Shown here piece after piece: positions 1 through 64,000 of a stretch of 64,000 nt of DNA. Below the pieces are notes generated by a model. The model worked only from the letters and a program-made list of their open reading frames with translations. It did no database searches and was not told the DNA's origin. The DNA comes from Limisphaerales bacterium (GTDB taxonomy: Bacteria > Verrucomicrobiota > Verrucomicrobiia > Limisphaerales > SXTU01). Location of the stretch: positions 66,913 through 130,912 of the forward strand of contig WRPG01000019.1 of NCBI GenBank assembly GCA_009773355.1, read 5' to 3'. The position numbers were made by a program, and so were the translations under genes. Position 1 is the first letter of the stretch, and every line of letters begins with the position of its first letter.

Positions 1-215
1 GGGCGGATTGCCGCAGGAAAAACGGCCAGAGCGGCGGCGGGCAACGAGACAGGCTCCGGCCCGCACACGGTTTCGGGGCCAGAGCCTGCCTTCCTCCGCA
101 CCCGCGGAGAAAACGGGTTTCATCTCAGGAAAGTTCGAGGCCGGGGCGCACTTCTTGCATGGATTCAACGTGGATTCCGAAGCTTGGACAAGCACAGGAT
201 GCACACGACGAAAGG
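1..215. other. Left-edge region without a recognised gene
   Basis: This stretch lies downstream of the kinase gene that ends at 286. Short open frames cross it in several phases, as expected in G+C-rich DNA, but none has a recognisable domain or a convincing ribosome binding site. I see no RNA gene in it. It may hold the 3' end of a gene that continues left of the window, but nothing supports that directly. Confidence 0.4.
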
Positions 216-288
216 TAGCTCGACATTCCAATGTCGAGTGCGGAAGCGCGGTCAGCGCGTCGGTTCTCGACATTGGAATGTCGAGCTA
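216..288. repeat. 73-bp REPIN-like element, family A copy 1
   Basis: The arms are 216-238 (TAGCTCGACATTCC, then AATGTCGAG) and 266-288, which is its exact reverse complement. Each arm contains a palindrome (CTCGACATT, two bases, AATGTCGAG), and the spacer is 27 nt. A second copy with identical arms, the same total length and a different 27-nt spacer lies at 20867-20939. The last three bases supply the TAG stop codon of the kinase gene on the minus strand. Confidence 0.9.
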
Positions 289-2100
289 CTTGCCCGGTGG
301 CGGGGCGTCATCCACCGGCGCGCACACCACGCGGAAGCCGGCGTAGATCGTGGACTCATGCAGGCCGGCGGCCCGGCGGTTCCGCACCTCGAAGACCTTG
401 GGCTGGTAACTTTCCCACGTGGCCCCCCGCCGCACGAAGGGTGTCTTCGCCTCGAAAGCCGGCGGCCATTCCTCGCACAGCTCGGAGACGTTGCCGGCGA
501 GGTCAAACAGTCCGTGGCGCTCCGGCGGGAAGGAGCCGACCGGGGCGGCGGTGCTGAAGTCATCCGCATAACCCTCGATGCGCATCCGCTGGGCGAAGGG
601 GGACTCGAAGCCGGCGAAGTTGCCGTAGCCGGCCGGCGGCGGCCAGTTCGTGCCCCAGTAAAACTGATTTGAGTCGGAGAGCTCCCTCTCGGCGGCGGTC
701 GCGCCCGCCTCGTTGGTCAGGCCCGCCGTCCAGCTCCACTCGGCGTCGCGCGGGAGCCGGTAGTGCTGGGTCGCCGAGAGCCGCCCGGCCGCGCGCTCCT
801 GGGCGGTGAGCCACGCGCAAAACGCCCGCGCGTCCGCGCCGGACACCGCGCGCACCGGGAACGTCGGGTCCGAGGAAACGGGCGGGTCGTTCCAGCGGCG
901 CGGCAGTTTCTTCGGGCTGCCCCGTTCAAAGAAAAACGCCGCGTCCGCCGCGTGCCCGGTCGCGTCCACGAACGCGCGGAAGTCCTGCACGCGCGTCTCC
1001 CAGATGGAAAAGTCCACGGTCAGGCCGGGAACCGGGACGAAGACCATGCCCAGCGAGTTGGTCCAGCTTCCGGGCATGGCGCTGGCAAAAGTCACCGCCG
1101 GTTCGGTCGTAGTGGGCGGCGGGAAGAACTGCTTGACCAGCACCCAGCCGAGCGCCGCCACTGCCACACACGCCGCCACCGCCAGTTGCCGCCGCTGCGC
1201 GCGGCCACGGCGCAGCGAGCGCCCGGCCTCGATGCGCTTCAAGTCTGCCAGCACTTCCGCGCCCGAGGCGTAGCGCTCACGTGGGTCGAGATGGCAGCAC
1301 TTGAGGATGATTTCGTTGACCTCCAGCAACTGCTCGCGGTCGGTGAGCTGCCCGAGGTCGTCGGGCAGCATCGGAAATTCCTGGCGGTCGTGGCCGGTGA
1401 CCACCTCGTAAAGCACCTTGCCGAAGCTGAACAAATCCGCCGCTGCCGTGCCCGGCCCTTCCGGCGGAATGTAGCCGGTCGTGCCCACCAAGGTGTCTGC
1501 CTTGGCCGCGCTCGTGACCAGACCGATGTCCGCCAGCTTGGGCCGCCCGTCCACGAAGATGATATTCGCCGGCTTGATGTCGCGATGGACGAGGCCGTGT
1601 CCATGCAAACGGTCGAGCGCCGAGGCGAGCGACCGCGCCAGCGGCAGCGCCTCCGCGCACGGCAGCCGCCCGCGCTGCTTGAGCAGGACGCCGAGCGTGG
1701 CTGGCTCATAGGCCGGGGGACTCCCCGCCGGCTCCGCCGCAGCGAGGTTCGGAAACGGCTTCGCGAGCGTGGTCGCGTCATCCGCCAGTTCCATCACGTA
1801 GTAAAAATAGCCCGCCTCGTCGTTCTTCCCGACGTGGAACACGCTCACCTGGCTCTCGTGCGAGGAAATCGGCTCGTAGGCGCGGATGCCCGCGAACTCC
1901 CGGAGATAAGGCCGCTCGCTGTCGAAGCTGTCGCGATACACCACCTTCACCGCGCGGCGCGTGCCCAGCGCGCTGTGCGCCAGCCACACCTCGCCGTAGC
2001 TGCCGCGCCCGATGAGCCGCTCCATGTGATAGTCCGGCACCACCGGCGCGGGGCGCGGCGGGCGGTTCGGGTTCGGATTGGTTGGCGGCGTTGAACTCAT
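286..2100 (-). CDS. Membrane Ser/Thr protein kinase with C-terminal FGE-like domain
   Basis: The 604-residue protein starts with a Pro/Asn-rich leader. A Hanks-type kinase domain follows, with glycine loop GRGSYG (31-36), ATP lysine K52 in AVKVV, catalytic loop HRDIKPAN (near 170), and DIG where DFG is usual. One hydrophobic segment near 306-326 (LAVAACVAVAALGWVLV) should anchor it in the inner membrane. The remaining roughly 260 residues resemble the formylglycine-generating-enzyme/SUMF1 fold (NSLGMVFVPVPG, YRLPRDAEW, GLFDLAGNVSE, AGFRVV). The segment that carries the active-site Cys in true FGE reads RRGATWESYQ...EVRNRRA and has none, so this part is more likely a binding or sensor module than an FGE. 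The ECF sigma gene lies just upstream on the same strand, a common PVC pairing. The substrate is unknown. Confidence 0.9.
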   Translation of the reverse strand: MSSTPPTNPNPNRPPRPAPVVPDYHMERLIGRGSYGEVWLAHSALGTRRAVKVVYRDSFDSERPYLREFAGIRAYEPISSHESQVSVFHVGKNDEAGYFYYVMELADDATTLAKPFPNLAAAEPAGSPPAYEPATLGVLLKQRGRLPCAEALPLARSLASALDRLHGHGLVHRDIKPANIIFVDGRPKLADIGLVTSAAKADTLVGTTGYIPPEGPGTAAADLFSFGKVLYEVVTGHDRQEFPMLPDDLGQLTDREQLLEVNEIILKCCHLDPRERYASGAEVLADLKRIEAGRSLRRGRAQRRQLAVAACVAVAALGWVLVKQFFPPPTTTEPAVTFASAMPGSWTNSLGMVFVPVPGLTVDFSIWETRVQDFRAFVDATGHAADAAFFFERGSPKKLPRRWNDPPVSSDPTFPVRAVSGADARAFCAWLTAQERAAGRLSATQHYRLPRDAEWSWTAGLTNEAGATAAERELSDSNQFYWGTNWPPPAGYGNFAGFESPFAQRMRIEGYADDFSTAAPVGSFPPERHGLFDLAGNVSELCEEWPPAFEAKTPFVRRGATWESYQPKVFEVRNRRAAGLHESTIYAGFRVVCAPVDDAPPPGK

Positions 2101-2126
2101 GTTGGCGACGACGCGCGCCCGCTTTT

Positions 2127-2156
2127 AAGCTCTTGCGCCACCCGCCGCAAGAGCTT
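2127..2156. repeat. Hairpin between sigma factor and kinase genes
   Basis: AAGCTCTTGCG at 2127-2137 pairs perfectly with CGCAAGAGCTT at 2146-2156 around an 8-nt loop. It lies between the sigma-factor stop and the kinase start. There is no U tract on either side, so it could be an attenuator, an RNA-processing site or a repeat remnant rather than a standard terminator. Confidence 0.55.
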
Positions 2157-2282
2157 GCGTCGCGTGGGATAGTCCAAGGGCAGCACGGACGACGAGCGCA
2201 CCGATGGATTCACCTCCCCCTCGCGCAGCCGCTCCACCAGCCAGAGCAGGAATCGGCAAAGCGTCGCTCTCACAACCAGCGG

Positions 2283-2927
2283 CTAGAGGAAGGTTTTCTC
2301 CAGCCGGCGGGCTTCCTTCTTGATTTGAGACTGAACGCGATGCTTGGCCAGATGCACCTGCGCCGTGCTGATGTCCAGGCTCGCCGCCACTTGGCTCGCC
2401 GGCCATTGCCGCAGCACATAGAGGTCGAAGATTTGATACTGCCGCGGGCTGACCTGCGTGCGGACGAGTTCGACCGCCCGATCCAGGAGGCTCTGCTGCC
2501 AGTCCGCCTCCCATGCGGCGTCCGCCGTGTCCCCTGCCCCATCCGGCAGCCGGTCCATCGCGCGCGTCCCTGCGTCCGTCGCGGCGTCCGCCAGGCCGAC
2601 CTCGTGCGGCTTGCGCTTGCGATACTGGTCCGCGATGCGCCGCCGGGTGATGAGCTTGAGCCAGCCCTTGAAGGAGCCGACCGCCGGGTCGTATTTGAAC
2701 TCCTTCATCTGCTTGGCGACGGAAATGACCGTCTCCTGCACCACCTCCTGCGCCTCCGCGTCCGAAAGTCCGCCCTTGCGCGCCGTGCTGTAAATCAGCC
2801 GCCAGTAAGTCTCGAAGAAGTCGCGCCAGCTCCGCTCGTCCTCCCAGTCCTTGAGCCGGCCCAGCAGGCTCTGCCGGGTGTGCAGCGGGTTCGCGTCGGG
2901 CGGATTCATGGGCAGGGCCGAGGCCAT
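2283..2927 (-). CDS. ECF-type RNA polymerase sigma factor
   Basis: About 214 residues with sigma-70 region 2 (DFFETYWRLIYSTARKGG, AEAQEVVQETVISVAKQM, FKGWLKLITRRRIADQYRK) and region 4 (VSPRQYQIFDLYVLRQW, ASQVAASLDISTAQVHLAKHRV). It should direct RNA polymerase to a small regulon. It precedes the kinase gene on the same strand, and in PVC bacteria such pairs suggest control by phosphorylation instead of a classic anti-sigma factor; this is inference. The frame stays open further upstream, but region 2 similarity begins after the ATGs at 2927 and 2909. Neither ATG has a strong Shine-Dalgarno, so the start is uncertain by six codons. Confidence 0.85.
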   Translation of the reverse strand: MASALPMNPPDANPLHTRQSLLGRLKDWEDERSWRDFFETYWRLIYSTARKGGLSDAEAQEVVQETVISVAKQMKEFKYDPAVGSFKGWLKLITRRRIADQYRKRKPHEVGLADAATDAGTRAMDRLPDGAGDTADAAWEADWQQSLLDRAVELVRTQVSPRQYQIFDLYVLRQWPASQVAASLDISTAQVHLAKHRVQSQIKKEARRLEKTFL

Positions 2928-3298
2928 CAGCGGATATATTCGTCCGCCGGCCGGGGATTCTTGCAAGGAATCTCGGTTGAAGGCGCTCGCTGGGGTGACG
3001 CTAGCCAGACACCGGAAACGGCGCAAGCCGACCAACGCGAAGCTCGAAGCCGCATCCCCCACCAAAAGCCGGGAGCAGGCCCTGGATGGCAGCCGGTTTC
3101 TGCACCCGCCGCCTTCCGCAAGGTTGGCGGGCCACCTCCGCCGAGAAACCTTTGAACCCGCGCACGCGAAGTGGCGTCTATTCCGCGCACTTGTTTTTGA
3201 GCAGCAACGTTTTGGGCACGCAAGCCGGACAACTTCAGCGCCTGACCGGCGCGACGCGGCGCGGGGCGGTGGCAGCGCCGTCTCGCGGAGGGATGTCC
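2928..3298. promoter_or_regulatory. Divergent intergenic region
   Basis: About 370 bp separate the minus-strand sigma factor from the plus-strand export operon, so promoters for both should lie here. I could not assign -35/-10 hexamers with confidence. The only clear signal is a GGAGGG Shine-Dalgarno at 3287-3292, six bases before the ATG at 3299, which decides the start of the TolC-like gene. Confidence 0.5.
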
Positions 3299-4993
3299 AT
3301 GCCAACGCTGCTCCTGCTGGCGGTGCTGCTGGCGGCCGGCTGCTCGAAGCAGCATTACCACGCGCAGGCGGACAAGGACGCCTACGGAATTGTCGGCCGC
3401 AAGCAGCAGTTGCTCTTCGGCCAGACCAACGCCTTCACGATTGAAACGCCGTATTCCCAGCGCGACCCGAAGGACATCCGCTGGGAGGAGCTGCTCGGCG
3501 AGCGCAAGGGGGGGGGAGGCAAGCAGGTCATCACGCTCGACGATGCGCTCAAGCTCGCCGTCGCGCACAACCGCCAATACCAGTTCCGCAAGGAGACGCT
3601 TTACCTCGCCGCGCTCACGCTGACCGGCGAGCGGCATGAGTTCGCGAAACGCCCCTTCGCCACGCTGGGCGCGGGGGTGATCCGCGAATCGGACAAGGAT
3701 GGCCGCGTGGACGGCAGCGGCAGCCTCGGTTTCTCCCAACTGCTCCAGAGCGGCGGCACCATCAGCGCCACGCTCGCCAACGACATGCTCCGTTACTTCA
3801 CGGGCGACCCGCGCCGCTCGGTCACGACCGTCATGTCGCTGAACTTCACGCAGCCGCTCCTGCGCGGCGCGGGCGCGGACGTGGTGGCGGAGGTGCTGCG
3901 GCAGGCGGAGCGCGAGGTGATTTACGACCTGCGGGCCTTCGCGCTGTTCCAGCAGACCTTCGCGGTGGACATCGTCACGACCTACTACCGCCTGCTCCAG
4001 CGTGAAGACACGGTGCGCAACGCCAAGAACAACTACCTGAAGCTGGTGAAGATCCGCGAGCTGCTCGAGGCGCAGTTCATCGCCCAGCGACGGCCCAAGT
4101 TCGAGGTGGACCAGGCACAACAGGAGGAGCTCAAGGGCAAGAGCGCCTACATCAGCTCGGTGGAATCGTATCAGACCGCGCTGGACCAGTTCAAAATCAC
4201 GCTCGGCCTGCCGCTGGGCGTGGAGCTGGCGCTGGACGACCGCGCGCTGGCGGACTTGAAGAAGACCGGCCTGCTGGTGGTGGAAACGGACGAGTCCGCC
4301 GCCTTCGCCGCCGCCGTCGAGCACAAGCTCGACCTGCTCAACGAGATTGACCGCTTCGAGGACAGCAAGCGCAAGATTGTCGTCGCCGCCGACCGGCTGA
4401 AGGCGAACCTGACGTTCGTCTCCGGCGTGTCACTGGCCAACGACTCGGTCAACTACTCCAAGTTCGACGTGTCGCAATACACCGCCAATGCCGGCCTGCA
4501 ACTGGACCTGCCCTTCGACCGCCTGCTCCAGCGCAATGCCTACCGCGGCACGCTCATCCTGTTCGAGCGCGCGCTGCGCTCGCTGGCGCTGACGCTCGAC
4601 ACCAGCCGCGACGCGGTGCGGCAGGGGCTGCGCAACCTCGATCAGTTGCAGCAGAACTACGTCATCCAGACCAACGCCCTGGCGCTCGCGGACCAGCGGG
4701 TGGACGCATCGAACATCCTGCTCCAGGCCGGCCGCTCGCAAATCCGCGACCAACTCGAGGCCCAGACCGCGCAGGTGCAGGCGCAGAACGCGGTGACGCA
4801 GGTGCTGGTGGATTACCTCGCGGCGCGGCTGAAATTTCTGGTGGACGTGGGGGCCTTGCGGGCTGAAGGCGAGGGCTGGTGGCTCCAGCCGCAGCCGCTC
4901 CCCGCCTCGACCACGCCGCCGCAGAAGCGCAAGCCCGACGGCAGTGGCGATGCGGTTGCGCCGCCGGACAAGATTTTTGGAACTGACCGATGA
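3299..4993 (+). CDS. TolC-family outer-membrane efflux lipoprotein
   Basis: The 564-residue outer-membrane channel component of a tripartite exporter. The N-terminus MPTLLLLAVLLAAGCSK is a lipoprotein signal with lipobox LAAGC, so the mature protein should be lipid-anchored. Two TolC-type repeats rich in amphipathic helix follow (TLDDALKLAVAHNRQYQF, LNFTQPLLRGAGADV, and in the second half ALADQRVDASNILLQAG and RSQIRDQLEAQ). ATG 3299 is chosen because GGAGGG sits six bases ahead; the ATG at 3293 abuts that motif. The stop overlaps the next start as ATGA, so this gene is first in a coupled operon with the adaptor and ATPase. The length is slightly above usual TolC sizes because of a Pro-rich tail. 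Confidence 0.9.
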   Translation: MPTLLLLAVLLAAGCSKQHYHAQADKDAYGIVGRKQQLLFGQTNAFTIETPYSQRDPKDIRWEELLGERKGGGGKQVITLDDALKLAVAHNRQYQFRKETLYLAALTLTGERHEFAKRPFATLGAGVIRESDKDGRVDGSGSLGFSQLLQSGGTISATLANDMLRYFTGDPRRSVTTVMSLNFTQPLLRGAGADVVAEVLRQAEREVIYDLRAFALFQQTFAVDIVTTYYRLLQREDTVRNAKNNYLKLVKIRELLEAQFIAQRRPKFEVDQAQQEELKGKSAYISSVESYQTALDQFKITLGLPLGVELALDDRALADLKKTGLLVVETDESAAFAAAVEHKLDLLNEIDRFEDSKRKIVVAADRLKANLTFVSGVSLANDSVNYSKFDVSQYTANAGLQLDLPFDRLLQRNAYRGTLILFERALRSLALTLDTSRDAVRQGLRNLDQLQQNYVIQTNALALADQRVDASNILLQAGRSQIRDQLEAQTAQVQAQNAVTQVLVDYLAARLKFLVDVGALRAEGEGWWLQPQPLPASTTPPQKRKPDGSGDAVAPPDKIFGTDR

Positions 4994-6726
4994 CCCGACT
5001 CCTACAATTCATCCGCCAGCGCCCCGTGTGGCTGCTGCTCTTCCTGCTGGCCGCGATCGCCGGCGCCACCTACGCGTTCCGCAGCCGCAAACCGGTCGCG
5101 CAGACGAACAGCTACTACACCGTCAAGCGGGGCGACTTCCTTGTCTCCCTCGTCGAGGGCGGCACGTTGCGCGCCGTGCAGGAGCTGATCATCCGCAACG
5201 AGCTGGAGGGCGGCACCACCATCGTCAGCGTCGTCCCCGAGGGCACGACCGTGAAGCAGGGCGAGCTGCTCGTGGAGCTGGATTCCTCGGGCCTGAAGGA
5301 GAAAATCGCGAACCAGGAAGTCACCGTGCAGAACGCCGAGGGTTCCTACAGCAAGGCCAAGGAGGACCTGGAAATCCAGAAGCTCACCATGGACGCCTCG
5401 GTCAAGGACGCGACGCTCAAGGTCGAGTTCGCCATCTCCGACCTGGAGAAATACAAGGAAGGCGACTGGCCGCAGCAGGAGCGCGCCATCCAGGCCCGCA
5501 TCACCATCGCGCAGGAGGAAATGCAGCGCGCCCAGGACCGGCTCAACTGGACCAAGACGCTCGAGGCCAAGGGCTACGCCACCAAGGACGAGCTGAAGGC
5601 GGACACGCTCACGATGAAGCGCCAGGAAATCACCATCGCGCAGGCGGACGAGGAGTTGCGCCTCGCCACCAAATACACCTATCCCAAGTCCGTCCGGCAG
5701 TTGGAGGCCGCGCTCGACACCGCCCGGCTTTCGCTCTTGCAGGTCAGGCAGAAGGCCACCTCCACCATCAAGTCCTACGAGTCGGACGTGACCGCGAAGC
5801 AAAACACCCTGGAACTCCAGCGCGAGCGCCTGGCGGACATGAAGCGGCAGCTTGAGCTGACGAAGATTTACGCGCCACAGGACGGGCTGGTGGTCTATGC
5901 CACCGGCAGCGCCAGCGGCAGCGGCATCCTCATCGAGCAGGGCGCGAGCATCCGCCAGAAGCAGGACCTCCTCAAGCTGCCCGACGTGACGCAGATGATG
6001 ATCGAGGTGAAGGTCCACGAGTCGCACGTCCGGCAGGTCAAGCCCGGCCTCGGCGCCTACGTGACCATTGACTCGCTGCCCGACAAGCAGTTCACGGGCA
6101 TCGTGAAGAAAGTCGCGGTCCTCCCCGACACCACCAGCCGCTATTACAACCCCAACATGAAGGTCTACAGCACTGAGGTGTGGATCAACGAGTCGCTCCA
6201 GGACATCAAGCCCGGCGTCTCCGGCCGCGCGGAAGTTGTGGTCACGAACCTCCAAAGCGTCCTCACCGTGCCCATCCAGGCCGTCACCACCGTCAAGGGC
6301 CAGCAGGTCTGCTTCGTCCAGCGCGGCGAGAAGGACGTGCATGTGCCGGTCGAGGTCGGAATGTTCAACGACCGCATGATCGAGATCCGCAAGGGCCTCG
6401 CTGAAGGCGACCGCGTGCTGCTCTCCGCGCTGGCCAACAGCGACACCATCTCCCTGGACGGCTCGGTGCTGAACCACGAGGAGGACGGCACCAACCGCCC
6501 GCTGCCCAAGCTCCCGCCCGTCGCCCCGCCGACCCAAAAGCCCGCCAAGGATCACCCGTTGCCCCCAGGTGTCCGTCAGTCCAGCGGCAGCAACTCCACC
6601 AAGACCCCGAGTTCCACCCCGCGCCCGGAAAAGCCGGTCAAGCCCGAGCGCACGACCGACAAACCCGCCACCGAGAAGCCCGCCCGCACCGCCGAGCGCC
6701 CCGCCCGCAGTTCCTCCGCTCCATGA
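4990..6726 (+). CDS. Periplasmic adaptor (HlyD/MacA-like) subunit
   Basis: 578 residues. A single N-terminal membrane segment (VWLLLFLLAAIAGATYAF, 17-34) anchors a periplasmic protein. A biotinyl-lipoyl-like half-motif (VVPEGTTVKQGELLVELDSS) follows, then long alpha-hairpin coiled coil (about 100-280), the second lipoyl half (YAPQDGLVVYATG), and beta-barrel and membrane-proximal domains (VHESHVRQVKPGLGAYVTIDS; VLTVPIQAV). It should bridge the inner-membrane transporter and the TolC-like channel. The last 70 residues are a low-complexity Pro/Lys/Thr tail not typical of MacA. It overlaps the upstream gene by ATGA and the downstream ATPase gene in the same way. Confidence 0.9.
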   Translation: MTRLLQFIRQRPVWLLLFLLAAIAGATYAFRSRKPVAQTNSYYTVKRGDFLVSLVEGGTLRAVQELIIRNELEGGTTIVSVVPEGTTVKQGELLVELDSSGLKEKIANQEVTVQNAEGSYSKAKEDLEIQKLTMDASVKDATLKVEFAISDLEKYKEGDWPQQERAIQARITIAQEEMQRAQDRLNWTKTLEAKGYATKDELKADTLTMKRQEITIAQADEELRLATKYTYPKSVRQLEAALDTARLSLLQVRQKATSTIKSYESDVTAKQNTLELQRERLADMKRQLELTKIYAPQDGLVVYATGSASGSGILIEQGASIRQKQDLLKLPDVTQMMIEVKVHESHVRQVKPGLGAYVTIDSLPDKQFTGIVKKVAVLPDTTSRYYNPNMKVYSTEVWINESLQDIKPGVSGRAEVVVTNLQSVLTVPIQAVTTVKGQQVCFVQRGEKDVHVPVEVGMFNDRMIEIRKGLAEGDRVLLSALANSDTISLDGSVLNHEEDGTNRPLPKLPPVAPPTQKPAKDHPLPPGVRQSSGSNSTKTPSSTPRPEKPVKPERTTDKPATEKPARTAERPARSSSAP

Positions 6727-7442
6727 GCGACCGCGCCATCATCCGCATCGAGCGGCTGGAGAAGATTTACCGGATGGGCGATGTCGAGGTGCGCGCCCTG
6801 CGCGGCGTGGACCTCACCATCATGCCCGGCGAATACGTCGCCATCATGGGCGCGTCCGGCTCCGGCAAGTCCACCCTCCTCAACGTCCTCGGCTGCCTCG
6901 ACCGGCCCAGCGGCGGCAAGTATTACCTCGGCGGCGTGGACGTGGCGACGATGGACGACGATTCGCTCTCCGCCTTTCGCGGGCGCACGCTGGGCTTCGT
7001 CTTCCAGAGCTACAACCTCATCCAGCAGCTCACCGTCATCGAGAACATCCACGTCCCGCTCTTCTATCAGGGCAAGGATCTCTCCACCTGCCTCGAACAC
7101 TGCGAGCGCCTCGCGAAGATGGTCGGCCTCGCCGAGCGCCTCGACCACCGGCCCAAGCAGCTCTCCGGCGGCCAGCAGCAGCGCGTCGCCATCGCCCGCT
7201 CGCTGGTGAACGACCCGCTCCTCATCCTCGCCGACGAGCCGACGGGCAACCTCGACTCCAAGACCGGCCTCGAAATCCTCGACACGTTCGACCGCCTCAA
7301 TGCCGAGGGCAAAACCATCGTCCTCGTCACCCACGGCAACGAGGTCGCCGAGCGCGCGCAGCGCGTGGTCCACATGAAGGACGGGGTGATTGATCGTGAA
7401 ATCATCAATCGGCCGCGCCCCGCCTTGGCTCCCTGTCCGTGA
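6723..7442 (+). CDS. ABC transporter ATP-binding protein (MacB/LolD type)
   Basis: 239 residues with Walker A GASGSGKST (43-51), Q-loop FVFQSYNLIQQLTV, signature LSGGQQQRVAIARSL, Walker B LLILADEPTGNLDS and switch histidine VLVTHGNE. The YRMGDVEVRALRGVDL opening is typical of ATPases that pair with FtsX-fold permeases (MacB, LolD, SalX). It overlaps the adaptor gene by ATGA. No permease follows: the next feature is a pair of repeats and then a convergent gene. The membrane partner must be encoded elsewhere, or has been lost. Confidence 0.9.
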   Translation: MSDRAIIRIERLEKIYRMGDVEVRALRGVDLTIMPGEYVAIMGASGSGKSTLLNVLGCLDRPSGGKYYLGGVDVATMDDDSLSAFRGRTLGFVFQSYNLIQQLTVIENIHVPLFYQGKDLSTCLEHCERLAKMVGLAERLDHRPKQLSGGQQQRVAIARSLVNDPLLILADEPTGNLDSKTGLEILDTFDRLNAEGKTIVLVTHGNEVAERAQRVVHMKDGVIDREIINRPRPALAPCP

Positions 7443-7449
7443 ACCGGGC

Positions 7450-7516
7450 GGAGCGCAGGTGTCCAACCTGCGCGAGGGGGCTGAACCGGAACGCGCAGGA
7501 TGGACCCTGCGCTCCG
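7450..7516. repeat. REPIN-like element, family K copy 1
   Basis: GGAGCGCAGGTGTCCAACCTGC on the left faces a diverged inverted arm that ends GACCCTGCGCTCC. The left arm is itself palindromic (GCAGGTgtccaACCTGC). The same family, with C/G replacing A/T, forms perfect arms at 23411-23480. It lies in the convergent gap after the ABC ATPase gene. Confidence 0.75.
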
Positions 7517-7570
7517 GTTCAGGGGCTGAAATCGCGGCGGTTCGCGGGCCGTGGATTCTCTCCATGAACC

Positions 7571-7652
7571 TGTAGCGGCGGTCTGTGACCGCTGAGTTGC
7601 GTGCCGCGTGCCAGCCGGTGCCAAAGCTCGGCGCTCGCAGAGCGCCGCTACA
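7571..7652. repeat. REPIN-like inverted repeat
   Basis: TGTAGCGGCGGTCTGTGACC and the following bases to 7595 pair with 7628-7652 (about 20 of 25 positions). Each arm is again an imperfect palindrome (GGCGCTCGCAGAGCGCC on the right). It fills the rest of the gap between the ATPase gene and the convergent dehydrogenase gene and could act as a two-way terminator. Confidence 0.75.
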
Positions 7653-7682
7653 GGACCGCGATTCGCAACCTGAACGTTGCGA

Positions 7683-10600
7683 CTACGGCTGGAAGTTGCG
7701 GTGCTTCGGGTCGCCGGCGGCTTCGAGGTAGGCGAGGAGGTCGAGGATTTGCTCCAGCCGCAGGCCGTTCAGCAGGCCGCCGGGCATGGGCGAGACTTCG
7801 GAGAGGCGGCGCTCGCGGACGTTCGTCGCGGCCACCTCGATGAGCTTCTCCTCCAGCGGGCTGGGGCGCACGAAGAGCTTGTTGTCCGCCTCACGTTCGA
7901 CCATGCCGCTCACGTCGTCGCCGTCCTTGAGGAGCAGGCGGGTCTGGCGGAACTTCTCATCAATCACCGCGCTCGGCTCAATGATGTGCAGGAGCAGATC
8001 CCGCCGGCTGAAGCGCGCGCCGACGGCCAGCAGCTCCGGGCCGATGACGCTGTTCGGAAACGCGGGGTCGTGGCTGACGCGGTGGCAGTGGACGCATTGC
8101 GCGGTGAGCAGAGCGGTGCGCGCACCCTCGTGGCTGCGGCCTTTGCCGACTTCGGAGAGGCGCGGTTCGAGGTCGGCGAGCTTCCAGTCTTTCACGAAAC
8201 GAGGCGGCGGGAGCGCGGGCGTCTCGCCCGCTTTGCGCGTGCTGACTGAGCCAGCGGTTGCCGTGCCCAAGGCAGTCCGCTCCTCCGGCGTGAGCGAGGC
8301 GAGGAGTTCCTTGCGGACGTTCGCGATGGACGTGAAGTAGGTGCGCCCGCCGGGCAGGCGCTCGGCGCGGTCGAGCGCGGCGAAGACGGCGCGGCGAGCG
8401 TCGGGCGTCCAGCCGTCGCGGGCGTAGCGGAGGTAGAAAGGGTAGAGCAGCAAGTCCTCACTCGCGGTCGCGGCGCGCAGCAGCGGGACGGTCTTGGCGA
8501 TGACCTGCGGCGAGCGCAGATAGACCAGCAGTTCGACGAGCATCTGGTTCACGCGCGGGCTGGCGTTGGGATAGAGCGGCTCCAGCCAGTTCAAGGTTGC
8601 TTGGCGCTGCGTCTCGTCGGGCGAGCCGAGGCGGATGAAGGTTAGGGCGACGGCGCGGAGAGCGAGGATTTGCCGTTCTTCGGGGAGTTTAGGCCACTGA
8701 TGAGGATTGAATGCGGGAGGTGCATCGTCCATGTCGCTTAAGCGCAATGAGACCAATCGCTCGATGAGTCGTGCCTTGAGCAAAGGCTCAGCCTTACTGA
8801 TGCGAACCAAAGCAAGCCATGCTTGTAGCGACACATCAGGTCGAATTTCTTTGATAGCATCGTTCTTCCAGCGTTCAGGTCCGGTTCGCTCAAGTAATTG
8901 GCGAACGGCTTGGCGGAGATAAACGTCTGGCCTCTCAAGCGGCTCAGGAGAATCGGAAGTAAGCTTAGTTTTGTCGGTATGCCAGTGCGGAAAATAATAC
9001 GCGCCCTGTCGCTCTTCGTATCTCCTTCGCAACCATCTGGCCGTTTCTGTATTCAATTCCTGCGTCGCCACGACAGGTTTCGTTTCGCTGTGTTTCACGT
9101 AACTCACCCGATACAACCCCGACTGCGTCCCGCGTCCGCCCGTCGTGAACCACATCGCACCATCCGGCCCGATGCACACGTCGGTCACGTTCAGCGGGCG
9201 GCCACCGACGAAGAGTTCGCTCGTGCCGGTGTAGCTCGCTCCTTGCGGCGTCAGGTGGACCGCGAGGATGCGCCCGTAGGCCCAGTCGCAGATGTAAAAC
9301 GCCTTTTGATACTTCGCCGGGAACTTCGCCCCGCGTCCGAACGTGACTGCGGTGGGCGACGCGAGGCCGATGTCCACCACGCTGGGCAGCGTGTCGGGAT
9401 ACCACGCGGGCCAGCGCCCGGTGCCGCGCCGCCAGCCGTAGTCCGCGCCGGGCACGATGTGCAGCACGCGGTTGGGCACATACCACGGGCAGCCCACGTC
9501 CCACTCCATGTCGGCATCGAAGGTGAAGAGGTCGCCGTGCTCGTTGAAGGCGATGTCGAGCGGGTTTCGCAGGCCGCCGGCCCAGAGCTGCACCTCGCTG
9601 CCGTCGGGCTTCATGCGCAGGATGTGGCCGGCGGGCAGGTTCACGTCGCCATCGAACATGCCCGCGTCCCACGGGCACGGGATGAGGCGGTCGTGCGCGA
9701 AGTTCCGCAGCGGCGAGTTGGTGGAAAGGTTCTTGGGCAGGTGGACGTTGTTGCCGTGCGCAATCCACAGCCAGCCGTCCGGCCCGAGCTTGAGGTGGTT
9801 GCGCCCGTGGCCGACGCCGCCCTCGGTCTTGAGCAGTTCGGTGGTCTCGTCGAACTGGCCGGTGCCCTTCGTGTCGCGCAGGCGGACGAGGGTCTTGGAG
9901 TTGTTCGCGTTCGCGTAAAGCGCGCCGTGGGCGTAGAGCAGGCCGCGGCATTCGAGGAGCGTGTCGTTGATGACTTCGACCTTCGAGACGCCAGCGGAAT
10001 CCAGCATGAGCCGGAGCAAGCCCTTCTTCTCGCGCGCGAGCGTGAGCCGGCCCTGGGGGTCGAAGGCCAGAGCGATCCACGAGCCTTCCTCCGGCAACGC
10101 GCTGCGGACCAGCTCGGCCTTGAAGCCCGGCAGCAGCGTGAAGGTGGCGGGGTCAGTGGCGGCGGTGCCGGCGCGGGCGAGCTTCCAACTGTTGTAGGCA
10201 TCCACCATCTTGTCCGGCGCGAAGGGATTCGCCTTCGCGTCCGCGTCCACGCGGCCGAGGCTGCGGGCGGGCTGCCAGCCGGCGGTGGGGAATTTCACCT
10301 GCGTCCAGTCCGGCTCCTCGCGCGTCTGCACGAGCCAGTCGGTGCTGGAGGGAATCCACGTCTGCTTCGCGAGGTCGCCGTTGAGTTCGAGCAAGACCGC
10401 GAGTTTCACCGGGCCGGTGGAATTCACCGCGCGCACGGCGAGGACGTTGTTGTCCGCCAGCAAGCTGGTGGTGACATCGAAGCCGGTGGCATTGGTCGCG
10501 CCCGTGATTTCCCCGACGCGCTGCCCGTTCAGGAACAGTTCCATCCGCCCCTCGCACGCGCCGAGCACCACGGACTTGAGCAGCGCGGGCGAACCCCGGA

Positions 10601-10754
10601 AGTGCTTGCGGAAGTGGAGCGGCTGGCCCGCGCGCGACTCGGCGGTGGAAATCCACTCGGGCACCGGCGGGCGGTTGACGACTTGCGCCGAGGTGGTTGG
10701 CGAGAAGAAACAGCCGAGCGCAATGGCCAGCAAGGCTTGGAGAACGGGTTTCAC
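7683..10754 (-). CDS. PVC-type membrane-bound dehydrogenase with C-terminal cytochrome c
   Basis: About 1023 residues. A signal peptide (KPVLQALLAIALGCFFSPTTSA) leads to a galactose-binding-like jelly-roll (about 40-190). Next is a six-bladed soluble-glucose-dehydrogenase-like propeller (PEEGSWIALAFDPQGRLTLA, GRNHLKLGPDGWLWIAHGNN, GLRNPLDIAFNEHGDLFTFD, VCIGPDGAMWFTTGGRG), then a helical repeat region, then a C-terminal heme domain with CVHCH and a distal PMPGG methionine. This is the TIGR02604/TIGR02603 architecture common in Planctomycetes and Verrucomicrobia, presumed to oxidise sugars or related compounds in the periplasm; the substrate is unknown. The GTG at 10754 is chosen because it opens a standard signal peptide; the upstream frame runs into a repeat. 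Two oddities: an in-frame palindrome near 8215-8231 and a lower-G+C stretch at about 8700-9115. Confidence 0.85.
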   Translation of the reverse strand: MKPVLQALLAIALGCFFSPTTSAQVVNRPPVPEWISTAESRAGQPLHFRKHFRGSPALLKSVVLGACEGRMELFLNGQRVGEITGATNATGFDVTTSLLADNNVLAVRAVNSTGPVKLAVLLELNGDLAKQTWIPSSTDWLVQTREEPDWTQVKFPTAGWQPARSLGRVDADAKANPFAPDKMVDAYNSWKLARAGTAATDPATFTLLPGFKAELVRSALPEEGSWIALAFDPQGRLTLAREKKGLLRLMLDSAGVSKVEVINDTLLECRGLLYAHGALYANANNSKTLVRLRDTKGTGQFDETTELLKTEGGVGHGRNHLKLGPDGWLWIAHGNNVHLPKNLSTNSPLRNFAHDRLIPCPWDAGMFDGDVNLPAGHILRMKPDGSEVQLWAGGLRNPLDIAFNEHGDLFTFDADMEWDVGCPWYVPNRVLHIVPGADYGWRRGTGRWPAWYPDTLPSVVDIGLASPTAVTFGRGAKFPAKYQKAFYICDWAYGRILAVHLTPQGASYTGTSELFVGGRPLNVTDVCIGPDGAMWFTTGGRGTQSGLYRVSYVKHSETKPVVATQELNTETARWLRRRYEERQGAYYFPHWHTDKTKLTSDSPEPLERPDVYLRQAVRQLLERTGPERWKNDAIKEIRPDVSLQAWLALVRISKAEPLLKARLIERLVSLRLSDMDDAPPAFNPHQWPKLPEERQILALRAVALTFIRLGSPDETQRQATLNWLEPLYPNASPRVNQMLVELLVYLRSPQVIAKTVPLLRAATASEDLLLYPFYLRYARDGWTPDARRAVFAALDRAERLPGGRTYFTSIANVRKELLASLTPEERTALGTATAGSVSTRKAGETPALPPPRFVKDWKLADLEPRLSEVGKGRSHEGARTALLTAQCVHCHRVSHDPAFPNSVIGPELLAVGARFSRRDLLLHIIEPSAVIDEKFRQTRLLLKDGDDVSGMVEREADNKLFVRPSPLEEKLIEVAATNVRERRLSEVSPMPGGLLNGLRLEQILDLLAYLEAAGDPKHRNFQP
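8215..8231. repeat. Palindrome inside the dehydrogenase coding sequence
   Basis: GCGGGC, GTCTC, GCCCGC form a hairpin within the reading frame. On the minus strand it encodes part of KAGETPALPPP, a low-complexity linker just after the helical repeats. The base pattern resembles one arm of the intergenic elements in this window, so it looks like an in-frame insertion of such an arm. Confidence 0.55.
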
Positions 10755-10801
10755 ACCGCCAGTAAAACCGCCGTGGCGGGCAGCGTCAACGCAGCGAAAC
10801 C

Positions 10802-10898
10802 GGAGCGCGGCATTCATGCCGCTTCAGCGCCCGAGCGCGGCTGCCCGTCCGATCTCAACGGAACGCAGTCCGTTGAAGCGGCCTGAAGGCCGCGCCCC
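10802..10898. repeat. REPIN-like element, GCGGC family
   Basis: GGAGCGCGGCATTCATGCCG and the following bases (10802-10826) pair with 10874-10898 at about 22 of 25 positions. Both arms are internally palindromic (GCGGCATTCATGCCGC; GCGGCCTGAAGGCCGC). The spacer has a further short stem around CAACGGAACGCAGTCCGTTG. It fills the space between the dehydrogenase start and the stop of the upstream DUF4178-type gene. Confidence 0.8.
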
Positions 10899-10900
10899 TG

Positions 10901-12076
10901 TCACGGCGTCATCTTCGCCACCGCCATGCCGCGATGGAAGACGATGCGTTCGCCATTCCAACTCGCCAGCAACATGCCGTTGGTGCCGGTGGCGAGGTAG
11001 TGGTAGGTCAGGCCATTCGTGCCCAGCCCTGCGATGGGTGGGCCGGTGCGCGAGACTTCGTGCGACATGAGCAGCTCCGTCACCGTGCCTTCGTAGTCGT
11101 CGAGCGTGACCTTCTCGCCCACGCGCATCGCGGCGGCGACCGAGGGCGTGGGCGGGCGTGTGGCGACGTGTTGCTTGAAAAGGTGCAGGCTCGGAGAAGC
11201 CGATTGCAGGCGGACGGCCAGCAGGTTGGTCTGCCCGCTGTCGTCGGCGACCTGGTAGTGATGAGTGTTCCACTGTGAGTTGACCTTCGTGAAGCCGGTC
11301 ACGCGATGGGTGATGACCTGATAGGACCGGCCATCCAGCACGACGTTCGTCCCGACAGTGAGGGGCGGTGGCGGAGCGGGCTGGCGCGCGACGACAGGAG
11401 GTGGGGCCGGCGGTGGCGAACGGGTCGCGTAACGGGTCAATGAGCGCGAGTCAGAACAACCGCGGAACAGGAAAAATCCCACCACGGCAAACGTGGCGAG
11501 CGCCGAGCCGAGTCCGATGAAGCTCGCGGAGGACGAACTACTGCTGCCGCTGGCAGAGCGAAAGGAACCCGCCGGCAAGCCCAGCGCCTGCGCGACGAGT
11601 TCGCCGTGCAGGTTTAGGCCGCGATAGTATTCCACCTCGTCACCGCTCCAGCTCACCACCCACATCTTGCCGCCGGCCTCGGCGTTGAAATACTGCGCCA
11701 CATCGCCGACCGACACCCAGTCAGGGGCCTTCCCTTCGATGAAGTAAACGCGCGTCTCGTCCACCACCGTGACCTCGGCGGACACACCGTCAAGGCTCAC
11801 GCGGTCGCCGACCTTTTTCAGGCCGGCTTCGCGAGCGTTCAGCGGTTGTTGCGGTGTGAACTCGGTGAAGAGCCGCCATTGCTGCGCGCCATAAACCTCC
11901 TCGCACACGAGCATCGCGATGCGGTCGGAGCCGTCGCTGAGGTAGAACTCGTTCCAATAGTAAGTCTCGCCCTCCTCCTCCATGCCCATCACCACGCGCG
12001 CGATGATGGTGTAGGGCTTCCCGGCAAAAGTGCCGGTCATGCCGACGCGGATGGGCGTGGGGTTGGCGTTGCTCAT
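10901..12076 (-). CDS. Two-part DUF4178-like membrane protein
   Basis: 391 residues. The N-terminal half (GMTGTFAGKPYTIIARVVMG, YWNEFYLSDGSDRIAMLVCE, WVVSWSGDEVEYYRGL) and the C-terminal half (GTNVVLDGRSYQVITHRVTG, HHYQVADDSGQTNLLAVRL, LLASWNGERIVFHRGMAV) are repeats of one small beta-rich module that matches my recollection of DUF4178. A poly-Ser stretch and one membrane helix (near 215-235, ALATFAVVGFFLFRG) separate them, with a Pro-rich linker after it. The function is unknown. It is the last gene after a DUF350 protein, a small secreted protein and a glutathionylspermidine-synthase-like enzyme, a neighbourhood known for DUF4178. The ATG at 12076 is the first clear start. Confidence 0.7.
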   Translation of the reverse strand: MSNANPTPIRVGMTGTFAGKPYTIIARVVMGMEEEGETYYWNEFYLSDGSDRIAMLVCEEVYGAQQWRLFTEFTPQQPLNAREAGLKKVGDRVSLDGVSAEVTVVDETRVYFIEGKAPDWVSVGDVAQYFNAEAGGKMWVVSWSGDEVEYYRGLNLHGELVAQALGLPAGSFRSASGSSSSSSASFIGLGSALATFAVVGFFLFRGCSDSRSLTRYATRSPPPAPPPVVARQPAPPPPLTVGTNVVLDGRSYQVITHRVTGFTKVNSQWNTHHYQVADDSGQTNLLAVRLQSASPSLHLFKQHVATRPPTPSVAAAMRVGEKVTLDDYEGTVTELLMSHEVSRTGPPIAGLGTNGLTYHYLATGTNGMLLASWNGERIVFHRGMAVAKMTP

Positions 12077-12084
12077 GGGTGAAA

Positions 12085-12169
12085 CGTGTTGCGTGCTGCG
12101 TGTTGCGTGTGGGCCACGGCAGTTTGAGCGCGTCCGAGCGACAGCACGCAACACGCAGCACGCAGCACG
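12085..12169. repeat. Inverted repeat, family B copy 1 (GTGTTGCGTGCTGCG)
   Basis: The 25-base arms 12085-12109 and 12145-12169 are complementary with one mismatch. They are built from tandem GTGTTGC/GTGCTGC words around a 35-nt spacer. The same words make up 19575-19660. It lies between the synthetase-like gene and the DUF4178-like gene on the same strand. Confidence 0.85.
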
Positions 12170-12227
12170 ACTCCCGCCTGCTCACATCCGCACCTGCGGT
12201 CCAAGTGTCTTCGTTTACTCATCCTGC

Positions 12228-13343
12228 TCAGTTGAAAAAATGCGGCACGAAGCGGCTAAGGTTGCCGGTGATGCGGCGCGTGTCCTCGCGGATGCCCAGG
12301 CCCGCCGCTGCGTGGTCCACGACCCACACGCCGAAGATGGGATGGTTGCCGGCGAACTCCGGCAGCGGCGCGAGCGCCTGATATACGTAGCCCTCCGCGC
12401 CGTAGTCGCCGCCGACTTCCTCCGCGACCCGGCCCGCCTGCACGAGCGACACGTTCGCGCCCTCGCGGCTGAGCTTGGGTTTCTTGACGAAGTTTTGGCC
12501 GAGCGGCTCGGGTGCTTCGTAGGCGGGCAGGAGATTTGGATGACCGGGGAACAGCTCCCAAAGAATCGGCAGCAGGCCCTTGTTGCTCAGAAGCATTTTC
12601 CACGTCGGCTCGATGAAGCGCGTGCGCTCGTGCGTGAAGTGCGCGCCGAACTCCTCGTGCCAGAGCCATTCCCACGGGTAGAGCTTGAAGCACTGCGTGA
12701 TGGGCGCATCCCCGAGATCCACGAACTCGCCGCCATTCCAGCCGATGTCCTCGACATGCACGAACTGCGTCGCTACGCCCGCCTGCTCGGCCGTGTCGCG
12801 GAGGTAGAGCACGGTCTGCTCGTCCTCGGGGTGGTCCTTGATGGCGCTGAAATGAAGTGCCTTGCCACCCCAGCGCTGCCACGCGGCGATGAGCCGCTCG
12901 TGGATGGAGTTGAACTGGTCGCTGGCAGGGCGCGTGTCTTGGAGCCAGAACCACTGGACCACGGCGGCTTCGAGGAGCGCGGTAGGTGTGTCGGCGTTGT
13001 ATTCGAGCAGCTTCGGCGGCGAGGCGTTGTCGAAGGCGAAGTCGAACCGGCCATACACACTGAAGTCGTCGCGCTCCCAGCTTTGGAGAATCGCAGGCAC
13101 GGCAGCGGCTGGAATGCCGAGGCGGTCCCACCAGCCGTGTTGAATCACCGCGTCCGCCGCCTCAATGCAGAGGCCGTGCAGCGTGTTCGCGGCGGATTCC
13201 AGCGCGGCGACTTCATCGGCACGCAACTCATAGCACGCCGACTCGTCCCAGTAGGGGCCGTGCGAGTGCGAGTGGTAGGTGAGGCCGACCTGCTCGACCT
13301 TCGCCGGCCAGTCCGCGCGCGGAGTGAGGGAGTGGCGGGTCAT
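12228..13343 (-). CDS. Glutathionylspermidine-synthase-like ATP-grasp enzyme (YjfC/Gsp C-domain family)
   Basis: 371 residues that look like the synthetase domain of glutathionylspermidine synthase without its amidase domain. Visible family blocks are PYWDESACYELRADEVAAL, RFDFAFDNASPPKLLEYNAD, PTALLEAAVVQWFWLQ, CFKLYPWEWLWHEEFGAHF, EPTWKMLLSNKGLLPILWE and KKPKLSREGANVSLV. ATP-grasp enzymes of this group form amide bonds between a carboxylate and an amine. Whether this one uses glutathione and spermidine is not shown; stand-alone members (E. coli YjfC) are uncharacterised. The neighbours DUF350 and a small exported protein match the yjfL-yjfM-yjfC arrangement. The start is the ATG at 13343 (MTRHSLTP). 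Confidence 0.85.
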   Translation of the reverse strand: MTRHSLTPRADWPAKVEQVGLTYHSHSHGPYWDESACYELRADEVAALESAANTLHGLCIEAADAVIQHGWWDRLGIPAAAVPAILQSWERDDFSVYGRFDFAFDNASPPKLLEYNADTPTALLEAAVVQWFWLQDTRPASDQFNSIHERLIAAWQRWGGKALHFSAIKDHPEDEQTVLYLRDTAEQAGVATQFVHVEDIGWNGGEFVDLGDAPITQCFKLYPWEWLWHEEFGAHFTHERTRFIEPTWKMLLSNKGLLPILWELFPGHPNLLPAYEAPEPLGQNFVKKPKLSREGANVSLVQAGRVAEEVGGDYGAEGYVYQALAPLPEFAGNHPIFGVWVVDHAAAGLGIREDTRRITGNLSRFVPHFFN

Positions 13344-13348
13344 CGTTG

Positions 13349-13419
13349 TGCCGGCGATTTGCAATCGCCGTCCGTTGCTGGCGGCAGCGCGAAGGCACGG
13401 CGACTGCAAGTCGCCGGCA
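13349..13419. repeat. REPIN-like element, GGCGATTTGCAATCGCC family
   Basis: Arms 13349-13371 (TGCCGGCGATTTGCAATCGC, then CGT) and 13397-13419 are complementary at 21 of 23 positions. Each arm is a palindrome around TTGCAA or CTTGCAG. It separates the small secreted-protein gene from the ATP-grasp gene. Confidence 0.85.
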
Positions 13420-13446
13420 CGGGCTGCGGTGAAATCGTCGCGTTCA

Positions 13447-13863
13447 TCACGAGCCGATGCCCCCCCACGACGAGCGCGAGGTGCTGCCGAAGCCGCTGCG
13501 ATGCGTCGTGCTGCTTTGGACCGGTGGCTTGGGCTGCTTGGCGATGGCGGCGCTCACCGCCTGCGGCAGCGGAGTCGAGATGTTGGTGAAACTCTGGTGC
13601 GGCTGCTCGGTCCACACGCCGCCGTGGAAATACTTCTGCTGCTGCGGGTCGAAGTAATTGTAGCGGTGCGGGAACCAGGCGCGGTAGGGCGCGTGGTAGT
13701 AGCCGGCGTAGGAGAGGTAGTGGTCGTTGGTGAAGGCGTTGCCCTGAAGCGCGTAGGCGCGCGTGGGCGTGGACTGAGCCTGCGCCTCGTTCGCGCCGCC
13801 TGCCAAGGCCGCCGTGGACAGACTGCCCACCAGCACCAGCCGGATGTGTTGGCTCCGTTTCAC
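13447..13863 (-). CDS. Small secreted Tyr/His-rich protein in the yjfLMC-like cluster
   Basis: 138 residues from a GTG start. An N-terminal signal peptide (HIRLVLVGSLSTAALAGGANEAQAQS) precedes a mature part rich in Tyr, His, Pro and Ser, with the block GYYHAPYRAWFPHRYNYFDP and a Ser/Gly-rich tail (SGFGSTSRSSWGGIGS). It occupies the position that YjfM/YgiB (DUF1190) has in enterobacterial clusters, and its low-complexity Ser/Gly end is similar in kind, but I cannot confirm family membership by eye. It starts 21 bases after the DUF350 stop, so the two are probably co-transcribed. Confidence 0.7.
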   Translation of the reverse strand: MKRSQHIRLVLVGSLSTAALAGGANEAQAQSTPTRAYALQGNAFTNDHYLSYAGYYHAPYRAWFPHRYNYFDPQQQKYFHGGVWTEQPHQSFTNISTPLPQAVSAAIAKQPKPPVQSSTTHRSGFGSTSRSSWGGIGS

Positions 13864-13884
13864 CGTGGATAAGGCACGTCGCGT

Positions 13885-14196
13885 TCAGCCCATGATGGCC
13901 GCCGCGACGATGATGCAGACGCCGAGAATGACCGCCGCCGCGATGATGGCGACGGCGACGTTTTTGTTCTCCAGGATTTCCTTGTGCAGGTCGCCAGGCG
14001 TGAACTTGTCGAACAGCCGGTAGCCCACGATGGCCACCGCGATGCCGACGAGCGCGAACGCGACCATGAGGCCGAGCGCCTGCGGGACGGAGTTCGCATG
14101 GAGATGGGTGGAGGTTTCCGGCTCCGCAGCGAGAGCCGTGACGGGCAGGACGAGGGGGAGCAACAAGGCGCAAGTGCGCAACATTAGTTTGTTCAT
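13885..14196 (-). CDS. DUF350 (YjfL-type) membrane protein
   Basis: 103 residues. A signal-like first helix (LMLRTCALLLPLVLPVTALA) is followed by two further hydrophobic segments (LGLMVAFALVGIAVAIVGYR and VAVAIIAAAVILGVCIIVAA). The motif YRLFDKFTPGDLHKEILENK between them is characteristic of DUF350, in which a conserved acidic/Asn loop (LHKEILENKN) is typical. It is one DUF350 repeat; E. coli YjfL has two. DUF350 genes usually accompany YjfC-like ATP-grasp genes, as here. Its role is not established. Confidence 0.85.
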   Translation of the reverse strand: MNKLMLRTCALLLPLVLPVTALAAEPETSTHLHANSVPQALGLMVAFALVGIAVAIVGYRLFDKFTPGDLHKEILENKNVAVAIIAAAVILGVCIIVAAAIMG

Positions 14197-14308
14197 AGGC
14201 AGTGAGGAACTTGCCCGGCAGCGTGCCGGGGCGGAGATGGGTCGTCAATCACGCGCGCAGTTTGTCGCCAGCAGCGGGGCGGTGAAAACTACAAGGTTCC
14301 GAGAACTT

Positions 14309-14400
14309 CGTAGCCGCCGAGGTGAGGAGGCGGACCTTCGGGTGAAAGTTGAATGTCGAGGGTTGAGAGTCGGAATCCGCCCCTTGCCTCGGCGGCTACG
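14309..14400. repeat. Inverted repeat, family E copy 1 (GCCGCCGAGGTGAGGAGGCGGA)
   Basis: CGTAGCCGCCGAGGTGAGGA and the following bases (14309-14334) pair imperfectly with 14376-14400 (TCCGCCCCTTGCCTCGGCGG and CTACG). A second copy is at 59286-59358. It lies between the DUF1499 stop, which it overlaps by a few bases, and the DUF350 gene. Confidence 0.8.
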
Positions 14401-14896
14401 GCGCGCTGCGCATCGCCTCCGGCAGCAACGCGCGAATGGCTTCGACGCGCCGGCGGTTCACGCCAAAGTCGCTGTGCCCGACACGCGAGGCGGAGCGGAC
14501 GTGGATTGTCTTCGTCGCCGCGTCGAGGTGAAACTCCACGTCATCCACGAAGCGGAAGATGAGGCTGCGGAACTCGAAGTGGAGGTAGTTCTCCCGCTCG
14601 GTGATGAGTTTGGCTCGCGGCAACTTGGCGGCGGCCTGCCTCAACTCTTCCTTCGCCGCGCCCAGCGAGCGGTCCAGAGCGAACGGCGCGACGGCGCGTC
14701 CGGCGTCCGCCGCCAGGCTGCTGACGCAGTTGGGCGAGTCAGGACACGGGGCCAGCTTGCCGCCGATGAGGCCGAGGTTGTTGGGCACGGAGCCGGTCAT
14801 GGAAAGCAACGCGAGCACCACAGCAGCAACCAGCACCGCCCGACCCAGTCGCAGGGCAATTCTCCGTCCAAGCGAAGGCTCGGCGGGCGCGGCCAT
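14396..14896 (-). CDS. DUF1499 family membrane-anchored protein
   Basis: 166 residues. An N-terminal membrane helix (LGRAVLVAAVVLALLSMTG) precedes a DUF1499 domain with its hallmark LAPCPDSPNCVSS (two cysteines), the block EELRQAAAKLPRAKLI, LHFEFRSLIFRFVDDVEF and the ending VGHSDFGVNRRRVEAIRA. The function of the family is unknown. The start codon shares a base with the stop of the upstream DUF1028 gene (TGATG), so the two are translationally coupled. Confidence 0.85.
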   Translation of the reverse strand: MAAPAEPSLGRRIALRLGRAVLVAAVVLALLSMTGSVPNNLGLIGGKLAPCPDSPNCVSSLAADAGRAVAPFALDRSLGAAKEELRQAAAKLPRAKLITERENYLHFEFRSLIFRFVDDVEFHLDAATKTIHVRSASRVGHSDFGVNRRRVEAIRALLPEAMRSAP

Positions 14897-15582
14897 CAGC
14901 GCACCGGGCGGTTGCGGTGGAGGCTCGGGTAAAAGCGCTTGTGGATTTCCAGCAGGCGCGAGAGCTCGACGTTCGGGTCGGGGTGGTCGTCCACGCGCAC
15001 GTCAATGTAGCGGTCGGTGGCGCGGCCGTAGCCGCCCCTCTCACGCACCACGAGCAGCGCGGCGGACTGGCGTCCTCGCGTGTCGCCGCCCTGTCCTTCG
15101 CCAGCGTGCAATGCGGCGACGAGCCAGTCGGCCAGCTCGCTGCCTTCTACGGATTGAGCCTTCTCGTAAGCGGCGGCCATTGCCTTCACCACGGCCTCGC
15201 CCGCGAGGATGTTGCCCTGCACGGCGAAGTTCGGGCGCACGATGTGGCCGGCCCAGGCGTTGCACTTCGCGCCGGTGTGGCTGGCGGCGCGGCCCTTGGC
15301 GTCCACGATGCCGAGTTGGCGGCTGTCACGCCCCTCGTCGGTCTCCGTCAGGAGGCGCACGGCTTGTTCGGGCGTGCTGCCGTTGGCGAGCAGGTCAAGT
15401 CCACGCGGCCCGTAGGTGATGTTGGCCGAAGACTGCGTGGCGATGGCTCCGACGCCGGCCCGCGCCCACGGCACGACGGTCCCGACGCCGAAAAACTTGC
15501 TCTGCACGGCCACGCCGAGGTCCCCGGTGGCGGGGTCGAAGCCGACGATGGAGTAGGTGGCGATGACGGGTTCTGAGTTCAT
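14896..15582 (-). CDS. DUF1028 Ntn-hydrolase-like protein
   Basis: 228 residues. The family signature runs from the N-terminus: TYSIVGFDPATGDLGVAVQS, VGTVVPWARAGVGAIATQS, ANITYGPRGLDLLANG, then RQLGIVDAKGRAASHTG and AVQGNILAGEAVVKAM. DUF1028 proteins have an Ntn-hydrolase-like fold; their substrate is not established. The ATG at 15582 is chosen because the family begins with a short lead before TYSIV; the open frame extends further with no support. It follows a Tat-exported isomerase-like gene with a 10-base gap. Confidence 0.85.
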   Translation of the reverse strand: MNSEPVIATYSIVGFDPATGDLGVAVQSKFFGVGTVVPWARAGVGAIATQSSANITYGPRGLDLLANGSTPEQAVRLLTETDEGRDSRQLGIVDAKGRAASHTGAKCNAWAGHIVRPNFAVQGNILAGEAVVKAMAAAYEKAQSVEGSELADWLVAALHAGEGQGGDTRGRQSAALLVVRERGGYGRATDRYIDVRVDDHPDPNVELSRLLEIHKRFYPSLHRNRPVR

Positions 15583-15592
15583 GGAGCTGTCC

Positions 15593-16498
15593 TCACGCAG
15601 CCAGCCACTCGCGCAGGACGCGGAGGTCTTGCTGCATCTTGGCAATCATCGGCTTGCCCTCGCCGTGGGCGTATTCGTGGTGCTGCGAGATGGGGCCGTT
15701 GAATGACGACTTCTTCAGCCAAGCGAAGAAGCTCTTGTTCACCATGCCTTCGCCCAGCGGACACCACTCGGCCTTCCAGCCCTTGTCGCCCTTCTTCCAG
15801 GCGAAGTCCTTCACGAAGACGGCGGTCAGGTGCGACTCCATGAGCCGCGCCTCGATGGGCCACGAGTAACCGCCCTCCAGCGTGGCGTGGCCGATGTCGA
15901 AGCACGCGCCGATGAGCTTCGGGTCGAGGTCGCGCACAAGCTGCCAGATGTCCCAGATGGGCGCGCCGACGTAGTCCGCGCCGGAGTGGTTTTGGAAGCC
16001 GGCTTGCAGGCCCAGCTCCTTGTTCAGCGCGGCGAGGTCGCGCAGTTCGGCGCGAACCTCCTCAAGCTGCGCGGGGATGGGCTTGTCCTTCGCGTATTTC
16101 CAGAACGAGAGGCGGTAACGCTTGATGCCAAGCCTGGCGGCGGTGCGCAGGACCTTCTGGGTGAGCGGCTGGGCGACGTTCTTCACGTCGGTCGTGATGA
16201 TGTGGACTTCCTTGCCGCGCTTGCGCAGCGCCTCGACGAGTTTGGGCAAATCCTCCTCCACACGCTCGGGCAGCACCTGGCCCTTCGCCCGCACCGGACA
16301 CTCGATGCCGTCCCAGCCGATTTCCGCGACGGTGTCGGCCGTCTGCTCGGGGCCGAGCGACTGGAAGGGCTTGCTGAAGCCGATGACGGGCCAGCGCTTC
16401 GCGGACGCGGCGGCGGGCAGCGGCGACGCCAGCGCGGCAAGTGAGGCAGCGGTGGCGACTTGCGCGAAATGGCGGCGGGAGAGATGGCTGGGGTTCAC
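15593..16498 (-). CDS. Tat-exported TIM-barrel sugar isomerase/epimerase-like protein
   Basis: 301 residues of the xylose-isomerase-like/AP-endonuclease-2 superfamily. The N-terminus SRRHFAQVATAASLAALASP fits a twin-arginine signal. TIM-barrel strands and likely metal ligands are visible: AEIGWDGIECPV, VHIITTDVKNV, GLQAGFQNHSGADYVG, LIGACFDIGHATLEGG, LTAVFVKDFAWKKG, and GPISQHHEYAHGEGKP near the end. Such proteins are abundant in Verrucomicrobia and Planctomycetes and probably act on sugars or polyols in the periplasm; the substrate cannot be read from the sequence. Confidence 0.8.
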   Translation of the reverse strand: MNPSHLSRRHFAQVATAASLAALASPLPAAASAKRWPVIGFSKPFQSLGPEQTADTVAEIGWDGIECPVRAKGQVLPERVEEDLPKLVEALRKRGKEVHIITTDVKNVAQPLTQKVLRTAARLGIKRYRLSFWKYAKDKPIPAQLEEVRAELRDLAALNKELGLQAGFQNHSGADYVGAPIWDIWQLVRDLDPKLIGACFDIGHATLEGGYSWPIEARLMESHLTAVFVKDFAWKKGDKGWKAEWCPLGEGMVNKSFFAWLKKSSFNGPISQHHEYAHGEGKPMIAKMQQDLRVLREWLAA

Positions 16499-16591
16499 GG
16501 AGAAGTTGGGTTTGCGATGGGCGGAACTCTGCGCGGCGAGGCGGACAATGCAAGCCGCTTGAAGGTGCCCGGCAGCAGGCTTGGAGCTGGC

Positions 16592-17692
16592 CTATTTTCC
16601 AAGCAGCTGCTTCAAGTCCGCAAGAAACCGCGTGTTCTCCGCCGCCGTGCCCACACTTACCCGCAGCCACTCGGGCAACTGGTAGCCAGCCATCGGGCGC
16701 GTGATGATGCCGAGCTTCTGGAGTTCGTTGAAGACCCGCGCGCCGTCGCCGACGCGCAGGAGGATGAAGTTCCCGGCGGTTGGCACGAACTCGATGCCCA
16801 GCTTCTCGAACTCGGTTTGCAGGAAGTGGACGCCCGCGAAGTTCGTCGCGCGGGTGCGGCGGACGTGCTCGTCGTCATCGAGCGCGGCTAGGGCGGCGGC
16901 TTGGGCGAGGCTGTTCAAATTGAACGGCTGGCGGACCTTCTCAAACGCCGCAATCAGCTCCGGGTGCCCGATGCCGTAGCCGACGCGCGTGCCGGCGAGG
17001 CCGTAAATTTTGGAGAACGTCCGCATGAGCAGCAGGTTCGGCTTGGTGCCGGCGGTGATGAGGGGAATCAAGTTCACCGGGTCGTCGAGGAACTCGATGT
17101 AAGCCTCGTCCATCACGAGCAGGACGTGCGGCGGGACGTTGTTCACCAACTCGACGACCTCCGCGCGCGAGGCGAGGGTGCCGGTGGGGTTGTTTGGGTT
17201 CGCCACGAACATCACGCGGGTCTGCGGTGTGATGGCGCGGAGCATGGCGAGCAGGTCGTGGCCGAGGTCGCGCGCGGGGACGGTGATGAGGTTCGCGCCG
17301 GCCATCTTCGTGATGATGGGATAGATGGCGAAGCAGTATTGCGAGACGACCACGTCCGCGCCGGGGGCCATGAGCGCGTGGCCGATGAACTCGATGATTT
17401 CATTCGAGCCGTTGCCGAGGATGAGGTTGCTTGTCTCGACGTTGAGTTTGTCGGCGAGGCGGCGCTTGAAGTAGAAGGCGTTGCCGTCCGGGTAGAGATG
17501 CACGCTGGCGGCGGCGACCTGAATCGCGGCGAGCGCCTTGGGCGAGGGGCCGAGCGGGTTTTCGTTCGACGCGAGCTTGATGATGTCGCTGGCCGGCAGG
17601 CCGATTTCACGCGCGACTTCCTCAATGGGACGGCCCGGCTGGTAGGTCGGGAGCGTGGCGAGGGTGGGGTTGAGGGGGAAGCTTAAGGGCAT
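16592..17692 (-). CDS. hisC: Histidinol-phosphate aminotransferase
   Basis: 366 residues, the usual length. It is a fold-type I PLP aminotransferase with HisC features: LASNENPLGPSPKALAAI, LYPDGNAFYFKRRLADKL, LILGNGSNEIIEFIG, FVANPNNPTGT, VMDEAYIEF, the PLP lysine in RTFSKIYGLAGTRVGYG, and the C-terminal LRVSVGTAAEN arginine. It should convert imidazole-acetol phosphate and glutamate to histidinol phosphate in histidine synthesis. No other his gene is in the window. Relatives in this family also act on aromatic amino acids, so the specificity is inferred. Confidence 0.92.
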   Translation of the reverse strand: MPLSFPLNPTLATLPTYQPGRPIEEVAREIGLPASDIIKLASNENPLGPSPKALAAIQVAAASVHLYPDGNAFYFKRRLADKLNVETSNLILGNGSNEIIEFIGHALMAPGADVVVSQYCFAIYPIITKMAGANLITVPARDLGHDLLAMLRAITPQTRVMFVANPNNPTGTLASRAEVVELVNNVPPHVLLVMDEAYIEFLDDPVNLIPLITAGTKPNLLLMRTFSKIYGLAGTRVGYGIGHPELIAAFEKVRQPFNLNSLAQAAALAALDDDEHVRRTRATNFAGVHFLQTEFEKLGIEFVPTAGNFILLRVGDGARVFNELQKLGIITRPMAGYQLPEWLRVSVGTAAENTRFLADLKQLLGK

Positions 17693-17697
17693 GGCTG

Positions 17698-17760
17698 AAG
17701 ATGTTTAACGCGAAGACGCAAAGGCGCGGAGGCGCAGAGGCGGGTTTGTGAAAACCGCAA
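17698..17760. repeat. Solo A/G-rich repeat arm (aagacgcaaaggcg)
   Basis: GCGAAGACGCAAAGGCGCGG and the bases after it resemble the arm words of the inverted repeat at 35332-35409 (AAGCGCAAAGACGC). No partner arm is evident, so this looks like a half-element. It directly precedes the hisC start. Confidence 0.45.
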
Positions 17761-17797
17761 TCGGTCGTGCGCTCAGATGCTGACCGAGGTTCCGCGC

Positions 17798-17935
17798 CGT
17801 CTTGGACTGCGGCGGGAAGCGAAGCGCCACGCCGCCTTGGCATTCCGCGGAGCGGTCGTTGGGCCTGCGTGAATTCCGCTTCGCGGGAAACCAAAGCGGT
17901 GTCGCCACTGCGCTCTGCCACCGCAGTCCAAGACG
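17798..17935. repeat. 138-bp inverted repeat, family D copy 1 (CGTCTTGGACTGCGG)
   Basis: Perfect 15-base end arms (CGTCTTGGACTGCGG at 17798-17812 and its complement at 17921-17935) enclose further complementary stretches. These include CGCCACGCCGCCTTGG facing CCAAAGCGGTGTCGCC and CGAAGCG facing CGCTTCG. The same sequence family recurs at 60176-60296. The element lies between hisC and an unknown gene on the same strand. Confidence 0.85.
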
Positions 17936-17991
17936 ATGTGGGCCTTCGAGCTTCTTTCTGTCCTTACGGCGTGTCGTTGAAACGGTGGCAG

Positions 17992-18405
17992 TCACTTCCG
18001 GCCTCCCTGCCTCACGGCACCAAGGAACTCGGCCTCGAAATCGGAGAACTCCGGCTCGCTCAGATGATACCGGAAGACTTCGCGAAGCTCCTCGAACCCC
18101 TCCCTCGTCAACCAGTTTGGCAAGTCGCGCCGGATTCCAGCATATTGCGGCAAGTGTTCGTAAAATGCGCAGACAACTGCCTGACTCACCTCGGACTGGT
18201 ATCCTCCCTTGCCCGGAGCCACCAAGCACCACCGAGCATAATCGTAGAACCGTCGAATCAAGTCCTTGTCCGGAACCTTTGTCCGGTAGGTTTCCTCGAA
18301 CTTCAAATGCAGTTCGATCCACAGCGCCATCGGACTGTCCGCCGCTTCGATGTGCAGGCGATACTCCGGCAGCTTTTCGAGTGCGACGCGTTTCCATGCG
18401 CTCAT
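17992..18405 (-). CDS. Unrecognised soluble protein, 137 aa
   Basis: I do not recognise this family. It is predicted soluble, has no signal peptide, and is rich in aromatic and charged residues (KLPEYRLHIEAADSPMALWI, LHLKFEETYRTK, FYDYARWCLVAPGKGG, VCAFYEHLPQYAGIRRDLPN). The pattern of an all-helical protein with conserved Trp/Tyr suggests a small regulatory or immunity-type protein, but that is a guess. It follows the CobQ/DRTGG gene by 26 bases on the same strand. Its base composition looks lower in G+C than its neighbours. Confidence 0.65.
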   Translation of the reverse strand: MSAWKRVALEKLPEYRLHIEAADSPMALWIELHLKFEETYRTKVPDKDLIRRFYDYARWCLVAPGKGGYQSEVSQAVVCAFYEHLPQYAGIRRDLPNWLTREGFEELREVFRYHLSEPEFSDFEAEFLGAVRQGGRK

Positions 18406-18431
18406 GTGGTGCGAACGAGTTGACTCCCTGA

Positions 18432-19526
18432 CTACAACGCCCCCACCAGCTTCGCCACATCCACATGCTGCGCGATGAGGTCGCGGATGACGGCGATTTT
18501 CTCGGCGTCGTCGGGGCGGGTCTTGACGATTATGTCGTGGACTTTCGAGGCGACTTCGTAGCTGTCCGCCTCGGCGAGCAGCACGGGGAAGTCGAGCTTG
18601 CGAATCACGTCCAGCGTGGCGGGGCTGGGGCGGAAGTTGTCGGTGAGGACGAGGCCGCTCAGGGCTTCGGAAGGGTTCGCCTGCGACGCGGCGGCGGCGG
18701 CGAGCACGATGTCCTCGCGGTCGCCGGGCGTGATGACCAGCGTGCCGCGCCGGAAGTGCTTGGCCATGTTGCTCGCGCCCATCGCGCCGACGACGATGTC
18801 CTCGACGAGATTGGTCAGGCGCTTGCGCGGGCACAGGACCTCGGCGGCCAACTCGTCGCGGATGGAAGCGAGCGTGGGCTTCACGAGGATGGGCCGGAGC
18901 GGCAGCACGCCGAGGAGTTCAAGGCCCTTTCGCTTGAGGCCCTTGCGCGTGAACTCGGCGATGTATTCCAGCTTGTCGGGCAAAACCTTGTTGACGATGA
19001 CGCCGATGACCTCGACGCCGTGCTTCTCGAAGAGCGCCTGGTTCAGCGCGACCTCGTCCACGGGCTTGCCGATGCCGCCGCGCGTGACGATGACGACCTT
19101 CGCGCCGAGCACCTTGGCGACCTGGGCGTTCGACAGGTCGAAGACCGCGCCAACGCCCGCGTGGCCGGAGCCTTCGCAGAGCACGAAGTCCTTCTCCCAC
19201 GCCACGCGGTCGAAGGATTTCTGGATGCGCCGCACGAGCGCGTCGTTGTTGGTTTCGGCGAGATACTTGCGCGTGAAGTCCGGCTCGACCGCGATGGGGC
19301 TCATGTCCACGAGCGGGCAGTTGAGCTTGTAAATGGCGTCCATCAGCACCGTGTCCTCGTCAATCTTCTGCTCGGCGATTTCCACGAAGCGCTGGCCCAC
19401 GGGCTTGATGTAGCCGACGCGCGGGAACTGGCTCAGGAGCGCGGAGAGCAGGCCGAGCGAGGTGGTGGTCTTGCCGTCGTTCTGCCGCGTGGCGGCGATG
19501 AAGACGCGGGGGGTGACGATGTTCAT
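18432..19526 (-). CDS. CobQ-type ATPase with DRTGG domain (detached N-terminal half of phosphotransacetylase)
   Basis: 364 residues. The N-terminal half is a dethiobiotin-synthetase/CobQ-like P-loop domain (RVFIAATRQNDGKTTTSLGL, RVGYIKPVGQR, FVLCEGSGHAGVGAVFD, VVIVTRGGIGKPVDEVALNQ, GVIVNKV). The C-terminal third looks like a DRTGG domain (MGASNMAKHFRRGTLVITPG, LSGLVLTDNF). This is the layout found N-terminal to the catalytic domain in long Pta enzymes. Here it is a separate gene followed, in gene order, by an unknown gene. The catalytic pta gene is just upstream on the same strand, so the two probably work together in acetyl-CoA/acetyl-phosphate interconversion, this one as a regulatory partner. 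The start is the ATG at 19526; the frame extends to a weak TTG. Confidence 0.8.
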   Translation of the reverse strand: MNIVTPRVFIAATRQNDGKTTTSLGLLSALLSQFPRVGYIKPVGQRFVEIAEQKIDEDTVLMDAIYKLNCPLVDMSPIAVEPDFTRKYLAETNNDALVRRIQKSFDRVAWEKDFVLCEGSGHAGVGAVFDLSNAQVAKVLGAKVVIVTRGGIGKPVDEVALNQALFEKHGVEVIGVIVNKVLPDKLEYIAEFTRKGLKRKGLELLGVLPLRPILVKPTLASIRDELAAEVLCPRKRLTNLVEDIVVGAMGASNMAKHFRRGTLVITPGDREDIVLAAAAASQANPSEALSGLVLTDNFRPSPATLDVIRKLDFPVLLAEADSYEVASKVHDIIVKTRPDDAEKIAVIRDLIAQHVDVAKLVGAL

Positions 19527-19540
19527 GCGGGAAGGGGACA

Positions 19541-19702
19541 ACCACTAATGGACACTAATGAACACGAACAAAAAGCGTGTTGCGTGTTGCGTGTTGCGTG
19601 TTGCGTGCGTCCGTCAGGACACGCCCAGTGGCAGTCACGGAACACGCAGCACGCAGCACGTTCGTCTCCGCCCATCCGTGTTCATTAGTGTCCATTCGTG
19701 GT
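19541..19702. repeat. Nested inverted repeat, family C copy 1 (outer arms)
   Basis: ACCACTAATGGACACTAATG, AACACG (19541-19566) pairs with 19677-19702 with one mismatch in 26. A family B inverted repeat (19575-19660) is nested inside it. The outer words recur at 48252-48354. The combined element fills the gap between the two halves of the phosphotransacetylase system. Confidence 0.88.
19575..19660. repeat. Inverted repeat, family B copy 2 (inner element)
   Basis: GCGTGTTGCGTGTTGCGTGT with more copies of the GTGTTGC word faces AACACGCAGCACGCAGCACG. It uses the same words as 12085-12169. It lies within the family C arms, as if one element had inserted in the other or both were built by stepwise insertion. 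Confidence 0.8.
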
Positions 19703-19703
19703 T

Positions 19704-20756
19704 TCAGACTCCCGCCACATGCGCCCCCGCGTCGGGATACAGGAGGCGATACTCGATGGCCTGCAAGCCGACGATGGCGGCGACGCCGAGGATGTCGTGC
19801 GAGTTTGCGCCGCGCGAAATCTCCGCCGCCGGCATGTCGAGGCCGAGGAGAATCTGGCCGTAGGCGTTTGCGCGGGCGACATGCTGCACGAGCTTGCTGG
19901 AAATGTTGCCGGAGTTGAGGTCGGGGAAGACCAGCACGTTCGCGCGGCCGGCGACGGCGTTTTCCGGGAGCTTGCGCGAGGCGATTTCCGGCACGAGCGC
20001 GGCGTCCACCTGGAGTTCACCTTCGAAATCGGCCTCCAGCGCGCGCTGCGAGGCCAGCAACCGGGCCAGGACGGTGGCAGCTTCCATCTTTTGCGCGGTG
20101 GGATGGCTGGCGCTGCCCTTCGTGGAGAAGGAAAGCATCGCCACGCGCGGGCGGATGCCGAGGAGCTGCCGGGCGAGGAACCCGCTCGACACCGCGATGT
20201 CCGCGAGTTGCTCGACGGTCGGGTCGGGGATGACGCCGCAGTCCGCCATGAGCATCGCGCCTTGATGGCCGAAGCGCGTGTCCTCGACCTCCAGCACCAT
20301 GCAGCTCGACGCCGAGCTGTAGCCGGGCGCGAGGCGGATGATTTGGAAGACGGGCCGCAACACGCTGCCGGAAGTCTCGCTCGCGCCGGACACGAGGCCG
20401 TCCGCCTGCCGCATGGCGACCATCATCGCGCCGAAGTAGTTCGGCTTGCGCAGCGCATCGAGTGCCTCCGCGTGCTGGATGCCTTTTGCCTGCCGGAGCC
20501 GGGCATAGATTTTCGCGAAGCCGTCGAGTTCCTCGCTTTCCTCCGGGTTGATGATGCGGATGCCGGCGAGGGAGAGGTTCAGCGCCTCGGCGGCGCGTTT
20601 GATGCGGGTGCGGTCGCCGAGCAGGATGGGCGCGCCAAGCTGGAGCGAGCAGAACTGCCGCGCGGCCTGCAACACGCGCGGCTCGGTGCCTTCGGGGAAA
20701 ACAATCCGCTTCGGGTGCCGCTGCAGCCGTTCGATGACGCTGCCGATGAAACGCAT
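19704..20756 (-). CDS. pta: Phosphate acetyltransferase, stand-alone catalytic domain
   Basis: 350 residues of the PTA_PTB catalytic fold: RIVFPEGTEPRVLQAARQF, PILLGDRTRIKRAAEAL, MMVAMRQADGLVSGASETSG, LRPVFQIIRLAPGYSSASS, MLMADCGVIPDPTVEQLADI, RVAMLSFSTKGSASHPTAQK, and NVLVFPDLNSGNISSKLVQ. It interconverts acetyl-CoA plus phosphate with acetyl phosphate. The length fits the short, single-domain Pta type. ATG 20756 (MRFIGSVIERL) is chosen, since residues coded further upstream have no family support. The downstream gene encodes the CobQ/DRTGG half. No acetate kinase gene is in the window. Confidence 0.92.
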   Translation of the reverse strand: MRFIGSVIERLQRHPKRIVFPEGTEPRVLQAARQFCSLQLGAPILLGDRTRIKRAAEALNLSLAGIRIINPEESEELDGFAKIYARLRQAKGIQHAEALDALRKPNYFGAMMVAMRQADGLVSGASETSGSVLRPVFQIIRLAPGYSSASSCMVLEVEDTRFGHQGAMLMADCGVIPDPTVEQLADIAVSSGFLARQLLGIRPRVAMLSFSTKGSASHPTAQKMEAATVLARLLASQRALEADFEGELQVDAALVPEIASRKLPENAVAGRANVLVFPDLNSGNISSKLVQHVARANAYGQILLGLDMPAAEISRGANSHDILGVAAIVGLQAIEYRLLYPDAGAHVAGV

Positions 20757-20866
20757 GGCGACTTGGTAGCCGACGACGCGGCCGACTGCAATCGGCAAGT
20801 CCGTTTCGTCGTGCGCGCCATGCGCTTACCGAGACTCGTGCATCAAGGTGGCAAACGGATGGCCAG

Positions 20867-20939
20867 TAGCTCGACATTCCAATGTCGAGACTCTGCGCCT
20901 TGCCACCGCCCCAGCACTCGACATTGGAATGTCGAGCTA
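20867..20939. repeat. 73-bp REPIN-like element, family A copy 2
   Basis: It has the same 23-base arms as 216-288 and the same 27-nt spacer length, but an unrelated spacer sequence (ACTCTGCGCCTTGCCACCGC and seven more). It lies between the small membrane protein gene and pta. Confidence 0.9.
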
Positions 20940-20947
20940 CGGCGGCC

Positions 20948-21166
20948 TCAGTGGGCGGCGGCGGCTTCCTTCGCCTCGGTCTTACCGGCGAGCGCCTTGG
21001 CGGCGATTTCGCAGCAGCACTCGTGTGCTTCGAGCGGGCCGGCCTTGGCCAGGTTGGCGAGGTCCTCGGCCTCGTTCTTGAGGATGTAATGCCGCATGAG
21101 GAGGACGTAGGTGACGGGCAGGCTGGCAGCGAACAGGAAGATCAGGAACTCGGAGACCTTAATCAT
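20948..21166 (-). CDS. Small single-span membrane protein, 72 aa
   Basis: The N-terminal helix FLIFLFAASLPVTYVLLM should span the inner membrane. A hydrophilic tail follows with a striking HECCCEIAA cluster (His and three consecutive Cys), then an Ala/Lys/Glu-rich end. The family is not recognised. The Cys triplet could bind a metal or be a redox site. The start at ATG 21166 gives the shortest well-formed membrane protein; no strong Shine-Dalgarno is visible. Confidence 0.6.
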   Translation of the reverse strand: MIKVSEFLIFLFAASLPVTYVLLMRHYILKNEAEDLANLAKAGPLEAHECCCEIAAKALAGKTEAKEAAAAH

Positions 21167-21311
21167 ATGGGTTTCTTTCGCTCGGGCGGCAACTCGCCGT
21201 CCGCAGTTCATACCGTGAACTGAACGGTGTCTGTGATTAGCCTCGTCCTCACGCGCTGGCTTCGCAACTTTTGCCCGACCCTGCGCGTCTTTTGCCGCCT
21301 TGCGCCGCCAG

Positions 21312-22154
21312 TCACTTCGCCGCCGGCTTCACGCCCTTGCCCGTGTCGAGGAAGTCCAAGCCCTGCTCCAGCCACTTCGCCGGCGGGAGATTGTGGCCCA
21401 CGCCGGGCGCTTCGAGATAGGTCACATTCGCGAAGCCCTCCTTCTTGAAGCCCTGCTCAAACACCGTCTTCGTCCCTGCCCGGTTGAAGTCCTTCTCGCC
21501 CGTCATCAGCGCGTAGCGGCAGAACTTCTTCGCGATGGCCAGCACCTCATCGTCCGGGATGAAGTTCGCGCCGTAAGTTGTTTTGCCATCACCCGCCGGG
21601 ATGTCCTCGTAGAAGTTCACGCCCATGAACGGCATCGTGCCGCTGAACATGTCCGCGTAGGCCATGCCCACCATGCTCGCCACGCGCCCGCCGCCAGAAT
21701 GACCGCTCACATACACCCGGCGCGCGTCCACGTTGAAGCGCCCGCGCATCGCGACGTTCGCCGCCACGGCGAGGCGCACGCGGTCGAAGATGTTGCGCGG
21801 GTTGCCGGACTTGAGCGCACCGACGAAGAGAAGCTTGCGCGCCGCCAGCCCCGGCTCCCAATCCGCCGGGATGCCCGCCGTGTCACCCGGTGAAATCCAG
21901 ATGAACACGCCCCATTTGTCCGCGTGCTTGTAGGTGGCCGGGATGATGAGCTGGAACTTCTCCTTGGCGAGGTCGAACGCGCCGGGGGTCTCGACCGAGT
22001 GTAGCCGCCACTTCACCTCGTCCGGCTCGGCCTGCTTGGGGAGTTCGGTGAAGGAGACGGTGCTTTTGCCGGCGGTGAAGGGCGGGAGGTCGGCGGCGAG
22101 TGCGTGCGGCAACAGCGACACCACAACGAGTAGAACTGCAAATTTCACTTTCAC
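21312..22154 (-). CDS. Secreted alpha/beta-hydrolase (PHB-depolymerase-like esterase)
   Basis: 280 residues. Signal peptide VKFAVLLVVVSLLPHALAAD, then a hydrolase fold with oxyanion region FIWISPGDTAGIPADWEP, nucleophile elbow VYVSGHSGGGRVASM and catalytic His in APGVGHNLPPAKWLEQG. The candidate acid is in the segment before it. The GTG at 22154 overlaps the upstream stop as GTGA, which decides the start. It is last in a coupled set with the small membrane protein and the nitrilase. The substrate is unknown; relatives cleave esters of polyhydroxyalkanoates or feruloyl groups. Confidence 0.8.
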   Translation of the reverse strand: MKVKFAVLLVVVSLLPHALAADLPPFTAGKSTVSFTELPKQAEPDEVKWRLHSVETPGAFDLAKEKFQLIIPATYKHADKWGVFIWISPGDTAGIPADWEPGLAARKLLFVGALKSGNPRNIFDRVRLAVAANVAMRGRFNVDARRVYVSGHSGGGRVASMVGMAYADMFSGTMPFMGVNFYEDIPAGDGKTTYGANFIPDDEVLAIAKKFCRYALMTGEKDFNRAGTKTVFEQGFKKEGFANVTYLEAPGVGHNLPPAKWLEQGLDFLDTGKGVKPAAK

Positions 22155-22447
22155 GGTTTGATGGGTTGCGTCACTGGATTGGAGTTCTTTTCTCTGATTG
22201 CTTTGACACGAGTTTGCAAGCGGGCCTCCGCGATAAACGCAAGGATAGCGCAGGCCAGCGAGATGCTTGCGAGCAACGCAATCACTCCTCGCTCTCCGCG
22301 AGTTCCCTTCCGCCATCCCAACAGGGCGACGATGCCGGCCGTTGCGAATAGAAACGGGCAGTGGCACAGAACCGAACCTGCGAAAACCAGAATCATGAGC
22401 GACACGGCGATGAAATCCTTCGGACGCCCGCCGCGCTCCCGAATCAT
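22151..22447 (-). CDS. Small multi-span membrane protein, 98 aa
   Basis: No family recognised. There are three hydrophobic stretches (FIAVSLMILVFAGSVLCHC, PFLFATAGIVALLGW, VIALLASISLACAILAFIA), separated by basic loops (RKGTRGERG). The ATG at 22447 overlaps the nitrilase stop as ATGA, and its own stop overlaps the esterase GTG as GTGA. This double overlap is the best evidence that it is a real gene. A slightly longer start at 22480 is possible. Confidence 0.7.
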   Translation of the reverse strand: MIRERGGRPKDFIAVSLMILVFAGSVLCHCPFLFATAGIVALLGWRKGTRGERGVIALLASISLACAILAFIAEARLQTRVKAIREKNSNPVTQPIKP

Positions 22448-23283
22448 TCGAGTCCAGAATTTTTCTTCGCCTGCCTGCATACGAGTTTGACGATCCGCCT
22501 CCAGTCTGCCGCCAGGAAGCGCGGGTGGGCGCGGCTGTCGGCGGCATACTTGCCGGTGGCCTGCGCCAAGTCGAGGTCAGCGGTGATGACCGTTTCGGAG
22601 CGGTTGTCCGCGAGCGCGAGCACACGGCTGTTCGGCGCGACAATCTTCGAGTCGCCCGCCGACCACAGGCCATCCCCCTGCGGCCCGACGGAATTGGCGA
22701 AGACGTAGAACACCGCGTTCTCAAACGCCCGCACCGCGATGCCGTCGCGTCCGCCGCGCTTGTGGCGCGAGACGGCCAGCGGGTCCAGCCCGGCGTTCGG
22801 ATGGAAGGCGATGCGCGCACCAGCCATCACGCCGAGCCGCACCAATTCGGGATAGCGCCGCTCGTGGCAGATTATGGCGGTGCAGAGGATGCCATCGAGT
22901 TTGAAGAGCGCGACCGAATTGCCCGGCGTGAAGAACTCTCGGTCGCGCTCCGTGAGCTGACATTTCGCGTAGCAGTGGACGACACGCCCGCGCCGGTCGA
23001 AGACCACAAGGCAGTTCTGCCAATGCCCCCGGCGGAAGACGGGCGAGCCGAGCAGCACGTTGACTCCGTGCTTCGCCGCGAGCGCGCCAATGCGCTTCAG
23101 TGCTGCCTGGACTTCCGGCCACGACAGCTTCGCGAAGTCGCGGTTGTAGCCCGTGGTGGCGCACTCGGGGAAGAGCACCGTGTCCACTTTGCGCCGCGCG
23201 GCCTGGGCGAGCGCGGCCTCCACCTTCGCCAAGTTGCCTTCAACGGTCGCCGCGAACTTCAACTGCACGGCGGCGGCGCGCAT
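22444..23283 (-). CDS. Carbon-nitrogen hydrolase (nitrilase superfamily)
   Basis: 279 residues with the Glu-Lys-Cys triad pattern: Glu in VLFPECATTGYNRDF, Lys in the HCYAKCQLTERDREFFTPG segment, and Cys in TAIICHERRYPELVRLG. HPNAGLDPLAVSRHKRGG and AFENAVFYVFANSVGPQG are typical of amidases such as N-carbamyl-D-amino-acid or omega-amidase relatives. The start at ATG 23283 (MRAAAVQLKF) matches the usual family N-terminus; an in-frame ATG at 23331 would add 16 residues. It is co-transcribed with the two following small genes through overlaps. The substrate is not predictable by eye. Confidence 0.82.
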   Translation of the reverse strand: MRAAAVQLKFAATVEGNLAKVEAALAQAARRKVDTVLFPECATTGYNRDFAKLSWPEVQAALKRIGALAAKHGVNVLLGSPVFRRGHWQNCLVVFDRRGRVVHCYAKCQLTERDREFFTPGNSVALFKLDGILCTAIICHERRYPELVRLGVMAGARIAFHPNAGLDPLAVSRHKRGGRDGIAVRAFENAVFYVFANSVGPQGDGLWSAGDSKIVAPNSRVLALADNRSETVITADLDLAQATGKYAADSRAHPRFLAADWRRIVKLVCRQAKKNSGLE

Positions 23284-23385
23284 GGCGCATTGACCACCAC
23301 GCGGCGGGCGGGCGAGAATCAGGCGTTTCATGGATTGTGCGGGCCGGCTGGCGGACGAAGCTAGCGGGCCGTTGACCGAAGCCAA

Positions 23386-24900
23386 ATGAATTTCCCTCGC
23401 CCAGCGCAGCGGAGCGCCGGTGTCCAACCGGCATGCGCGCGTCGCGTCCGGCGGAACCGCCGGTTGGACACCGGCGCTCCGGCGCGCCTGGGCTGGCTCC
23501 TGCTCCTGCTGCTCGCCTGGCATTGCCCCGCCGCCGCGCCGGCCTGGCCGACGAACCAGACGCGGCCAAACATCGTCATCATCCTCGCGGATGACTTGGG
23601 CTGGGGCGACTTGAGCTGCTACGGGCAAAGGAAGTTTTCCACACCGAACCTGGACCGACTGGCCCAGGAGGGGATGCGCTTCACGCAGGCTTACGCGGGC
23701 AGCCCGAGCGGTGCGGCGGCGCGCGGGACGTTGTTCACGGGCAGGCACACCGGCCACGCGCGCATCCGGGGCAACCACGGGCCGGACGGCCATTCGGTCG
23801 CGCTGCGCGCCGAAGACGCGACGTTCCTGCCGCTGCTCAAGCGCGCCGGCTACTCGACCGGGGTCATCGGCAAATGGGGTCTGGGCGGAGACGGCACCAC
23901 CGGCACACCCGCCGGACAGGGCGTGGACCAGTGGCTCGGCCTGCTGGAACTGCGCCATGCGACGAACCAGTTCCCGGCGGTGGTGGCGCGCTTCGACCCG
24001 AAGCAGACAATTTTCACCAACGCGGCCAGCTACTACCAGCCCATCTACGAAAACCAGAACGGCGCGCAGGCCCGGCACGCGCAGGACATCTTCACCTTCG
24101 CCGCCTCGAACTACTTCCGCGTCTATCAGCCGGCCGAGTGGAGCCGCTTCCGCCCGTTCTTCCTGCACCTTGCGTTCACGCTGCCCAACGCGGGCGAGGA
24201 GCCGGGGACGAATGCGCCGGCAAAGTATCTGCCCGGCCCCGCGCGCTTCGCGAAGGAGAAATGGCCGGAGGCCGAGCGGCGCAAGGCCGCCGCCATCGCG
24301 CACCTCGACGCCTCGGTGGGGCAGCTCCTCAAGCAGCTCGACGACACCAAGCTCACGGAGCACACGGTCGTCTTCCTCACCAGCGACAACGCGGCGCAGA
24401 AGGACGGGCTGTGCGACCCCGCGTTCTTCGCCAGCAACGGCCCGTTCCGCGGCGCGAAGGGCGATTTGACCGAGGGCGGCCTGCGCGTGCCGCTGCTCGT
24501 CCGCTGGCCCGGCCGGATCAAACCCGCGAGCACCAACGACCAGCCGGCGGCGGCGTGGGATTTGTTCGCGACCGTTGCCGAACTGGCCGGCGTGACCAAC
24601 GCGCCGCCGACCGACGGCCTGTCGCTGGTGCCCGCCTTGCTGGGCAGGCCGACGAAGGCGACGCGGGAATTCCTTTACTGGGAAGCGCACGAGCGCGGCT
24701 TCGCGCAGGCCATCCGCGCCGGCGATTGGAAAGGCATCCGCCCGAGACTGGATGCGCCGCTGGAACTGTATCACCTCGCCCGCGACCCCGGCGAGGCGCG
24801 CAACGTGGCGGCGGACTACCCGGCCGTGGTGAAGCACCTCGAAACGCTGCTCAAGTCCGCGCGAACGGAAAGCAACGTGTGGGCGACGGGCAGAAAGTAG
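23386..24900 (+). CDS. Sulfatase-family protein lacking the catalytic Cys/Ser
   Basis: 504 residues of the arylsulfatase fold. The metal-binding NIVIILADDLGWGD, the GKWGLGG lysine block, VVFLTSDNAAQKDG and GDWKGIRP near the C-terminus are kept. The C/S-x-P/A-x-R signature, whose first residue becomes formylglycine, reads G-A-A-A-R at residues 109-113 (context GSPSGAAARGTLFTGRHTG), so the nucleophile position is Gly. The protein may be an inactive homologue or bind without hydrolysis. The first 34 residues (PRPAQRSAGVQPACARRVRR and on) are encoded by a REPIN-like element and precede an otherwise ordinary signal peptide LGWLLLLLLAWHCPAAAPA. The true start could therefore lie downstream. Confidence 0.88.
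   Translation: MNFPRPAQRSAGVQPACARRVRRNRRLDTGAPARLGWLLLLLLAWHCPAAAPAWPTNQTRPNIVIILADDLGWGDLSCYGQRKFSTPNLDRLAQEGMRFTQAYAGSPSGAAARGTLFTGRHTGHARIRGNHGPDGHSVALRAEDATFLPLLKRAGYSTGVIGKWGLGGDGTTGTPAGQGVDQWLGLLELRHATNQFPAVVARFDPKQTIFTNAASYYQPIYENQNGAQARHAQDIFTFAASNYFRVYQPAEWSRFRPFFLHLAFTLPNAGEEPGTNAPAKYLPGPARFAKEKWPEAERRKAAAIAHLDASVGQLLKQLDDTKLTEHTVVFLTSDNAAQKDGLCDPAFFASNGPFRGAKGDLTEGGLRVPLLVRWPGRIKPASTNDQPAAAWDLFATVAELAGVTNAPPTDGLSLVPALLGRPTKATREFLYWEAHERGFAQAIRAGDWKGIRPRLDAPLELYHLARDPGEARNVAADYPAVVKHLETLLKSARTESNVWATGRK
23411..23480. repeat. REPIN-like element, family K copy 2, inside the sulfatase 5' end
   Basis: Perfect 22-base arms (23411-23432 and 23459-23480), each with an inner palindrome (GCCGGTgtccaACCGGC), around a 26-nt spacer. 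It is related to 7450-7516. It lies between the annotated ATG and the signal-peptide coding region of the sulfatase gene. Confidence 0.9.
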
Positions 24901-24911
24901 CGAAGGCAGAT

Positions 24912-25026
24912 AACGTCCAGCGCTCAACTTCCAACTTTCAACGTCCAAAGCGGCGTCCGTTCCCTGCCGATTGACGCATCCGACACGCCCTTTGGAAGTT
25001 CAATGTTGAACGTTGGACGTTGAGCG
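24912..25026. repeat. Inverted repeat, TCAACTTCCAACGTTCAACG family
   Basis: CGCTCAACTTCCAACTTTCA, ACGTCCAAAG on the left faces CTTTGGAAGTTCAATGTTGA, ACGTTGGACGTTGAGCG on the right, with one small gap. The arms are made of alternating TCCAAC/TTCAAC words. It lies in the convergent gap between sulfatase and hemerythrin genes and could be a two-way terminator. Confidence 0.8.
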
Positions 25027-25036
25027 TTTTCGCGCA

Positions 25037-25480
25037 TCACCCCAGCACCTGTTTCCGCTTCGCAATCCATTCCGTGCCGAGCGTCTGGAGCGTCTTGGTC
25101 TTGAGCCACTTTTCCGCCATCGGAAAGATGACGCGCTCCTCGCGGTCGAAGTGCTGGCGGGAGACCACCACGGCGATGATGAGGAGCTTCTTCGCCTGCT
25201 TCAGGTCGCGGCAGGAAAGCACCTGCGCGAGCACGGCCTCGATGTGCTCGTGCTCGGCGTGGATGGCCTCGTTCTGGCCGAGCTGGTCGAGGTGCTGCTC
25301 CAGCGGCTCCATGACCAGCTTGTCCTCGATCTGCCCGTGCGCCTCCAGCATGGCGTCGAGCATCCCGGCCAGCGCGCGGACCTCGGCGAGCGTCCGGAGC
25401 TTGGGCGTGGCGCGCTCCACGTAGTCGAAGAGGTTGTGAAAGACGACGTGCTCGGCGAGCAGGGCCTCGGTGATTTTCAT
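25037..25480 (-). CDS. Hemerythrin-like (HHE domain) protein
   Basis: 147 residues, mostly four-helix bundle. Candidate di-iron ligands are LLAEHVVFHNLFDY, EAHGQIEDKLVME, HAEHEHIEAVL and SRQHFDREERVIFPMAEKWL. Such proteins bind oxygen or iron or act as redox sensors in the cytoplasm. No partner gene is adjacent, so the role here is open. The start at ATG 25480 (MKITEALLAEH) fits the family. Confidence 0.88.
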   Translation of the reverse strand: MKITEALLAEHVVFHNLFDYVERATPKLRTLAEVRALAGMLDAMLEAHGQIEDKLVMEPLEQHLDQLGQNEAIHAEHEHIEAVLAQVLSCRDLKQAKKLLIIAVVVSRQHFDREERVIFPMAEKWLKTKTLQTLGTEWIAKRKQVLG

Positions 25481-25652
25481 TGGCGGGTAAGACTGGATTG
25501 CGTCGCGGGCTGTTCAATAGCCGCGGGCTGCCGGCGGAGGCCAACCCTTTTTTGCCTTTTCCAAGGGCGATTCGCGGCGTAGTCATGGTGCACGCGATGC
25601 GTCAGCGGGAGGGTTGCAACCGAGTCCCCGTCCGCCGCACCGGGTCAGGCTC

Positions 25653-27797
25653 ATGCCAGCGCCGCCAGCCAAACAAACCGTCTTCCGCGACGTGACGGAG
25701 GAGAAGGGGGCGGAGGCGGCGCTGCGCCGCAGCCGCGCCGTGCTCCAGAATCTGTTCGAGTCGCTGCCCGGCCTGTTCCTCGTGCTCACGCCCGACCTCA
25801 CCATTGCAGCGGTGAGCAATGCCTACTTGAAAGCGACCATGACCAAGCGCGAGGAGATCATGGGGCGCGGCCTCTTCGACGTTTTCCCCGACAACCCGGA
25901 CGACCCCGCCGCCACCGGCACCACCAAGCTGCGCGCCTCGCTCGGGCGCGTGCTCCAGAGCGGCCTGCCCGACACCATGGCCGTCCAGAAATACGACGTG
26001 CGCCGGCCCGACGGCATATTCGAGGAGCGCTACTGGAGTCCGGTCAACTCGCCCGTGTTCGGCGCGGACCACCGCCTCGAATACATCATCCACCGCGTCG
26101 AGGACGTGACCGCGTTCCTGCGGCAGAAGCAGTCGTCCACGCCGCAGGACACCGTCATGCTCACGCGCCTGGAGCAGATGGAGGCGGAAATCTACCGCAG
26201 CGCCCAGGCCGTGCAGACCGCGCGCGAGCAGCTCGAGGAGCGCGTGAAGGAGCGCACGGCGGAACTGGCCGCGACCAACCACGAACTCGTCACGGAGATG
26301 GCCGCGCGCGAGCAGTCCCAGCGCGCCCACGCCGCCGCCGAGGCGAAGTTCCGCACGCTCGTCGAGCAGTCGCTCGTGGGCATCTACATCATCCAGGGCG
26401 ACCGGTTCAGCTACGTGAACCCGCGCATGGCGGAAATCATGGGCTACAGCGCGGAGGGGCTTACCACCCGGCCGCTGCTTGACTTCATTGATCCGGCCGA
26501 CCACCCGCTCGTCGCGGAGAACATCCGCCGCCGGCTGTCCGGCGAAGTCCCCAGCATCCGCTACCAACTGCGCATGGTCCGCCAGGACCGGGCGGTCATC
26601 CATGTGGAGGTCCACGGCGCGCGCAGCGAGTTCAATGGCCGGCCCGCCGTCATGGGCACCCTGCTGGACATCACCGAGCAGAAGCTCGCCGAGCAGCGGC
26701 TCGCGGCGGAACGCCAGCTTCTGCGCACGCTGATTGACAACCTGCCCAGCCACATCTTCGTCAAGGACACGCAGGGGCGTTACCTCGTCAGCAACCAGTC
26801 CCACACCCGGCTCCTGGGAGCGGCCACCGAGGAGGACCTGCTCGGCAAGACCGTGTTCGACTTCTTCCCGCCGGAGGTGGCCCGGGCTTTTACGGCCACG
26901 GACGAGGAGCTGCTGCTCGGCGGCCGGCCGGTCATCGAGCACGAGGAGCGCTACGCTGCCCGGGGCGGTCATGGCTGGCACTCGGCCACAAAAGTCCCGC
27001 TGCGCGACGCCCAGGGCCGCACCATCGGCCTGGTCGGCATCCGGCACGACATCACCGAGCGCAAGCAGGCGGAGGAGGCGTTGAAGTTTTACACCGCCAG
27101 CCTGGAGCGCAGCAACCGCGAGCTGCAGGACTTCGCCTCCGTCGCCTCGCACGACTTGCAGGAGCCGTTGCGCAAAATCCAGGCGTTCAGCGACCGGCTC
27201 AAGGCCCGCTCCGGCCCCGCGCTGGACGAGACGGGCCGCGACTATCTCGACCGGATGCAAAACGCCGCCGCGCGGATGCAATCGCTCGTGAACGACCTGC
27301 TCACCTTCTCCCGCGTCACCAGCCGCGCGCAGCCCTTCGTGCCCACGGACCTCGCCCGGGTCGCGCGCGAGGTGCTCTCCGACTTGGAAACCCGGCTGGA
27401 GCAGACCGGCGGACGTGTGGAGCTTGGCGACCTCCCGGTCATCGAGGCCGACGCAACGCAGATGCGCCAACTGCTCCAGAACCTCATCGCCAACGCGCTC
27501 AAGTTCCACCGCCCCGACGCGCCGCCCATGGTGAAGGTGACGAGCGAGCGCGACGGCGACACCGTGCGCCTGCTCGTGGCGGACAACGGCATCGGCTTCC
27601 ACGAGAAATACCTCGACCGCATCTTCACCATCTTCCAGCGCCTGCATGGCCGCGAGGCATACGAGGGCACCGGCGTCGGCCTGGCCGTCTGCCGCAAAAT
27701 CGCCCACCGCCACAACGGCACCATCACCGCCCGCAGCCAGCCCGGCCAGGGCGCGACCTTCATCGTCACCCTGCCGGCCCGGCAGACGAAGGAGTAG
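25653..27797 (+). CDS. Soluble PAS-domain sensor histidine kinase
   Basis: 714 residues with no membrane segment. Order: PAS (about 30-150), a coiled coil (EQLEERVKERTAELAATNHE), a second PAS (FRTLVEQSLVGIYIIQGDRF), a third PAS/PAC (LRTLIDNLPSHIFVKDTQGR to GIRHDITERKQ), then HisKA with FASVASHDLQEPLRKIQAF and an HATPase with N-box LLQNLIANALKFH, G1 VADNGIGFHEKY and G2 YEGTGVGLAVCRKI. This resembles phytochrome-like and bacteriophytochrome-type kinases. No receiver domain and no response regulator gene adjoin, so its partner lies elsewhere. ATG 25653 is preferred to the upstream TTG that abuts a GGAGGG. Confidence 0.9.
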   Translation: MPAPPAKQTVFRDVTEEKGAEAALRRSRAVLQNLFESLPGLFLVLTPDLTIAAVSNAYLKATMTKREEIMGRGLFDVFPDNPDDPAATGTTKLRASLGRVLQSGLPDTMAVQKYDVRRPDGIFEERYWSPVNSPVFGADHRLEYIIHRVEDVTAFLRQKQSSTPQDTVMLTRLEQMEAEIYRSAQAVQTAREQLEERVKERTAELAATNHELVTEMAAREQSQRAHAAAEAKFRTLVEQSLVGIYIIQGDRFSYVNPRMAEIMGYSAEGLTTRPLLDFIDPADHPLVAENIRRRLSGEVPSIRYQLRMVRQDRAVIHVEVHGARSEFNGRPAVMGTLLDITEQKLAEQRLAAERQLLRTLIDNLPSHIFVKDTQGRYLVSNQSHTRLLGAATEEDLLGKTVFDFFPPEVARAFTATDEELLLGGRPVIEHEERYAARGGHGWHSATKVPLRDAQGRTIGLVGIRHDITERKQAEEALKFYTASLERSNRELQDFASVASHDLQEPLRKIQAFSDRLKARSGPALDETGRDYLDRMQNAAARMQSLVNDLLTFSRVTSRAQPFVPTDLARVAREVLSDLETRLEQTGGRVELGDLPVIEADATQMRQLLQNLIANALKFHRPDAPPMVKVTSERDGDTVRLLVADNGIGFHEKYLDRIFTIFQRLHGREAYEGTGVGLAVCRKIAHRHNGTITARSQPGQGATFIVTLPARQTKE

Positions 27798-27920
27798 CTG
27801 TTTTATCCGCTCCCTTTCGGCGGGAGCGCGCCAGTTGGAATCGAAACGCAAGCGCATGGCTCGCTCCAACCGCACATGGATGATTCGACAGCCAATATCA
27901 GTCCGGGCAGCCTTCGGCCC

Positions 27921-29150
27921 ATGCACCGCCGACAACTGGCTGCCTCGCTGTCGCTCATTGCCTCCGTCGCCTTCGTCTCGGCTGCCGACTGGCTGCAGTG
28001 GCGCGGCCCGGATGAGAATGGCATTTCCACCGAGCGATTGCCGTCGAAACCGGATTTCACCGAGGCGCTCTGGCAAAAGAAAGTCGGCACCGGTTTCTCA
28101 TCCGTCGCCGTCGCGGGTGGCAAGGTCTTCACGATGGGACACAGCGGAGCCAAGGACGGCGGCGAGGAGACGGTCTGGTGCCTTGATGCCGCGACGGGGA
28201 AGGAGGTTTGGAAGCACACCTATCCCGCGCCGCTCATTGACCGCTTCTACGAGGGCGGTCCCGGCGCGACACCCACGGTGCGCGGTGGCAAGGTTTTCAC
28301 CTACAGCAAGCACGGTCGGCTCCACTGTTACGAGGCCGCGACCGGCAAGCTGGTCTGGTCGCGCGACATGATGGCCGAGGCCGGACTGGACGCACCGCCG
28401 GAATGGGGTTTCGCCTGCTCGCCGTATTTCCTGAGCGACGACACGCTGCTCATCGAGGCCGGTCCCACGTTCGCGCTCGACCCGGCCACGGGCAGCGTGC
28501 GCTGGAAGGGCGAGCGGTTCACACCGGCTTACGGCACGCCAAAGGCATACACGGCGGCGGGCAAGCGACTCATCGCCGTGATGAAGACAGAAGGGCTGGC
28601 GGTGCTGGAAGCCGCCACTGGCAAGACCGTCGCCACGACGCCGTGGAAGACTTCCTTCGACACGACGGCGACCACGCCCATCATCCACGACGGGCTGATT
28701 TTCATCTCCACCGGCTACGACCGTGGCTGCGCGTTGTTCGAGCTGGCGGGCGGCGAGTTGAAGCAGCGCTACGAGCACAAGGCCATGTGCAACCACATGA
28801 ACAACTCCGTGCTGCTCGACGGCCACCTCTACGGCTTCGACGGCACGGCGCATCGCGGTCGGCCCACGGAGTTCGTCTGCCTCGAATTCGCGACCGGCAA
28901 GGAGAAGTGGCGCGTGCCGGCGAGCGCCGGCCTCGGTTGCGGCTCCGTGATGGCCACGGCGGACGGCACGCTGCTGATTCTGAGCGAACGCGGGGGGTTG
29001 CTGACAGCGCCGGCCACGCCCACAGGCTTCAAATCAACGGCGCGCCACCAAGTCCTCGGCGGTCGCTGCTGGACGGTTCCCGTGCTGGCCGATGGCAAAG
29101 TCTATTGCCGCAACGCGCGTGGGGACTTGGTGTGCGTGAAAGTGAAGTGA
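27921..29150 (+). CDS. Exported PQQ-like beta-propeller repeat protein
   Basis: 409 residues. Signal peptide HRRQLAASLSLIASVAFVSA, then a BamB/PQQ-type eight-bladed propeller. Blades are marked by DWLQWRGPDENGIS, VAVAGGKVFTMGHSG, VWCLDAATGKEVWKHTYPAP, LHCYEAATGKLVWSRDMMAE, LAVLEAATGKTVATTP and CLEFATGKEKWRVPASAG. In PVC bacteria this is a large family of periplasmic or lipid-anchored proteins, often next to dehydrogenase-type genes; enzymatic activity is not implied. The ATG at 27921 opens the signal peptide; an in-frame ATG at 27876 would lengthen it by 15 residues. Confidence 0.82.
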   Translation: MHRRQLAASLSLIASVAFVSAADWLQWRGPDENGISTERLPSKPDFTEALWQKKVGTGFSSVAVAGGKVFTMGHSGAKDGGEETVWCLDAATGKEVWKHTYPAPLIDRFYEGGPGATPTVRGGKVFTYSKHGRLHCYEAATGKLVWSRDMMAEAGLDAPPEWGFACSPYFLSDDTLLIEAGPTFALDPATGSVRWKGERFTPAYGTPKAYTAAGKRLIAVMKTEGLAVLEAATGKTVATTPWKTSFDTTATTPIIHDGLIFISTGYDRGCALFELAGGELKQRYEHKAMCNHMNNSVLLDGHLYGFDGTAHRGRPTEFVCLEFATGKEKWRVPASAGLGCGSVMATADGTLLILSERGGLLTAPATPTGFKSTARHQVLGGRCWTVPVLADGKVYCRNARGDLVCVKVK

Positions 29151-29167
29151 GGCGTTGGCAGAGCTGC

Positions 29168-29253
29168 GGTGGGGCGAGCGTCCTCGCGAGCCGTTTGCCA
29201 GCCGACCGAGGGAAAAACCGAGGGAAAAGGCTCGCGAGGACGCTCGCCCCACC
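29168..29253. repeat. Perfect 25-bp inverted repeat between convergent genes
   Basis: 29168-29192 (GGTGGGGCGAGCGTCCTCGC, GAGCC) and 29229-29253 are exact complements around a 36-nt loop. It sits midway between the propeller gene (ends 29150) and prcB (ends 29259). There is no U tract, but position and strength suit a bidirectional terminator. Confidence 0.85.
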
Positions 29254-29258
29254 AGCGC

Positions 29259-30032
29259 CTACTTCAACCACTCCGCCTGCTGCGCGTCGGAAATCGTCTC
29301 CACGCCGGACGCACGCAGCACCTTCAGCGTCGCGAAGGCCAGCGTGTCCGGGCGCACGCCTCCGGTGGCGGAGTCGAACTCCGATGCCGTCATCAGCAGG
29401 CGCAGCGCGAACTGCACGGCTTGTGGCAGGGTCATCTCCGACGGACGCGGCTGGCCGTAGCGCTCCTGATAGCTGAGGACGCTGCGGATGGTCTGCGAGC
29501 CGGAGCCGCTCGTCGCGTAGCCGACGGCTTGGAACTGCGCGCCCAATGGGTCGTAGAAGAAAATCTGCGGTTTGGGCGGCTGCGATGTGGTGTCCACGCC
29601 CGCAAAGAGCGGCACGACCACGCCGACGCCTTGCATCGTCATCGGCAGGTTGTCGCGAAGCAGACGGGCGAGCGAGCGCACCTTCGCCGGGAGGCTCAAC
29701 GACTGAAGCTGGCTGCGGCGGTAATACTCGAAGGACGTTTGCAGCACGCGCGCCATCTCGAACGCCGTCGCCGGCACGCCCGCGATGGCCAGCAGCGAGT
29801 GCGCGTCCAGCTCGATGACCTTGTCCACGCGGTCGGTGACGATTACGTTGCCCGCCGTCGCGCGCCGGTCGCCCGCCATGAGCACGCCGTCCGCGAAGTG
29901 GAAGGCGAAGACGGTGGTTGCCTGCGTCTCGACCGGCGCGGCGTGCGTGGCGTCCACCCGCAGCGGCGACAGATTGTGCGTGGCGAGCAGCGAGACGAAG
30001 TCGCCGGAGATGGTATGCGCAGGAGAAGTCAT
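29259..30032 (-). CDS. prcB: 20S proteasome beta subunit
   Basis: 257 residues. A 38-residue propeptide ends at QA before TTVFAFHFADGVLMAGDRR, where Thr1 is the catalytic nucleophile. Mature numbering places Asp17 (MAGD) and Lys33 (TDRVDK) exactly as in PrcB, and SEFDSATGG carries the Asp166/Ser169 region. The protein should self-process and degrade pupylated substrates delivered by the ARC/Mpa ATPase. Pup is 33 bases upstream. No alpha subunit is near: 29151-29258 holds only a repeat and the convergent propeller gene. A GTG at 30056 could extend the propeptide by eight residues. Confidence 0.92.
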   Translation of the reverse strand: MTSPAHTISGDFVSLLATHNLSPLRVDATHAAPVETQATTVFAFHFADGVLMAGDRRATAGNVIVTDRVDKVIELDAHSLLAIAGVPATAFEMARVLQTSFEYYRRSQLQSLSLPAKVRSLARLLRDNLPMTMQGVGVVVPLFAGVDTTSQPPKPQIFFYDPLGAQFQAVGYATSGSGSQTIRSVLSYQERYGQPRPSEMTLPQAVQFALRLLMTASEFDSATGGVRPDTLAFATLKVLRASGVETISDAQQAEWLK

Positions 30033-30065
30033 TTGGATTGGAGCGCGGACGCCCACGTCCGCAGT

Positions 30066-30221
30066 TCAGGTGATTCGTGCTGCGGCGGGGTCCACCTTCT
30101 TCATGCGCTTGAGGAGTTCCTCGACGTTGGGTTTGTCCACCTTGGGCGCGCTGGGGCCGTCGCCCCCGCCGCCGCTGGGGCTGGGTGTCACCGGGCGGGT
30201 CTTTTGGGCTTGGTCGGGCAT
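30066..30221 (-). CDS. pup: Pup/UBact-like protein modifier with unusual C-terminus
   Basis: 51 residues: disordered N-terminus (PVTPSPSGGGGDGPSAPKVD), then the hydrophobic-basic core NVEELLKRMKKVDPAAAR, which closely resembles the UBact/Pup docking helix of Gram-negative Pup systems. Known Pup and UBact proteins end in Gly-Glu or Gly-Gln, the residue that is deamidated or conjugated. This one ends Arg-Ile-Thr at a TGA (30066-30068). The two other frames downstream give no Gly-Gln/Glu ending. The neighbours (PafA/Dop-like gene 4 bases upstream, prcB downstream) make the assignment firm. A GTG- or TTG-led extension to 30260 would overlap the upstream gene and is not favoured. Confidence 0.85.
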   Translation of the reverse strand: MPDQAQKTRPVTPSPSGGGGDGPSAPKVDKPNVEELLKRMKKVDPAAARIT

Positions 30222-30225
30222 AGTG

Positions 30226-31761
30226 TTACTGGCGGACAGTGGCACGGAAGAGTTGCTCACGCAATTCCGCCGGTGAGTTGGATGCCGCGATGGCTTGTGC
30301 GACGAACGCGATGCGCTCCGGCGCGAACATCTCCAGCAGCGATACCTTCAACTCGCCGTCGCCGCACGCGAGCGTGACGTGGTCCCACTGCGCGGAGAGC
30401 ACAGCGGCGCTGAACTTCTGGATAAGCTTGCCACGGATGAGCGCGCGCGTGGTCTCCGGCGGCTCGAACATCGCGCGCTGAATCTCAGCTTCCGCTGGCA
30501 CGCCGCGCATCGCGCCAGACTGCTCCAGGCCGTAGTAAAGGCCCTCGTCGAAGTCCAGCCGGTGGTATTCGAGGTCGAGGCTTTGCAGCCACGGGTCATC
30601 GTCCGCGAGGTTCTGCGCGGCCTGGAACTCGCGGAGGAGCGCGAGCTTGGCGACCCAGTCCAGCCGGTCGCGACAGCGCAGCGGGTCGGCTTCGAGGTCG
30701 TTCAACACCGCTTCCCAATCAGCCACAAGTGCTGCCCGTTCCGGCGTGGACAAGTCGCACATTTCCTTCACTACGGCGAGATACTCGCGCTGCACGGCGA
30801 GCGCGGTGGAAGGACGGCGGTTCGCCAGCTTCACCTCCCAGCGATGACGCGGGTCGCGGGAGATGGCGGGAAGTGCGGCGAGCGGGTCAGCGAGCTGTGG
30901 GAAGGCGCGCTGCGGGTCGCGGAGGATGGCTTCGAGCACGAGGGCGGTGGTGCCCACCTTCAGCCGCGTGGCGAAGGGCGAGAGGTTAGCGTCGCCGATG
31001 ATGACGTGGAAGCGCCGCCACTGGCGCGGGTCGGCATGCGGCTCGTCGCGGGTGTTGATGAGCGGGCGCTTCTGCATCGTGTCCACGCTCTGCAGCTCGC
31101 TGAAGAAGTCGCTGCGCTGGGCGATTTGGAAGTGCGGCGAGACGAACTTGTCCTCCGCCTCTATGGCGAACTTGCCCGCACCGGCGAAGATTTGCCGCGT
31201 GACGAGGAAAGCCTGCGCGCCCGCCGCCAGCCGCTCCCACGGCAGCGCGCGGGGCAGCAGGTAATTCTCGTGGCAGCCGTAACTGTGGCCGCGGAAGTCG
31301 GTGTTGTTCTTGTAGAGCCGCACCGTCGCGCCGCGCGCCTTGGAGAGACGCTGGGCGCAGGCCAGCACAACGCGTTCGCCCGCGCGGTCGTGCGCGACCA
31401 GCTCGGCGAGCGTGGAGCACTCGGGCGTGCAGTATTCGGGGTGGGCGTGGTCGTTGTAGAAGCGCGCGCCGTTGCCGAGCGCGAGGTCGCTCTTGATCTC
31501 GGCGAAGGTCAGTTCGCGGTGCGTGTCCTGCTCGAAGTAATCCGCCTCGTCGAAGTCCTGCCGCAGCTCGGGCACGTCGAAGCCCCGGTCGTCGTGGTGC
31601 GGGTTCTCGGCTTCGTAATCCCAGCGCATCCGCACGCCCGGCTCCATCGCGCTGCGCACCAGCGCGATGGACTCCGCCACCACGTCCAAGTCCTCCACGC
31701 CATCCCGCGCGATGCCGTATTCGGTCTCGATGCCGAAGAGGATGGGAGGTTCTTTAGCCAC
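30226..31761 (-). CDS. Pup ligase/deamidase family enzyme (PafA/Dop-like)
   Basis: 511 residues of the carboxylate-amine ligase fold shared by PafA and Dop. ATP/Mg motif ILFGIETEYGIA at the N-terminus, RMRWDYEAENPHHDDRGFD, NGARFYNDHAHPEYCTPEC, LYKNNTDFRGHSYGCHENYL, FLVTRQIFAGAGKF, INTRDEPHADPRQWRRFHVI, GDANLSPFATRLKVGTTALV. Some blocks look PafA-like (GIETE, ELVAHDRAGERVV, SYGCHENYL, ALAVQREYLAVV) and others Dop-like (RWDYE..RGFD, GDANLS, KVGTTALVL), with an insertion before the HAHPEY strand where Dop has its loop. It is the only family member in the locus. The start is GTG 31761 (VAKEPPILFG); the longer frame would run into the divergent DnaJ-like gene. Confidence 0.88.
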   Translation of the reverse strand: MAKEPPILFGIETEYGIARDGVEDLDVVAESIALVRSAMEPGVRMRWDYEAENPHHDDRGFDVPELRQDFDEADYFEQDTHRELTFAEIKSDLALGNGARFYNDHAHPEYCTPECSTLAELVAHDRAGERVVLACAQRLSKARGATVRLYKNNTDFRGHSYGCHENYLLPRALPWERLAAGAQAFLVTRQIFAGAGKFAIEAEDKFVSPHFQIAQRSDFFSELQSVDTMQKRPLINTRDEPHADPRQWRRFHVIIGDANLSPFATRLKVGTTALVLEAILRDPQRAFPQLADPLAALPAISRDPRHRWEVKLANRRPSTALAVQREYLAVVKEMCDLSTPERAALVADWEAVLNDLEADPLRCRDRLDWVAKLALLREFQAAQNLADDDPWLQSLDLEYHRLDFDEGLYYGLEQSGAMRGVPAEAEIQRAMFEPPETTRALIRGKLIQKFSAAVLSAQWDHVTLACGDGELKVSLLEMFAPERIAFVAQAIAASNSPAELREQLFRATVRQ

Positions 31762-31893
31762 AGATGAAACACGGATGAAACACAGACGGCACGGGGCGAA
31801 AGTGCGGCTGTGCTTGAGCGCTGTCAATCGGATGGAAATCCTGCCCAAAAATCGTCTTTGCGAGAACCATCTGAGCCGGGGTAAGGTCGCGCC
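31762..31893. promoter_or_regulatory. Divergent gap with GATGAAACACG direct repeats
   Basis: Between the PafA/Dop-like and DnaJ-like genes. It has AGATGAAACACGGATGAAAC, ACAGACGG, words that look like half of an intergenic repeat element. Promoters for both genes may lie here; I could not assign boxes. Confidence 0.4.
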
Positions 31894-32811
31894 ATGTTGG
31901 ACAACCTCCAAGAATGCTACCGACTCCTTGACGTGGAGCCGGATGCTTCTCTTGAGGAGGTGAAGCGTTCCTACCGTGAGTTGGTCAAGGTTTGGCACCC
32001 GGACCGATTCGCCAACGACCCGAGCCTCCAAGCCAAGGCGCAAGAGAAGCTGAAGCAAATCAACCTCGCCTACGAACGATTGTGCGAAGCCAAAGGTGTA
32101 GAATCGCACTCAAAACCGGCCCGTGCGGAACCACCCCAGTCTGAGGCGAAGGCAACGGCTGCGCCGTCCAGTTCAAGCGGTCCGTCAGGCTTCAGGGATG
32201 AGCCGCGGCCGTCCCAATCGGCGGGGGCACATCAGCCCTCGGTGTTCCTTCGTGTAGCTGGCGTTTTCGTTATCTTGGTATTGGCGAGAGCTGTCTGGTT
32301 CGCGAATCTCCAACAAGCGCCAACCCTTAGCCAGCCGCTAAAAGCGCACGCTCGCGAACGACTCACCATCGCAGAGATTGCTGCTGCGCATCAGGAAGTG
32401 CTCAAAGTGCAGCCCGACTTGGGAATGAATCTCCAAGAGTTCAGTCGCTACGCTCAAACGAACCAGACTGATTATGACTTCTCAGAAGGGTTTTCTCATT
32501 CCGAAGTATTGGTTGGTCCTCGCAGCGCCACGGCAGCAGATGGGAGAATGACACAATCTTCTCCCGCACTGCCAGACGAACCAAACCAATCGCTGGGCAA
32601 CACTTCGGCGAAGGGTTACTTCGACGTAGGTGCGACCAAGGATGATGTGCTGGCTATCCAGGGGAATCCAGATGGAGCCAACGAGAACACTCTCACCTAC
32701 GGGATATCCAAGGTCTTTTTCGAAAATGGGAAGGTCGTTTCCTGGAAGGCATATCCATCGTGTCCGCTCAAAGTGAAACCGCCGCTCGACTTGTCAAGGC
32801 CGCCACGATGA
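31894..32811 (+). CDS. J-domain (DnaJ-like) membrane protein
   Basis: 305 residues. The J domain occupies the N-terminal 65 residues (YRLLDVEPDASLEEVKRSYR, HPD motif in VKVWHPDRFANDP, LKQINLAYERLCEA). A low-complexity linker, one membrane helix (FLRVAGVFVILVLARAVWF) and a C-terminal domain follow that resembles small SmpA/OmlA-like folds (GYFDVGATKDDVLAIQGNPD, LTYGISKVFFENGKVVSWK). It should recruit an Hsp70 at the membrane. The gene is on the opposite strand to the proteasome genes it separates and looks lower in G+C than they do, suggesting later arrival. Confidence 0.8.
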   Translation: MLDNLQECYRLLDVEPDASLEEVKRSYRELVKVWHPDRFANDPSLQAKAQEKLKQINLAYERLCEAKGVESHSKPARAEPPQSEAKATAAPSSSSGPSGFRDEPRPSQSAGAHQPSVFLRVAGVFVILVLARAVWFANLQQAPTLSQPLKAHARERLTIAEIAAAHQEVLKVQPDLGMNLQEFSRYAQTNQTDYDFSEGFSHSEVLVGPRSATAADGRMTQSSPALPDEPNQSLGNTSAKGYFDVGATKDDVLAIQGNPDGANENTLTYGISKVFFENGKVVSWKAYPSCPLKVKPPLDLSRPPR

Positions 32812-32838
32812 ATCTCGCAACTGGGTGTTTCTCTTCAG

Positions 32839-33549
32839 ATGAAACGATGGGCCATCTACATTGATATTGAGGGGTTCTCGCTCATTTACAGCGCGAGCGA
32901 AGTGAAGGCGATTCGGCTGTTGGGCGAGTTGATTCAGGCAATTTATCAAGTTGGCTCTCGGGCTTTCGGGGACGACCTCAACAGGTTGTTTGTGCATCAA
33001 ACAGGCGACGGCTTCATCATTGTTTCTGGTTCCAAATTCCAAAACACTGCAACTCCTCTTTCAATCGCAATTGTCCTGATGCGTAGTTTTCTGATGAGTG
33101 GCGGTGCCGCGAAGTGCGGTGTTGCTGAAGGCGATTTCGCGGACATCAAAGGATGCTATCCAGAGCCGATCCGAAGCCGCATGGCAAGCGGTGGCGTGGT
33201 GCCGCTCGGAAGTGGTTTCATGCGAGTCTTCCCTGTTATGGGAAGCGCAATGGTCCGGGCACATCAGCTAACAAATCGAGCGAGTGGGGCACTACTCCTG
33301 ATACCCCCAAAGATGGGCGAATCCTTACCTACTTCGTTTAAGGTCAGCAAGTGTGGAGAGGATTACTCGGTGATAGATTGGATACACAGCGACGCGCCTG
33401 AAATCGCTGAAATCGCTTTGAAGAGTGGCATTGACCTAGCGGTGGCTTCGAACTTGAGGAGCCAATTGGTGAATTACCTCCTTCTGAATCAAGACGGACC
33501 ATCAGCCAAATGGAGGCAGAATACTCTTCAGTTTAACGGCTGCGGATAA
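32839..33549 (+). CDS. Probable class III nucleotide-cyclase-like protein
   Basis: 236 residues. The motifs IYIDIEGFSLIY and HQTGDGFIIVSG are spaced like the two metal/substrate segments of class III adenylate/guanylate cyclases (usually DIxGFT and GDG). A region with small Gly-rich turns (SMARMASGG-like SRMASGGVVPLGSGF) follows. Other catalytic residues cannot be confirmed, so it may be a degenerate or sensory cyclase homologue. It has no signal peptide and is clearly less G+C-rich than the surroundings. It follows the DnaJ-like gene by 27 bases on the same strand. Confidence 0.6.
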   Translation: MKRWAIYIDIEGFSLIYSASEVKAIRLLGELIQAIYQVGSRAFGDDLNRLFVHQTGDGFIIVSGSKFQNTATPLSIAIVLMRSFLMSGGAAKCGVAEGDFADIKGCYPEPIRSRMASGGVVPLGSGFMRVFPVMGSAMVRAHQLTNRASGALLLIPPKMGESLPTSFKVSKCGEDYSVIDWIHSDAPEIAEIALKSGIDLAVASNLRSQLVNYLLLNQDGPSAKWRQNTLQFNGCG

Positions 33550-33577
33550 ATACGGCGGCGCTGACAGTTCAGCTTCG

Positions 33578-35275
33578 TCAAACCACCCCGCTCCGCTCGC
33601 CCTTCCGCGTCCGAACCGGGCCGAGCTTCACCACGTTCTCCGGGTCGAAGTCGGTGAGCTTGAGCCAGTCTTCGGTCAGGTCGGTGGCGGGGAAGAGGTC
33701 GTTTTCGTCGTGTTCGAGGCGGAGGGCGGTGAGGAGGTCGGCGCGGGTGAGCTGCGTGTCGGCCCGGGTCTCGATGGCGCGGCGGATGGCGAGGGACTTC
33801 GCGCGCTCGACCACGGCGGCGATGATCGCGCCGCTGGCGAGGTCGCCGCGACAGAGCAGCTCGCGGCGGCCGCTGCGGAAGTTCACTTCGGCGAACTCGT
33901 TGTCCGGCGTGCGGGCGAAGTGCGCGTCGGTCACGGCGCGGGCGAGGTCGGCCTTCGGCTCGGCGAGCGGGAGGGAGTCGCGCAGGTAGATTTCGTAGAT
34001 GGCCTGCGCACCGGCCTGGTCGGGACGGCGGACGCGGATTTTGCGGTCAATGCGTCCGGGCCGCAGGATGGCCGGGTCAATCAGGTCCGCACGGTTCGAG
34101 GCGAGGATGACGACGACGTTGGTGAGCGGTTCGATGCCGTCCATCTCGGTGCAGAACATCGGGACGAGCGTGCTGAGAATGCTGTTGAAGCGTCCGCCGC
34201 GCCGCGTGCCGAGGATGCTCTCGGCCTCGTCAATGAACAGGAACGCCAGCGCACCGTCCTTCGCACGCTCACGGCACTGGGCGAAGAGGTCGCGCACCTG
34301 CCGCTCGCTCTCGCCGACCCACATGTTGAGAATCTCCGGGCCTTTGACGTGCAGGAAAAACTCCGGATGGTCCACGCCGGTCTGCGTCTTGATTTGCTGG
34401 CGGAGGTTGTAGGCGGTGGCCTTGCCGAGCAGCGTCTTGCCGCAGCCGGGCGGGCCGTGGAGGAGAAAGCCTTTCGGCACCGAATGCTCGAACTTCTTGA
34501 ACAGGTCGCGATGGAGAAAGGGCAGTTCAATGGCGTCGCGGATGGCGCGCACGGCCTCCTCCTGTCCGCCAATGGCCGACCACGGGAGTTCGCTGACGGT
34601 CTCCAGCGAGCGCTCGACGCGTTTGCCGACGCCGATGATTTCGAGCGCGACGCGCTGGTTCACGTCGAGGCGCACCTCCATGCCGGGCTTCATCTTCTCC
34701 TTTGCCAGCAGGGCGGAACGCTGGATGACGAAGTTCGTGATGCCGGCTTCCTGACCGATGCGCAGGCGGCCGTCGGAGAGCAGTTCGTCCACGCGGACGA
34801 TGGGGCCGTTGCGGTCGAAGCCGAGGCCCTGCACGACGGCGAAGGCTTCGTTGCAGAGCACGCGCTGGCCGGCTTGCAGGCTGGCAAGCGGGATGGCCGG
34901 GTCCACGCGGCAGACGTAATCCGTGCCGCCGAGGCAGACGTGGGCCTTGTCGCGGTCCACGCCCGCGAGGAACGTGCCGACGCGGAAGGCGGGCGAGCGG
35001 AGCTTCTCGATGATGGCGTCCATCTTCTCGAGCGCGGCGCGAGCCTGGTCGTTCATCTCCTCCACGGCGGCGATGCGCTCGCGGAGATAGACCATGTCGA
35101 AGATGGAGGCGTGGCGTGGCGGGAGCTTGCTCGTGATGAGGTCCACGAGCTGGAGGGTGGAAAGCTGTTCGAGTTCCTCGCGCGGGAGGAGGTCGGCGAG
35201 CGGGGTGGAAGTCAGCGAAGGTTCAGTGGGCGAGGGTTGCTCGCGGGGCACCGGCTTTTTCTTCGGCTCGGCCAT
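33578..35275 (-). CDS. mpa: Proteasome-associated AAA ATPase (ARC/Mpa family)
   Basis: 565 residues. N-terminal coiled coil (YLRERIAAVEEMNDQARAAL), tandem OB region (about 95-215), then the AAA domain with Walker A GPPGCGKT (274-281), Walker B ALAFLFIDEAESILG (342-356), sensor VVILASNRADL and arginine finger region ILRPGRIDRKIRV. It should form the ring that binds Pup by the coiled coil and feeds substrate into the 20S core. The C-terminus ends GERSGVV, without the penultimate Tyr (GQYL) by which Mpa opens the proteasome gate. It is separated from the rest of the locus by two opposite-strand genes. Confidence 0.92.
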   Translation of the reverse strand: MAEPKKKPVPREQPSPTEPSLTSTPLADLLPREELEQLSTLQLVDLITSKLPPRHASIFDMVYLRERIAAVEEMNDQARAALEKMDAIIEKLRSPAFRVGTFLAGVDRDKAHVCLGGTDYVCRVDPAIPLASLQAGQRVLCNEAFAVVQGLGFDRNGPIVRVDELLSDGRLRIGQEAGITNFVIQRSALLAKEKMKPGMEVRLDVNQRVALEIIGVGKRVERSLETVSELPWSAIGGQEEAVRAIRDAIELPFLHRDLFKKFEHSVPKGFLLHGPPGCGKTLLGKATAYNLRQQIKTQTGVDHPEFFLHVKGPEILNMWVGESERQVRDLFAQCRERAKDGALAFLFIDEAESILGTRRGGRFNSILSTLVPMFCTEMDGIEPLTNVVVILASNRADLIDPAILRPGRIDRKIRVRRPDQAGAQAIYEIYLRDSLPLAEPKADLARAVTDAHFARTPDNEFAEVNFRSGRRELLCRGDLASGAIIAAVVERAKSLAIRRAIETRADTQLTRADLLTALRLEHDENDLFPATDLTEDWLKLTDFDPENVVKLGPVRTRKGERSGVV

Positions 35276-35331
35276 GGCGGGACATTACGCGCGGCGAGGG
35301 GGTTTGCAAACTCTCACCGCAAGAAGGGATT

Positions 35332-35409
35332 GCCACAAAGAAGCGCAAAGACGCTCAAAAAAGTTGCCGAGAGAAAACCCTCTTGCGCCTTCTTGCGCCT
35401 CTTTGTGGC
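35332..35409. repeat. Inverted repeat, CACAAAGAGGCGCAAGAAGG family
   Basis: GCCACAAAGAAGCGCAAAGA, CGCTC on the left faces CTTGCGCCTTCTTGCGCCTC, TTTGTGGC on the right (imperfect). The words also occur at 17698-17760. It lies between fabI and the ARC ATPase gene on the same strand. Confidence 0.75.
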
Positions 35410-35428
35410 TGAGAACTCGCCTCGGCGG

Positions 35429-36220
35429 CTAAGTGGCCTTCGGAGCTTCGGTCATGCCCATCACCTGATAGCCGCAGTCCACGTAGAGGACCTGGCCGGT
35501 GATGGCGGCCGCGCCGTCGCTGGCGAGGAAGGTGCCGGTCGCGCCGAGTTCGTCGGGGAGGACGTTGCGCTTGAGCGGGGCGTGCTGCTCGTAGTGCTTG
35601 AGCATGGCGCTGAAGCCGGCGATGCCGCGAGCGGCCAGCGTGTTCACCGGGCCGGCGGAGATGCAGTTCACGCGAATCCTCTGCCCGCCGAGGTCGTAGG
35701 CGAGGTAGCGGGTGCTGGCTTCGAGCGCGGCCTTGGCCACGCCCATGACGTTGTAGTGCGGGATGACCTTCTCCGCACCATAATAACTCATCGCCACGAT
35801 GCTGCCGCCTTCGGTCATCAACGGCGCGGCCCCGCGCGCGAGCGCGACAAGCGAGTAGGCGCTCACGTCGTGGGCGACTTTGAAGGCGTCGCGGGTGGTG
35901 TTCACGAAGCGGCCTTCGAGCGCCTCCTTCGGCGCGAAGGCGACGGCGTGGAGCAACAGGTGCAGCTTGCCGAACTTCTGCTGCACGGCGGCGAAGACGG
36001 CGGTGATGTCCTCGTCCTTGGTCACGTCGCACGGCAGCAGCAGCGTGTCCGGGCCGAAGGTGGCGACGAGTTCCTCGACGTTCTCCTTGAGCCGCTCGCC
36101 CTGATAGGTGAAGGCGAGCGTGGCCCCGGCCTTGTGCCAGGCCTGCGCGATGGCCCACGCGATGGAGCGCTTGTTGGCGACGCCGAAGACGAGTCCGATT
36201 TTGCCAGCGAGTAGTGACAT
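35429..36220 (-). CDS. fabI: Enoyl-ACP reductase (NADH), FabI
   Basis: 263 residues of the short-chain dehydrogenase fold with FabI features: GLVFGVANKRSIAWAIAQA (nucleotide loop), LAFTYQGERLKENVEEL, LLHAVAFAPKEALEGRF, catalytic Tyr/Lys in SYYGAEKVIPHYNVMGVAKA, RIRVNCISAGPVNTLAARGI and YVDCGYQVMGM. It reduces enoyl-ACP in the last step of fatty-acid elongation. ATG 36220 (MSLLAGKIGLV) gives the normal length. No other fab gene is near. Confidence 0.93.
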   Translation of the reverse strand: MSLLAGKIGLVFGVANKRSIAWAIAQAWHKAGATLAFTYQGERLKENVEELVATFGPDTLLLPCDVTKDEDITAVFAAVQQKFGKLHLLLHAVAFAPKEALEGRFVNTTRDAFKVAHDVSAYSLVALARGAAPLMTEGGSIVAMSYYGAEKVIPHYNVMGVAKAALEASTRYLAYDLGGQRIRVNCISAGPVNTLAARGIAGFSAMLKHYEQHAPLKRNVLPDELGATGTFLASDGAAAITGQVLYVDCGYQVMGMTEAPKAT

Positions 36221-36369
36221 AACATTGAAAGGATGCGGTGAGCGGACGCGGCGTGGCAAGGTGGGAGTTCGGCAGCGCGGAGAACCTGCTGGCCCGGACA
36301 AAACTTTTCCGAAACTATCACCAAGGATTTCACCGCGCCGCTTGTCCTACTGTGCAAAACCAACGCCGC

Positions 36370-36918
36370 ATGGCCGACACGGATGAGGAACTGGGATGGG
36401 TTCGCGCCAGCCAGACGGGCGACCCGGCGGCGTTTGGGCGGCTGGTCGGCCGCCATCAGCGCATGATTCACGCCCTCGCCTATCGTATGACCGGCTCGCT
36501 CGCCGAGGCGGAGGATTTGGCGCAGGAAACTTTCATCGCGGCGTGGCACCAACTCGAGGGCTTCCGGGGCGAGGCCAGCTTTTCCTCATGGATCTACCGC
36601 ATCGCCGTGAATCGCTGTCTGAACTGGCGCTCCCGCGCCCAGCGCCGCGACTCTGTCCATCAAGCGTGGAGCGAACAGCGCGAGTCAATCCCTAGCGGTG
36701 ACGCCCCCCGCGCCCGTCAGGTGCAGGAGGCCCTGCTCCAACTCGACCCCGCGCAGCGTGCCACCATCGTGCTCACCGTTTATGATGGGCTGAACCACGC
36801 CGAGGCTGCGCGCGCATTGGGCTGCGCGGAAACCACTGTCTCGTGGCGCGTCTTCACGGCACGGAGGAAATTGAGGAAGCTGCTCGCCAATGTGCAGGGC
36901 AAGGGAGGTGGCGCGTGA
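36370..36918 (+). CDS. ECF sigma factor heading the Sel1/CsgG operon
   Basis: 182 residues: region 2 (FGRLVGRHQRMIHALAYRMT, EAEDLAQETFIAAWHQLEGF, FSSWIYRIAVNRCLNWRSRA) and region 4 (LLQLDPAQRATIVLTVYDGL, NHAEAARALGCAETTVSWRV). Its stop overlaps the next start as GTGA, and a membrane protein that fits an anti-sigma factor follows. It is therefore a classic sigma/anti-sigma pair, unlike the kinase-linked sigma at 2.9 kb. The upstream 150 bases presumably carry an autoregulated promoter; I could not pick one out. The ATG at 36370 is the first start before the domain. Confidence 0.9.
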   Translation: MADTDEELGWVRASQTGDPAAFGRLVGRHQRMIHALAYRMTGSLAEAEDLAQETFIAAWHQLEGFRGEASFSSWIYRIAVNRCLNWRSRAQRRDSVHQAWSEQRESIPSGDAPRARQVQEALLQLDPAQRATIVLTVYDGLNHAEAARALGCAETTVSWRVFTARRKLRKLLANVQGKGGGA

Positions 36919-37514
36919 GCCACCGTGACGACGAACTCAACGAATTGCTCCGCACCACCTGTGTGCCGGACCGAACTCCCGGGTATTGGGAGGAATTTCC
37001 ACTGACCGTCCTGCGGCAACTGCACCGCCCCGTCAGCCCGCCGGTTGACGCATCTTCGTCCCAGCGCCTCTGGGCGTGGGGCCTCGGGCTGGCGACGGCG
37101 TGCCTGGTGCTGGGTTTCTTCGCCGGCTTTCGGCGTGGCCACGCCGTCGGCTTCAGTGCGGCCGACGTGGCGCAGAGCCGGAAGATTTACCAGGAAGTGG
37201 CCGCGCTCTTTCCCGACCGCGTGCAAACCGTGCTGCTCAACGGGCGCGGCTCGCAGCTCGTGCTCGCCAGCGACGCGCAGCGGCCCGCCTCCGCGCCGTT
37301 GCTGGTGCAAATCTGCCACGCGGGGGATTGCCGGCGGTTCATCACGTTCAGCGGCCAGCGCGTGGCGTTGAACGGGGAGACCTTTGAGGTTTTGTCAGAC
37401 GCCGAGGGCAATGTGCTGGTGGTCGGGGAACGATTGGCGTGGAGCAGCGGCGAGCCGCGCAAGGCCGCCGCCGGCTACCACATTCGCGCGACCGCGCTGG
37501 GGGAGGCGCTGTGA
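36915..37514 (+). CDS. Probable membrane anti-sigma factor
   Basis: 199 residues from a GTG that overlaps the sigma-factor stop, with GGGAGG 7-12 bases upstream. A short cytoplasmic N-terminus (DDELNELLRTTCVPDRTPGY) is followed by one membrane helix (WAWGLGLATACLVLGFFAGF) and a periplasmic part with two Cys (ICHAGDCRRFITF). No zinc-binding HxxxCxxC anti-sigma motif is visible, so assignment rests on position, topology and coupling. The periplasmic domain would sense the inducing signal. Confidence 0.7.
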   Translation: MSHRDDELNELLRTTCVPDRTPGYWEEFPLTVLRQLHRPVSPPVDASSSQRLWAWGLGLATACLVLGFFAGFRRGHAVGFSAADVAQSRKIYQEVAALFPDRVQTVLLNGRGSQLVLASDAQRPASAPLLVQICHAGDCRRFITFSGQRVALNGETFEVLSDAEGNVLVVGERLAWSSGEPRKAAAGYHIRATALGEAL

Positions 37515-38365
37515 ATGCGCAGCGCGGAACGCGGAATGTGGAGGGCCGGCGGCGGCTGGCCGTGGCGCTCCTGCTCGCGGCGGTGTCGTCCGGGGCGGTG
37601 GAAGTCGTGCCATCGGCCCCGCCGCAGCAAGTCTTCGCCGGCGGGGCGCGAGCGGTGGAGGTGCGTTTCCGCAACGACGCGGCGACACCTTCACGCGTCG
37701 AGGTGCGGCTTCATTTGTTCCAGCTCACTTCCGCCACCGCCGCGCCAGTGGGCGGTGCGCGCGTGTGGAAAACGCTGGCAGTCCTGCCCGGCCAGACGGT
37801 TGTCGAGAGCGCAAGCGTGGATGTTCCCGCCGTGCGGGCCGCCACGCGCTTCGCCGCACGCTGGCTGGATGCTGGCGGGCGGCTGCTCGGGGTGACGGAG
37901 TTATGGGCGCACCCAGACAATCTGCTCGACGCGCTGAAACTGCTGGTCGGCGGGCAGCCGATCGGTGTCGCGGAGAGCAGGCCGGGATTGCAACTGGTGC
38001 TGGCTGCGCGCGGCATTCCAGTCGCCGAGCTGAAGCGCGCGGAAGATTGGAACCGATTTCGCGGGCGGCTGGCGTTTGTGGCGAACCAGCCGGAGTCAAC
38101 TCAAGGCGAACTCCGGCTGGAGCCTGCCCTGCTGGCCCGCGCCAAGGAGGGACTGGCGGTGGTCTGGTTCCAGACCTCGCCGGCAATTTCACCGCCCGCG
38201 CTGCCAGTCGTCGAGCGGGTGCGCGTCGGGCGCGGCACCGTGCTGCTTGCGCCGGCGTCCGCCCTGGACGGACTCGACCGCTCCGCTGCCGCGCAGCGCG
38301 CGCTCGTGCGGCTGGCGGAACTGGCCTTGTCCCCGCCGGCACAATTGCTCGCCCTCACCCCATGA
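37511..38365 (+). CDS. Unknown exported protein, operon gene 3
   Basis: 284 residues from a GTG overlapping the anti-sigma stop (GTGA), preceded by GGGAGGC. N-terminal signal (RRLAVALLLAAVSSGAVEVV), then a beta-rich domain (GGARAVEVRFRNDA, RVEVRLHLFQLTSATAAPV, GQTVVESASVDVPAVRAATR) that looks immunoglobulin-like, and a second part with GRLAFVANQPESTQGELRLE and GRGTVLLAPASALDGLD. No family is recognised. Its place between the anti-sigma and CsgG-like genes suggests a periplasmic part of the same system. Confidence 0.65.
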   Translation: MNAQRGTRNVEGRRRLAVALLLAAVSSGAVEVVPSAPPQQVFAGGARAVEVRFRNDAATPSRVEVRLHLFQLTSATAAPVGGARVWKTLAVLPGQTVVESASVDVPAVRAATRFAARWLDAGGRLLGVTELWAHPDNLLDALKLLVGGQPIGVAESRPGLQLVLAARGIPVAELKRAEDWNRFRGRLAFVANQPESTQGELRLEPALLARAKEGLAVVWFQTSPAISPPALPVVERVRVGRGTVLLAPASALDGLDRSAAAQRALVRLAELALSPPAQLLALTP

Positions 38366-38400
38366 ACTGTCCTAGCCTTCCGCCACATTCCCGCACCGCC

Positions 38401-39318
38401 ATGAAGACCATCAGTTCTTTGCTGCTCGCCGCGTTGCTCGCCGTCCCCGCCTTCGCCGCCGCACCGCCGCTCACCGTCGCGGTTTTCAACTTCGAGACCA
38501 CGGACACGGAATTGCGCGATGCCGGCCCGAAGCTCGCCACGCTGCTCAACGCCCTGCTTTCCGCCGAGGACGGCCTGATCACGCTGGAGCGCGCCGAACT
38601 GGAAAAGGCGCTGGGCGAACAGGAACTCGGCCTCTCCGGCACCGTGAAGGCCGAGACCGCCGCCAAGGTCGGCCAGCTCACAGGCGCAAAAATCCTCGTC
38701 ACCGGCCGCGTCTTCAAGGCCGGCAACGAGACCCTCGCCGTCGCCAAGATCATCAGCGCCGAGACCAGCCGCGTGTATGGCGAGATCGCCCGAGGCAACG
38801 CCAACGCCTCGCTCGCCGACCTTGCGAGCGAGCTGTCCGGCAAGATCGCCAGGACCGTCACGACCAAGGGCGACACGCTGGTTGCCAAGGTCCGCCCGCG
38901 CGAGGAGCGGATGGAGGCGTTGAAGAAGTCACTCAAGGCCGGCAAGCGCCCGACCGTGCTGGTGAAGATTCCCGAGGTTCACTTTGGCACGCCCACCGTG
39001 GACCCGGCGGCGGAGACGGAGATCGGCCTCATCCTGCGCGAGTGCGGCTTCACGCTCGTGGACGCGCAATCCAAGACCAAGCCCGACTTTGAAATCCTCG
39101 GCGAAGCCTTCAGCGAGCGCGGCCCGCGCAAGGGCAACCTGCAAACCTGCAAGGCGCGCGTGGAGTTGAAAATCCGCGACACCGCCACCGGCACGCTGAT
39201 CGTGGACCGGCAGACCAGCGTGGCGGTGGATCTCTCCGAGCAGATCGCCGCCAAGACCGCGCTGCAAACCGCCGGCGCGGAGTTGGCCGAGCGCCTCGCG
39301 CCGAAGCTGCTGAAGTAG
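38401..39318 (+). CDS. Secreted CsgG/FlgO-like protein
   Basis: 305 residues. Signal peptide MKTISSLLLAALLAVPAFAA, no lipobox Cys. The body matches the CsgG/FlgO pattern: LTVAVFNFETTDTELRDAGP, ITLERAELEKALGEQELGLS, VGQLTGAKILVTGRVFKAG, AKIISAETSRVYGEIARG, then TVLVKIPEVHFGTPTVDPAA and KARVELKIRDTATGTLIVDR. CsgG-type proteins form outer-membrane secretion pores or scaffold cell-surface assembly. An ATG at 38362 overlaps the previous stop (ATGA) and is in frame; the signal peptide favours 38401. A similar CsgG-like domain occurs twice in the giant gene downstream. Confidence 0.8.
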   Translation: MKTISSLLLAALLAVPAFAAAPPLTVAVFNFETTDTELRDAGPKLATLLNALLSAEDGLITLERAELEKALGEQELGLSGTVKAETAAKVGQLTGAKILVTGRVFKAGNETLAVAKIISAETSRVYGEIARGNANASLADLASELSGKIARTVTTKGDTLVAKVRPREERMEALKKSLKAGKRPTVLVKIPEVHFGTPTVDPAAETEIGLILRECGFTLVDAQSKTKPDFEILGEAFSERGPRKGNLQTCKARVELKIRDTATGTLIVDRQTSVAVDLSEQIAAKTALQTAGAELAERLAPKLLK

Positions 39319-39336
39319 TCCTCAACCACTATCACA

Positions 39337-40029
39337 ATGGCCTCACCTGTCCTATCCAACTCCGCCGTGTGCCCGCGACGACGCTGGTTGGCTGGCCTGC
39401 TCGCCTCATTGTGCGCAGGTCGGTTCATCTCGCAGGCCGCGGAGCCTGACGCCGCCGCCTTGCTGCGGCGGGCGGCGGCAGCGCGGATGAGGTCGGCAGG
39501 GAACCAATCCCCGGAAGCGGGCAGGGAATTTGTCCAGGCCACGCAGGTGGCGGCGGATGCGTTCACGGCGGTCGAGCTGAAGGCGTCCGGCAGCACCGGG
39601 CAGTTCGTGCGGGTGACGTTGAACCAGCACGGCACGCGCTTCGACGGCATCCGCTTTACCGTGCCGGCGGGCGAGCCGCGCGACCTCGTATGGGCCTTCG
39701 CCGGACTGCCGCGTAACATGCCTGCCGAGTGGTATATCCTGCCGCGCGCCGGCGAAATGCAGGGCTTCCGCCAGTTCTTCCGGGGCGGCCCCGGCATGAA
39801 GGACGTGCCGTGGGCGGAAACGGTGATTCCCTACCAAAGTTTCCTCCAGCCACTGAGCGGCGGAGAACTCAAGCCACAGCAGGAGTATCTCATTTGGTTC
39901 CGGTTCCACGATCAGCGGCCAAAAGACCTCTACGTGAAGGTGAAGCTCGTGCCCACCGGCACACCGCTCAACTCGACCGCGGCCGTCCACGCCCAGCTCG
40001 GCTTGAGCTACCATCCGCCCTCCAGGTGA
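39337..40029 (+). CDS. Unknown exported protein, operon gene 5
   Basis: 230 residues. An arginine-containing N-terminus with a hydrophobic core (RRRWLAGLLASLCAGRFISQ) precedes a globular domain with no recognised family. Prominent blocks are VELKASGSTGQFVRVTLNQH, GIRFTVPAGEPRDLVWAFAG and PQQEYLIWFRFHDQRPKDLY. The RR and hydrophobic core would permit Tat or Sec export. Its stop overlaps the giant gene's GTG start (GTGA), so it is part of the same operon. Confidence 0.6.
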   Translation: MASPVLSNSAVCPRRRWLAGLLASLCAGRFISQAAEPDAAALLRRAAAARMRSAGNQSPEAGREFVQATQVAADAFTAVELKASGSTGQFVRVTLNQHGTRFDGIRFTVPAGEPRDLVWAFAGLPRNMPAEWYILPRAGEMQGFRQFFRGGPGMKDVPWAETVIPYQSFLQPLSGGELKPQQEYLIWFRFHDQRPKDLYVKVKLVPTGTPLNSTAAVHAQLGLSYHPPSR

Positions 40030-43000
40030 ACCCACCACCCGACGTGACCATGCTCCGAAGACTCTTTCACGAACGCAGCGCGGAAGCCATCGCCCGCCGC
40101 CCGCTCAACCGGACGTGGGTGCCCGGGCTCCTGGCCGTGCTGGCCTGGACCCTCCCCGCGCGCGCTGCTGATGGGCCGGACGCATCGGCTCGCTGGCTCG
40201 TCGCGCCCGTGGCAGAAGTCCGCGCCGCCGCAGAACGAGGCGACGCCGCCGCGCAATTCGCGTTCGGCGAACGCCAACTGCGCGGTCGCGACGGCAAGGC
40301 GGACGTTGTCGAAGCGTATCGTTGGACTGAACTCGCGGCGGCGCAAGGTCAGGTGGAAGCGCAACTGCGTCTCGGCATGCGCTACGAACAGGGCATCGGC
40401 TGCGCGGTGGATTTGACGCTCGCCCGCGAGTGGTTTGAACGCGCGGCGGAGAAGGGTGAGGCCGGCGCGATGCTGGGATTGGCCCGGGTTCGGAGCACGG
40501 TGGTCATCGGCGCGGAGCTGGATTCCGCCGCGGCGCTCGACGGGTGGCGGAAGGCGGCTGCGACCGGAGTGCGGGATGGTCATTGGCATCTGGCCAAGGC
40601 TTTGAAATCCGGAGCGGTCCGCAACCCTGCATTGGCAGCCGAACGCCGCAAGCCGCTCGAAGTGCTCGCGTTGGCCGGCGATGCCGTCGCGCAGGCGGAG
40701 GTGGGCAACCTGCACGTCGAAGGCACCTTCGCGCGCCCGGTGGTCACGGAGACCGTCCTGTATTGGTGTCAGTTGGCGCTACGCAACGGCGTTGGTGGGA
40801 ACGCGGAGCGGCGCTACGTCAATCTGGCGCTCAAGAACCTGCCGCCTGAGAAGGTGACGGAAGTGGAGAGGCGCGTGGCGGCGTTTCAACCGGCACCGGT
40901 GAAAGGTTTTTCGGCCGGCGTGCAATCGGCCCTGCATCTGGACGGGCCGCGCCCGCCGGGGTGCGCGTCGCCCGGCAGCGTGACGCAGTTTGCCCAAACG
41001 CGGCAGCAGGCGGAGGGCGGCGACGCGGCGGCGCAGTTGCAGCTCGCGCTGGCCTTTCACCATTCCGATGGCTGGGATGACGCGGGGCACAACCAACTCG
41101 GCGGCGTGACGATTGTGAACGGCCGCGTGGCGAAGATTTCGCCCCGCCCTCCACCGAAGCACCTCGAAGCTGCGGCGCGCTGGTATCGCGCGGCGGCTAG
41201 CAATGGGGTCGCGGCGGCTGGAACGCAGCTCGGCTACATGGCTGTTAACGGCCAGCTCAACGACGCCGACTTGGCCTTCGCGGTGGCCGGCGTGCAGCGT
41301 CAATCGGCGGCAGGCGACATGGCGGCGCACCTCCAACTGGCGAACTTGCACCTCGCGAGCCGGGGCGTCCCGAAGAACATTCCGGAGGCAGTGCGCCTGC
41401 TCACACTCGCGGCCGAGGGCAAGAACCGGGACGCGATGTATCAGCTCGCGATGCTGCATCACACCGGCGCGCTGGTGCCCGTGAATCTGGGCGAGTCGGC
41501 GCGTTGGATGCGGCTGGCGGCGCAAGCGGGTCAGCCACTCGCCGCGCGTCAGTTGCGGGACTTGTTCGGTCAGGCGGTGCCAACCGCTGCGAAGCCGGCG
41601 ACTTCCACGTCGGCGCGAAAGGCCGCGCGGCTCGCGTTGGTGCCGGTGGGCAATTCGCTCCGGCCGATGGCTGACTTGCTCACAGCTTCATTCAGCGCGT
41701 TGCCGGATGTCACCTTGCTGGAGCGGGCGGAGATTGAGCGGGTGATTCGCGAGCAGTCCTTGGCCGCCACGCTGGGTCGCGACCCGTTGAAGCTCGGCCA
41801 ACTGCTCGGGGCGGACGGCGTCTTGCTGCTGGAAACCAACACGGTCGGAAATGTCGCGATGGCCGGGGCGCGGCTCGTTGCAGTAGGCCCCGGCGTCGTG
41901 CTGGGAGAATGGCTGGCTCCGTTCCCGGTTCAGGACGCGGCGGGCTGGAGCGCCCGGGTGACGAAGGACGCGGCCCCGAAGCTGAACAAGCTCGCCGTGT
42001 CACGCGCTCAGGCCACGCCGATTTCGCTGCTCGGCGTGCGGATGGTGGTGAACGCGCCTGACACGCTGGCGGTGCAACAGGGCTTGTCGCGGCTGCTCGC
42101 GCATCGCCTCACGCAGGAGCCGGAGCTTTTTGTGCTGGAGCGGCAACGCATCGAACGGCTCGGCGCGGAGAAGATGTTTTCCCCCGAGGTGGAGACGCCG
42201 TTCTGGAGTGGCAGCCACCTGATTGACGGCACCATCGAGCCGGACTTGAACACGCCGGGCGTGCTGACGGTGCGGCTGCAACTGGCTTCCCCCGGCACTG
42301 CGCCCGTGACGCTTTCCACCACGGGCGCACGCAACAATCTGGCCGCGCTGACGGAGTCGCTCGCCGGCAAGGTGCTGACGGCGTTGCAAAAAACTCCGTC
42401 CGCCCAGTGGCAGCCGGAGGCGGAAGCGCAGCGGTTTTGGGAGGAAGCCTCGTGGGCCAGACGCTGGGGCCAGTGGCGACCGGCGGCGGCGGCGATGGAG
42501 TCAGCGTGGGCGCTCGGGCTGCGCGGTTCCAACCACGCGGCCTTTCGGATGGAGGTGCTGCTCGGGTGCGTGCAGCCGGGCGGGCTGCGATGGTCTCCGA
42601 CTGTGGATATGCCGGCTTTGATGCGCCAGCCACCGGACTTGGCAAACTTGGAGTTCACCCTCCGGGCCTTGGACGCGCTGCACGACCAGTTGGCGAACCG
42701 CACGCCGGGGGAGCGGGCCGCACAGCCCGCATGGGCGGCTTACGGGACTGCGGCGCTGGTCTTCGCCGGACGCGTGCTGGAGGACTTTTACCTCGCGCCG
42801 GAGCATCGCCGGGACGCGGGCGACGGCTTGGAAATGCTGCGCGCGCAGGCACGGAGCACGTCGGCCCTCCTGCACAGCATCCCGGCGATGACCAACGGCT
42901 CGGCCCGCTGGGAGGCCATCAGTTATCAATTCCGGCAAGACGTGCTGGGGCGTTCCGCGCTCGGTTACGTGTCCGAGCAAATCCGGCTCGATGCCGTCGA

Positions 43001-45638
43001 AGGACCGGGGAAAGCTTATTGGCAAACCGAGCTGCCTGACATGCCGGCGGAGCACAAGCACCGGATGCGGGCCGAGACATTTGCGGAACAGCGATGGCAG
43101 TTCGTCACGAGTGCTGCAAGCCGGCAAGTCGCGTGGACTCCGGCGGAGCGCCAATCGCTGCGGGCCAAGTGGCAGGAGCATCTGGCCGCGCTCGCGAATT
43201 CCCCCGATGCGGTCGAGCAGTTGGAAGGCTTGGCCTGCTCGCTCATTCCGCCGGGCGGAGGTGTCCACATCCAGCCGGAGCCAGACGCGGCGGTGGTGGA
43301 AGCCATCCGCCGCCTGTCCGATGCGGCTTGGCTGCATCGCGAGGCGCTCTTCGCCGGCCGACTCGCGGCGCACACCTGGCATCAACTGCGCGCGCTCTGC
43401 CTCGCGCGGTTGCGGCTTACGGCGGAGAATTACGACTTGGACAAGGTGCCGGAGTTCTTCGAGCCGCTGGATGACCGGCTCCGCGATTACGCTGCGACGC
43501 AGGGGACGGCGCGCGCCTTGGAATTCCTTCGCACCGCCACGGCTCCGGACTTGACGCGCTTCCTCGAACTCGTCGCGTTGCCCAACTTCAACGCCTCGCA
43601 GCGCGCTGAACTGCTGCTGGAGGGGCGGCGCCATCAGGAACGGCTGCGGGTGCAAGGTCTGGAGCCGTTGCTCGCCAGATTCGGAAGCGTGACTGGCCCG
43701 AACTCCGTCGCCTCTCTCACCGCGCCGCCGCCGGCCCCAGCGGCTCCTCCGCGCGGCTCGCCCGCTGCCGACGCTCTGAGCGTCACGCGGTTTTGGATGG
43801 CACCCGAGTTTCGCAAGTCACCGGCGGAGGTCGTCGGGTATCGCCTGCCGGCAAGCCTCGTGGTGGAAAGCAAACGTGCTGAAATCCACGAGTGGTTATG
43901 GGCGGACGACCGCGTGTGGGTTGCCTGGCGGCATGACATGAAACTCTACTGGCCGGGGGAGGGTTTCATGCTGCCGGCCTGCAGCCATCTCGCGAGCTAC
44001 TCGCTGCCAGATTTCAGTGGCGACTTGAACCCGCCACCACTTCCTCCCGAGGTCGAATTGCCGGGGCTGTATCAACCCGCGCCCAACCTGCCGCAGGGGC
44101 GCTTCGCGGTGGTGGGTGGACAGGCATTCGCGAGCGCCACCAACACAGTGTGGCGCGTCGGCAAAGGAGCCGCCGGGCCGCTCAAACTCGAGTTGGCCGG
44201 CCAGCCTCTGATCGCCAGCGTGCATGGGCGGTTGATTATCGGAGCGAAGGACGAGCTGTATGTCCACGACGTGAAGGCTGGCACGACGGAGCTGCTGGGC
44301 AGCGGACGGCGTCGGCCAGCGGTGACTCCGGCAGATGGGTTCGCCTTGGGATTGGGGCAGGCGGTCGAACTACCCGGCCAGAAAATGCGCGTGGCGTTCT
44401 CCGCCACGGCCGGTTGCTATGACTACGACTTCGCAAGCCGGCAATGGACGGCCATTGCGTCTCCGGTCGCCTATGCTCGCCGCAATGTGGGCGAGGCCTG
44501 GACGGCCACGACGTTTGGCAACAACCACGCCATCATGCACCTGCTGCCCAACTCCGGCACCAACTGGCAGCTCGCGTCGCTCCGCCTGCCCGCACCGCCG
44601 CAGGACTTGGGCTTCTTCATGACCGCGTCCTCCCCGCCCGGTGCGCCGCTGTGGCATCCCACCGATGGCTCGCTCGCCCCGGCGGGACTGGCGGCCACCT
44701 CGTTCTCGAACCAACTTTGGACCATCACCGGTTTGGAGTTTCATTTGGGGCACACCAATCAGGACACGTTCATGCTGTCCTCGAACGGATGCCACGTCCG
44801 GCTCTCCGCGTGGCGCACGGATTTGGCCCTGCCGGCGACGATTCCCCTCTGGCTGGAGTTGCCGACCAATGCGATGTCGCGCTTGAGCGTCGGGCTGGCA
44901 CGGTCCCGCTCCTACCTCGGCAAGCTCGCAACCTCCACGGGCGCGCTGCTGGCCACGCCGCCGGGACTGCTGTATCGCGCCGAGGGGATGCCGGGCTTCT
45001 GGTTCATCCCGTGGAGCGAAGTGTTGCCGCGCGTTGAGGCGCAATTCTCGCGGCTCGCTGCCGCCCGCGCGGCCCGTCCCGCGCCCGGCAGCCATCGCGG
45101 ACGCCAACTGTTGCACACCTACGACCTGAACGGAGATGACCGGCTGGACGGCACGGAGTTCGCCTCGCTCCTCTCCGGAGAAAAACTGTCCGCTGACGCA
45201 AACATGGCGCGCTCGCAGTTCAGGTCCCTGTTCAACAATGCCGACCGCAACCGCGACAGCCGACTGGATGGAGAGGAGTTGCTCTCGACTGCGGATTACA
45301 TCCGGGCACGCGCAGCGGGTGGAACCCAGGCCAGGCCTGGCGCACAGGGTTTTCGCCCACCAGGTTTTCCGGGCGCTGGCGCACCCGGCGGCCTTCCGCC
45401 CCGGCCGGGTTTTCCCTTCAGCCCGAAGCTGACCACCGCTCCGGGGCAAGTGCCACAAGGCCCGCCGCCACCAGAAATCCTCGAACGCTACGACCAGAAC
45501 AAGAACGGCAAGATGGATCCGGACGAGATGCAGGCGTTCATGCGCGACATGAGGAGCGGCAAATCGCCCCGTCCCCGCGGAACCAACGCGCCGCCCGGCG
45601 CGCCCGCGCCCGCGCCGAAAGCGCCGGCCAAACCTTGA
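40026..45638 (+). CDS. Giant Sel1/CsgG-like/EF-hand exported protein, 1870 aa
   Basis: The start is GTG 40026, overlapping the previous stop as GTGA; ATG 40050 is an alternative. A signal-like segment (VPGLLAVLAWTLPARAADG) leads to about eight Sel1-type TPRs in two blocks (RGDAAAQFAFGERQLRGRDG, GQVEAQLRLGMRYEQGIGCA, GDMAAHLQLANLHLASRG). Two CsgG-like domains follow (DVTLLERAEIERVIREQSLA, LFVLERQRIERLGAEKMFSP). Then comes a long alpha-rich region (about 790-1250), a propeller-like region (FAVVGGQAFASATNTVWRVG, LIIGAKDELYVHDVK), and three EF-hand loops near the end (DLNGDDRLDGTEF, DRNRDSRLDGEEL, DQNKNGKMDPDEM) separated by Pro/Gly-rich linker. I know no single family with this order. Confidence 0.75.
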   Translation: MNPPPDVTMLRRLFHERSAEAIARRPLNRTWVPGLLAVLAWTLPARAADGPDASARWLVAPVAEVRAAAERGDAAAQFAFGERQLRGRDGKADVVEAYRWTELAAAQGQVEAQLRLGMRYEQGIGCAVDLTLAREWFERAAEKGEAGAMLGLARVRSTVVIGAELDSAAALDGWRKAAATGVRDGHWHLAKALKSGAVRNPALAAERRKPLEVLALAGDAVAQAEVGNLHVEGTFARPVVTETVLYWCQLALRNGVGGNAERRYVNLALKNLPPEKVTEVERRVAAFQPAPVKGFSAGVQSALHLDGPRPPGCASPGSVTQFAQTRQQAEGGDAAAQLQLALAFHHSDGWDDAGHNQLGGVTIVNGRVAKISPRPPPKHLEAAARWYRAAASNGVAAAGTQLGYMAVNGQLNDADLAFAVAGVQRQSAAGDMAAHLQLANLHLASRGVPKNIPEAVRLLTLAAEGKNRDAMYQLAMLHHTGALVPVNLGESARWMRLAAQAGQPLAARQLRDLFGQAVPTAAKPATSTSARKAARLALVPVGNSLRPMADLLTASFSALPDVTLLERAEIERVIREQSLAATLGRDPLKLGQLLGADGVLLLETNTVGNVAMAGARLVAVGPGVVLGEWLAPFPVQDAAGWSARVTKDAAPKLNKLAVSRAQATPISLLGVRMVVNAPDTLAVQQGLSRLLAHRLTQEPELFVLERQRIERLGAEKMFSPEVETPFWSGSHLIDGTIEPDLNTPGVLTVRLQLASPGTAPVTLSTTGARNNLAALTESLAGKVLTALQKTPSAQWQPEAEAQRFWEEASWARRWGQWRPAAAAMESAWALGLRGSNHAAFRMEVLLGCVQPGGLRWSPTVDMPALMRQPPDLANLEFTLRALDALHDQLANRTPGERAAQPAWAAYGTAALVFAGRVLEDFYLAPEHRRDAGDGLEMLRAQARSTSALLHSIPAMTNGSARWEAISYQFRQDVLGRSALGYVSEQIRLDAVEGPGKAYWQTELPDMPAEHKHRMRAETFAEQRWQFVTSAASRQVAWTPAERQSLRAKWQEHLAALANSPDAVEQLEGLACSLIPPGGGVHIQPEPDAAVVEAIRRLSDAAWLHREALFAGRLAAHTWHQLRALCLARLRLTAENYDLDKVPEFFEPLDDRLRDYAATQGTARALEFLRTATAPDLTRFLELVALPNFNASQRAELLLEGRRHQERLRVQGLEPLLARFGSVTGPNSVASLTAPPPAPAAPPRGSPAADALSVTRFWMAPEFRKSPAEVVGYRLPASLVVESKRAEIHEWLWADDRVWVAWRHDMKLYWPGEGFMLPACSHLASYSLPDFSGDLNPPPLPPEVELPGLYQPAPNLPQGRFAVVGGQAFASATNTVWRVGKGAAGPLKLELAGQPLIASVHGRLIIGAKDELYVHDVKAGTTELLGSGRRRPAVTPADGFALGLGQAVELPGQKMRVAFSATAGCYDYDFASRQWTAIASPVAYARRNVGEAWTATTFGNNHAIMHLLPNSGTNWQLASLRLPAPPQDLGFFMTASSPPGAPLWHPTDGSLAPAGLAATSFSNQLWTITGLEFHLGHTNQDTFMLSSNGCHVRLSAWRTDLALPATIPLWLELPTNAMSRLSVGLARSRSYLGKLATSTGALLATPPGLLYRAEGMPGFWFIPWSEVLPRVEAQFSRLAAARAARPAPGSHRGRQLLHTYDLNGDDRLDGTEFASLLSGEKLSADANMARSQFRSLFNNADRNRDSRLDGEELLSTADYIRARAAGGTQARPGAQGFRPPGFPGAGAPGGLPPRPGFPFSPKLTTAPGQVPQGPPPPEILERYDQNKNGKMDPDEMQAFMRDMRSGKSPRPRGTNAPPGAPAPAPKAPAKP

Positions 45639-45649
45639 CGCGCCCCGCC

Positions 45650-47044
45650 ATGAAACTGTCCTTGATTGCCTTGCTCCTGTCCGCCGCGCTGCTGGCTTCC
45701 GCCGCCGAGCCGCCCATCGCCGCCCTAAACTTCCACGCGCTGTCCGCTCGCTGGGCCAAGCGTCCCGCCGCCGAGGTTGAAGCCGATGCCGCGCGGGGCG
45801 ACGCCGTCGCGCAGTTTTACCTCAGCCAACTCCTCCTCACCGGACGCGGCGTGCCCCGCGACGACGCGCGCGGGCTGATACTCCTCCGCCAGTCCGCCAC
45901 GCAAGGCAACGCCGAGGCAATGGCCGAGCTGGGCCGCCGCCAGCTCTTCGGCGAAGGCCTGCCGGAAAACTTCGACGAAGCCCTGCGCCTCGCCCGCGCC
46001 GCCGCGAGCCGGAGCAACGGAGCCGGGCTGCACCTGCTCGGGCAGTTGCAGGCGTCGGGCATCGGCATGGCCGCCGATGCCGCTGCGGCCTTCAAATTGT
46101 ATGAGCAGGCCGCCGCCGCCGGCAGTCCGGTCGCCATGCGCACCATCGGACGCATCCATCTGGAAGGGCGGTTCGGTTTCAAGCCCGACGCCGCCGAGGC
46201 AAACCGCTGTTATCACCGTGCCGCCGAGGCCGGCCTGCCCGCCGCGATGAACGCGTATGGCTACAGCCTCTTCACCGGCCGGGGCGTCCCCAAAGACACG
46301 AAGGCGGGCCTGAACTGGATTCTCCGCGCCGCCGCGAATGGCGAGGTGGGCGCACTCCGCATGCTCGGCGAGCAGGGACAGTTGGATGCCGCCACCCAAC
46401 TGGCTGCCTGGCGGGACGCCGCCCGAGCCGGCAATGCCGACGCGCTATTTCGTCTGGCCCGCCTCCTCGCGACGGGCGAATTGGAGCCGAAGGACAGCAC
46501 GGAGACGCCGCACCGCCTGCTCCAGGCCGCCGCCGAGGGCGAGCACATCGAGGCGGCGCTGATGCTCGGCGACCGCTACCGCTGGGGCTACGGCGGGCCG
46601 CGCGACTTGGTGGCCGCCTCGCGCTGGTTTCTGCACGGCGCGTCGTTTGTCGGCGGGCTGGGCGACACGTCCGCAAAGCTGAGCATCAGCGGTGGCTCCA
46701 AGGATCCGGCCCTGCCCGGCGGGCTGAACAACTGGTTCGACGAGGGAAACTGGAAGGCACGTCGCTCCACTCCCGACGATGCCTTGCTCGCCGAGGTGAT
46801 GGACCACTACCTGCGTGCCGCTGAAGCGCGCGACGCCGCCGCAATGCGGGTGCTCGCCGGTTTCTACCAGCGCGGCCAGCATGTGCCAAAGGATCCGGTG
46901 GAAGCTTCCGCGTGGCTGCTGCTGGCCCGGCAGCACAGCCCCGCTGCCGCCGCCGAGGCGGACGCCGCGCTGCGATCGCTCTCTCCGGAGCACCAGCAAC
47001 AAGCCCGCGCCCGCGTGCGCCAGCTCATCAAGCGCACGCTTTGA
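45650..47044 (+). CDS. Secreted Sel1-repeat protein
   Basis: 464 residues. Signal peptide KLSLIALLLSAALLASAAEP, then about eight to ten Sel1-like TPRs (GDAVAQFYLSQLLLTGRGVP, GNAEAMAELGRRQLFGEGLP, GSPVAMRTIGRIHLEGRFGF, GLPAAMNAYGYSLFTGRGVP, GEHIEAALMLGDRYRWGYGG, DAAAMRVLAGFYQRGQHVPK). Sel1 proteins are adaptors for protein complexes. The gene starts 11 bases after the giant Sel1 gene, and the two share repeat style, so it is probably the last gene of the ECF operon. An in-frame TTG at 45635 would overlap the previous stop. Confidence 0.82.
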   Translation: MKLSLIALLLSAALLASAAEPPIAALNFHALSARWAKRPAAEVEADAARGDAVAQFYLSQLLLTGRGVPRDDARGLILLRQSATQGNAEAMAELGRRQLFGEGLPENFDEALRLARAAASRSNGAGLHLLGQLQASGIGMAADAAAAFKLYEQAAAAGSPVAMRTIGRIHLEGRFGFKPDAAEANRCYHRAAEAGLPAAMNAYGYSLFTGRGVPKDTKAGLNWILRAAANGEVGALRMLGEQGQLDAATQLAAWRDAARAGNADALFRLARLLATGELEPKDSTETPHRLLQAAAEGEHIEAALMLGDRYRWGYGGPRDLVAASRWFLHGASFVGGLGDTSAKLSISGGSKDPALPGGLNNWFDEGNWKARRSTPDDALLAEVMDHYLRAAEARDAAAMRVLAGFYQRGQHVPKDPVEASAWLLLARQHSPAAAAEADAALRSLSPEHQQQARARVRQLIKRTL

Positions 47045-47081
47045 CGATGGCGAGCGAGGCTTGTGCGCGTGCTGGCCTTCC

Positions 47082-48245
47082 TCACTGTTTCACGCGCAAT
47101 CCCACGAGCCCCATCAGTCCCGCCAGCAGCAGCGCCGTGACGCCGAATGCGCCGGCGTGGGGTTGGGCAGGCGCGAGATAGAGCGCGCCGGCGCCGACGG
47201 CGGGGCCGAGGCAGATGCCGAGGCCGATGGCGGCCTCGTGGATGCCGCCGTGCTCGCCCTGCGTCTCACCCACGTCCATCGAGTAAAAGAGCGAGGCGTA
47301 GTAGAGCAGGCCGGTGGCGAGACCGAAGACGACTTGCGCCGCGAGCAGGCCGGCGAAGGATTTCCCCAGCAGCAGCACGACGTAGCTGGCGATGAGCGCG
47401 ATGAAAGCCGCGAGCATCCAGCGGAATCGGTAGTGCCAGCCGCCCCATTGCCAGAGCAGGAAGAACGTGCCAAGTCGCGCCAGGAACCACACCGCCCAGA
47501 ACCAGCCGCTTTGCGCGACGCTCAAGCCGAGTTCTGCCGAGCGGCCAGGCACCACGGCAAGAAAGGAGTGAATGGCGATGTAGGCAAAGGGATTGGCCAG
47601 CCACGCCATCTTGAGGAAGGTCGCGGGCGAGACGGGCTGGTGGAGCGCGGCATCCTCCGGATGATGCGGCATGCTGGGCGCGGGCGCGGCAGGCGAGTCG
47701 GGCAACCGTTCCAGCCAGAGCGTGAGCGCGAACTGAAGCGCGAGGATGCCGCTGGGAATCCAGAACAGGCTGCGCGGGCCGAGCCATTCAAACAACGAAC
47801 CACCGGCGAAATACATCAGGCCCGCGCAACTGGACCAGGTGAGATTGTAGACGCCGACCATGCGCTTGGTGCCGTCGTCGGACTCGCCGTGCGTGGCGAA
47901 GGCTTCGAGGGCGGGCCAGGTGAAGCACATCGCAACGGTCCAGAGAGCGACCGTGACCAGCACGCCCGCCACCGAGGGCAGGAAGCCGCCGGCGAACAGT
48001 GTGACGGCCATGCCGGCGAAACCAACTTTCAGCGAGGTCGTCAGGCCGCGTCGCTCGGCGAAGCGTCCGCCGAACCACGCCGCCGGGACGTAGATGAGAC
48101 CGTGGAGCGCGCAGGTGAGCAGGTTCTCGCGGTTGCCGAAGCCGTGCTGCTGCTGGAGCAGGAAGAACACGTAGTTGCCGAAGTAGGAGCACGCCAGCGT
48201 GTTCAGCGCGGTGAGCAGGAAGCCGATGGCTTTGCGGGGCGGCAT
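47082..48245 (-). CDS. Major facilitator superfamily transporter
   Basis: 387 residues with about 12 hydrophobic helices (FLLTALNTLACSYFGNYVFF, VLVTVALWTVAMCFTWPALE, FAYIAIHSFLAVVPG, MLAAFIALIASYVVLLLGKS, ALLLAGLMGLVGLRV). The motif GGRFAERRGLTTSL after the second helix is a variant of the MFS motif A. The substrate is unknown. It converges on the ECF operon. ATG 48245 (MPPRKAIGF) is the start. Confidence 0.85.
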   Translation of the reverse strand: MPPRKAIGFLLTALNTLACSYFGNYVFFLLQQQHGFGNRENLLTCALHGLIYVPAAWFGGRFAERRGLTTSLKVGFAGMAVTLFAGGFLPSVAGVLVTVALWTVAMCFTWPALEAFATHGESDDGTKRMVGVYNLTWSSCAGLMYFAGGSLFEWLGPRSLFWIPSGILALQFALTLWLERLPDSPAAPAPSMPHHPEDAALHQPVSPATFLKMAWLANPFAYIAIHSFLAVVPGRSAELGLSVAQSGWFWAVWFLARLGTFFLLWQWGGWHYRFRWMLAAFIALIASYVVLLLGKSFAGLLAAQVVFGLATGLLYYASLFYSMDVGETQGEHGGIHEAAIGLGICLGPAVGAGALYLAPAQPHAGAFGVTALLLAGLMGLVGLRVKQ

Positions 48246-48251
48246 GGGGAA

Positions 48252-48354
48252 ACCACTAATGGACACGAAGGGACACTAATTCAAACGGGACGGCGTGAAA
48301 CCAGTGCAGGACGACGGGCATTCCCATCCGTGTCTATTCGTGTGCATTCGTGGT
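48252..48354. repeat. Inverted repeat, family C copy 2 (ACCACTAATGGACACGAA)
   Basis: ACCACTAATGGACACGAAGG, GACACT on the left faces CGTGTCTATTCGTGTGCATT, CGTGGT on the right, with about 21 of 26 matches. The same words form the outer arms at 19541-19702. It separates the Nudix and MFS genes and touches the Nudix stop codon. Confidence 0.8.
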
Positions 48355-48806
48355 CAAACCTCCTCAATTGCTTTCCGGCAATACCACTTCACGGCGTTGG
48401 TCATGGGTGGCTGGAGGGCGTCGAACTCCTCGGCGCTGCACCAGCGGATGTCGTGGTGCTCCTCGGTCGCCAGCGTCACGTCGCCGCCGAGGGGGCGCGC
48501 CCAGTAAATCATGCCGATGTGCTCGTGGGTGTCGGTGATGCGGTGGATGTCGAGGAAGCGCGGGGCGATGAGCGCGCGGGTGCCGGGTTCCGTGGTGGGC
48601 GGACGCTCGCCGAGGAGTTCCACGTCCAGGCCGCTCTCCTCCTTGGCCTCGCGGAGCGCGGCGATTTCCGGGTCTTCATCCAACTCGATGTGCCCGCCGA
48701 GCGGCAACCATTTGCCCAGCTTGCGGTGCAGGATGAGCAGCACCTTCGCGTCGTGGACGACGAAGATGGCGACGGTGAAGTCTATCTTTTCGTGGATGTG
48801 GGCCAT
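48354..48806 (-). CDS. Nudix hydrolase
   Basis: 150 residues. The Nudix box GGHIELDEDPEIAALREAKE, ESGLDV fits Gx5Ex7REUxEExGU, so metal ligands are intact. The fold covers the whole protein (FTVAIFVVHDAKVLLILHRK, LGKWLPLGG, RFLDIHRITDTHEHIGMIYW). It should hydrolyse a nucleoside-diphosphate-linked substrate; the identity cannot be read. ATG 48806. Confidence 0.9.
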   Translation of the reverse strand: MAHIHEKIDFTVAIFVVHDAKVLLILHRKLGKWLPLGGHIELDEDPEIAALREAKEESGLDVELLGERPPTTEPGTRALIAPRFLDIHRITDTHEHIGMIYWARPLGGDVTLATEEHHDIRWCSAEEFDALQPPMTNAVKWYCRKAIEEV

Positions 48807-48814
48807 GGAGGGGA

Positions 48815-48907
48815 AGTATTCAGTAACCAGTGTTCAGTTTTCAGTCAGACCGGCGCGAGGGGACTGAATACTGGTTACTGATGACTGAACACTGAAAACT
48901 GGTTCAG
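48815..48907. repeat. Inverted repeat, AGTAACCAGTGTTCAGTTTTC family
   Basis: AGTATTCAGTAACCAGTGTT, CAGTTTTCAGTC faces GACTGAATACTGGTTACTGA, TGACTGAACACTGAAAACTG, with blocks paired in rearranged order. It is low in G+C compared with genes around it. It reaches the stop codon of the FmdB-type gene. Confidence 0.78.
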
Positions 48908-49404
48908 TAATCGTAAAGGCCGCTGTCGTGCGAATAATTGCCGCCGGCTCCGCCGGGTCCTCCTTCGCCGCCCATGAGGTCGCCGAGCACGTCGCCCATG
49001 TCGGCCTCGATCTTCTCGGGATCTTCGCCGGCTTCGAGACGCTTGATGGCGATGTCGAGCTCCTTGGGCATCGTGCCGGGCGGCATGATGTCCTTCATCT
49101 TGCGCATCATGTGCGCCATGTGCTTGGGGTTGTTCTCGTCGAGATGCTCCATGTCGCGTTCCATCTCGCGCATGGCCTGCTCGACTCGCGGATCATCCAT
49201 GTCGGGCATGGGCGGGCCGTCATCGCCCCCGGGCTTGGCGGTGGGTTCCTTAAGGCCCTTCGACATGGCGAAGCGGCTCATCTGCTTGCGCATCTTCTTG
49301 TTGCCGCACTTGGGGCAGACGGGCGTGCGGTCGGGGTTGATGCGCTTGGAGAGGAAATTGAAAATCACCCGGCACTTCGGGCAGGCGAATTCGTAGATGG
49401 GCAT
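48904..49404 (-). CDS. FmdB-type zinc-ribbon protein
   Basis: 166 residues. N-terminal zinc ribbon with two CxxC motifs (YEFACPKCRVIF, VCPKCGNKKM) typical of the FmdB/putative regulatory protein family. After this comes a hydrophilic, Asp/Met-rich middle (PMPDMDDPRVEQAMREMERD) and helical segment (MAHMMRKMKDIMPPGTMPK), then a Gly-rich tail (LMGGEGGPGGAGGNYSHDSG) ending DYstop. The role is unknown; the family was named from a formamidase operon. The start is ATG 49404. Confidence 0.82.
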   Translation of the reverse strand: MPIYEFACPKCRVIFNFLSKRINPDRTPVCPKCGNKKMRKQMSRFAMSKGLKEPTAKPGGDDGPPMPDMDDPRVEQAMREMERDMEHLDENNPKHMAHMMRKMKDIMPPGTMPKELDIAIKRLEAGEDPEKIEADMGDVLGDLMGGEGGPGGAGGNYSHDSGLYDY

Positions 49405-49412
49405 GGGCTAAG

Positions 49413-49481
49413 GCGTAATGCGTAAAACGTAAGGGCGGTCATACGCCCGTGGCCCTTACGCATGACGCATTACGTTTTACG
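49413..49481. repeat. Inverted repeat, GTAATGCGTAAAACGTAAGG family
   Basis: GCGTAATGCGTAAAACGTAA, GGGC faces GCCCTTACGCATGACGCATT, ACGTTTTACG in a rearranged inverted order. It lies between the korB and FmdB-type genes. Confidence 0.78.
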
Positions 49482-49534
49482 GGCCGCGCAAGCAAGGCCG
49501 GTGAGGGCCTCAAGACTACTCGTCGCCCTCCGCC

Positions 49535-50491
49535 CTACTTCATCCGGTCGAAGTTCTTCTGGAGGATCTGCCAGTCGGGCAGCGCAACGAACTTCTCGCG
49601 GTTGGTGCTGATGATCTTCGCCTCGTTCGCGTTCTTGGTCGGGCGGTTCACCTTGTAGAAGATGCCGAACTTGCCGGGCATGAGGTCCTCGGAAAGCTTG
49701 TAGGCGGCGTATTCGTCGGTCACGTCGTGGTCCTCGGGCACGAGTGGGAACTGGCCGCCCTTGCGCGGGTTCGCACCGTCGAAGGCGCCCGGATAGAACT
49801 CCACGCACTCGCTGAGGCACTCGATGAAGCTGAAACCGTCGTGGTCCATCGCGGCCTCCATCATCTGGAGGACGTGGTTCGGGTTCGTGTGCGTGGTGCG
49901 CGCCACGAAGGTCGCGCCCGCCGCGATGGCCTGCTTCATCGGATTGATGGGCCGGTCGCCGCTGCCCCAAGCGTCGGTCTTGGACTTGTAGCCGAGCGGC
50001 GAGGTGGGCGAGGTCTGGTTCTTGGTCAGGCCATAGACGTTGTTGTCCATGACGCAGTAAGTCAGCTTCACGTTCTTGCGCGCGGTGTGCGTGAAGTGGT
50101 TGCCGCCGATGGAGAAGGCGTCGCCGTCGCCGCCGAAGACGAACACATGGAGGTCCGGCCGCGAGAGCGCGACGCCGGTGGCGAAGGGCAGCGCGCGGCC
50201 GTGGATGAAGTGCGCGCCGTGCGCCTGCACGAAGTAGGGGAAGCGGCTCGAACAGCCGATGCCCGCCACGGTCGTGATCTTCTCGTGGTGCATCTTGCGC
50301 TTCTCGATGAGCTTGAAGTAGAGCGCGAGCACGGAGAAGTCGCCGCAGCCGGGGCACCAGGTCGGATGGTCGGCGGCGACTTCCTTTTTGGTGAGGCCTT
50401 TGCGCTCGCCCTCGGGGAGGGGCGGGACGGAGGCAAGGTTGAGGTTGCCGGTGCGAGTGAGAGTCTCGGAGGCGAAGGAGAGGGCGGTCAT
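49535..50491 (-). CDS. korB: 2-oxoacid:ferredoxin oxidoreductase, beta subunit
   Basis: 318 residues. The thiamine diphosphate-binding region is clear (TWCPGCGDFSVLALYFKLI; GDGDAFSIGGNHFTHTARKN; YCVMDNNVYGLTKNQTSPTS). It pairs with the alpha subunit gene 34 bases upstream to oxidise 2-oxoglutarate (or another 2-oxoacid) to the acyl-CoA, reducing ferredoxin; specificity is inferred from KorB-like motifs. No separate delta/ferredoxin gene is here. Confidence 0.92.
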   Translation of the reverse strand: MTALSFASETLTRTGNLNLASVPPLPEGERKGLTKKEVAADHPTWCPGCGDFSVLALYFKLIEKRKMHHEKITTVAGIGCSSRFPYFVQAHGAHFIHGRALPFATGVALSRPDLHVFVFGGDGDAFSIGGNHFTHTARKNVKLTYCVMDNNVYGLTKNQTSPTSPLGYKSKTDAWGSGDRPINPMKQAIAAGATFVARTTHTNPNHVLQMMEAAMDHDGFSFIECLSECVEFYPGAFDGANPRKGGQFPLVPEDHDVTDEYAAYKLSEDLMPGKFGIFYKVNRPTKNANEAKIISTNREKFVALPDWQILQKNFDRMK

Positions 50492-50525
50492 ATCGTGAGA
50501 TGAAATTGAGTTGCGTCGGTGGAAA

Positions 50526-52337
50526 TTACTTCGTCATCGCCTTCACGCGGTCGAGGATCTCGCGAATCTTCCAGGTGAGGCCGTCCACCTTGTTCAGGCC
50601 GCGAATCTTGGGGTCGCAATAGCGGGCGCGCAGAACAGCACCGAGCTGGCCGTAGCCGTAGAAGCCCTCGTCGTTCAGCTCGACCACGAGCACATGCGAG
50701 AACGCCTCGAAGATTTTCTCCAGGCCGTTCGGCAGCGGGTTGAGATACTTGATGTGCAGCGCGGAAACGGCGTCGCCATTGGCACGGGCCTGCTTCACGG
50801 CTTCCTCCACGGGGCCTTTGCTCGAACCCCAGCTCACGAGGAGCACCTGGCCTTCGGGCGGGCCAAAGACGGTCGGGGTGGGCAGATCCGCGCCGAGCTT
50901 CTTGAGCTTGTTGCGGCGCTTGGCGGTCATCTGCACATGGAGCTTGGGCGAGCCGGTCGGGTGGCCGAGTTCGTCATGTTCAAGGCCGGTGACGATGGGA
51001 TACTTGCCGCTGGCGACGCGCGTGCCGGGCGCGAGATGGCGCGTGATGCCGTCGGCGGCGGCGAGGTCGTAGGGCTTGTGGTCGGCGACGGGCGTGAAGT
51101 CCGGCGAGATGTCCTGACAAATCTTCTCCAGCTTCGGCATGGCAAACGCCTCGATGCGGGAGGCGATGCCTTGGTCGGTGAGGATGATGACGGGCGTGCT
51201 GTATTTGCGGGCGATGTTCACGGCCTCAATCGCCGTGTAGAAGCAGTCTTCCACGCTGCTGGGCGCGATGACGACGCGCGGGGAATCACCGTGGCCGCCA
51301 AAGCACGCAATGTTCAGATCGGACTGCTCGACGTTCGTTGGCATGCCGGTCGAGGGGCCGCCGCGCTGCACGTCCACGATGATGAGCGGAATCTCCGCCA
51401 TGACCGCCCAACCGAGCGCCTCGGTCTTGAGCGAGATGCCGGGACCGGAGGAACCCGTCACCGCCACGCGCCCGCCCCAACTCGCGCCGATGGCCATCGA
51501 GATGGAGGCGATCTCATCCTCGCACTGGATGAACGAGCCGCCGTATTTGGGCAGCTCCTTACGCAGCAGTTCCATGATGTCCGACCACGGCGTGATGGGG
51601 TAGCCCGCGCCGAACCGCACGCCCGCCGCGATGAGGCCATAGGCCAGCGCCTCGTTGCCGCCCATGACGATCTGGTTGTGGCCGACGTTTTCGCCGGGCT
51701 TGAACTTGAACAGCTCCGCCGCCGTCGCGAGCGTGTGGCTGTAGCCGCCGTTGAAGGCCGCGATGGCCGTCTCGGCGACCTTCGGATCCTTGCCGGCGAA
51801 GCGCTCTTGGAGGAGGCGATGCAGCTTCGGCACGTCGAGGTTGAACATCTTCGCGATAAGGCCAAGCGCATAAACATTCTTGCCCTTGTCGCGGCCCGTG
51901 CCGCCGATGGCTTCGACCACGAGGCTCGAAATGGGGAGGCCGATATGGCGATACTTGGAGAGATTCTCCGGCGGGATTTCCTTAACGTGATCTGAGTCGT
52001 AGAGGACGATGCCGCCCTTCTTGAGCGAGCCGAGATGACCTTCGTAGCTGTGCTGGTAGAAGCAAAGGAGAACATCCGCCTCATCACCCGCGCTGAGGAC
52101 TTCGCCGGAGCCGATGCGCACCTGGAAGATGGACGGCCCGCCCGAAATCGTGGACGGGATGGTCATGAAGGTCATGACCTCCTGCTCGCTGCGGCCGGCG
52201 AGGCGCGCGAGGAAGCCGCCGATGGCCTGGATGCCGTCCTGCGAATTGCCCGCGATGCGGATGACGGCCTCGGAGATGTGGGAGATTTGGGGGATGCCGC
52301 CGGCTTGCGCGGGGGCGGCAGTAGTGGCGTCGCTCAT
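50526..52337 (-). CDS. korA: 2-oxoacid:ferredoxin oxidoreductase, fused gamma-alpha subunit
   Basis: 603 residues. The gamma domain comes first (RIAGNSQDGIQAIGGFLARL, FQVRIGSGEVLSAGDEADVL, GGIVLYDSDHV), then the alpha pyrimidine-binding and transketolase-C-like domains (MGGNEALAYGLIAAGVRFGA, YPITPWSDIMELLRKELPKY, FIQCEDEIASISMAIGASWG, GSSGPGISLKTEALGWAVMA, VDVQRGGPSTGMPTNVEQSD). The gamma-alpha fusion is typical of KorA in many bacteria. It forms an operon with korB. Confidence 0.93.
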   Translation of the reverse strand: MSDATTAAPAQAGGIPQISHISEAVIRIAGNSQDGIQAIGGFLARLAGRSEQEVMTFMTIPSTISGGPSIFQVRIGSGEVLSAGDEADVLLCFYQHSYEGHLGSLKKGGIVLYDSDHVKEIPPENLSKYRHIGLPISSLVVEAIGGTGRDKGKNVYALGLIAKMFNLDVPKLHRLLQERFAGKDPKVAETAIAAFNGGYSHTLATAAELFKFKPGENVGHNQIVMGGNEALAYGLIAAGVRFGAGYPITPWSDIMELLRKELPKYGGSFIQCEDEIASISMAIGASWGGRVAVTGSSGPGISLKTEALGWAVMAEIPLIIVDVQRGGPSTGMPTNVEQSDLNIACFGGHGDSPRVVIAPSSVEDCFYTAIEAVNIARKYSTPVIILTDQGIASRIEAFAMPKLEKICQDISPDFTPVADHKPYDLAAADGITRHLAPGTRVASGKYPIVTGLEHDELGHPTGSPKLHVQMTAKRRNKLKKLGADLPTPTVFGPPEGQVLLVSWGSSKGPVEEAVKQARANGDAVSALHIKYLNPLPNGLEKIFEAFSHVLVVELNDEGFYGYGQLGAVLRARYCDPKIRGLNKVDGLTWKIREILDRVKAMTK

Positions 52338-52380
52338 TTTAAGAAATCGTTTTGCTCAGTGTGCTGCGTTGGGAGACAAA

Positions 52381-52404
52381 ACCACCCGCTGTGCTGCGGG
52401 TGGT
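52381..52404 (-). terminator. Probable intrinsic terminator of argJ
   Basis: ACCACCCGC at 52381-52389 pairs perfectly with 52396-52404 around a 6-nt loop (TGTGCT). On the minus strand the stem is followed by TTTTG. It lies about 157 bases past the argJ stop and upstream of korA, so it would end argJ transcription. The 52405-52560 stretch holds nothing else I recognise. Confidence 0.6.
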
Positions 52405-52560
52405 TGCTCGCTTCAATTTGCCGAGCAGACTAGCACCGGTCGGGGGGGTGTCAATTGCCGAGGGACGGGAATAAGCCCGCTTAAACCATCCGGGCAGTTG
52501 GTTAAGCGATCCCGAACACCTGAGCGACGACTGCCAAGGCTGGCGGCAACGGTTGCCATG

Positions 52561-53952
52561 TCAACCTCCCAGCGTCGTCGGGTCGGTCACGTCGCCCTTG
52601 TTGAAGTCCACGTAGGCTTCGGTCAAGTCGCAGGCATACATGAGGGCGCTGGCCTGGCCGAGGTTCAGGCGGATGTGGAGGTCGAACTCCTTCGGGACGG
52701 CGGCGGCGCAGAGCTGCTTGAACGTGGCCTTCGTCGGCTGGCCGCGCTTGAGGCTCCAGAGAATCTTCCGGCTGCCCGGCGCGCTGTAGCCGATGTCCAC
52801 GCGATCCTCGACCACGGTCGCGGCGCTGTAGCCGAGCGCGTCAATGATGCGGCCCCAGTTCGGGTCGCCGCCGTGCCAGCTCGTCTTCACCAGCGCGCTG
52901 TTCGCCACAGCGCGCGCGGCGGCATCGGCATCCTGAATCGTCTTCGCGCCCTCGACGCGCACGGTCACGACGCGATGCACGCCCTCGCCGTCGCGCACGA
53001 TCATCTTGGCGAGTTCAAGGCAGATGTGCTGAAGCGCGGCTTGGAAAACTTCCAAGCCCGGTAGCAGCCGACGTAAGGAGGCTCCATCTGATTTCCGATT
53101 TGAAGCGAGACTCCTCACGTCGTCTCCTACGAGTTGAGGATTTCCCGCCAAGCCATTCGCCAGCACGAGCACCGTGTCATTCGTGCTCATGTCGCCGTCC
53201 ACGGTGATGCGGTTGAAACTGTTCGCCACGGCTTCTTGCAGGCACGCGTGCAATGCCTTCGCCTCAATCGCCGCGTCCGTCGTGATGAAGCACAGCATCG
53301 TCGCGTGCAGCCCCGACGGCAGTGCGGCGGGACGCGCCCCGGTGGCGCTCATGCCGGGCTGGATCATCCCCGCGCCCTTGCACATGCCGCCGATGCGGAC
53401 GGTCTTGGTGCCCAGCTTGAACTCGATGGCGATCTGCTTGGGCCGGGTGTCGCTGGTCATGATGGCCTCGACCGCTTCGTCGGCGCAGGCCACCTCATTC
53501 CCGAGCAACTGCGCGGCGGCGAGAATCCCCTCGCGCACGTTCACCATCGGCAGGTTCACGCCGATGCGCCCCGTGCTGCCCACGAGAATGTGCTCGTCGG
53601 GGATGTGAAGCTGCTCAGATACGAGCGCGCTCATCGCCCGCGCGTCCTTCATGCCCTGTTTGCCGGTGCAGGCGTTGGCGTTGCCGGAGTTCACCACGAT
53701 GGCTTGCGCGGTGCCGCTCTTCACGCGCTCGGCGCAAACTTTCACGGGCGCGGCGCAAATTTGGTTGGTCGTGAACATCCCCGCGACCGTCGCGGGCACC
53801 TCGGACACGATCAGCGCGAGGTCACGCTTCTGGCCCTTGTTCGACCCCTTGCCAGTGCCGAGACGCTTGATGTCGCAGAAAACCCCGCTGGCGAGGAACC
53901 CCTGCGGCGCGACGACCGCTCCGGGAACGACTTTGAATTTCAACTTGCTCAT
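52561..53952 (-). CDS. argJ: Bifunctional ornithine acetyltransferase/N-acetylglutamate synthase
   Basis: 463 residues, somewhat above the usual 390-410. Family blocks: SGVFCDIKRLGTGKGSNKGQ, TTNQICAAPVKVC, VVNSGNANACTGKQG, STGRIGVNLPM, GGMCKGAGMIQPGMSATG, self-cleavage site ATML with nucleophile Thr218, ITVDGDMSTNDTVLVLANGL, WHGGDPNWGRIIDALGYSAA. It transfers acetyl between ornithine and glutamate in arginine synthesis. Residues about 275-298 (VGDDVRSLASNRKSDGASLR and on) are encoded by a 70-bp inverted repeat and are not part of the family, so the insertion partly explains the extra length. ATG 53952. Confidence 0.92.
   Translation of the reverse strand: MSKLKFKVVPGAVVAPQGFLASGVFCDIKRLGTGKGSNKGQKRDLALIVSEVPATVAGMFTTNQICAAPVKVCAERVKSGTAQAIVVNSGNANACTGKQGMKDARAMSALVSEQLHIPDEHILVGSTGRIGVNLPMVNVREGILAAAQLLGNEVACADEAVEAIMTSDTRPKQIAIEFKLGTKTVRIGGMCKGAGMIQPGMSATGARPAALPSGLHATMLCFITTDAAIEAKALHACLQEAVANSFNRITVDGDMSTNDTVLVLANGLAGNPQLVGDDVRSLASNRKSDGASLRRLLPGLEVFQAALQHICLELAKMIVRDGEGVHRVVTVRVEGAKTIQDADAAARAVANSALVKTSWHGGDPNWGRIIDALGYSAATVVEDRVDIGYSAPGSRKILWSLKRGQPTKATFKQLCAAAVPKEFDLHIRLNLGQASALMYACDLTEAYVDFNKGDVTDPTTLGG
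53061..53130. repeat. In-frame REPIN-like element inside argJ
   Basis: GTAGCAGCCGACGTAAGGAG, GCTC (53061-53084) pairs with 53107-53130 at 20 of 24 positions around a 22-nt spacer. It lies wholly in the argJ frame, without a stop, and codes for about 24 residues. Confidence 0.85.
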
Positions 53953-54005
53953 GTTTGGCGCGCGAACGGAAACAACTCGCCGCCCGGGTGTCAATAACGG
54001 CTCTT

Positions 54006-54137
54006 GGTAGGGACGACCTGCGGGTCGTCCGCGTTCCCGCGTCAGCGAACGCAGTGATGCGAGCGGACGATTGGCAGCCAGCATCGCTTCGTTCGTTGGC
54101 TGGCGGCACCAAGGCCGACCGGCAGGTCGGCCCTACC
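54006..54137. repeat. REPIN-like element, GGACGACCTGCGGGTCGTCC family
   Basis: Arms 54006-54030 and 54113-54137 match at 22 of 25 positions. Both are inner palindromes (GGACGACC-TGCG-GGTCGTCC; GGCCGACC-GGCA-GGTCGGCC). The long spacer has two further stems (GCGTTCCCGCGTCAGCGAACGC; GCCAGC...GCTGGC). It separates psd from argJ. Confidence 0.85.
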
Positions 54138-54138
54138 C

Positions 54139-55038
54139 TTACGCCGCGACGCCGAGTCGGTCGCCCATGCGCGCGTAGAGTTCGCGATGCTCTGCCGTGT
54201 GCGCGAGGAGATCGTCGTCCAGCTTCACGCGGCCCGGCTCGAAGAGCGTGATCGTCGAAGAGCCGCCGAACTTGAAGTAGCCCTTCTCCGCGCCCTTTGC
54301 CACGCGGGTGTTCGGCGGGAAGGTATATTCGAAGCTGCCCACGTTCGTCGCGCCGACCTCCAGCATCAGCACGGTGCCGAACTCCGGCGACTCAATGCGC
54401 GTGAGGGCACGCTTGTTCTCCGTGAAGATTTGGATGTTCCGCCGCAGCGCGATGGGGCTGACGGAGTAGAGCCAGCCGTTGATGAGGCGCGGCTCCGTGG
54501 CGAGGCCAGCAACGGGAAAGTGGAAGCGGTGGTAGTCCACCGGGCACAGGCGGGAGAGCACCATCGCGCCGCGATGAAATTGCTCGGCCAGTTCGCGGTC
54601 GCGCAGCAGTTCGCCGAGGCCGAACACCGCGCCCTTCACAAAGATGCCCGCCATCTGCGACACGTCGGGGAAGCCGAGGTGCCGCCCATCCGCCGGAAAC
54701 ACCGCCGTCCGCACATCGCCTGCGATGGGCCGCGCGCCGGGCTTGAGCTTGCGATAGAAGAACTCGTTGAACGTGCGGAAGGACTCCGGCGCATCGGCGA
54801 ACTCACCCGTGTCCACGCGGAAGTTCTGGATGAACGGCGCGACCTTCGCGCGGCTCGCGGGCCGGTCCATGCGCCAGCCATACCAACGCGAGAAGAACGC
54901 GCGCTTGGCCACCGCGTGCAGCGCGAGCCGGCCCGACAGCGAGCCGTAAATCCACCGCAGGAAGCCCTCGCCATAAATCTGCTCCGTCTCCACGCGCTGC
55001 GTGTGGCGGTTGAAGTAGTTGATGGCGTCGGGATGCAC
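54139..55038 (-). CDS. psd: Phosphatidylserine decarboxylase
   Basis: 299 residues. N-terminal region with NYFNRHTQRVETEQIYGEGF, then catalytic segments FRTFNEFFYRKLKPGARPI, VFPADGRHLGFPDVS, LCPVDYHRFHFPVAG and the processing site KFGGSSTITLFEPGRV, where the second Ser of GSS becomes the pyruvoyl group after self-cleavage. It makes phosphatidylethanolamine at the membrane. GSS instead of LGST is a common variant. No other phospholipid gene adjoins. ATG 55038. Confidence 0.92.
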   Translation of the reverse strand: MHPDAINYFNRHTQRVETEQIYGEGFLRWIYGSLSGRLALHAVAKRAFFSRWYGWRMDRPASRAKVAPFIQNFRVDTGEFADAPESFRTFNEFFYRKLKPGARPIAGDVRTAVFPADGRHLGFPDVSQMAGIFVKGAVFGLGELLRDRELAEQFHRGAMVLSRLCPVDYHRFHFPVAGLATEPRLINGWLYSVSPIALRRNIQIFTENKRALTRIESPEFGTVLMLEVGATNVGSFEYTFPPNTRVAKGAEKGYFKFGGSSTITLFEPGRVKLDDDLLAHTAEHRELYARMGDRLGVAA

Positions 55039-55166
55039 GGACTGTGTGCGCGGAACTGTCGGGAAGTGTCGGGTTCAAGTCGAGTTGGTTTTGCGCCCCG
55101 GCGACGGCGATGGTCATGCACGCGGGAAGCGGCTTGACTCACTCCCGTCGAACGAGACGATGCGCC

Positions 55167-57350
55167 ATGCGCTTCGTCCTGCTGCTGTTCGTCGCTTTCC
55201 TCCTTGCCCCGCCTCCGTCGCCCGCCGCCGACGCGCTGGGCGACTACGTCCGCAAGGCCGACGCCTCCTTCGCCTGGAAGCAGGCCGAGCAGCGCGACGT
55301 GGACGGCTTCACCGCCACGCGGCTGGACCTGACTTCGCAAACCTGGCGCGGGCACGAGTGGCGGCACCAAGTCCTCGTCGTGCGTCCGCCGCAGGTGCGG
55401 AACAAGGACATCGCCTTCCTCTTCATCACCGGCGATGGCGACGTGTCCAAGCTGTTCAACCTGATGAAGACGCTTTCCGAGCGCGCCGGGGCCATCGCCG
55501 CCGCCGTCAACAAGGTGCCCAGCCAGCCGCTCTACGACGGCCGCCGTGAGGACGCCCTCATCGCCTACACCTTCAACGAGTATCTCAAGACCGGCGACCG
55601 CGAGTGGCCCCTGCTCTTCCCGATGGCGAAGTCCGCCGTGCGCGCGATGGACGCAGTGCAGGCCTTCGCCAGCGAGGGCGGCGGGGCGAAGCCCGTGCGG
55701 TTCGTCGTCTCCGGCGCGTCCAAGCGCGGCTGGACCACCTGGCTCACCGCCGCCGCCGACCCGCGCGTGGCCGGCATCGCGCCGATGGTCATAGACATGC
55801 TGAACATGAAGGCGCAGACGCAGTGGTCGCAGAAAGTCTATGGCAAGCAGAGCGAGAAGATTGGCGATTACACCGAGTTGAACCTCATTGAGCGCATGGA
55901 CGACCCGCGCATGGTCGAGCTGCGCGGTTGGGTGGACCCGTTCAGCTACCGCCGGAACTACACACTGCCCAAGCTCATCCTCCTCGGCACGAACGACCCG
56001 TATTGGACCGTGGACGCGCTCCGTCACTACTTCCACGAGCTGCCCGACCCGAAGCTGATTTTTCAGACGCCCAACGCCGGCCACGACCTCGCGGGCGGCC
56101 GCGAGGCCACGCAGACGCTTGCGGCGTTCTTCCAGATGCTCGCCGACCGCGAGCCGCTGCCGCAGATGAAGTGGGAGTTCAAGGGCGGCTCGCTCGAAGC
56201 GCCGACCGTGGACGTGACGCTGAGTCCGCCCGCGAAGTCCTTCCGGCTGATGACGGCCAATTCGCCCGACCGCGACCTGCGCAACGACAAGTGGTCCGGC
56301 ACCGAACTCAAATCCAATCCGGGCCGGCAGGTCTCCACGCGCGTCGAGAAGCCCGCGTCCGGCTACCGCGCGTATCTCGTCGAGGCCGAACTCACCGCGT
56401 CCACCGGTCACACCTACAAGCTCTCCACCGAGGCGCGCGTGACGCCGGACGGCGCGCCCGGCGAGCAGCCGGACCTCGGCAACGCCCGCCGGCCCGACGA
56501 GCCGTCGCTTCGCTTCTGGCTGTGGAACATGATGACGCTCCACCGCTTTTCCCGCGACGAGGTGCGGGCGGCGACGGGCATGACGGCGGCGGAGATTGAC
56601 AGCGCCTTGCAACGCTATGACATCCGGCTGGACCCGCCTCCCGCGCGTGGGACACACGCGCCCTTGCTCGTCGTGCCGTATCCCGGTGGACGCCATCCGC
56701 GCATCGGCTTCCTCGACGGCGCAGTGAACCCGCAGCGCGAGACGAAAGTGAGCGTGTTCACACCGTGGGACCCCACCAGCTACGTCGTGGTGGACGTGCC
56801 CGAAGCCATTTGGTCAAACCTCGGCCTCACCTACCTCGCGCACACGCACGTCCCGACCGTGTGGTCGAGGCAGAATGTTGACCTTCCCAAGCTGGAATGG
56901 ACCCGTCGCACCGATGGCTCACTGGACTTCGAGCGCACGCTGCCGAACGGAATCGCCTTCGGCACGAAGGTCGTTCCGGGCCGCGACGGCGTGCGCATGG
57001 AGATGTGGCTTCGCAACGGCACGAAGGAAACGCTCTCCGACCTGCGCGTGCAGAACTGCGTGATGCTCAAGGGGGCAAAGGGCTTCACTGCGCAGAGCAA
57101 CGACAACAAGGTGCTGGCGAAACCCTACGTTGCCGCGCGCTCGGACGATGGGAAGCGCTGGGTCATCGCCGCGTGGGAGCCGAACCACCGCCCGTGGGCC
57201 AACCCGCCGTGCCCGTGTATCCACTCCGACCCGAAGTTCCCCGACTGCAAGCCCGGCGAGACGCAGCGCGTGCGTGGCTGGCTGTCTTTCTACGAGGGCG
57301 CGGACGTGCAGGCGGAGTTCAAGCGGCTGAACCTGATTAACTGGCGCTGA
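55167..57350 (+). CDS. PhoPQ-activated pathogenicity-related (PqaA-like) protein
   Basis: 727 residues. Signal peptide MRFVLLLFVAFLLAPPPSPA. The first 430 residues match PhoPQ-related hydrolases (LGDYVRKADASFAWK, TRLDLTSQTWRGHEWRHQVL, RFVVSGASKRGWTTWLTAAA, VAGIAPMVIDMLNM, LPKLILLGTNDPYWTVDALR, IFQTPNAGHDLAGG), with candidate nucleophile in SGASKRG. The last 300 residues form a second, beta-rich domain (FLDGAVNPQRETKVSVFTPW, GLTYLAHTHVPTVWSRQNVD, CPCIHSDPKFPDCKPGETQR). The role is unknown; in PVC bacteria these are widespread exported proteins. ATG 55167. Confidence 0.85.
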   Translation: MRFVLLLFVAFLLAPPPSPAADALGDYVRKADASFAWKQAEQRDVDGFTATRLDLTSQTWRGHEWRHQVLVVRPPQVRNKDIAFLFITGDGDVSKLFNLMKTLSERAGAIAAAVNKVPSQPLYDGRREDALIAYTFNEYLKTGDREWPLLFPMAKSAVRAMDAVQAFASEGGGAKPVRFVVSGASKRGWTTWLTAAADPRVAGIAPMVIDMLNMKAQTQWSQKVYGKQSEKIGDYTELNLIERMDDPRMVELRGWVDPFSYRRNYTLPKLILLGTNDPYWTVDALRHYFHELPDPKLIFQTPNAGHDLAGGREATQTLAAFFQMLADREPLPQMKWEFKGGSLEAPTVDVTLSPPAKSFRLMTANSPDRDLRNDKWSGTELKSNPGRQVSTRVEKPASGYRAYLVEAELTASTGHTYKLSTEARVTPDGAPGEQPDLGNARRPDEPSLRFWLWNMMTLHRFSRDEVRAATGMTAAEIDSALQRYDIRLDPPPARGTHAPLLVVPYPGGRHPRIGFLDGAVNPQRETKVSVFTPWDPTSYVVVDVPEAIWSNLGLTYLAHTHVPTVWSRQNVDLPKLEWTRRTDGSLDFERTLPNGIAFGTKVVPGRDGVRMEMWLRNGTKETLSDLRVQNCVMLKGAKGFTAQSNDNKVLAKPYVAARSDDGKRWVIAAWEPNHRPWANPPCPCIHSDPKFPDCKPGETQRVRGWLSFYEGADVQAEFKRLNLINWR

Positions 57351-57353
57351 ACT

Positions 57354-58211
57354 TCAAGGATTCGTCGGATACGCCTCGTGCTGCTTCTGCTTGAACCACC
57401 GGGCGTCCACCGCGCTGGCCGTGACGGGCACCTGAACAGCGTTGTTGAGCGTCAACTGACTCCAACGGTGGGATTCGGCGTGGCCATCAACGAAGCTCAA
57501 GGTGGTGCCACCATTGTGCAGCGCGGACGGGAGGTTGTTGAATCGGGAGTTGCCGGTCGCCGTATAGCCGCCGGTATCAATGCCGTTGAGAATGATGGCA
57601 TCGTCAATGGCGTTGGGATCCTCCTCCGTGAACGCCATCATGTCGGAGGTTCGCCCGACATTCGCGATGCGGGTGTAGGCGGGTATGTTGGCACTGCCTA
57701 AAGCGAGCGGAGGGGTAAGGCCGGAGAACCGGCGGCCGGCCATAAAGCCGTTCATGGCCACGCTGCGCACCCTCACGCCGGTGGTTCCAGGGAACTGAAG
57801 CTTGTCAGTGGGGCACTTGAAGATCCCCGGATTGCCTGCCATCCGCCCCATCAGGGCATTCATGAAGCCGTTGGCATTCGTGACGCTTTCAGCCCGGAAG
57901 TTTCCCCCTGGTTTCATCCAACCCACGCACCAGGTGTCGTTCGTCTCAGGAATTGCCGGCCATGTTCCAGGATAATTCACGTTGCTGACCATCTTGTCAT
58001 CCTGATCGCTCGAATACAGCGTCCAGGCCAGTTGGAGCTGCTTGTTGTTGTTCAGGCATTTGGCGCTGGCGGCCTTGGACTTCGCCTTCGACAGCGCCGG
58101 CAGGAGCATCCCCGCCAGGATGGCGATGATGGCGATGACGACGAGCAGTTCGATCAGGGTGAAGCCGCTGGCGCGGCGGGGACGGGTCGGCGGGGTTCGG
58201 AACATGGTCAT
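57354..58211 (-). CDS. Prepilin-like protein with H-X9-DG domain
   Basis: 285 residues. N-terminal prepilin signal [20 protein letters not shown] with the G-F cleavage site, typical type IV pilin/pseudopilin. C-terminally it has the [16 protein letters not shown] (H-x9-DG) motif characteristic of the large PVC pilin-like families. The middle part has several Cys and Trp. Many paralogues occur in these genomes and their job is not known. ATG 58211 ([16 protein letters not shown]); a frame extension to 58442 has no support. Confidence 0.85.
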
Positions 58212-58419
58212 GGGCGGGGTGGTTTTGGTTGGTTGTTGCAGTTGCATCCGTGGCGGCCAACGAAACTTAGCAGCGGGCCAATACGGCCCGCTGGCAGGAA
58301 TCGAATTGCCTTCACGGGTGGCTGCATGGTGAACTTCTAGCATCGCCACCGCCGCCGGGCTTTCAATATCGTGACGCGAACGATTTTGAACACGCCGCGT
58401 CCGGCGCGGCACACGCATC

Positions 58420-59301
58420 ATGGACACGCTCCCGGGAGACAAGCTGCACCTGCCACTGGTGGCGGAAGTGGGGGCAACGCGCAGCCATGTGGCGCGCTGC
58501 GTGGCGTGGCATTCGCATCCCGGCTATCAACTGCTCTTCCTGCTGCGCGGCACCACGGCGTATGAGTTCAGGCACCGGGGCCGGGCGGACTTGGAGGTGC
58601 CCGGCGGGCATTTTCTCATCATCCCGCCGGGCGTGGCGCACCGGGGCGCGCCGGACATGCGGCCGCCGTGCATCCTGTTTCACATCGTGCTGGACGCGCG
58701 GGCCGGGAGCGATTGCCGGAACACTCCCTTCCAGCCCGAGGAATGGCGGTGGCTTCAACGGCAATGCCAGCGGGCGCATCTGGCCGTCCATCCCTTCAGC
58801 ACGGAGATTCAACGGCTCGCGGAAAAGCTGGTGCGCGCGGTCCCGGAGTATTGCGCGCACCCCGCCGGACGGCTGCCGTTGGCGCGGCTGCGCGCCTGGA
58901 CGTGCGAGATTCTCCTCGAATCCGCCGCGCAGCTCAACGCGACCACCAAGTCCGAGCCGGACGACGTGGTGCAGGCCGCCGAGGCCCATCTGCGCAACCG
59001 GCTGGACGAAAAGGTCCGCATGTCCGAGGTGGCGCGGGCGCTGGGCGTGACGCGGGCGCGGCTCTTCGAGCAGTTCAAGCGCGGCGCGGGCCTGACGCCG
59101 AACGACTTCCTCCTCCGCGCACGCGTGGAGAAGGCCCGCGAACTGATGGCGGACCGGCGGAAGTCCGTCACCGAGATCGCCTTCGCCGTGGGGTTCAGCT
59201 CCAGCCAGTATTTCAGCACGGTGTTCCGGCGCTACACGGGAAAGACGCCGGGGGAATACCGGCAATCGCTGGCGGGCGGAGCGGCGTGGCCACCGAGGTG
59301 A
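58420..59301 (+). CDS. AraC-family transcriptional regulator
   Basis: 293 residues. N-terminal cupin-like sensor ([37 protein letters not shown]), then a C-terminal double HTH ([76 protein letters not shown]). It should bind a small ligand, probably a sugar, and activate nearby genes; the target is unknown. It is divergent from the prepilin gene and followed by a repeat. ATG 58420. Confidence 0.9.
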
Positions 59302-59358
59302 GGAGGCGGACCGAACTCGGCGCTCCAAACAGTTCCGCCTTCTTGCCTCGGCCGCTAC
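59286..59358. repeat. Inverted repeat, family E copy 2
   Basis: GTGGCCACCGAGGTGAGGAG, GCGGA faces TCCGCCTTCTTGCCTCGGCC, GCTAC. It shares its arms with 14309-14400. It overlaps the last codons of the AraC gene and the stop region of the convergent esterase gene. Confidence 0.8.
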
Positions 59359-60173
59359 CGGCCCGTCACGAGCCAGCGCGCCGCCTCCTCCACCCAGCCG
59401 GTGTTCCAGTGGTGTTTGCGCTGCGGGCCGTCGCGGTAGGCGTGGGGGATTTTGAGTTCCTCCATCAGCGCGTGGACCTGCTGGGTCGGCGCGAGGAAAT
59501 TGTCGTAGCCCATGAGCAGCAGGCGCGGCTCGGAGCCGAGCGATTTGCTCCGCTCGCGGAGCAGCGTGGGGATGCGATGCCGCTCGAAGTTATCCTGCGT
59601 GCCGGCAATGGCCGCCATGCCGTAAAGCCCGCGCTCCATCATCATCGGCGAGTCCCACGCGGCAGCCTTGCCGAAGACTTCCGGGTTGCGCAGCAGCAAA
59701 CTCCACGCGCCCCAGCCGGACTTGCTGAACCCCAGCAGCAGCCGCGCGTCGCGCTCTGCTCGTGCGGGATAGACGCGCTCAACAAACGGGACGACGACCT
59801 TGAGAAAGTAAGTCTCCTGCCGGATGCCGGGATCGGTCGGGTGATCGCAATACCACGGCAGATGGCTGAACGTCGGATAGACGCAGACGACGTTGAGCTT
59901 GTTGGCCAGCTCGAGTTTCGCGGCCTCGGCCAACGGGTCGCCCCAGCGCTGCTCGTCCTTCGCCTCGACGGGCAGGAGGTAAAGCACCGGCAGTCTCACC
60001 CCGTGCGCAAGCTTGTCCGGCACGCGGGCGTAAATTTTGGTCGGGCCGCTTTGAAACTCGGACTGAACGGTATGGACGACGAAGCCGTTGGTCGCGGGCA
60101 CGGCGGAGGAAATCACCGGCTGGGCAGCGCGAACGATGGAGCACGTGAGTAGGAGGGCGACGAGCAGCACCAC
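59355..60173 (-). CDS. Secreted esterase D-like alpha/beta-hydrolase
   Basis: About 272 residues. Signal peptide VVLLVALLLTCSIVRAAQPV, then an esterase D/S-formylglutathione-hydrolase-like fold (YARVPDKLAHGVRLPVLYLL, PTFSHLPWYCDHPTDPGIRQ, LLLGFSKSGWGAWSLLLRNP with nucleophile in GFSKSGWG, YRDGPQRKHHWNTGW near the His). The substrate is unknown. The GTG at 60173 is preferred because the longer frame (ATG 60221) would translate into a repeat element (family D) as MPKRRRAPLAAAVQDG. Confidence 0.75.
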   Translation of the reverse strand: MVLLVALLLTCSIVRAAQPVISSAVPATNGFVVHTVQSEFQSGPTKIYARVPDKLAHGVRLPVLYLLPVEAKDEQRWGDPLAEAAKLELANKLNVVCVYPTFSHLPWYCDHPTDPGIRQETYFLKVVVPFVERVYPARAERDARLLLGFSKSGWGAWSLLLRNPEVFGKAAAWDSPMMMERGLYGMAAIAGTQDNFERHRIPTLLRERSKSLGSEPRLLLMGYDNFLAPTQQVHALMEELKIPHAYRDGPQRKHHWNTGWVEEAARWLVTGR

Positions 60174-60175
60174 AC

Positions 60176-60296
60176 CGTCTTGGACTGCGGCGGCAAGCGG
60201 AGCGCGACGCCGCTTTGGCATCGAAGGCTCGGACGCTGCCTTCCGCTCCGAAAGCGCCGTCGCCGCTGCGCTCTGCCGGCGCAGTCCACATGACGG
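60176..60296. repeat. Inverted repeat, family D copy 2
   Basis: The left arm CGTCTTGGACTGCGGCGGCA, AGCGGAGCGCGACGCC is almost the same as copy 1 at 17798. The right arm (GCAGTCCACATGACGG region) is diverged. It lies at the 5' end of the esterase gene. Confidence 0.8.
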
Positions 60297-60349
60297 CGGT
60301 TGATCACTCCGCATCGCCGAGCATCGGCTGCCTCCGTTTGAAACGGCTC

Positions 60350-61930
60350 TCACAGCGCTGGGTTGCGGGGGAATTTCACCAACGGCAGCCGCGCGCTGCG
60401 ATGCAGGCTGCGGTCGGCGCGCACCGGCTCGGGCGGAAGGAAGATGCCGCCCAGTGCTGCCGCTGCGGAGGCCGCGACGAGATCGTCCTGGTCAATGCCA
60501 TCGCCGCTCACACCCACCGCGCCGATGAGCACGCCGCCGCGATACAGCGGCATGGAGCCGGCGAAGATCGTCATGCCGTTGGGCAGGTTGGGATTCACCG
60601 CGATGGAGGTTGTGAAGGCCGCGCCGTTGAGCGTGTTGACCGCCGCGATGGCCGGGACGGTGATGATGGAGAAGCGTTCTTGCAGCCCGAGGAAGATGCC
60701 CGGTGTCGTCCCGCCGATGCCCGGCGGATACGTGCCTTGGGCCATGAAGCCGACCGTGCGCGCCGTGAACGCGCGCGTGTCGCTGCTGAAGAAGACCGCC
60801 GTGCGCGCCTTCTGCACACACACGTCCCAACTGAAACGCGTCGCATCCGGCGAGGTGCAGAACGTGCCGAGGCAGACGGGCGGGCTGCCGGCGAGGTTGG
60901 GATTGTTCACCACGGAAATGAAGCACTGCATCCGCGAGCCGCGCGGCAACCGAATGCCGCCGCGCGTGGTGCGCGACCGGTTCGCCCCGGCAGTAAGGAT
61001 GGCCGTGACCTCCGCCGCCGTGAGCCGCGCCGTGCCGCCGGGCAGCGGAACAGCGCTCGGGTCGGCGATGATGGCCTGGCGAATCTCGCCGGTCACACCG
61101 CCCATCGTCGCCGCCACATAGGGCAACGGCCCGGCCGGGCTGGCCGTCGGCGCGAACCCCGCCACCGCCGCGCCAATGCCGCCGAGCGGCGTCACCACAC
61201 CGAGCGAAGTCGTGCTCGCCACGTAGGCCAGCGCGATGCCGTCCACGAACACTTTCGTGCCGTGAATGCGCGCGGGCGGCTCGAAGCCGACCTGTCCCGC
61301 GAGCGCCACATCCTCGTCCACCTTCGGATTGATGACCGTCGCGGCGGAGATGTTCAGCGGGCTGTCGTCGCCATCGCCCGCCACGCCAACGCCGCCAATG
61401 AGCACGCCGGCGCGATACAACGGCACGCCGCCCGCGGTGCCCGCGAGTCCGCCAGTGAGCGGAGTCGTGACGGGCGTCAGCGGAGCCGCCGGGCTGGAGC
61501 CAAGCGTGAGCAGGCCGGCCTCGGCGGGGAGCTTGTATTTGTTGATGTCGGAGAAGGAGAGCTGGCTGAAGTTCACGCCCACCAACGGACCAGGCGGCTT
61601 GTTGTTCACGCCGGGCGGGAAGTTCTGCTGCACAATCATCGCCGCCGTGCGCGGGGTGAAGGCGTTCTGCGCGCTACTCAGAAACGCCGCCGTGCCGGCC
61701 TTGGCGATGGCGTTGTCCCGGATGTCCGTCGCTGGGACCAGGCCGTTCACGCTCCACACGCCGAGCACGAAACCCTCGCGGTCCACGACCGCAACGACGC
61801 TCGCGGGGGAGACCACCGCCGCGCGCGAGACGGCCTGTGCCAGCACGGTCGTCACCTCGGCCAGCGTCATCTGCGCGCGGACGGGCAGCGCGCACAGGAG
61901 CAGTCCGAGGATGAGGGCAACCGGCTTCAC
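60350..61930 (-). CDS. Exported protein with tandem GlcG/HbpS-like domains
   Basis: 526 residues from a GTG. Signal peptide KPVALILGLLLCALPVRAQ. Two GlcG/HbpS-like repeats are clear: the first has VVAVVDREGFVLGVWSVN, NAIAKAGTAAFLSSAQNAFT and PLYRAGVLIGGVGVAGDGDD; the second has SWDVCVQKARTAVFFSSDTR and PLYRGGVLIGAVGVSGDGID. HbpS-type domains bind heme or sense oxidation. A region between (KVFVDGIALAYVASTTSLGV) is unrecognised. The second copy lacks the opening VDREG strand in the same form. The ligand is inferred only. Confidence 0.8.
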   Translation of the reverse strand: MKPVALILGLLLCALPVRAQMTLAEVTTVLAQAVSRAAVVSPASVVAVVDREGFVLGVWSVNGLVPATDIRDNAIAKAGTAAFLSSAQNAFTPRTAAMIVQQNFPPGVNNKPPGPLVGVNFSQLSFSDINKYKLPAEAGLLTLGSSPAAPLTPVTTPLTGGLAGTAGGVPLYRAGVLIGGVGVAGDGDDSPLNISAATVINPKVDEDVALAGQVGFEPPARIHGTKVFVDGIALAYVASTTSLGVVTPLGGIGAAVAGFAPTASPAGPLPYVAATMGGVTGEIRQAIIADPSAVPLPGGTARLTAAEVTAILTAGANRSRTTRGGIRLPRGSRMQCFISVVNNPNLAGSPPVCLGTFCTSPDATRFSWDVCVQKARTAVFFSSDTRAFTARTVGFMAQGTYPPGIGGTTPGIFLGLQERFSIITVPAIAAVNTLNGAAFTTSIAVNPNLPNGMTIFAGSMPLYRGGVLIGAVGVSGDGIDQDDLVAASAAAALGGIFLPPEPVRADRSLHRSARLPLVKFPRNPAL

Positions 61931-62049
61931 GTGGCGCAAGTTGTCAGAAATCCGCCGCGACGGGGCAAGCAAATTGACGGGAGCTTTACACTTCGCTTAC
62001 ACGCGCGGGCTTGCATTCCGCGCCGCGTCTCGCGTTTCATTGCCGCCGG

Positions 62050-64000
62050 ATGCCGGCGTCACTTCAGGGAAAGAAGTCTCCGCTTTTACGCGGGCTGCTC
62101 CGGTCCGCCGCGCCCGGCGTGGCGGTGGGCCTCGCGTGCGCGTCCGGCCACGGCGCGGAGCCGGCCAAGCCAGGGAAGCTGCTCACAGAACGCACGCCCA
62201 AAACCAAGTCCGCTCCCGTCACCCAGCCGTCCCCTGCCCCGCTCTCGCCGAAGGAAGACGCCGACCGCGAGCGCGACCGGCTCAAGCCCCTTCAGGAAAT
62301 CACCTCCGGCCCGCCGCCGGCCGCGCCAAGCGTCTTCAGCCCGGAGCCGGACAAACGCTTTCTTCCGTTCCCGGCGTCGCTGCTGTTCCCGCCCATCGAG
62401 GAGATGCTCGAACTGCGCGTGACCTTGAGCAGCGGCACGCCGCCCGCCGCGCCGGGGAAGTTCAACCCCGACCCGCGCACTGGTCCCGCATGGCCGCGCG
62501 AGCTTTTCGAGGAACCGCCGGGCTTGCGGCTGAAAGTCACTTACACGCCGCCCCCGCCGCCCAAGGCTCCCGCGCAGTTCAACCCCGACCCCGGCGCGCA
62601 GAACACCAAGCCCGTCGAGGAGCCGTTCTTCAAACCCGAGTTCACGCTCGGCCCCGCGTTCGGCTCCGAAGCAGTGCCGCCGCCGCTGGCCTTGCCGCGC
62701 TCGCCGCTGCGCGACACTGAGGTCGTCGCCGTGCCACCGAAGTTTCCCAGCGGCTACGGCTCCGAGCCGGTGCCCTTCGCACTGCCGCGCACGCCGATTC
62801 GCACCGTCGGGCTGGAACCGAAGTCCACCGAACTGAAGCCGAAGCACGGCCTCGACGCGTTGCCGAAGCCGCTCGACCTCCCGCGCGAGAACACGCGGCG
62901 CAACCTTCCCTTCCACCCGCACTTCGAGAGCGGCGGCATCGCGCGCGACACCGGCGTGGCGCTGCCGGCGTGGACCGAGTCGCACAACGACCGCTGGCGC
63001 GCGGGCTTCCTGCCTTGGAAACGCTACGCCAACGGCAGCGGCGAAGACCCGTTCTACTACCACGAGCCGCGCCTGTGGCATCCCTACCACCAGAGCAAGC
63101 TCAAGGGCGACCTGCCCGTCATCGGCCAGGACATCTTCCTCAACGTCACGGTCAACAATTCGACGGACTTCAGCGGCCAGGTCGTCCCCACACCCAGCGG
63201 CGCGAGCGCGGCCGGCCCCGGACAATACGAGTTCTTCGGCCGGGGCGAAGCGCTGTCGGTGCAGAACAACATGGCGTTCTCCATCGAGCTGTTTCGCGGC
63301 GAGACGGTCTTCAAGCCCATCGAGTGGGCCATCAAGCTCACGCCGGTCTATAACATCAACTACCTCCATGTGCAGGAGACCGGCGGCGCCTCGCCCGACC
63401 CGCGCGGCTTCCTCGGCGGCGGGCCGGGCAACAACGTCGCCAATCCGGCCAACGGCTTCGTCACCACGCCGGCGGACATCACCACGCTGCTCGCGGGGCA
63501 GCTCACTTCCGCCGACAGCCTCGCCGGCCGGCGCTCGACGGTGCGGACGAAGGATTACTGGGCGTTGCAGGAGGCGTTCATCGAGCTGCACCTGCGCGAC
63601 CTCTCGGACAGCTACGACTTCATCGCAATGAAAGGTGGCAATCAGACGTTCAGCTCCGACTTTCGCGGCTTCCTCTTCAACGACACAAACCTCGGCGGTC
63701 GCCTCTTCGGCAACTACGCCAACAACCGCATTCAATACAACGCGGCGGTCTTCGACATGCGCGAGAAGGACACGAACTCGGGCCTCAACACCTTCGAGCA
63801 GCGCAACCAACGCGTGGTCATCGCCAACGCCTATTTGCAGGACACATTCTTCAAGGGTTACACCACGACGTGGAGCTTCCACGCGAACCTCGATGACGCC
63901 GACGTTCACTACGACCGCAACGGGAACGTCGTTCGCCCCACGCCGCTTGGCACCGTGCGCCCGCATGACGTGCGCGCCTACTACCTCGGCTTCGGCGGCG
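62050..64000 (+). CDS. Probable outer-membrane protein, 5' part
   Basis: Open to the right edge, at least 650 residues. The N-terminus (SPLLRGLLRSAAPGVAVGLA) may be export-related. A Pro-rich spacer to about residue 290 repeats the pattern PxxP with FNPDP and PLALPR words. The rest (LPWKRYANGSGEDPFYYHEP, QDIFLNVTVNNSTDFSGQ, YWALQEAFIELHLRDLSDSY, FRGFLFNDTNLGGRLFGN, TTTWSFHANLDDADVHYDR, RPHDVRAYYLGFGG) has the alternating polar/aromatic strands of an outer-membrane beta-barrel or a porin-like exporter. No stop is seen within the window. Identity is inference. Confidence 0.7.
   Translation, partial: MPASLQGKKSPLLRGLLRSAAPGVAVGLACASGHGAEPAKPGKLLTERTPKTKSAPVTQPSPAPLSPKEDADRERDRLKPLQEITSGPPPAAPSVFSPEPDKRFLPFPASLLFPPIEEMLELRVTLSSGTPPAAPGKFNPDPRTGPAWPRELFEEPPGLRLKVTYTPPPPPKAPAQFNPDPGAQNTKPVEEPFFKPEFTLGPAFGSEAVPPPLALPRSPLRDTEVVAVPPKFPSGYGSEPVPFALPRTPIRTVGLEPKSTELKPKHGLDALPKPLDLPRENTRRNLPFHPHFESGGIARDTGVALPAWTESHNDRWRAGFLPWKRYANGSGEDPFYYHEPRLWHPYHQSKLKGDLPVIGQDIFLNVTVNNSTDFSGQVVPTPSGASAAGPGQYEFFGRGEALSVQNNMAFSIELFRGETVFKPIEWAIKLTPVYNINYLHVQETGGASPDPRGFLGGGPGNNVANPANGFVTTPADITTLLAGQLTSADSLAGRRSTVRTKDYWALQEAFIELHLRDLSDSYDFIAMKGGNQTFSSDFRGFLFNDTNLGGRLFGNYANNRIQYNAAVFDMREKDTNSGLNTFEQRNQRVVIANAYLQDTFFKGYTTTWSFHANLDDADVHYDRNGNVVRPTPLGTVRPHDVRAYYLGFGG

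Follow-up and report, generated by a model that had tools for sequence, protein, structure and literature searches.

A UBact gene probably broken by a 58-bp deletion that runs into a REP-type palindrome

How should a Pup-like modifier whose reading frame ends in Arg-Ile-Thr be understood? Pup-type tags are joined via the side chain of their last Glu, which is first deamidated if it is encoded as Gln (PMC8599861; PMC12288473). The gene that raises the question lies in a stretch of 64,000 nucleotides from a Limisphaerales bacterium, the whole of which we call the window, and it is accompanied there by genes of the bacterial proteasome pathway:

30066..30221, minus strand: truncated UBact frame of 51 aa, with residues 1-45 normal, followed by AAARIT and a stop
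30226..31764, minus strand: Dop (depupylase/deamidase-like), intact, upstream of UBact, with GIETEYGI and the HAHPEY segment of solved Dop
29259..30032, minus strand: prcB, proteasome beta subunit, intact, downstream of UBact
33578..35275, minus strand: Mpa/ARC proteasomal ATPase, intact, 1.8 kb beyond dop

The minus-strand frame 30221-30066 translates as MPDQAQKTRPVTPSPSGGGGDGPSAPKVDKPNVEELLKRMKKVDPAAARIT followed by a stop codon, and its match to curated profiles leaves little doubt about its family. Pfam PF20513 (UBact) was matched with an E value of 2e-14 and 53.5 bits against a cut-off of 27.8 over profile positions 2-35 of 43, and NCBIfam NF033388 (UBact) with an E value of 5e-15 and 55.4 bits against a cut-off of 35 over positions 2-46 of 54. 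In both profiles, the unmatched part is the C-terminal end only. Residues 1-45 are identical to those of the UBact of a same-genus genome (G004) and include the docking-helix core ELLKRMKKVDP that the window gene has in common with UBact, the Pup-like modifier of Gram-negative bacteria. The setting is likewise that of UBact loci generally, with the gene placed between dop and prcB and with PafA, PrcA and Mpa encoded in the genome. A preliminary description of this DNA had assigned the gene to Pup/UBact and had named a Dop-like gene, prcB and mpa as its neighbors, and the profiles and the positions listed above agree with it on both counts. The difference lies at the end of the frame, which reads VDPAAARIT where VDPDQAKRYRQRTGQ is expected, so that the conserved UBact end DQAKRYRQRTG[QE] with its conjugated residue is deleted. 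The Pup of Actinobacteria follows the same pathway logic as UBact, in that a C-terminal Gln is deamidated by Dop and the Glu is ligated to lysine by PafA, but it belongs to a different sequence family; the ligated residue of that system is also absent from the window gene.

How unusual this end is was judged from a collection of UBact genes. UBact was looked for in 58 genomes, the window's own included, and in 388 genomes of the phylum, and further genes were taken from Dop neighborhoods in 80 named contigs. After identical sequences had been removed, 75 distinct UBact genes were left, with 51 ending in TGQ, 23 in TGE, and only the window's in RIT. All seven UBact genes found in the same genus (G001-G005, G007, and G010) carry the full end DQAKRYRQRTGQ, and no other truncated UBact was found among the 388 phylum genomes or the 57 relatives searched. 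A DNA pattern coding RYRQRTG[QE] had no match across the window's genome, which is 95% complete, and matched 112 fetched loci, nearly all of them from relatives. These results bear out two earlier remarks, that the frame stops after AAARIT with an abnormal C-terminus and that no other frame restores a Gly-Gln or Gly-Glu end. Judged by sequence, the window gene is a UBact by descent that is broken, and it is filed as broken rather than as a working UBact because it ends in RIT where 74 of 74 others end in TG[QE].

The form of the damage became apparent in comparison with the same-genus genome G007. Over 120 nt the alignment contains one single 58-bp gap and no other indel, and the pieces on either side of it in the window are the following:

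30085..30086, minus strand: deletion junction, ...GTGGACCCCG joined to CCGCAGCACG..., with 58 bp absent relative to G007 (best breakpoint 28/86)
30080..30085, minus strand: left-arm remnant (CCGCAG), complementary to the inner end of the right arm
30065..30079, minus strand: former palindrome loop (CACGAATCACCTGAA), now coding R-I-T plus the TGA stop at 30066-30068
30040..30064, minus strand: right arm of the palindrome, CTGCGGACGTGGGCGTCCGCGCTCC, whose repeat is matched at 69 places in the genome

The missing 58 bp comprise 38 nt of UBact coding sequence, including the stop codon, and 20 nt beyond it. The deletion starts in the Asp codon after Val-Asp-Pro (UBact codon 46) and ends inside the left arm of a palindrome. 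Gone are what remained of that codon, the eleven codons after it, the stop, a single spacer base, and 19 nt of the arm. UBact thus loses its last 12 residues, and in the window GTGGACCCCG is joined directly to CCGCAG, which is followed by the loop and the complete right arm. No clear direct repeat is common to the breakpoints, which therefore lack the classical signature of slippage. At the level of sequence, it is established that the lesion takes the form of a 58-bp deletion relative to the relatives, running into a REP-type palindrome. A single-base frameshift was rejected, as no frame codes RYRQRTG[QE] and the alignment needs only the one 58-bp gap. The preliminary description had considered that the C-terminus might be missing through a frameshift or sequencing error, for which same-lineage homologues with normal ends and a single-base indel were to be sought. 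The end is indeed missing and the seven same-genus genes do end normally; the single-base error as its cause gives way to the deletion. The palindrome had not figured in that description. We also considered that the site might have held only half a REP element from the start, with no left arm. This origin is unlikely, since the innermost 6 nt of that arm and a loop of unchanged length (15 nt) are kept and the full pair occurs in two relatives.

Those two relatives, G007 and G010, have an inverted repeat between the UBact stop and the start of prcB. In G007 it consists of GGAGCGCGGACGCCCACGTCCGCAG, a loop, and CTGCGGACGTGGGCGTCCGCGCTCC, with 25-bp arms and a 15-nt loop, and the intact palindrome folds as DNA at -39.3 kcal/mol (z -12; 0 of 200 shuffles as good). 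G002, G004, and G005 have no palindrome at this junction, yet their UBact is normal. The arm itself belongs to a dispersed family, with 69 matches in the window's genome at up to 2 mismatches (examples are loci L038, L042, L044, and L060) versus 0 for a reversed control. Two-thirds of these copies (46 of 69) are paired in inverted orientation, giving 23 pairs with a single -/+ arrangement and with their members 33-166 nt apart. A short palindromic unit present in many copies and in inverted pairs of one fixed arrangement is likewise what characterizes REP pairs and REPINs (BIME-type palindromic repeats). REP pairs and REPINs differ in having a flanking transposase, a RAYT bordered by the same repeat, and none of the three Y1_Tnp (RAYT-like) genes in the window's genome has a near-exact arm beside it. 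The AATGA on both sides of the palindrome in G007 was dropped as a candidate target-site duplication, since comparable flanks occur in G005, where the palindrome is absent, and a dop tree, having low support values, was left out of ordering the palindrome's gain. The locus varies in other ways within the genus. In G001 (L177, L014) and G003 (L187, L019), dop is on another contig than UBact-prcB, and some 0.4 kb of additional sequence lies between UBact and prcB. Elsewhere in the genus (L074, L077), dop has also ceased to adjoin UBact-prcB and leads instead into unrelated sequence with a short ORF that looks, as a guess, like the end of a transposase.

The rest of the Pup/UBact-proteasome pathway is well preserved. 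Dop, PafA, PrcA, PrcB, and Mpa are all present and open in the window's genome. The dop gene scores 441 bits with TIGR03688 and 333 bits with the PafA model, and its product carries active-site segments of solved Dop. A PafA-like gene of 489 aa is open on contig C7 and a PrcA-like gene of 258 aa on contig C109, the PrcA having a weak Pfam match (E 0.07), as it does in relatives. No frame-breaking indels were found in dop, prcB, or mpa in comparison with relatives, and dN/dS among the window's genome and its relatives is 0.03-0.14 for Dop and PrcB. In mycobacteria, the Mpa C-terminus is GQYL. The GVV end of the window's Mpa was considered as a second lesion and rejected, being ordinary for the lineage. 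Between the dop-UBact-prcB block and mpa lies a DnaJ-domain gene (31894-32811, plus strand) that is divergent from the block. One same-genus genome, G006, rated 95% complete (L179, L200, L168), encodes Dop and also shows, each close to the start of a contig, a PafA fragment and a weak PrcA-like match. No UBact or prcB was found in it, a pattern that could reflect a gap in the assembly or the loss of part of the system.

The window probably holds an ordinary UBact gene of a Verrucomicrobiota dop-UBact-prcB locus, broken by a real 58-bp deletion, and we infer that the sampled genome does carry this lesion and acquired it recently. An inverted REP pair would have stood between the UBact stop and prcB, as it does in the two close relatives, and its hairpin in single-stranded DNA may have provoked the deletion through polymerase jumping or hairpin processing. 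The window lacks one continuous stretch that begins in the Asp codon following Val-Asp-Pro and ends within the left arm, and the shortened frame runs into the palindrome loop and stops after A-A-A-R-I-T, leaving a tag that is presumably unconjugatable and a remaining pathway that is still encoded. By the known chemistry of Pup, the truncated product would offer nothing for Dop to deamidate and nothing for PafA to phosphorylate, and with the conjugated residue and the preceding RYRQRTG absent it should be neither deamidated nor ligated. Because the pathway genes are present, open, and without trace of a lesion, the tag was either lost recently or lost at the palindrome during library preparation or assembly; enzymes that are intact and under purifying selection are compatible with a very recent lesion and an artefact alike. 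The artefact would consist of a polymerase that skipped the hairpin in library amplification, or of a rare or chimeric read chosen at low coverage, with the organism keeping the 58 bp. We consider this possible, though on the unlikely side. The deletion is known from one assembly only, of 162 contigs, and the missing sequence has one end within a palindrome with 25-bp arms and a very stable fold; hairpins are difficult templates, and library preparation or assembly can go wrong at such palindromes. The intact and constrained state of the other pathway genes points the same way. However, 23 other inverted pairs of the same repeat family were assembled whole in this genome, the breakpoints are without a repeat of k-mer length that an assembler could collapse, and dop, prcB, and mpa are free of frame-breaking indels.

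An intact second UBact, with the window copy as a spare free to decay, could hide in the roughly 5% of the genome that is missing from an assembly rated 95% complete. This is very unlikely, as no genome among those searched has two UBact genes above the family cut-off and the window copy occupies the lineage's usual place between dop and prcB. Also very doubtful is a non-covalent action of the retained UBact, for instance by binding the proteasomal ATPase through its docking helix, with ligase and depupylase intact. The preliminary description had offered a different conjugation chemistry as one of its options, in which AAARIT would serve as a working end and UBact would be conjugated, or would act, in another manner. 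The unchanged N-terminal part and docking helix and the retention of Dop and PafA would suit such a scheme, but the new residues are encoded by the palindrome remnant and loop rather than by conserved sequence, no relative has an AAARIT end, and PafA and Dop chemistry works on the C-terminal Glu/Gln side chain (PMC8599861). The option is thus unsupported and, in our estimate, exceedingly improbable. Hardly credible at all is read-through of the stop to give a fusion of UBact with the PrcB propeptide. The TGA shares its reading frame with prcB, but this is expected by chance in one-third of cases, and UBact and prcB are separate genes in relatives.

What the window holds is a known gene in damaged form and not a new tagging chemistry, and with it an apparent exception to the rule that Pup and UBact end in Gly-Gln or Gly-Glu is removed. 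If the deletion is real, it would mean that the tag was lost in nature while the genes for all the enzymes were kept, in association with a repeat inserted between two genes of an operon. It would then be a modest but concrete example of damage done by a REP palindrome to the gene beside it. It would also provide a chance to ask whether a bacterial proteasome works without tagging.

Follow-up and report, generated by a model that had tools for sequence, protein, structure and literature searches.

A predicted autoregulated ECF sigma factor operon coding for exported TolB-N/CsgG-fold proteins in a Limisphaerales bacterium

Layout and conservation of the operon

The window, namely, the whole stretch of 64,000 nucleotides of Limisphaerales DNA analysed here, harbours seven co-directional, tightly packed genes on the + strand, which span positions 36370-47044 and code for a sigma factor, an anti-sigma candidate with one transmembrane (TM) segment, and five exported proteins. 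The features, with the evidence on which each assignment is based, are as follows.

36321..36349, + strand: predicted ECF promoter, CCAAGGATTTCACCGCGCCGCTTGTCCTA, 20 bp upstream of g1 and common to 15/15 operon sigma genes
36370..36918, + strand: g1, ECF sigma factor, 182 aa; Pfam sigma regions 2 and 4, grouping with the operon sigmas
36915..37514, + strand: g2, single-pass membrane anti-sigma candidate, 199 aa; position after the sigma gene, one TM segment, conserved family
37511..38365, + strand: g3, exported protein, 284 aa, with predicted Ig-like beta-sandwich and alpha/beta domain; structure model, fold search, conserved family, adjoins g4
38401..39318, + strand: g4, exported, predicted soluble tandem TolB-N/CsgG-core protein, 305 aa; Pfam CsgG, structure model, fold matches
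39337..40029, + strand: g5, putative accessory protein, 230 aa; homologs only in L022 and, weakly, L026
40026..45638, + strand: g6, giant partner, 1870 aa; Pfam, alignment, hhalign to g4, recurrence at g4 loci
45650..47044 (alternative TTG start 45635), + strand: g7, putative accessory exported Sel1 protein, 464 aa; Pfam Sel1

GTGA overlaps join g1 to g2 (36915), g2 to g3 (37511) and g5 to g6 (40026), and the remaining intergenic gaps g3/g4, g4/g5 and g6/g7 measure 35, 18 and 11 bp, with a possible TTGA overlap at the last junction. The coordinates, the Pfam matches and the operon's own promoter bear out the preliminary description of an ECF-controlled seven-gene operon with three GTGA junctions. 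Hydropathy reveals N-terminal hydrophobic signal segments in g3, g4 and g7; export signals of g5 and g6 are plausible by eye only, no segment exceeding the hydropathy cut. Scans of the region for generic sigma-70 promoters and terminators gave matches no commoner than chance.

Two neighbours upstream were recognised by eye. A FabI-like enoyl reductase frame (35429-36221, - strand) is divergent from the sigma operon and has the upstream region in common with it. The - strand also carries a Pup-proteasome-like cluster (29259-35275), which would be unusual in the phylum if correctly read, with a proteasome beta-type gene (29259-30056), a Dop/PafA-like gene (30226-32109) and an ARC/Mpa-like AAA ATPase gene (33578-35275).

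By tblastn and start-site analysis, many related loci were seen to have sigma, g2, g3 and g4 in this order, joined by the same short overlaps or separated by the same short gaps. Conservation of gene order, which the preliminary description had proposed to look for, was thus found, and because the order is kept in relatives, a chance arrangement is excluded. Among 293 genomes of the order, 37 have g4 (E at most 1e-30), 34 have g3 and 37 have g2; the g2 count used was 26 of these 37, with partial matches that were shorter or weaker (E 9e-16 or weaker), most of them from one family, set aside. All 26 counted g2 genomes and 32 of the 34 g3 genomes contain g4, g3 adjoins g4 in most genomes of the order having both, and for 29/35 g3 copies g4 lies at most 400 bp downstream on the same strand. 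Fisher p values for co-occurrence are about 1e-27 to 1e-35, a statistic that ignores shared ancestry. The distribution is patchy, with g4 in one of ten sampled congeners, and this spread (37/293), together with the relics described below, points to a dispensable function.

Across the phylum, g4 relatives were detected in 60 of 387 sampled genomes. Among 20 such stretches, several display a sigma gene, a gene of membrane-protein size, a gene of exported size, g4 and a giant protein (for example, L087, L088, L089, L091, L092, L095, L101, L104 and L106; L099 is without the giant), the second and third genes being recognised mostly from position and size, not sequence; in other stretches among the 20, the sigma gene was not seen beside g4. 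L034-L036 (labelled Planctomycetaceae), L033 (Opitutaceae) and L037 (Euphemobacter) have both sigma and g4, with different or diverged genes in between. As recognised by these features, the layout reaches across Verrucomicrobiota and partly into Planctomycetota. Most of the nearest named g4 relatives come from MAGs that bear the labels Limisphaerales, Pedosphaera or Verrucomicrobia subdivision 3, which very likely places the host in this part of the Verrucomicrobiota; the closest one, L022, labelled Proteobacteria, is probably a mislabelled MAG. Genes were called in relatives with a simple script and, because nearly all of these are draft MAGs, genes missing there may correspond to contig ends.

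Judging from these comparisons, the conserved core is composed of the sigma factor g1, the anti-sigma candidate g2, g3, g4 and a giant g6-type protein. The seven-gene set initially put forward holds in this part, whereas g5 recurs only in the congener L022 and weakly in L026, and Sel1 proteins like g7 come and go (L023, L039 and L042 have one). On the same comparisons, g5 and g7 are rated accessory rather than core.

Sigma factor, promoter and candidate anti-sigma factor

The short g1 protein (182 aa) matches Pfam Sigma70_r2 (6e-22) and r4_2 (2e-11), both above cut-off, which places it among ECF sigma factors. With other sigma genes from G000 (the window's own genome), G046 and G409 as controls, the operon sigmas form a single clade in FastTree (support 0.84) and need two label changes in the C20 IQ-TREE tree versus 17 in shuffles; 4% of bootstrap trees need one label change. 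The phylogenies thus suggest essentially one ECF lineage, the clustering being strong and falling short of a demonstration of strict monophyly. The whole of G000 gives 30 matches to sigma region 2, indicating many other ECF systems there; one match is located close to where the window begins (C74:69522-69728, about window 2610-2816, - strand).

AAGG-N17-GTC is found upstream of 15 out of 15 operon sigma genes checked, compared with 0.11 expected from Markov shuffles. Most of these loci share the fuller form CAAAGGAW-N14-YGTCNNA, and the window copy at 36321-36349 fits CAAAGGA-N16-GTC. The strict motif lies near the start of 15 of the 170 called genes of those loci, and 14 of these 15 are sigma, g2, g3 or a divergent g6-like gene. 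Additional copies precede g3 in L024, L025, L026 and L028, g2 in L030, and a divergent g6-like gene in L043. The extra promoters of relatives are therefore copies of the same sigma motif, and separate regulation of the exported genes, which the preliminary description had named as an objection to a common system, was not seen.

In whole-genome scans, the exact pattern has a single match in the 6.16-Mb genome G000, at the window operon, and only two in the congener G005, one belonging to the sigma operon and the other to a g6-g7-like pair not linked to it. The other 24 scanned genomes yielded some further matches as well as backward-control matches, so that isolated matches elsewhere are not regarded as evidence. 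A match in G010 (L068) is not accompanied by any operon homolog and was ascribed to chance. In distant loci, CAAAGA and GTCTAA elements were noticed by eye only. Conservation of the operon's own promoter before the sigma gene suggests autoregulation, and an ECF-controlled, autoregulated operon appears well supported. Relic-like arrangements also exist: a promoter and a sigma stub or debris followed by g4 or a giant gene (L044:6970-7340, L049:9800-10000 and L038:3690-4140), and a shortened sigma gene with g4 directly after it (L042:60-660).

With regard to g2, the protein has one hydrophobic segment (residues 52-72), leaving about 50 residues on the cytoplasmic side. It matches no Pfam or NCBIfam family, known anti-sigma domains included, and a sequence search of solved structures returned nothing useful. 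Class I anti-sigma domains (ASDI) are defined by an N-terminal four-helix domain with or without the Hx3Cx2C motif (PMC7406223). Compared with this class, g2 has no Pfam match, and its roughly 50 residues before the TM segment are short for four helices. The periplasmic C-terminal domain carries a Cys pair in 13 of 15 sequences, mostly as C-x4-C, which suggests disulfide or metal sensing. In L037, the position after the sigma gene, occupied elsewhere by g2, is taken by a zf-HC2 protein. Since zf-HC2 is a typical anti-sigma domain, this replacement supports the anti-sigma role assigned to g2, and we infer that g2 acts in this manner. One family (G138, G214, G242, G246, G250, G254, G276 and G287) matches the g2 profile over a short N-terminal section of about 100-145 positions; these matches possibly represent shorter anti-sigma relatives without most of the periplasmic domain.

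Folds of the exported proteins

The g4 protein matches Pfam CsgG (1e-9), and searching solved structures by sequence brought no useful match. A model built from a 26-row alignment (pLDDT 84.9, pTM 0.60) was submitted to a fold search, in which residues 23-156 matched best the TolB N-terminal domain (Z 15.3, rmsd 2.6, 122 aligned) and residues 182-305 the CsgG core (Z 11.8, rmsd 2.8, 122 aligned) and PelC (Z 11.2). The protein is accordingly modelled as a soluble tandem of two predicted TolB-N/CsgG-core domains. In the window's genome, a single further CsgG-family match exceeds the cut-off; it falls in a lipoprotein-like frame at another place on the contig. Tandem arrays of g4 were observed in L026 (six copies, 4470-10918) and L028 (four copies, 7040-10852); the extra copies, at about 36-41% identity to the g4 protein of the window, have diverged further than the last one.

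These matches raise the question of a secretion or surface-assembly machine, in which g4 and g6 would form a CsgG- or PelC-like ring or pore exporting a fibre or polysaccharide, with the Sel1 proteins as assembly factors. The Pfam CsgG matches in g4 (1e-9) and in many giant partners, and the fold matches to the CsgG core and to the ring-forming PelC, are in keeping with it. However, the signal region of g4 is a plain signal peptide without a lipobox Cys (g4 has cysteines only at residues 215 and 250), the structure is predicted as a soluble double fold devoid of barrel hairpins, with the CsgG match confined to the core, and the conserved genes include no curli subunit or polysaccharide synthase. 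A ring or pore thus seems improbable, and the surface-assembly machine guessed at initially, if read as a CsgG-like pore, does not agree with the predicted soluble double fold, whereas the alternative initial guess, envelope stress, may still be a sensible one; a curli-type pore was judged unlikely for g4 from its signal peptide, model and gene content.

The g3 model (pLDDT 82.8) comprises an Ig-like sandwich and an alpha/beta domain. The sandwich, a common fold, reaches Z 9.7 (rmsd 3.1, 104 aligned), and the search barely probed the alpha/beta half; no credible Pfam match and no NCBIfam name was obtained for the protein.

In the giant g6, Pfam detects Sel1 repeats (3e-25), EF-hands close to the C-terminal end (1e-8) and, weakly, CsgG. 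Alignment delineates a CsgG-like tandem repeat at about residues 531-810, and hhalign pairs the first of its units with the first g4 domain (97.6%, E 3e-12). The preliminary description had recognised a single CsgG-like protein, and this stands for g4, but since g6 has a tandem CsgG-like region too, the fold is carried by two proteins. Its two Sel1 proteins are indeed g6 and g7 (Sel1, 3e-38). Among 48 g4 loci examined (L027 and L083 being the same locus), 36 code for a protein of about 500-1,840 aa in which a stretch resembles the CsgG region of g6, as a rule close to the N terminus; the rest of these partners is variable, with Sel1, TPR, ankyrin, EF-hands or weak propeller matches. The small g5 protein has no Pfam or NCBIfam match and possibly carries a twin-arginine-like signal.

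Sigma control might be limited to g1-g4, g5-g7 being read-through neighbours devoid of a functional link. Such a restriction would explain that g5 is almost absent elsewhere and that the available contig lacks an adjacent giant gene in L022 and others, but g6-type giants recur beside g4 across the phylum and the same promoter precedes the separate g6-g7-like pair of G005, so we find it doubtful.

The variable partner architecture (Sel1, TPR, ankyrin or EF-hands), the g4 tandem expansions (six copies in L026, four in L028) and the patchy distribution with relics would also suit nutrient or surface-contact sensing, with the sigma switch setting the amount of exported solenoid/EF-hand proteins, and these binding some external ligand or partner. 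We hold this to be unlikely, as the core has no conserved enzyme or transporter and no ligand-binding family was recognised in it.

Proposed role and comparison with known systems

The reading that we prefer, with a probability of about 0.5, is an autoregulated ECF switch making a periplasmic complex of TolB-N/CsgG-fold proteins and solenoid partners for envelope maintenance. At rest, g1 would be held by the single-pass membrane protein g2; a signal acting on the periplasmic C-terminal domain of g2 would release g1, and the freed sigma factor would transcribe its own operon via the CAAAGGA-N16-GTC promoter. The exported products would include g4 with its tandem fold, the beta-sandwich protein g3 and the giant g6, which combines the same tandem fold with a Sel1 solenoid and EF-hands. 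The likeliest arrangement would be an association of g4 with g6 through their common fold in a scaffold that maintains or remodels the envelope, with g5 and g7 as accessory proteins tuning it.

The steps of this scheme differ in their footing. Operon, gene order, promoter, regulon membership and domain content are supported by sequence. The switch, with g1 on its own promoter and g2 as brake, is proposed because of gene order, promoter and general knowledge of ECF systems, and a signal would act on g2. Complex formation between g4 and the giant partner is deduced from shared folds, which are no proof of association, and from frequent co-occurrence, and the envelope role is a guess. Weighing against the preferred reading, g2 has no known anti-sigma domain and a cytoplasmic part of only about 50 residues, and the patchy distribution with relics marks the function as dispensable.

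More broadly, but tentatively, the operon may represent an unrecognised periplasmic machine of Verrucomicrobiota and relatives, in which paired TolB-N/CsgG-fold proteins would be controlled by an ECF lineage and a promoter of their own, with an anti-sigma factor of a new type whose periplasmic domain bears a Cys pair. The envelope biology of Verrucomicrobiota has received little study. If true, the proposal would provide this phylum with a defined, testable regulatory unit having a dedicated sigma lineage and a precise promoter, together with two protein families without a Pfam name (g2 and g3) and a double TolB-N/CsgG fold recurring in a small and a giant protein. The promoter allows the regulon to be read from genomes, and the conserved core indicates which genes belong together and which (g5 and g7) are optional.

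The preliminary description knew of no named system with such content; in agreement, no description of the gene group was found in the open-access full texts searched, so the set appears undescribed, and a group may exist in the ECF classification. Like TolB, g4 has the TolB N-terminal fold in its N-terminal half, but TolB joins this domain to a six-bladed propeller in one chain, whereas the second unit of g4 is of the CsgG-core type, without a propeller; a propeller is only weakly indicated in the giant partners. CsgG and PelC are matched by the C-terminal half of g4, and CsgG also through Pfam. Unlike the CsgG curli channel, g4 has no lipobox or predicted transmembrane hairpins, consists of a double domain and stands in an ECF operon, and none of the seven operon genes matches a curli partner (Pfam, NCBIfam). 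Structural comparison gives LpoB and FlgT the same general fold as g4, but g4 scores 15.5 bits against the LpoB family cut-off of 22.3, and no penicillin-binding-protein or flagellar context was seen.

With regard to regulation, Pfam revealed no FecR-type anti-sigma or TonB-dependent receptor domains in g2 or the other six genes. A close parallel is with ECF/anti-sigma operons of the RpoE-RseA type, in which an ECF sigma gene is likewise followed by that of a single-pass membrane protein, with a conserved promoter before the sigma gene and exported targets. In contrast to these, g2 belongs to no known anti-sigma family, the targets amount to one operon with rare satellites instead of a broad stress regulon, and the exported genes are new in an ECF setting.
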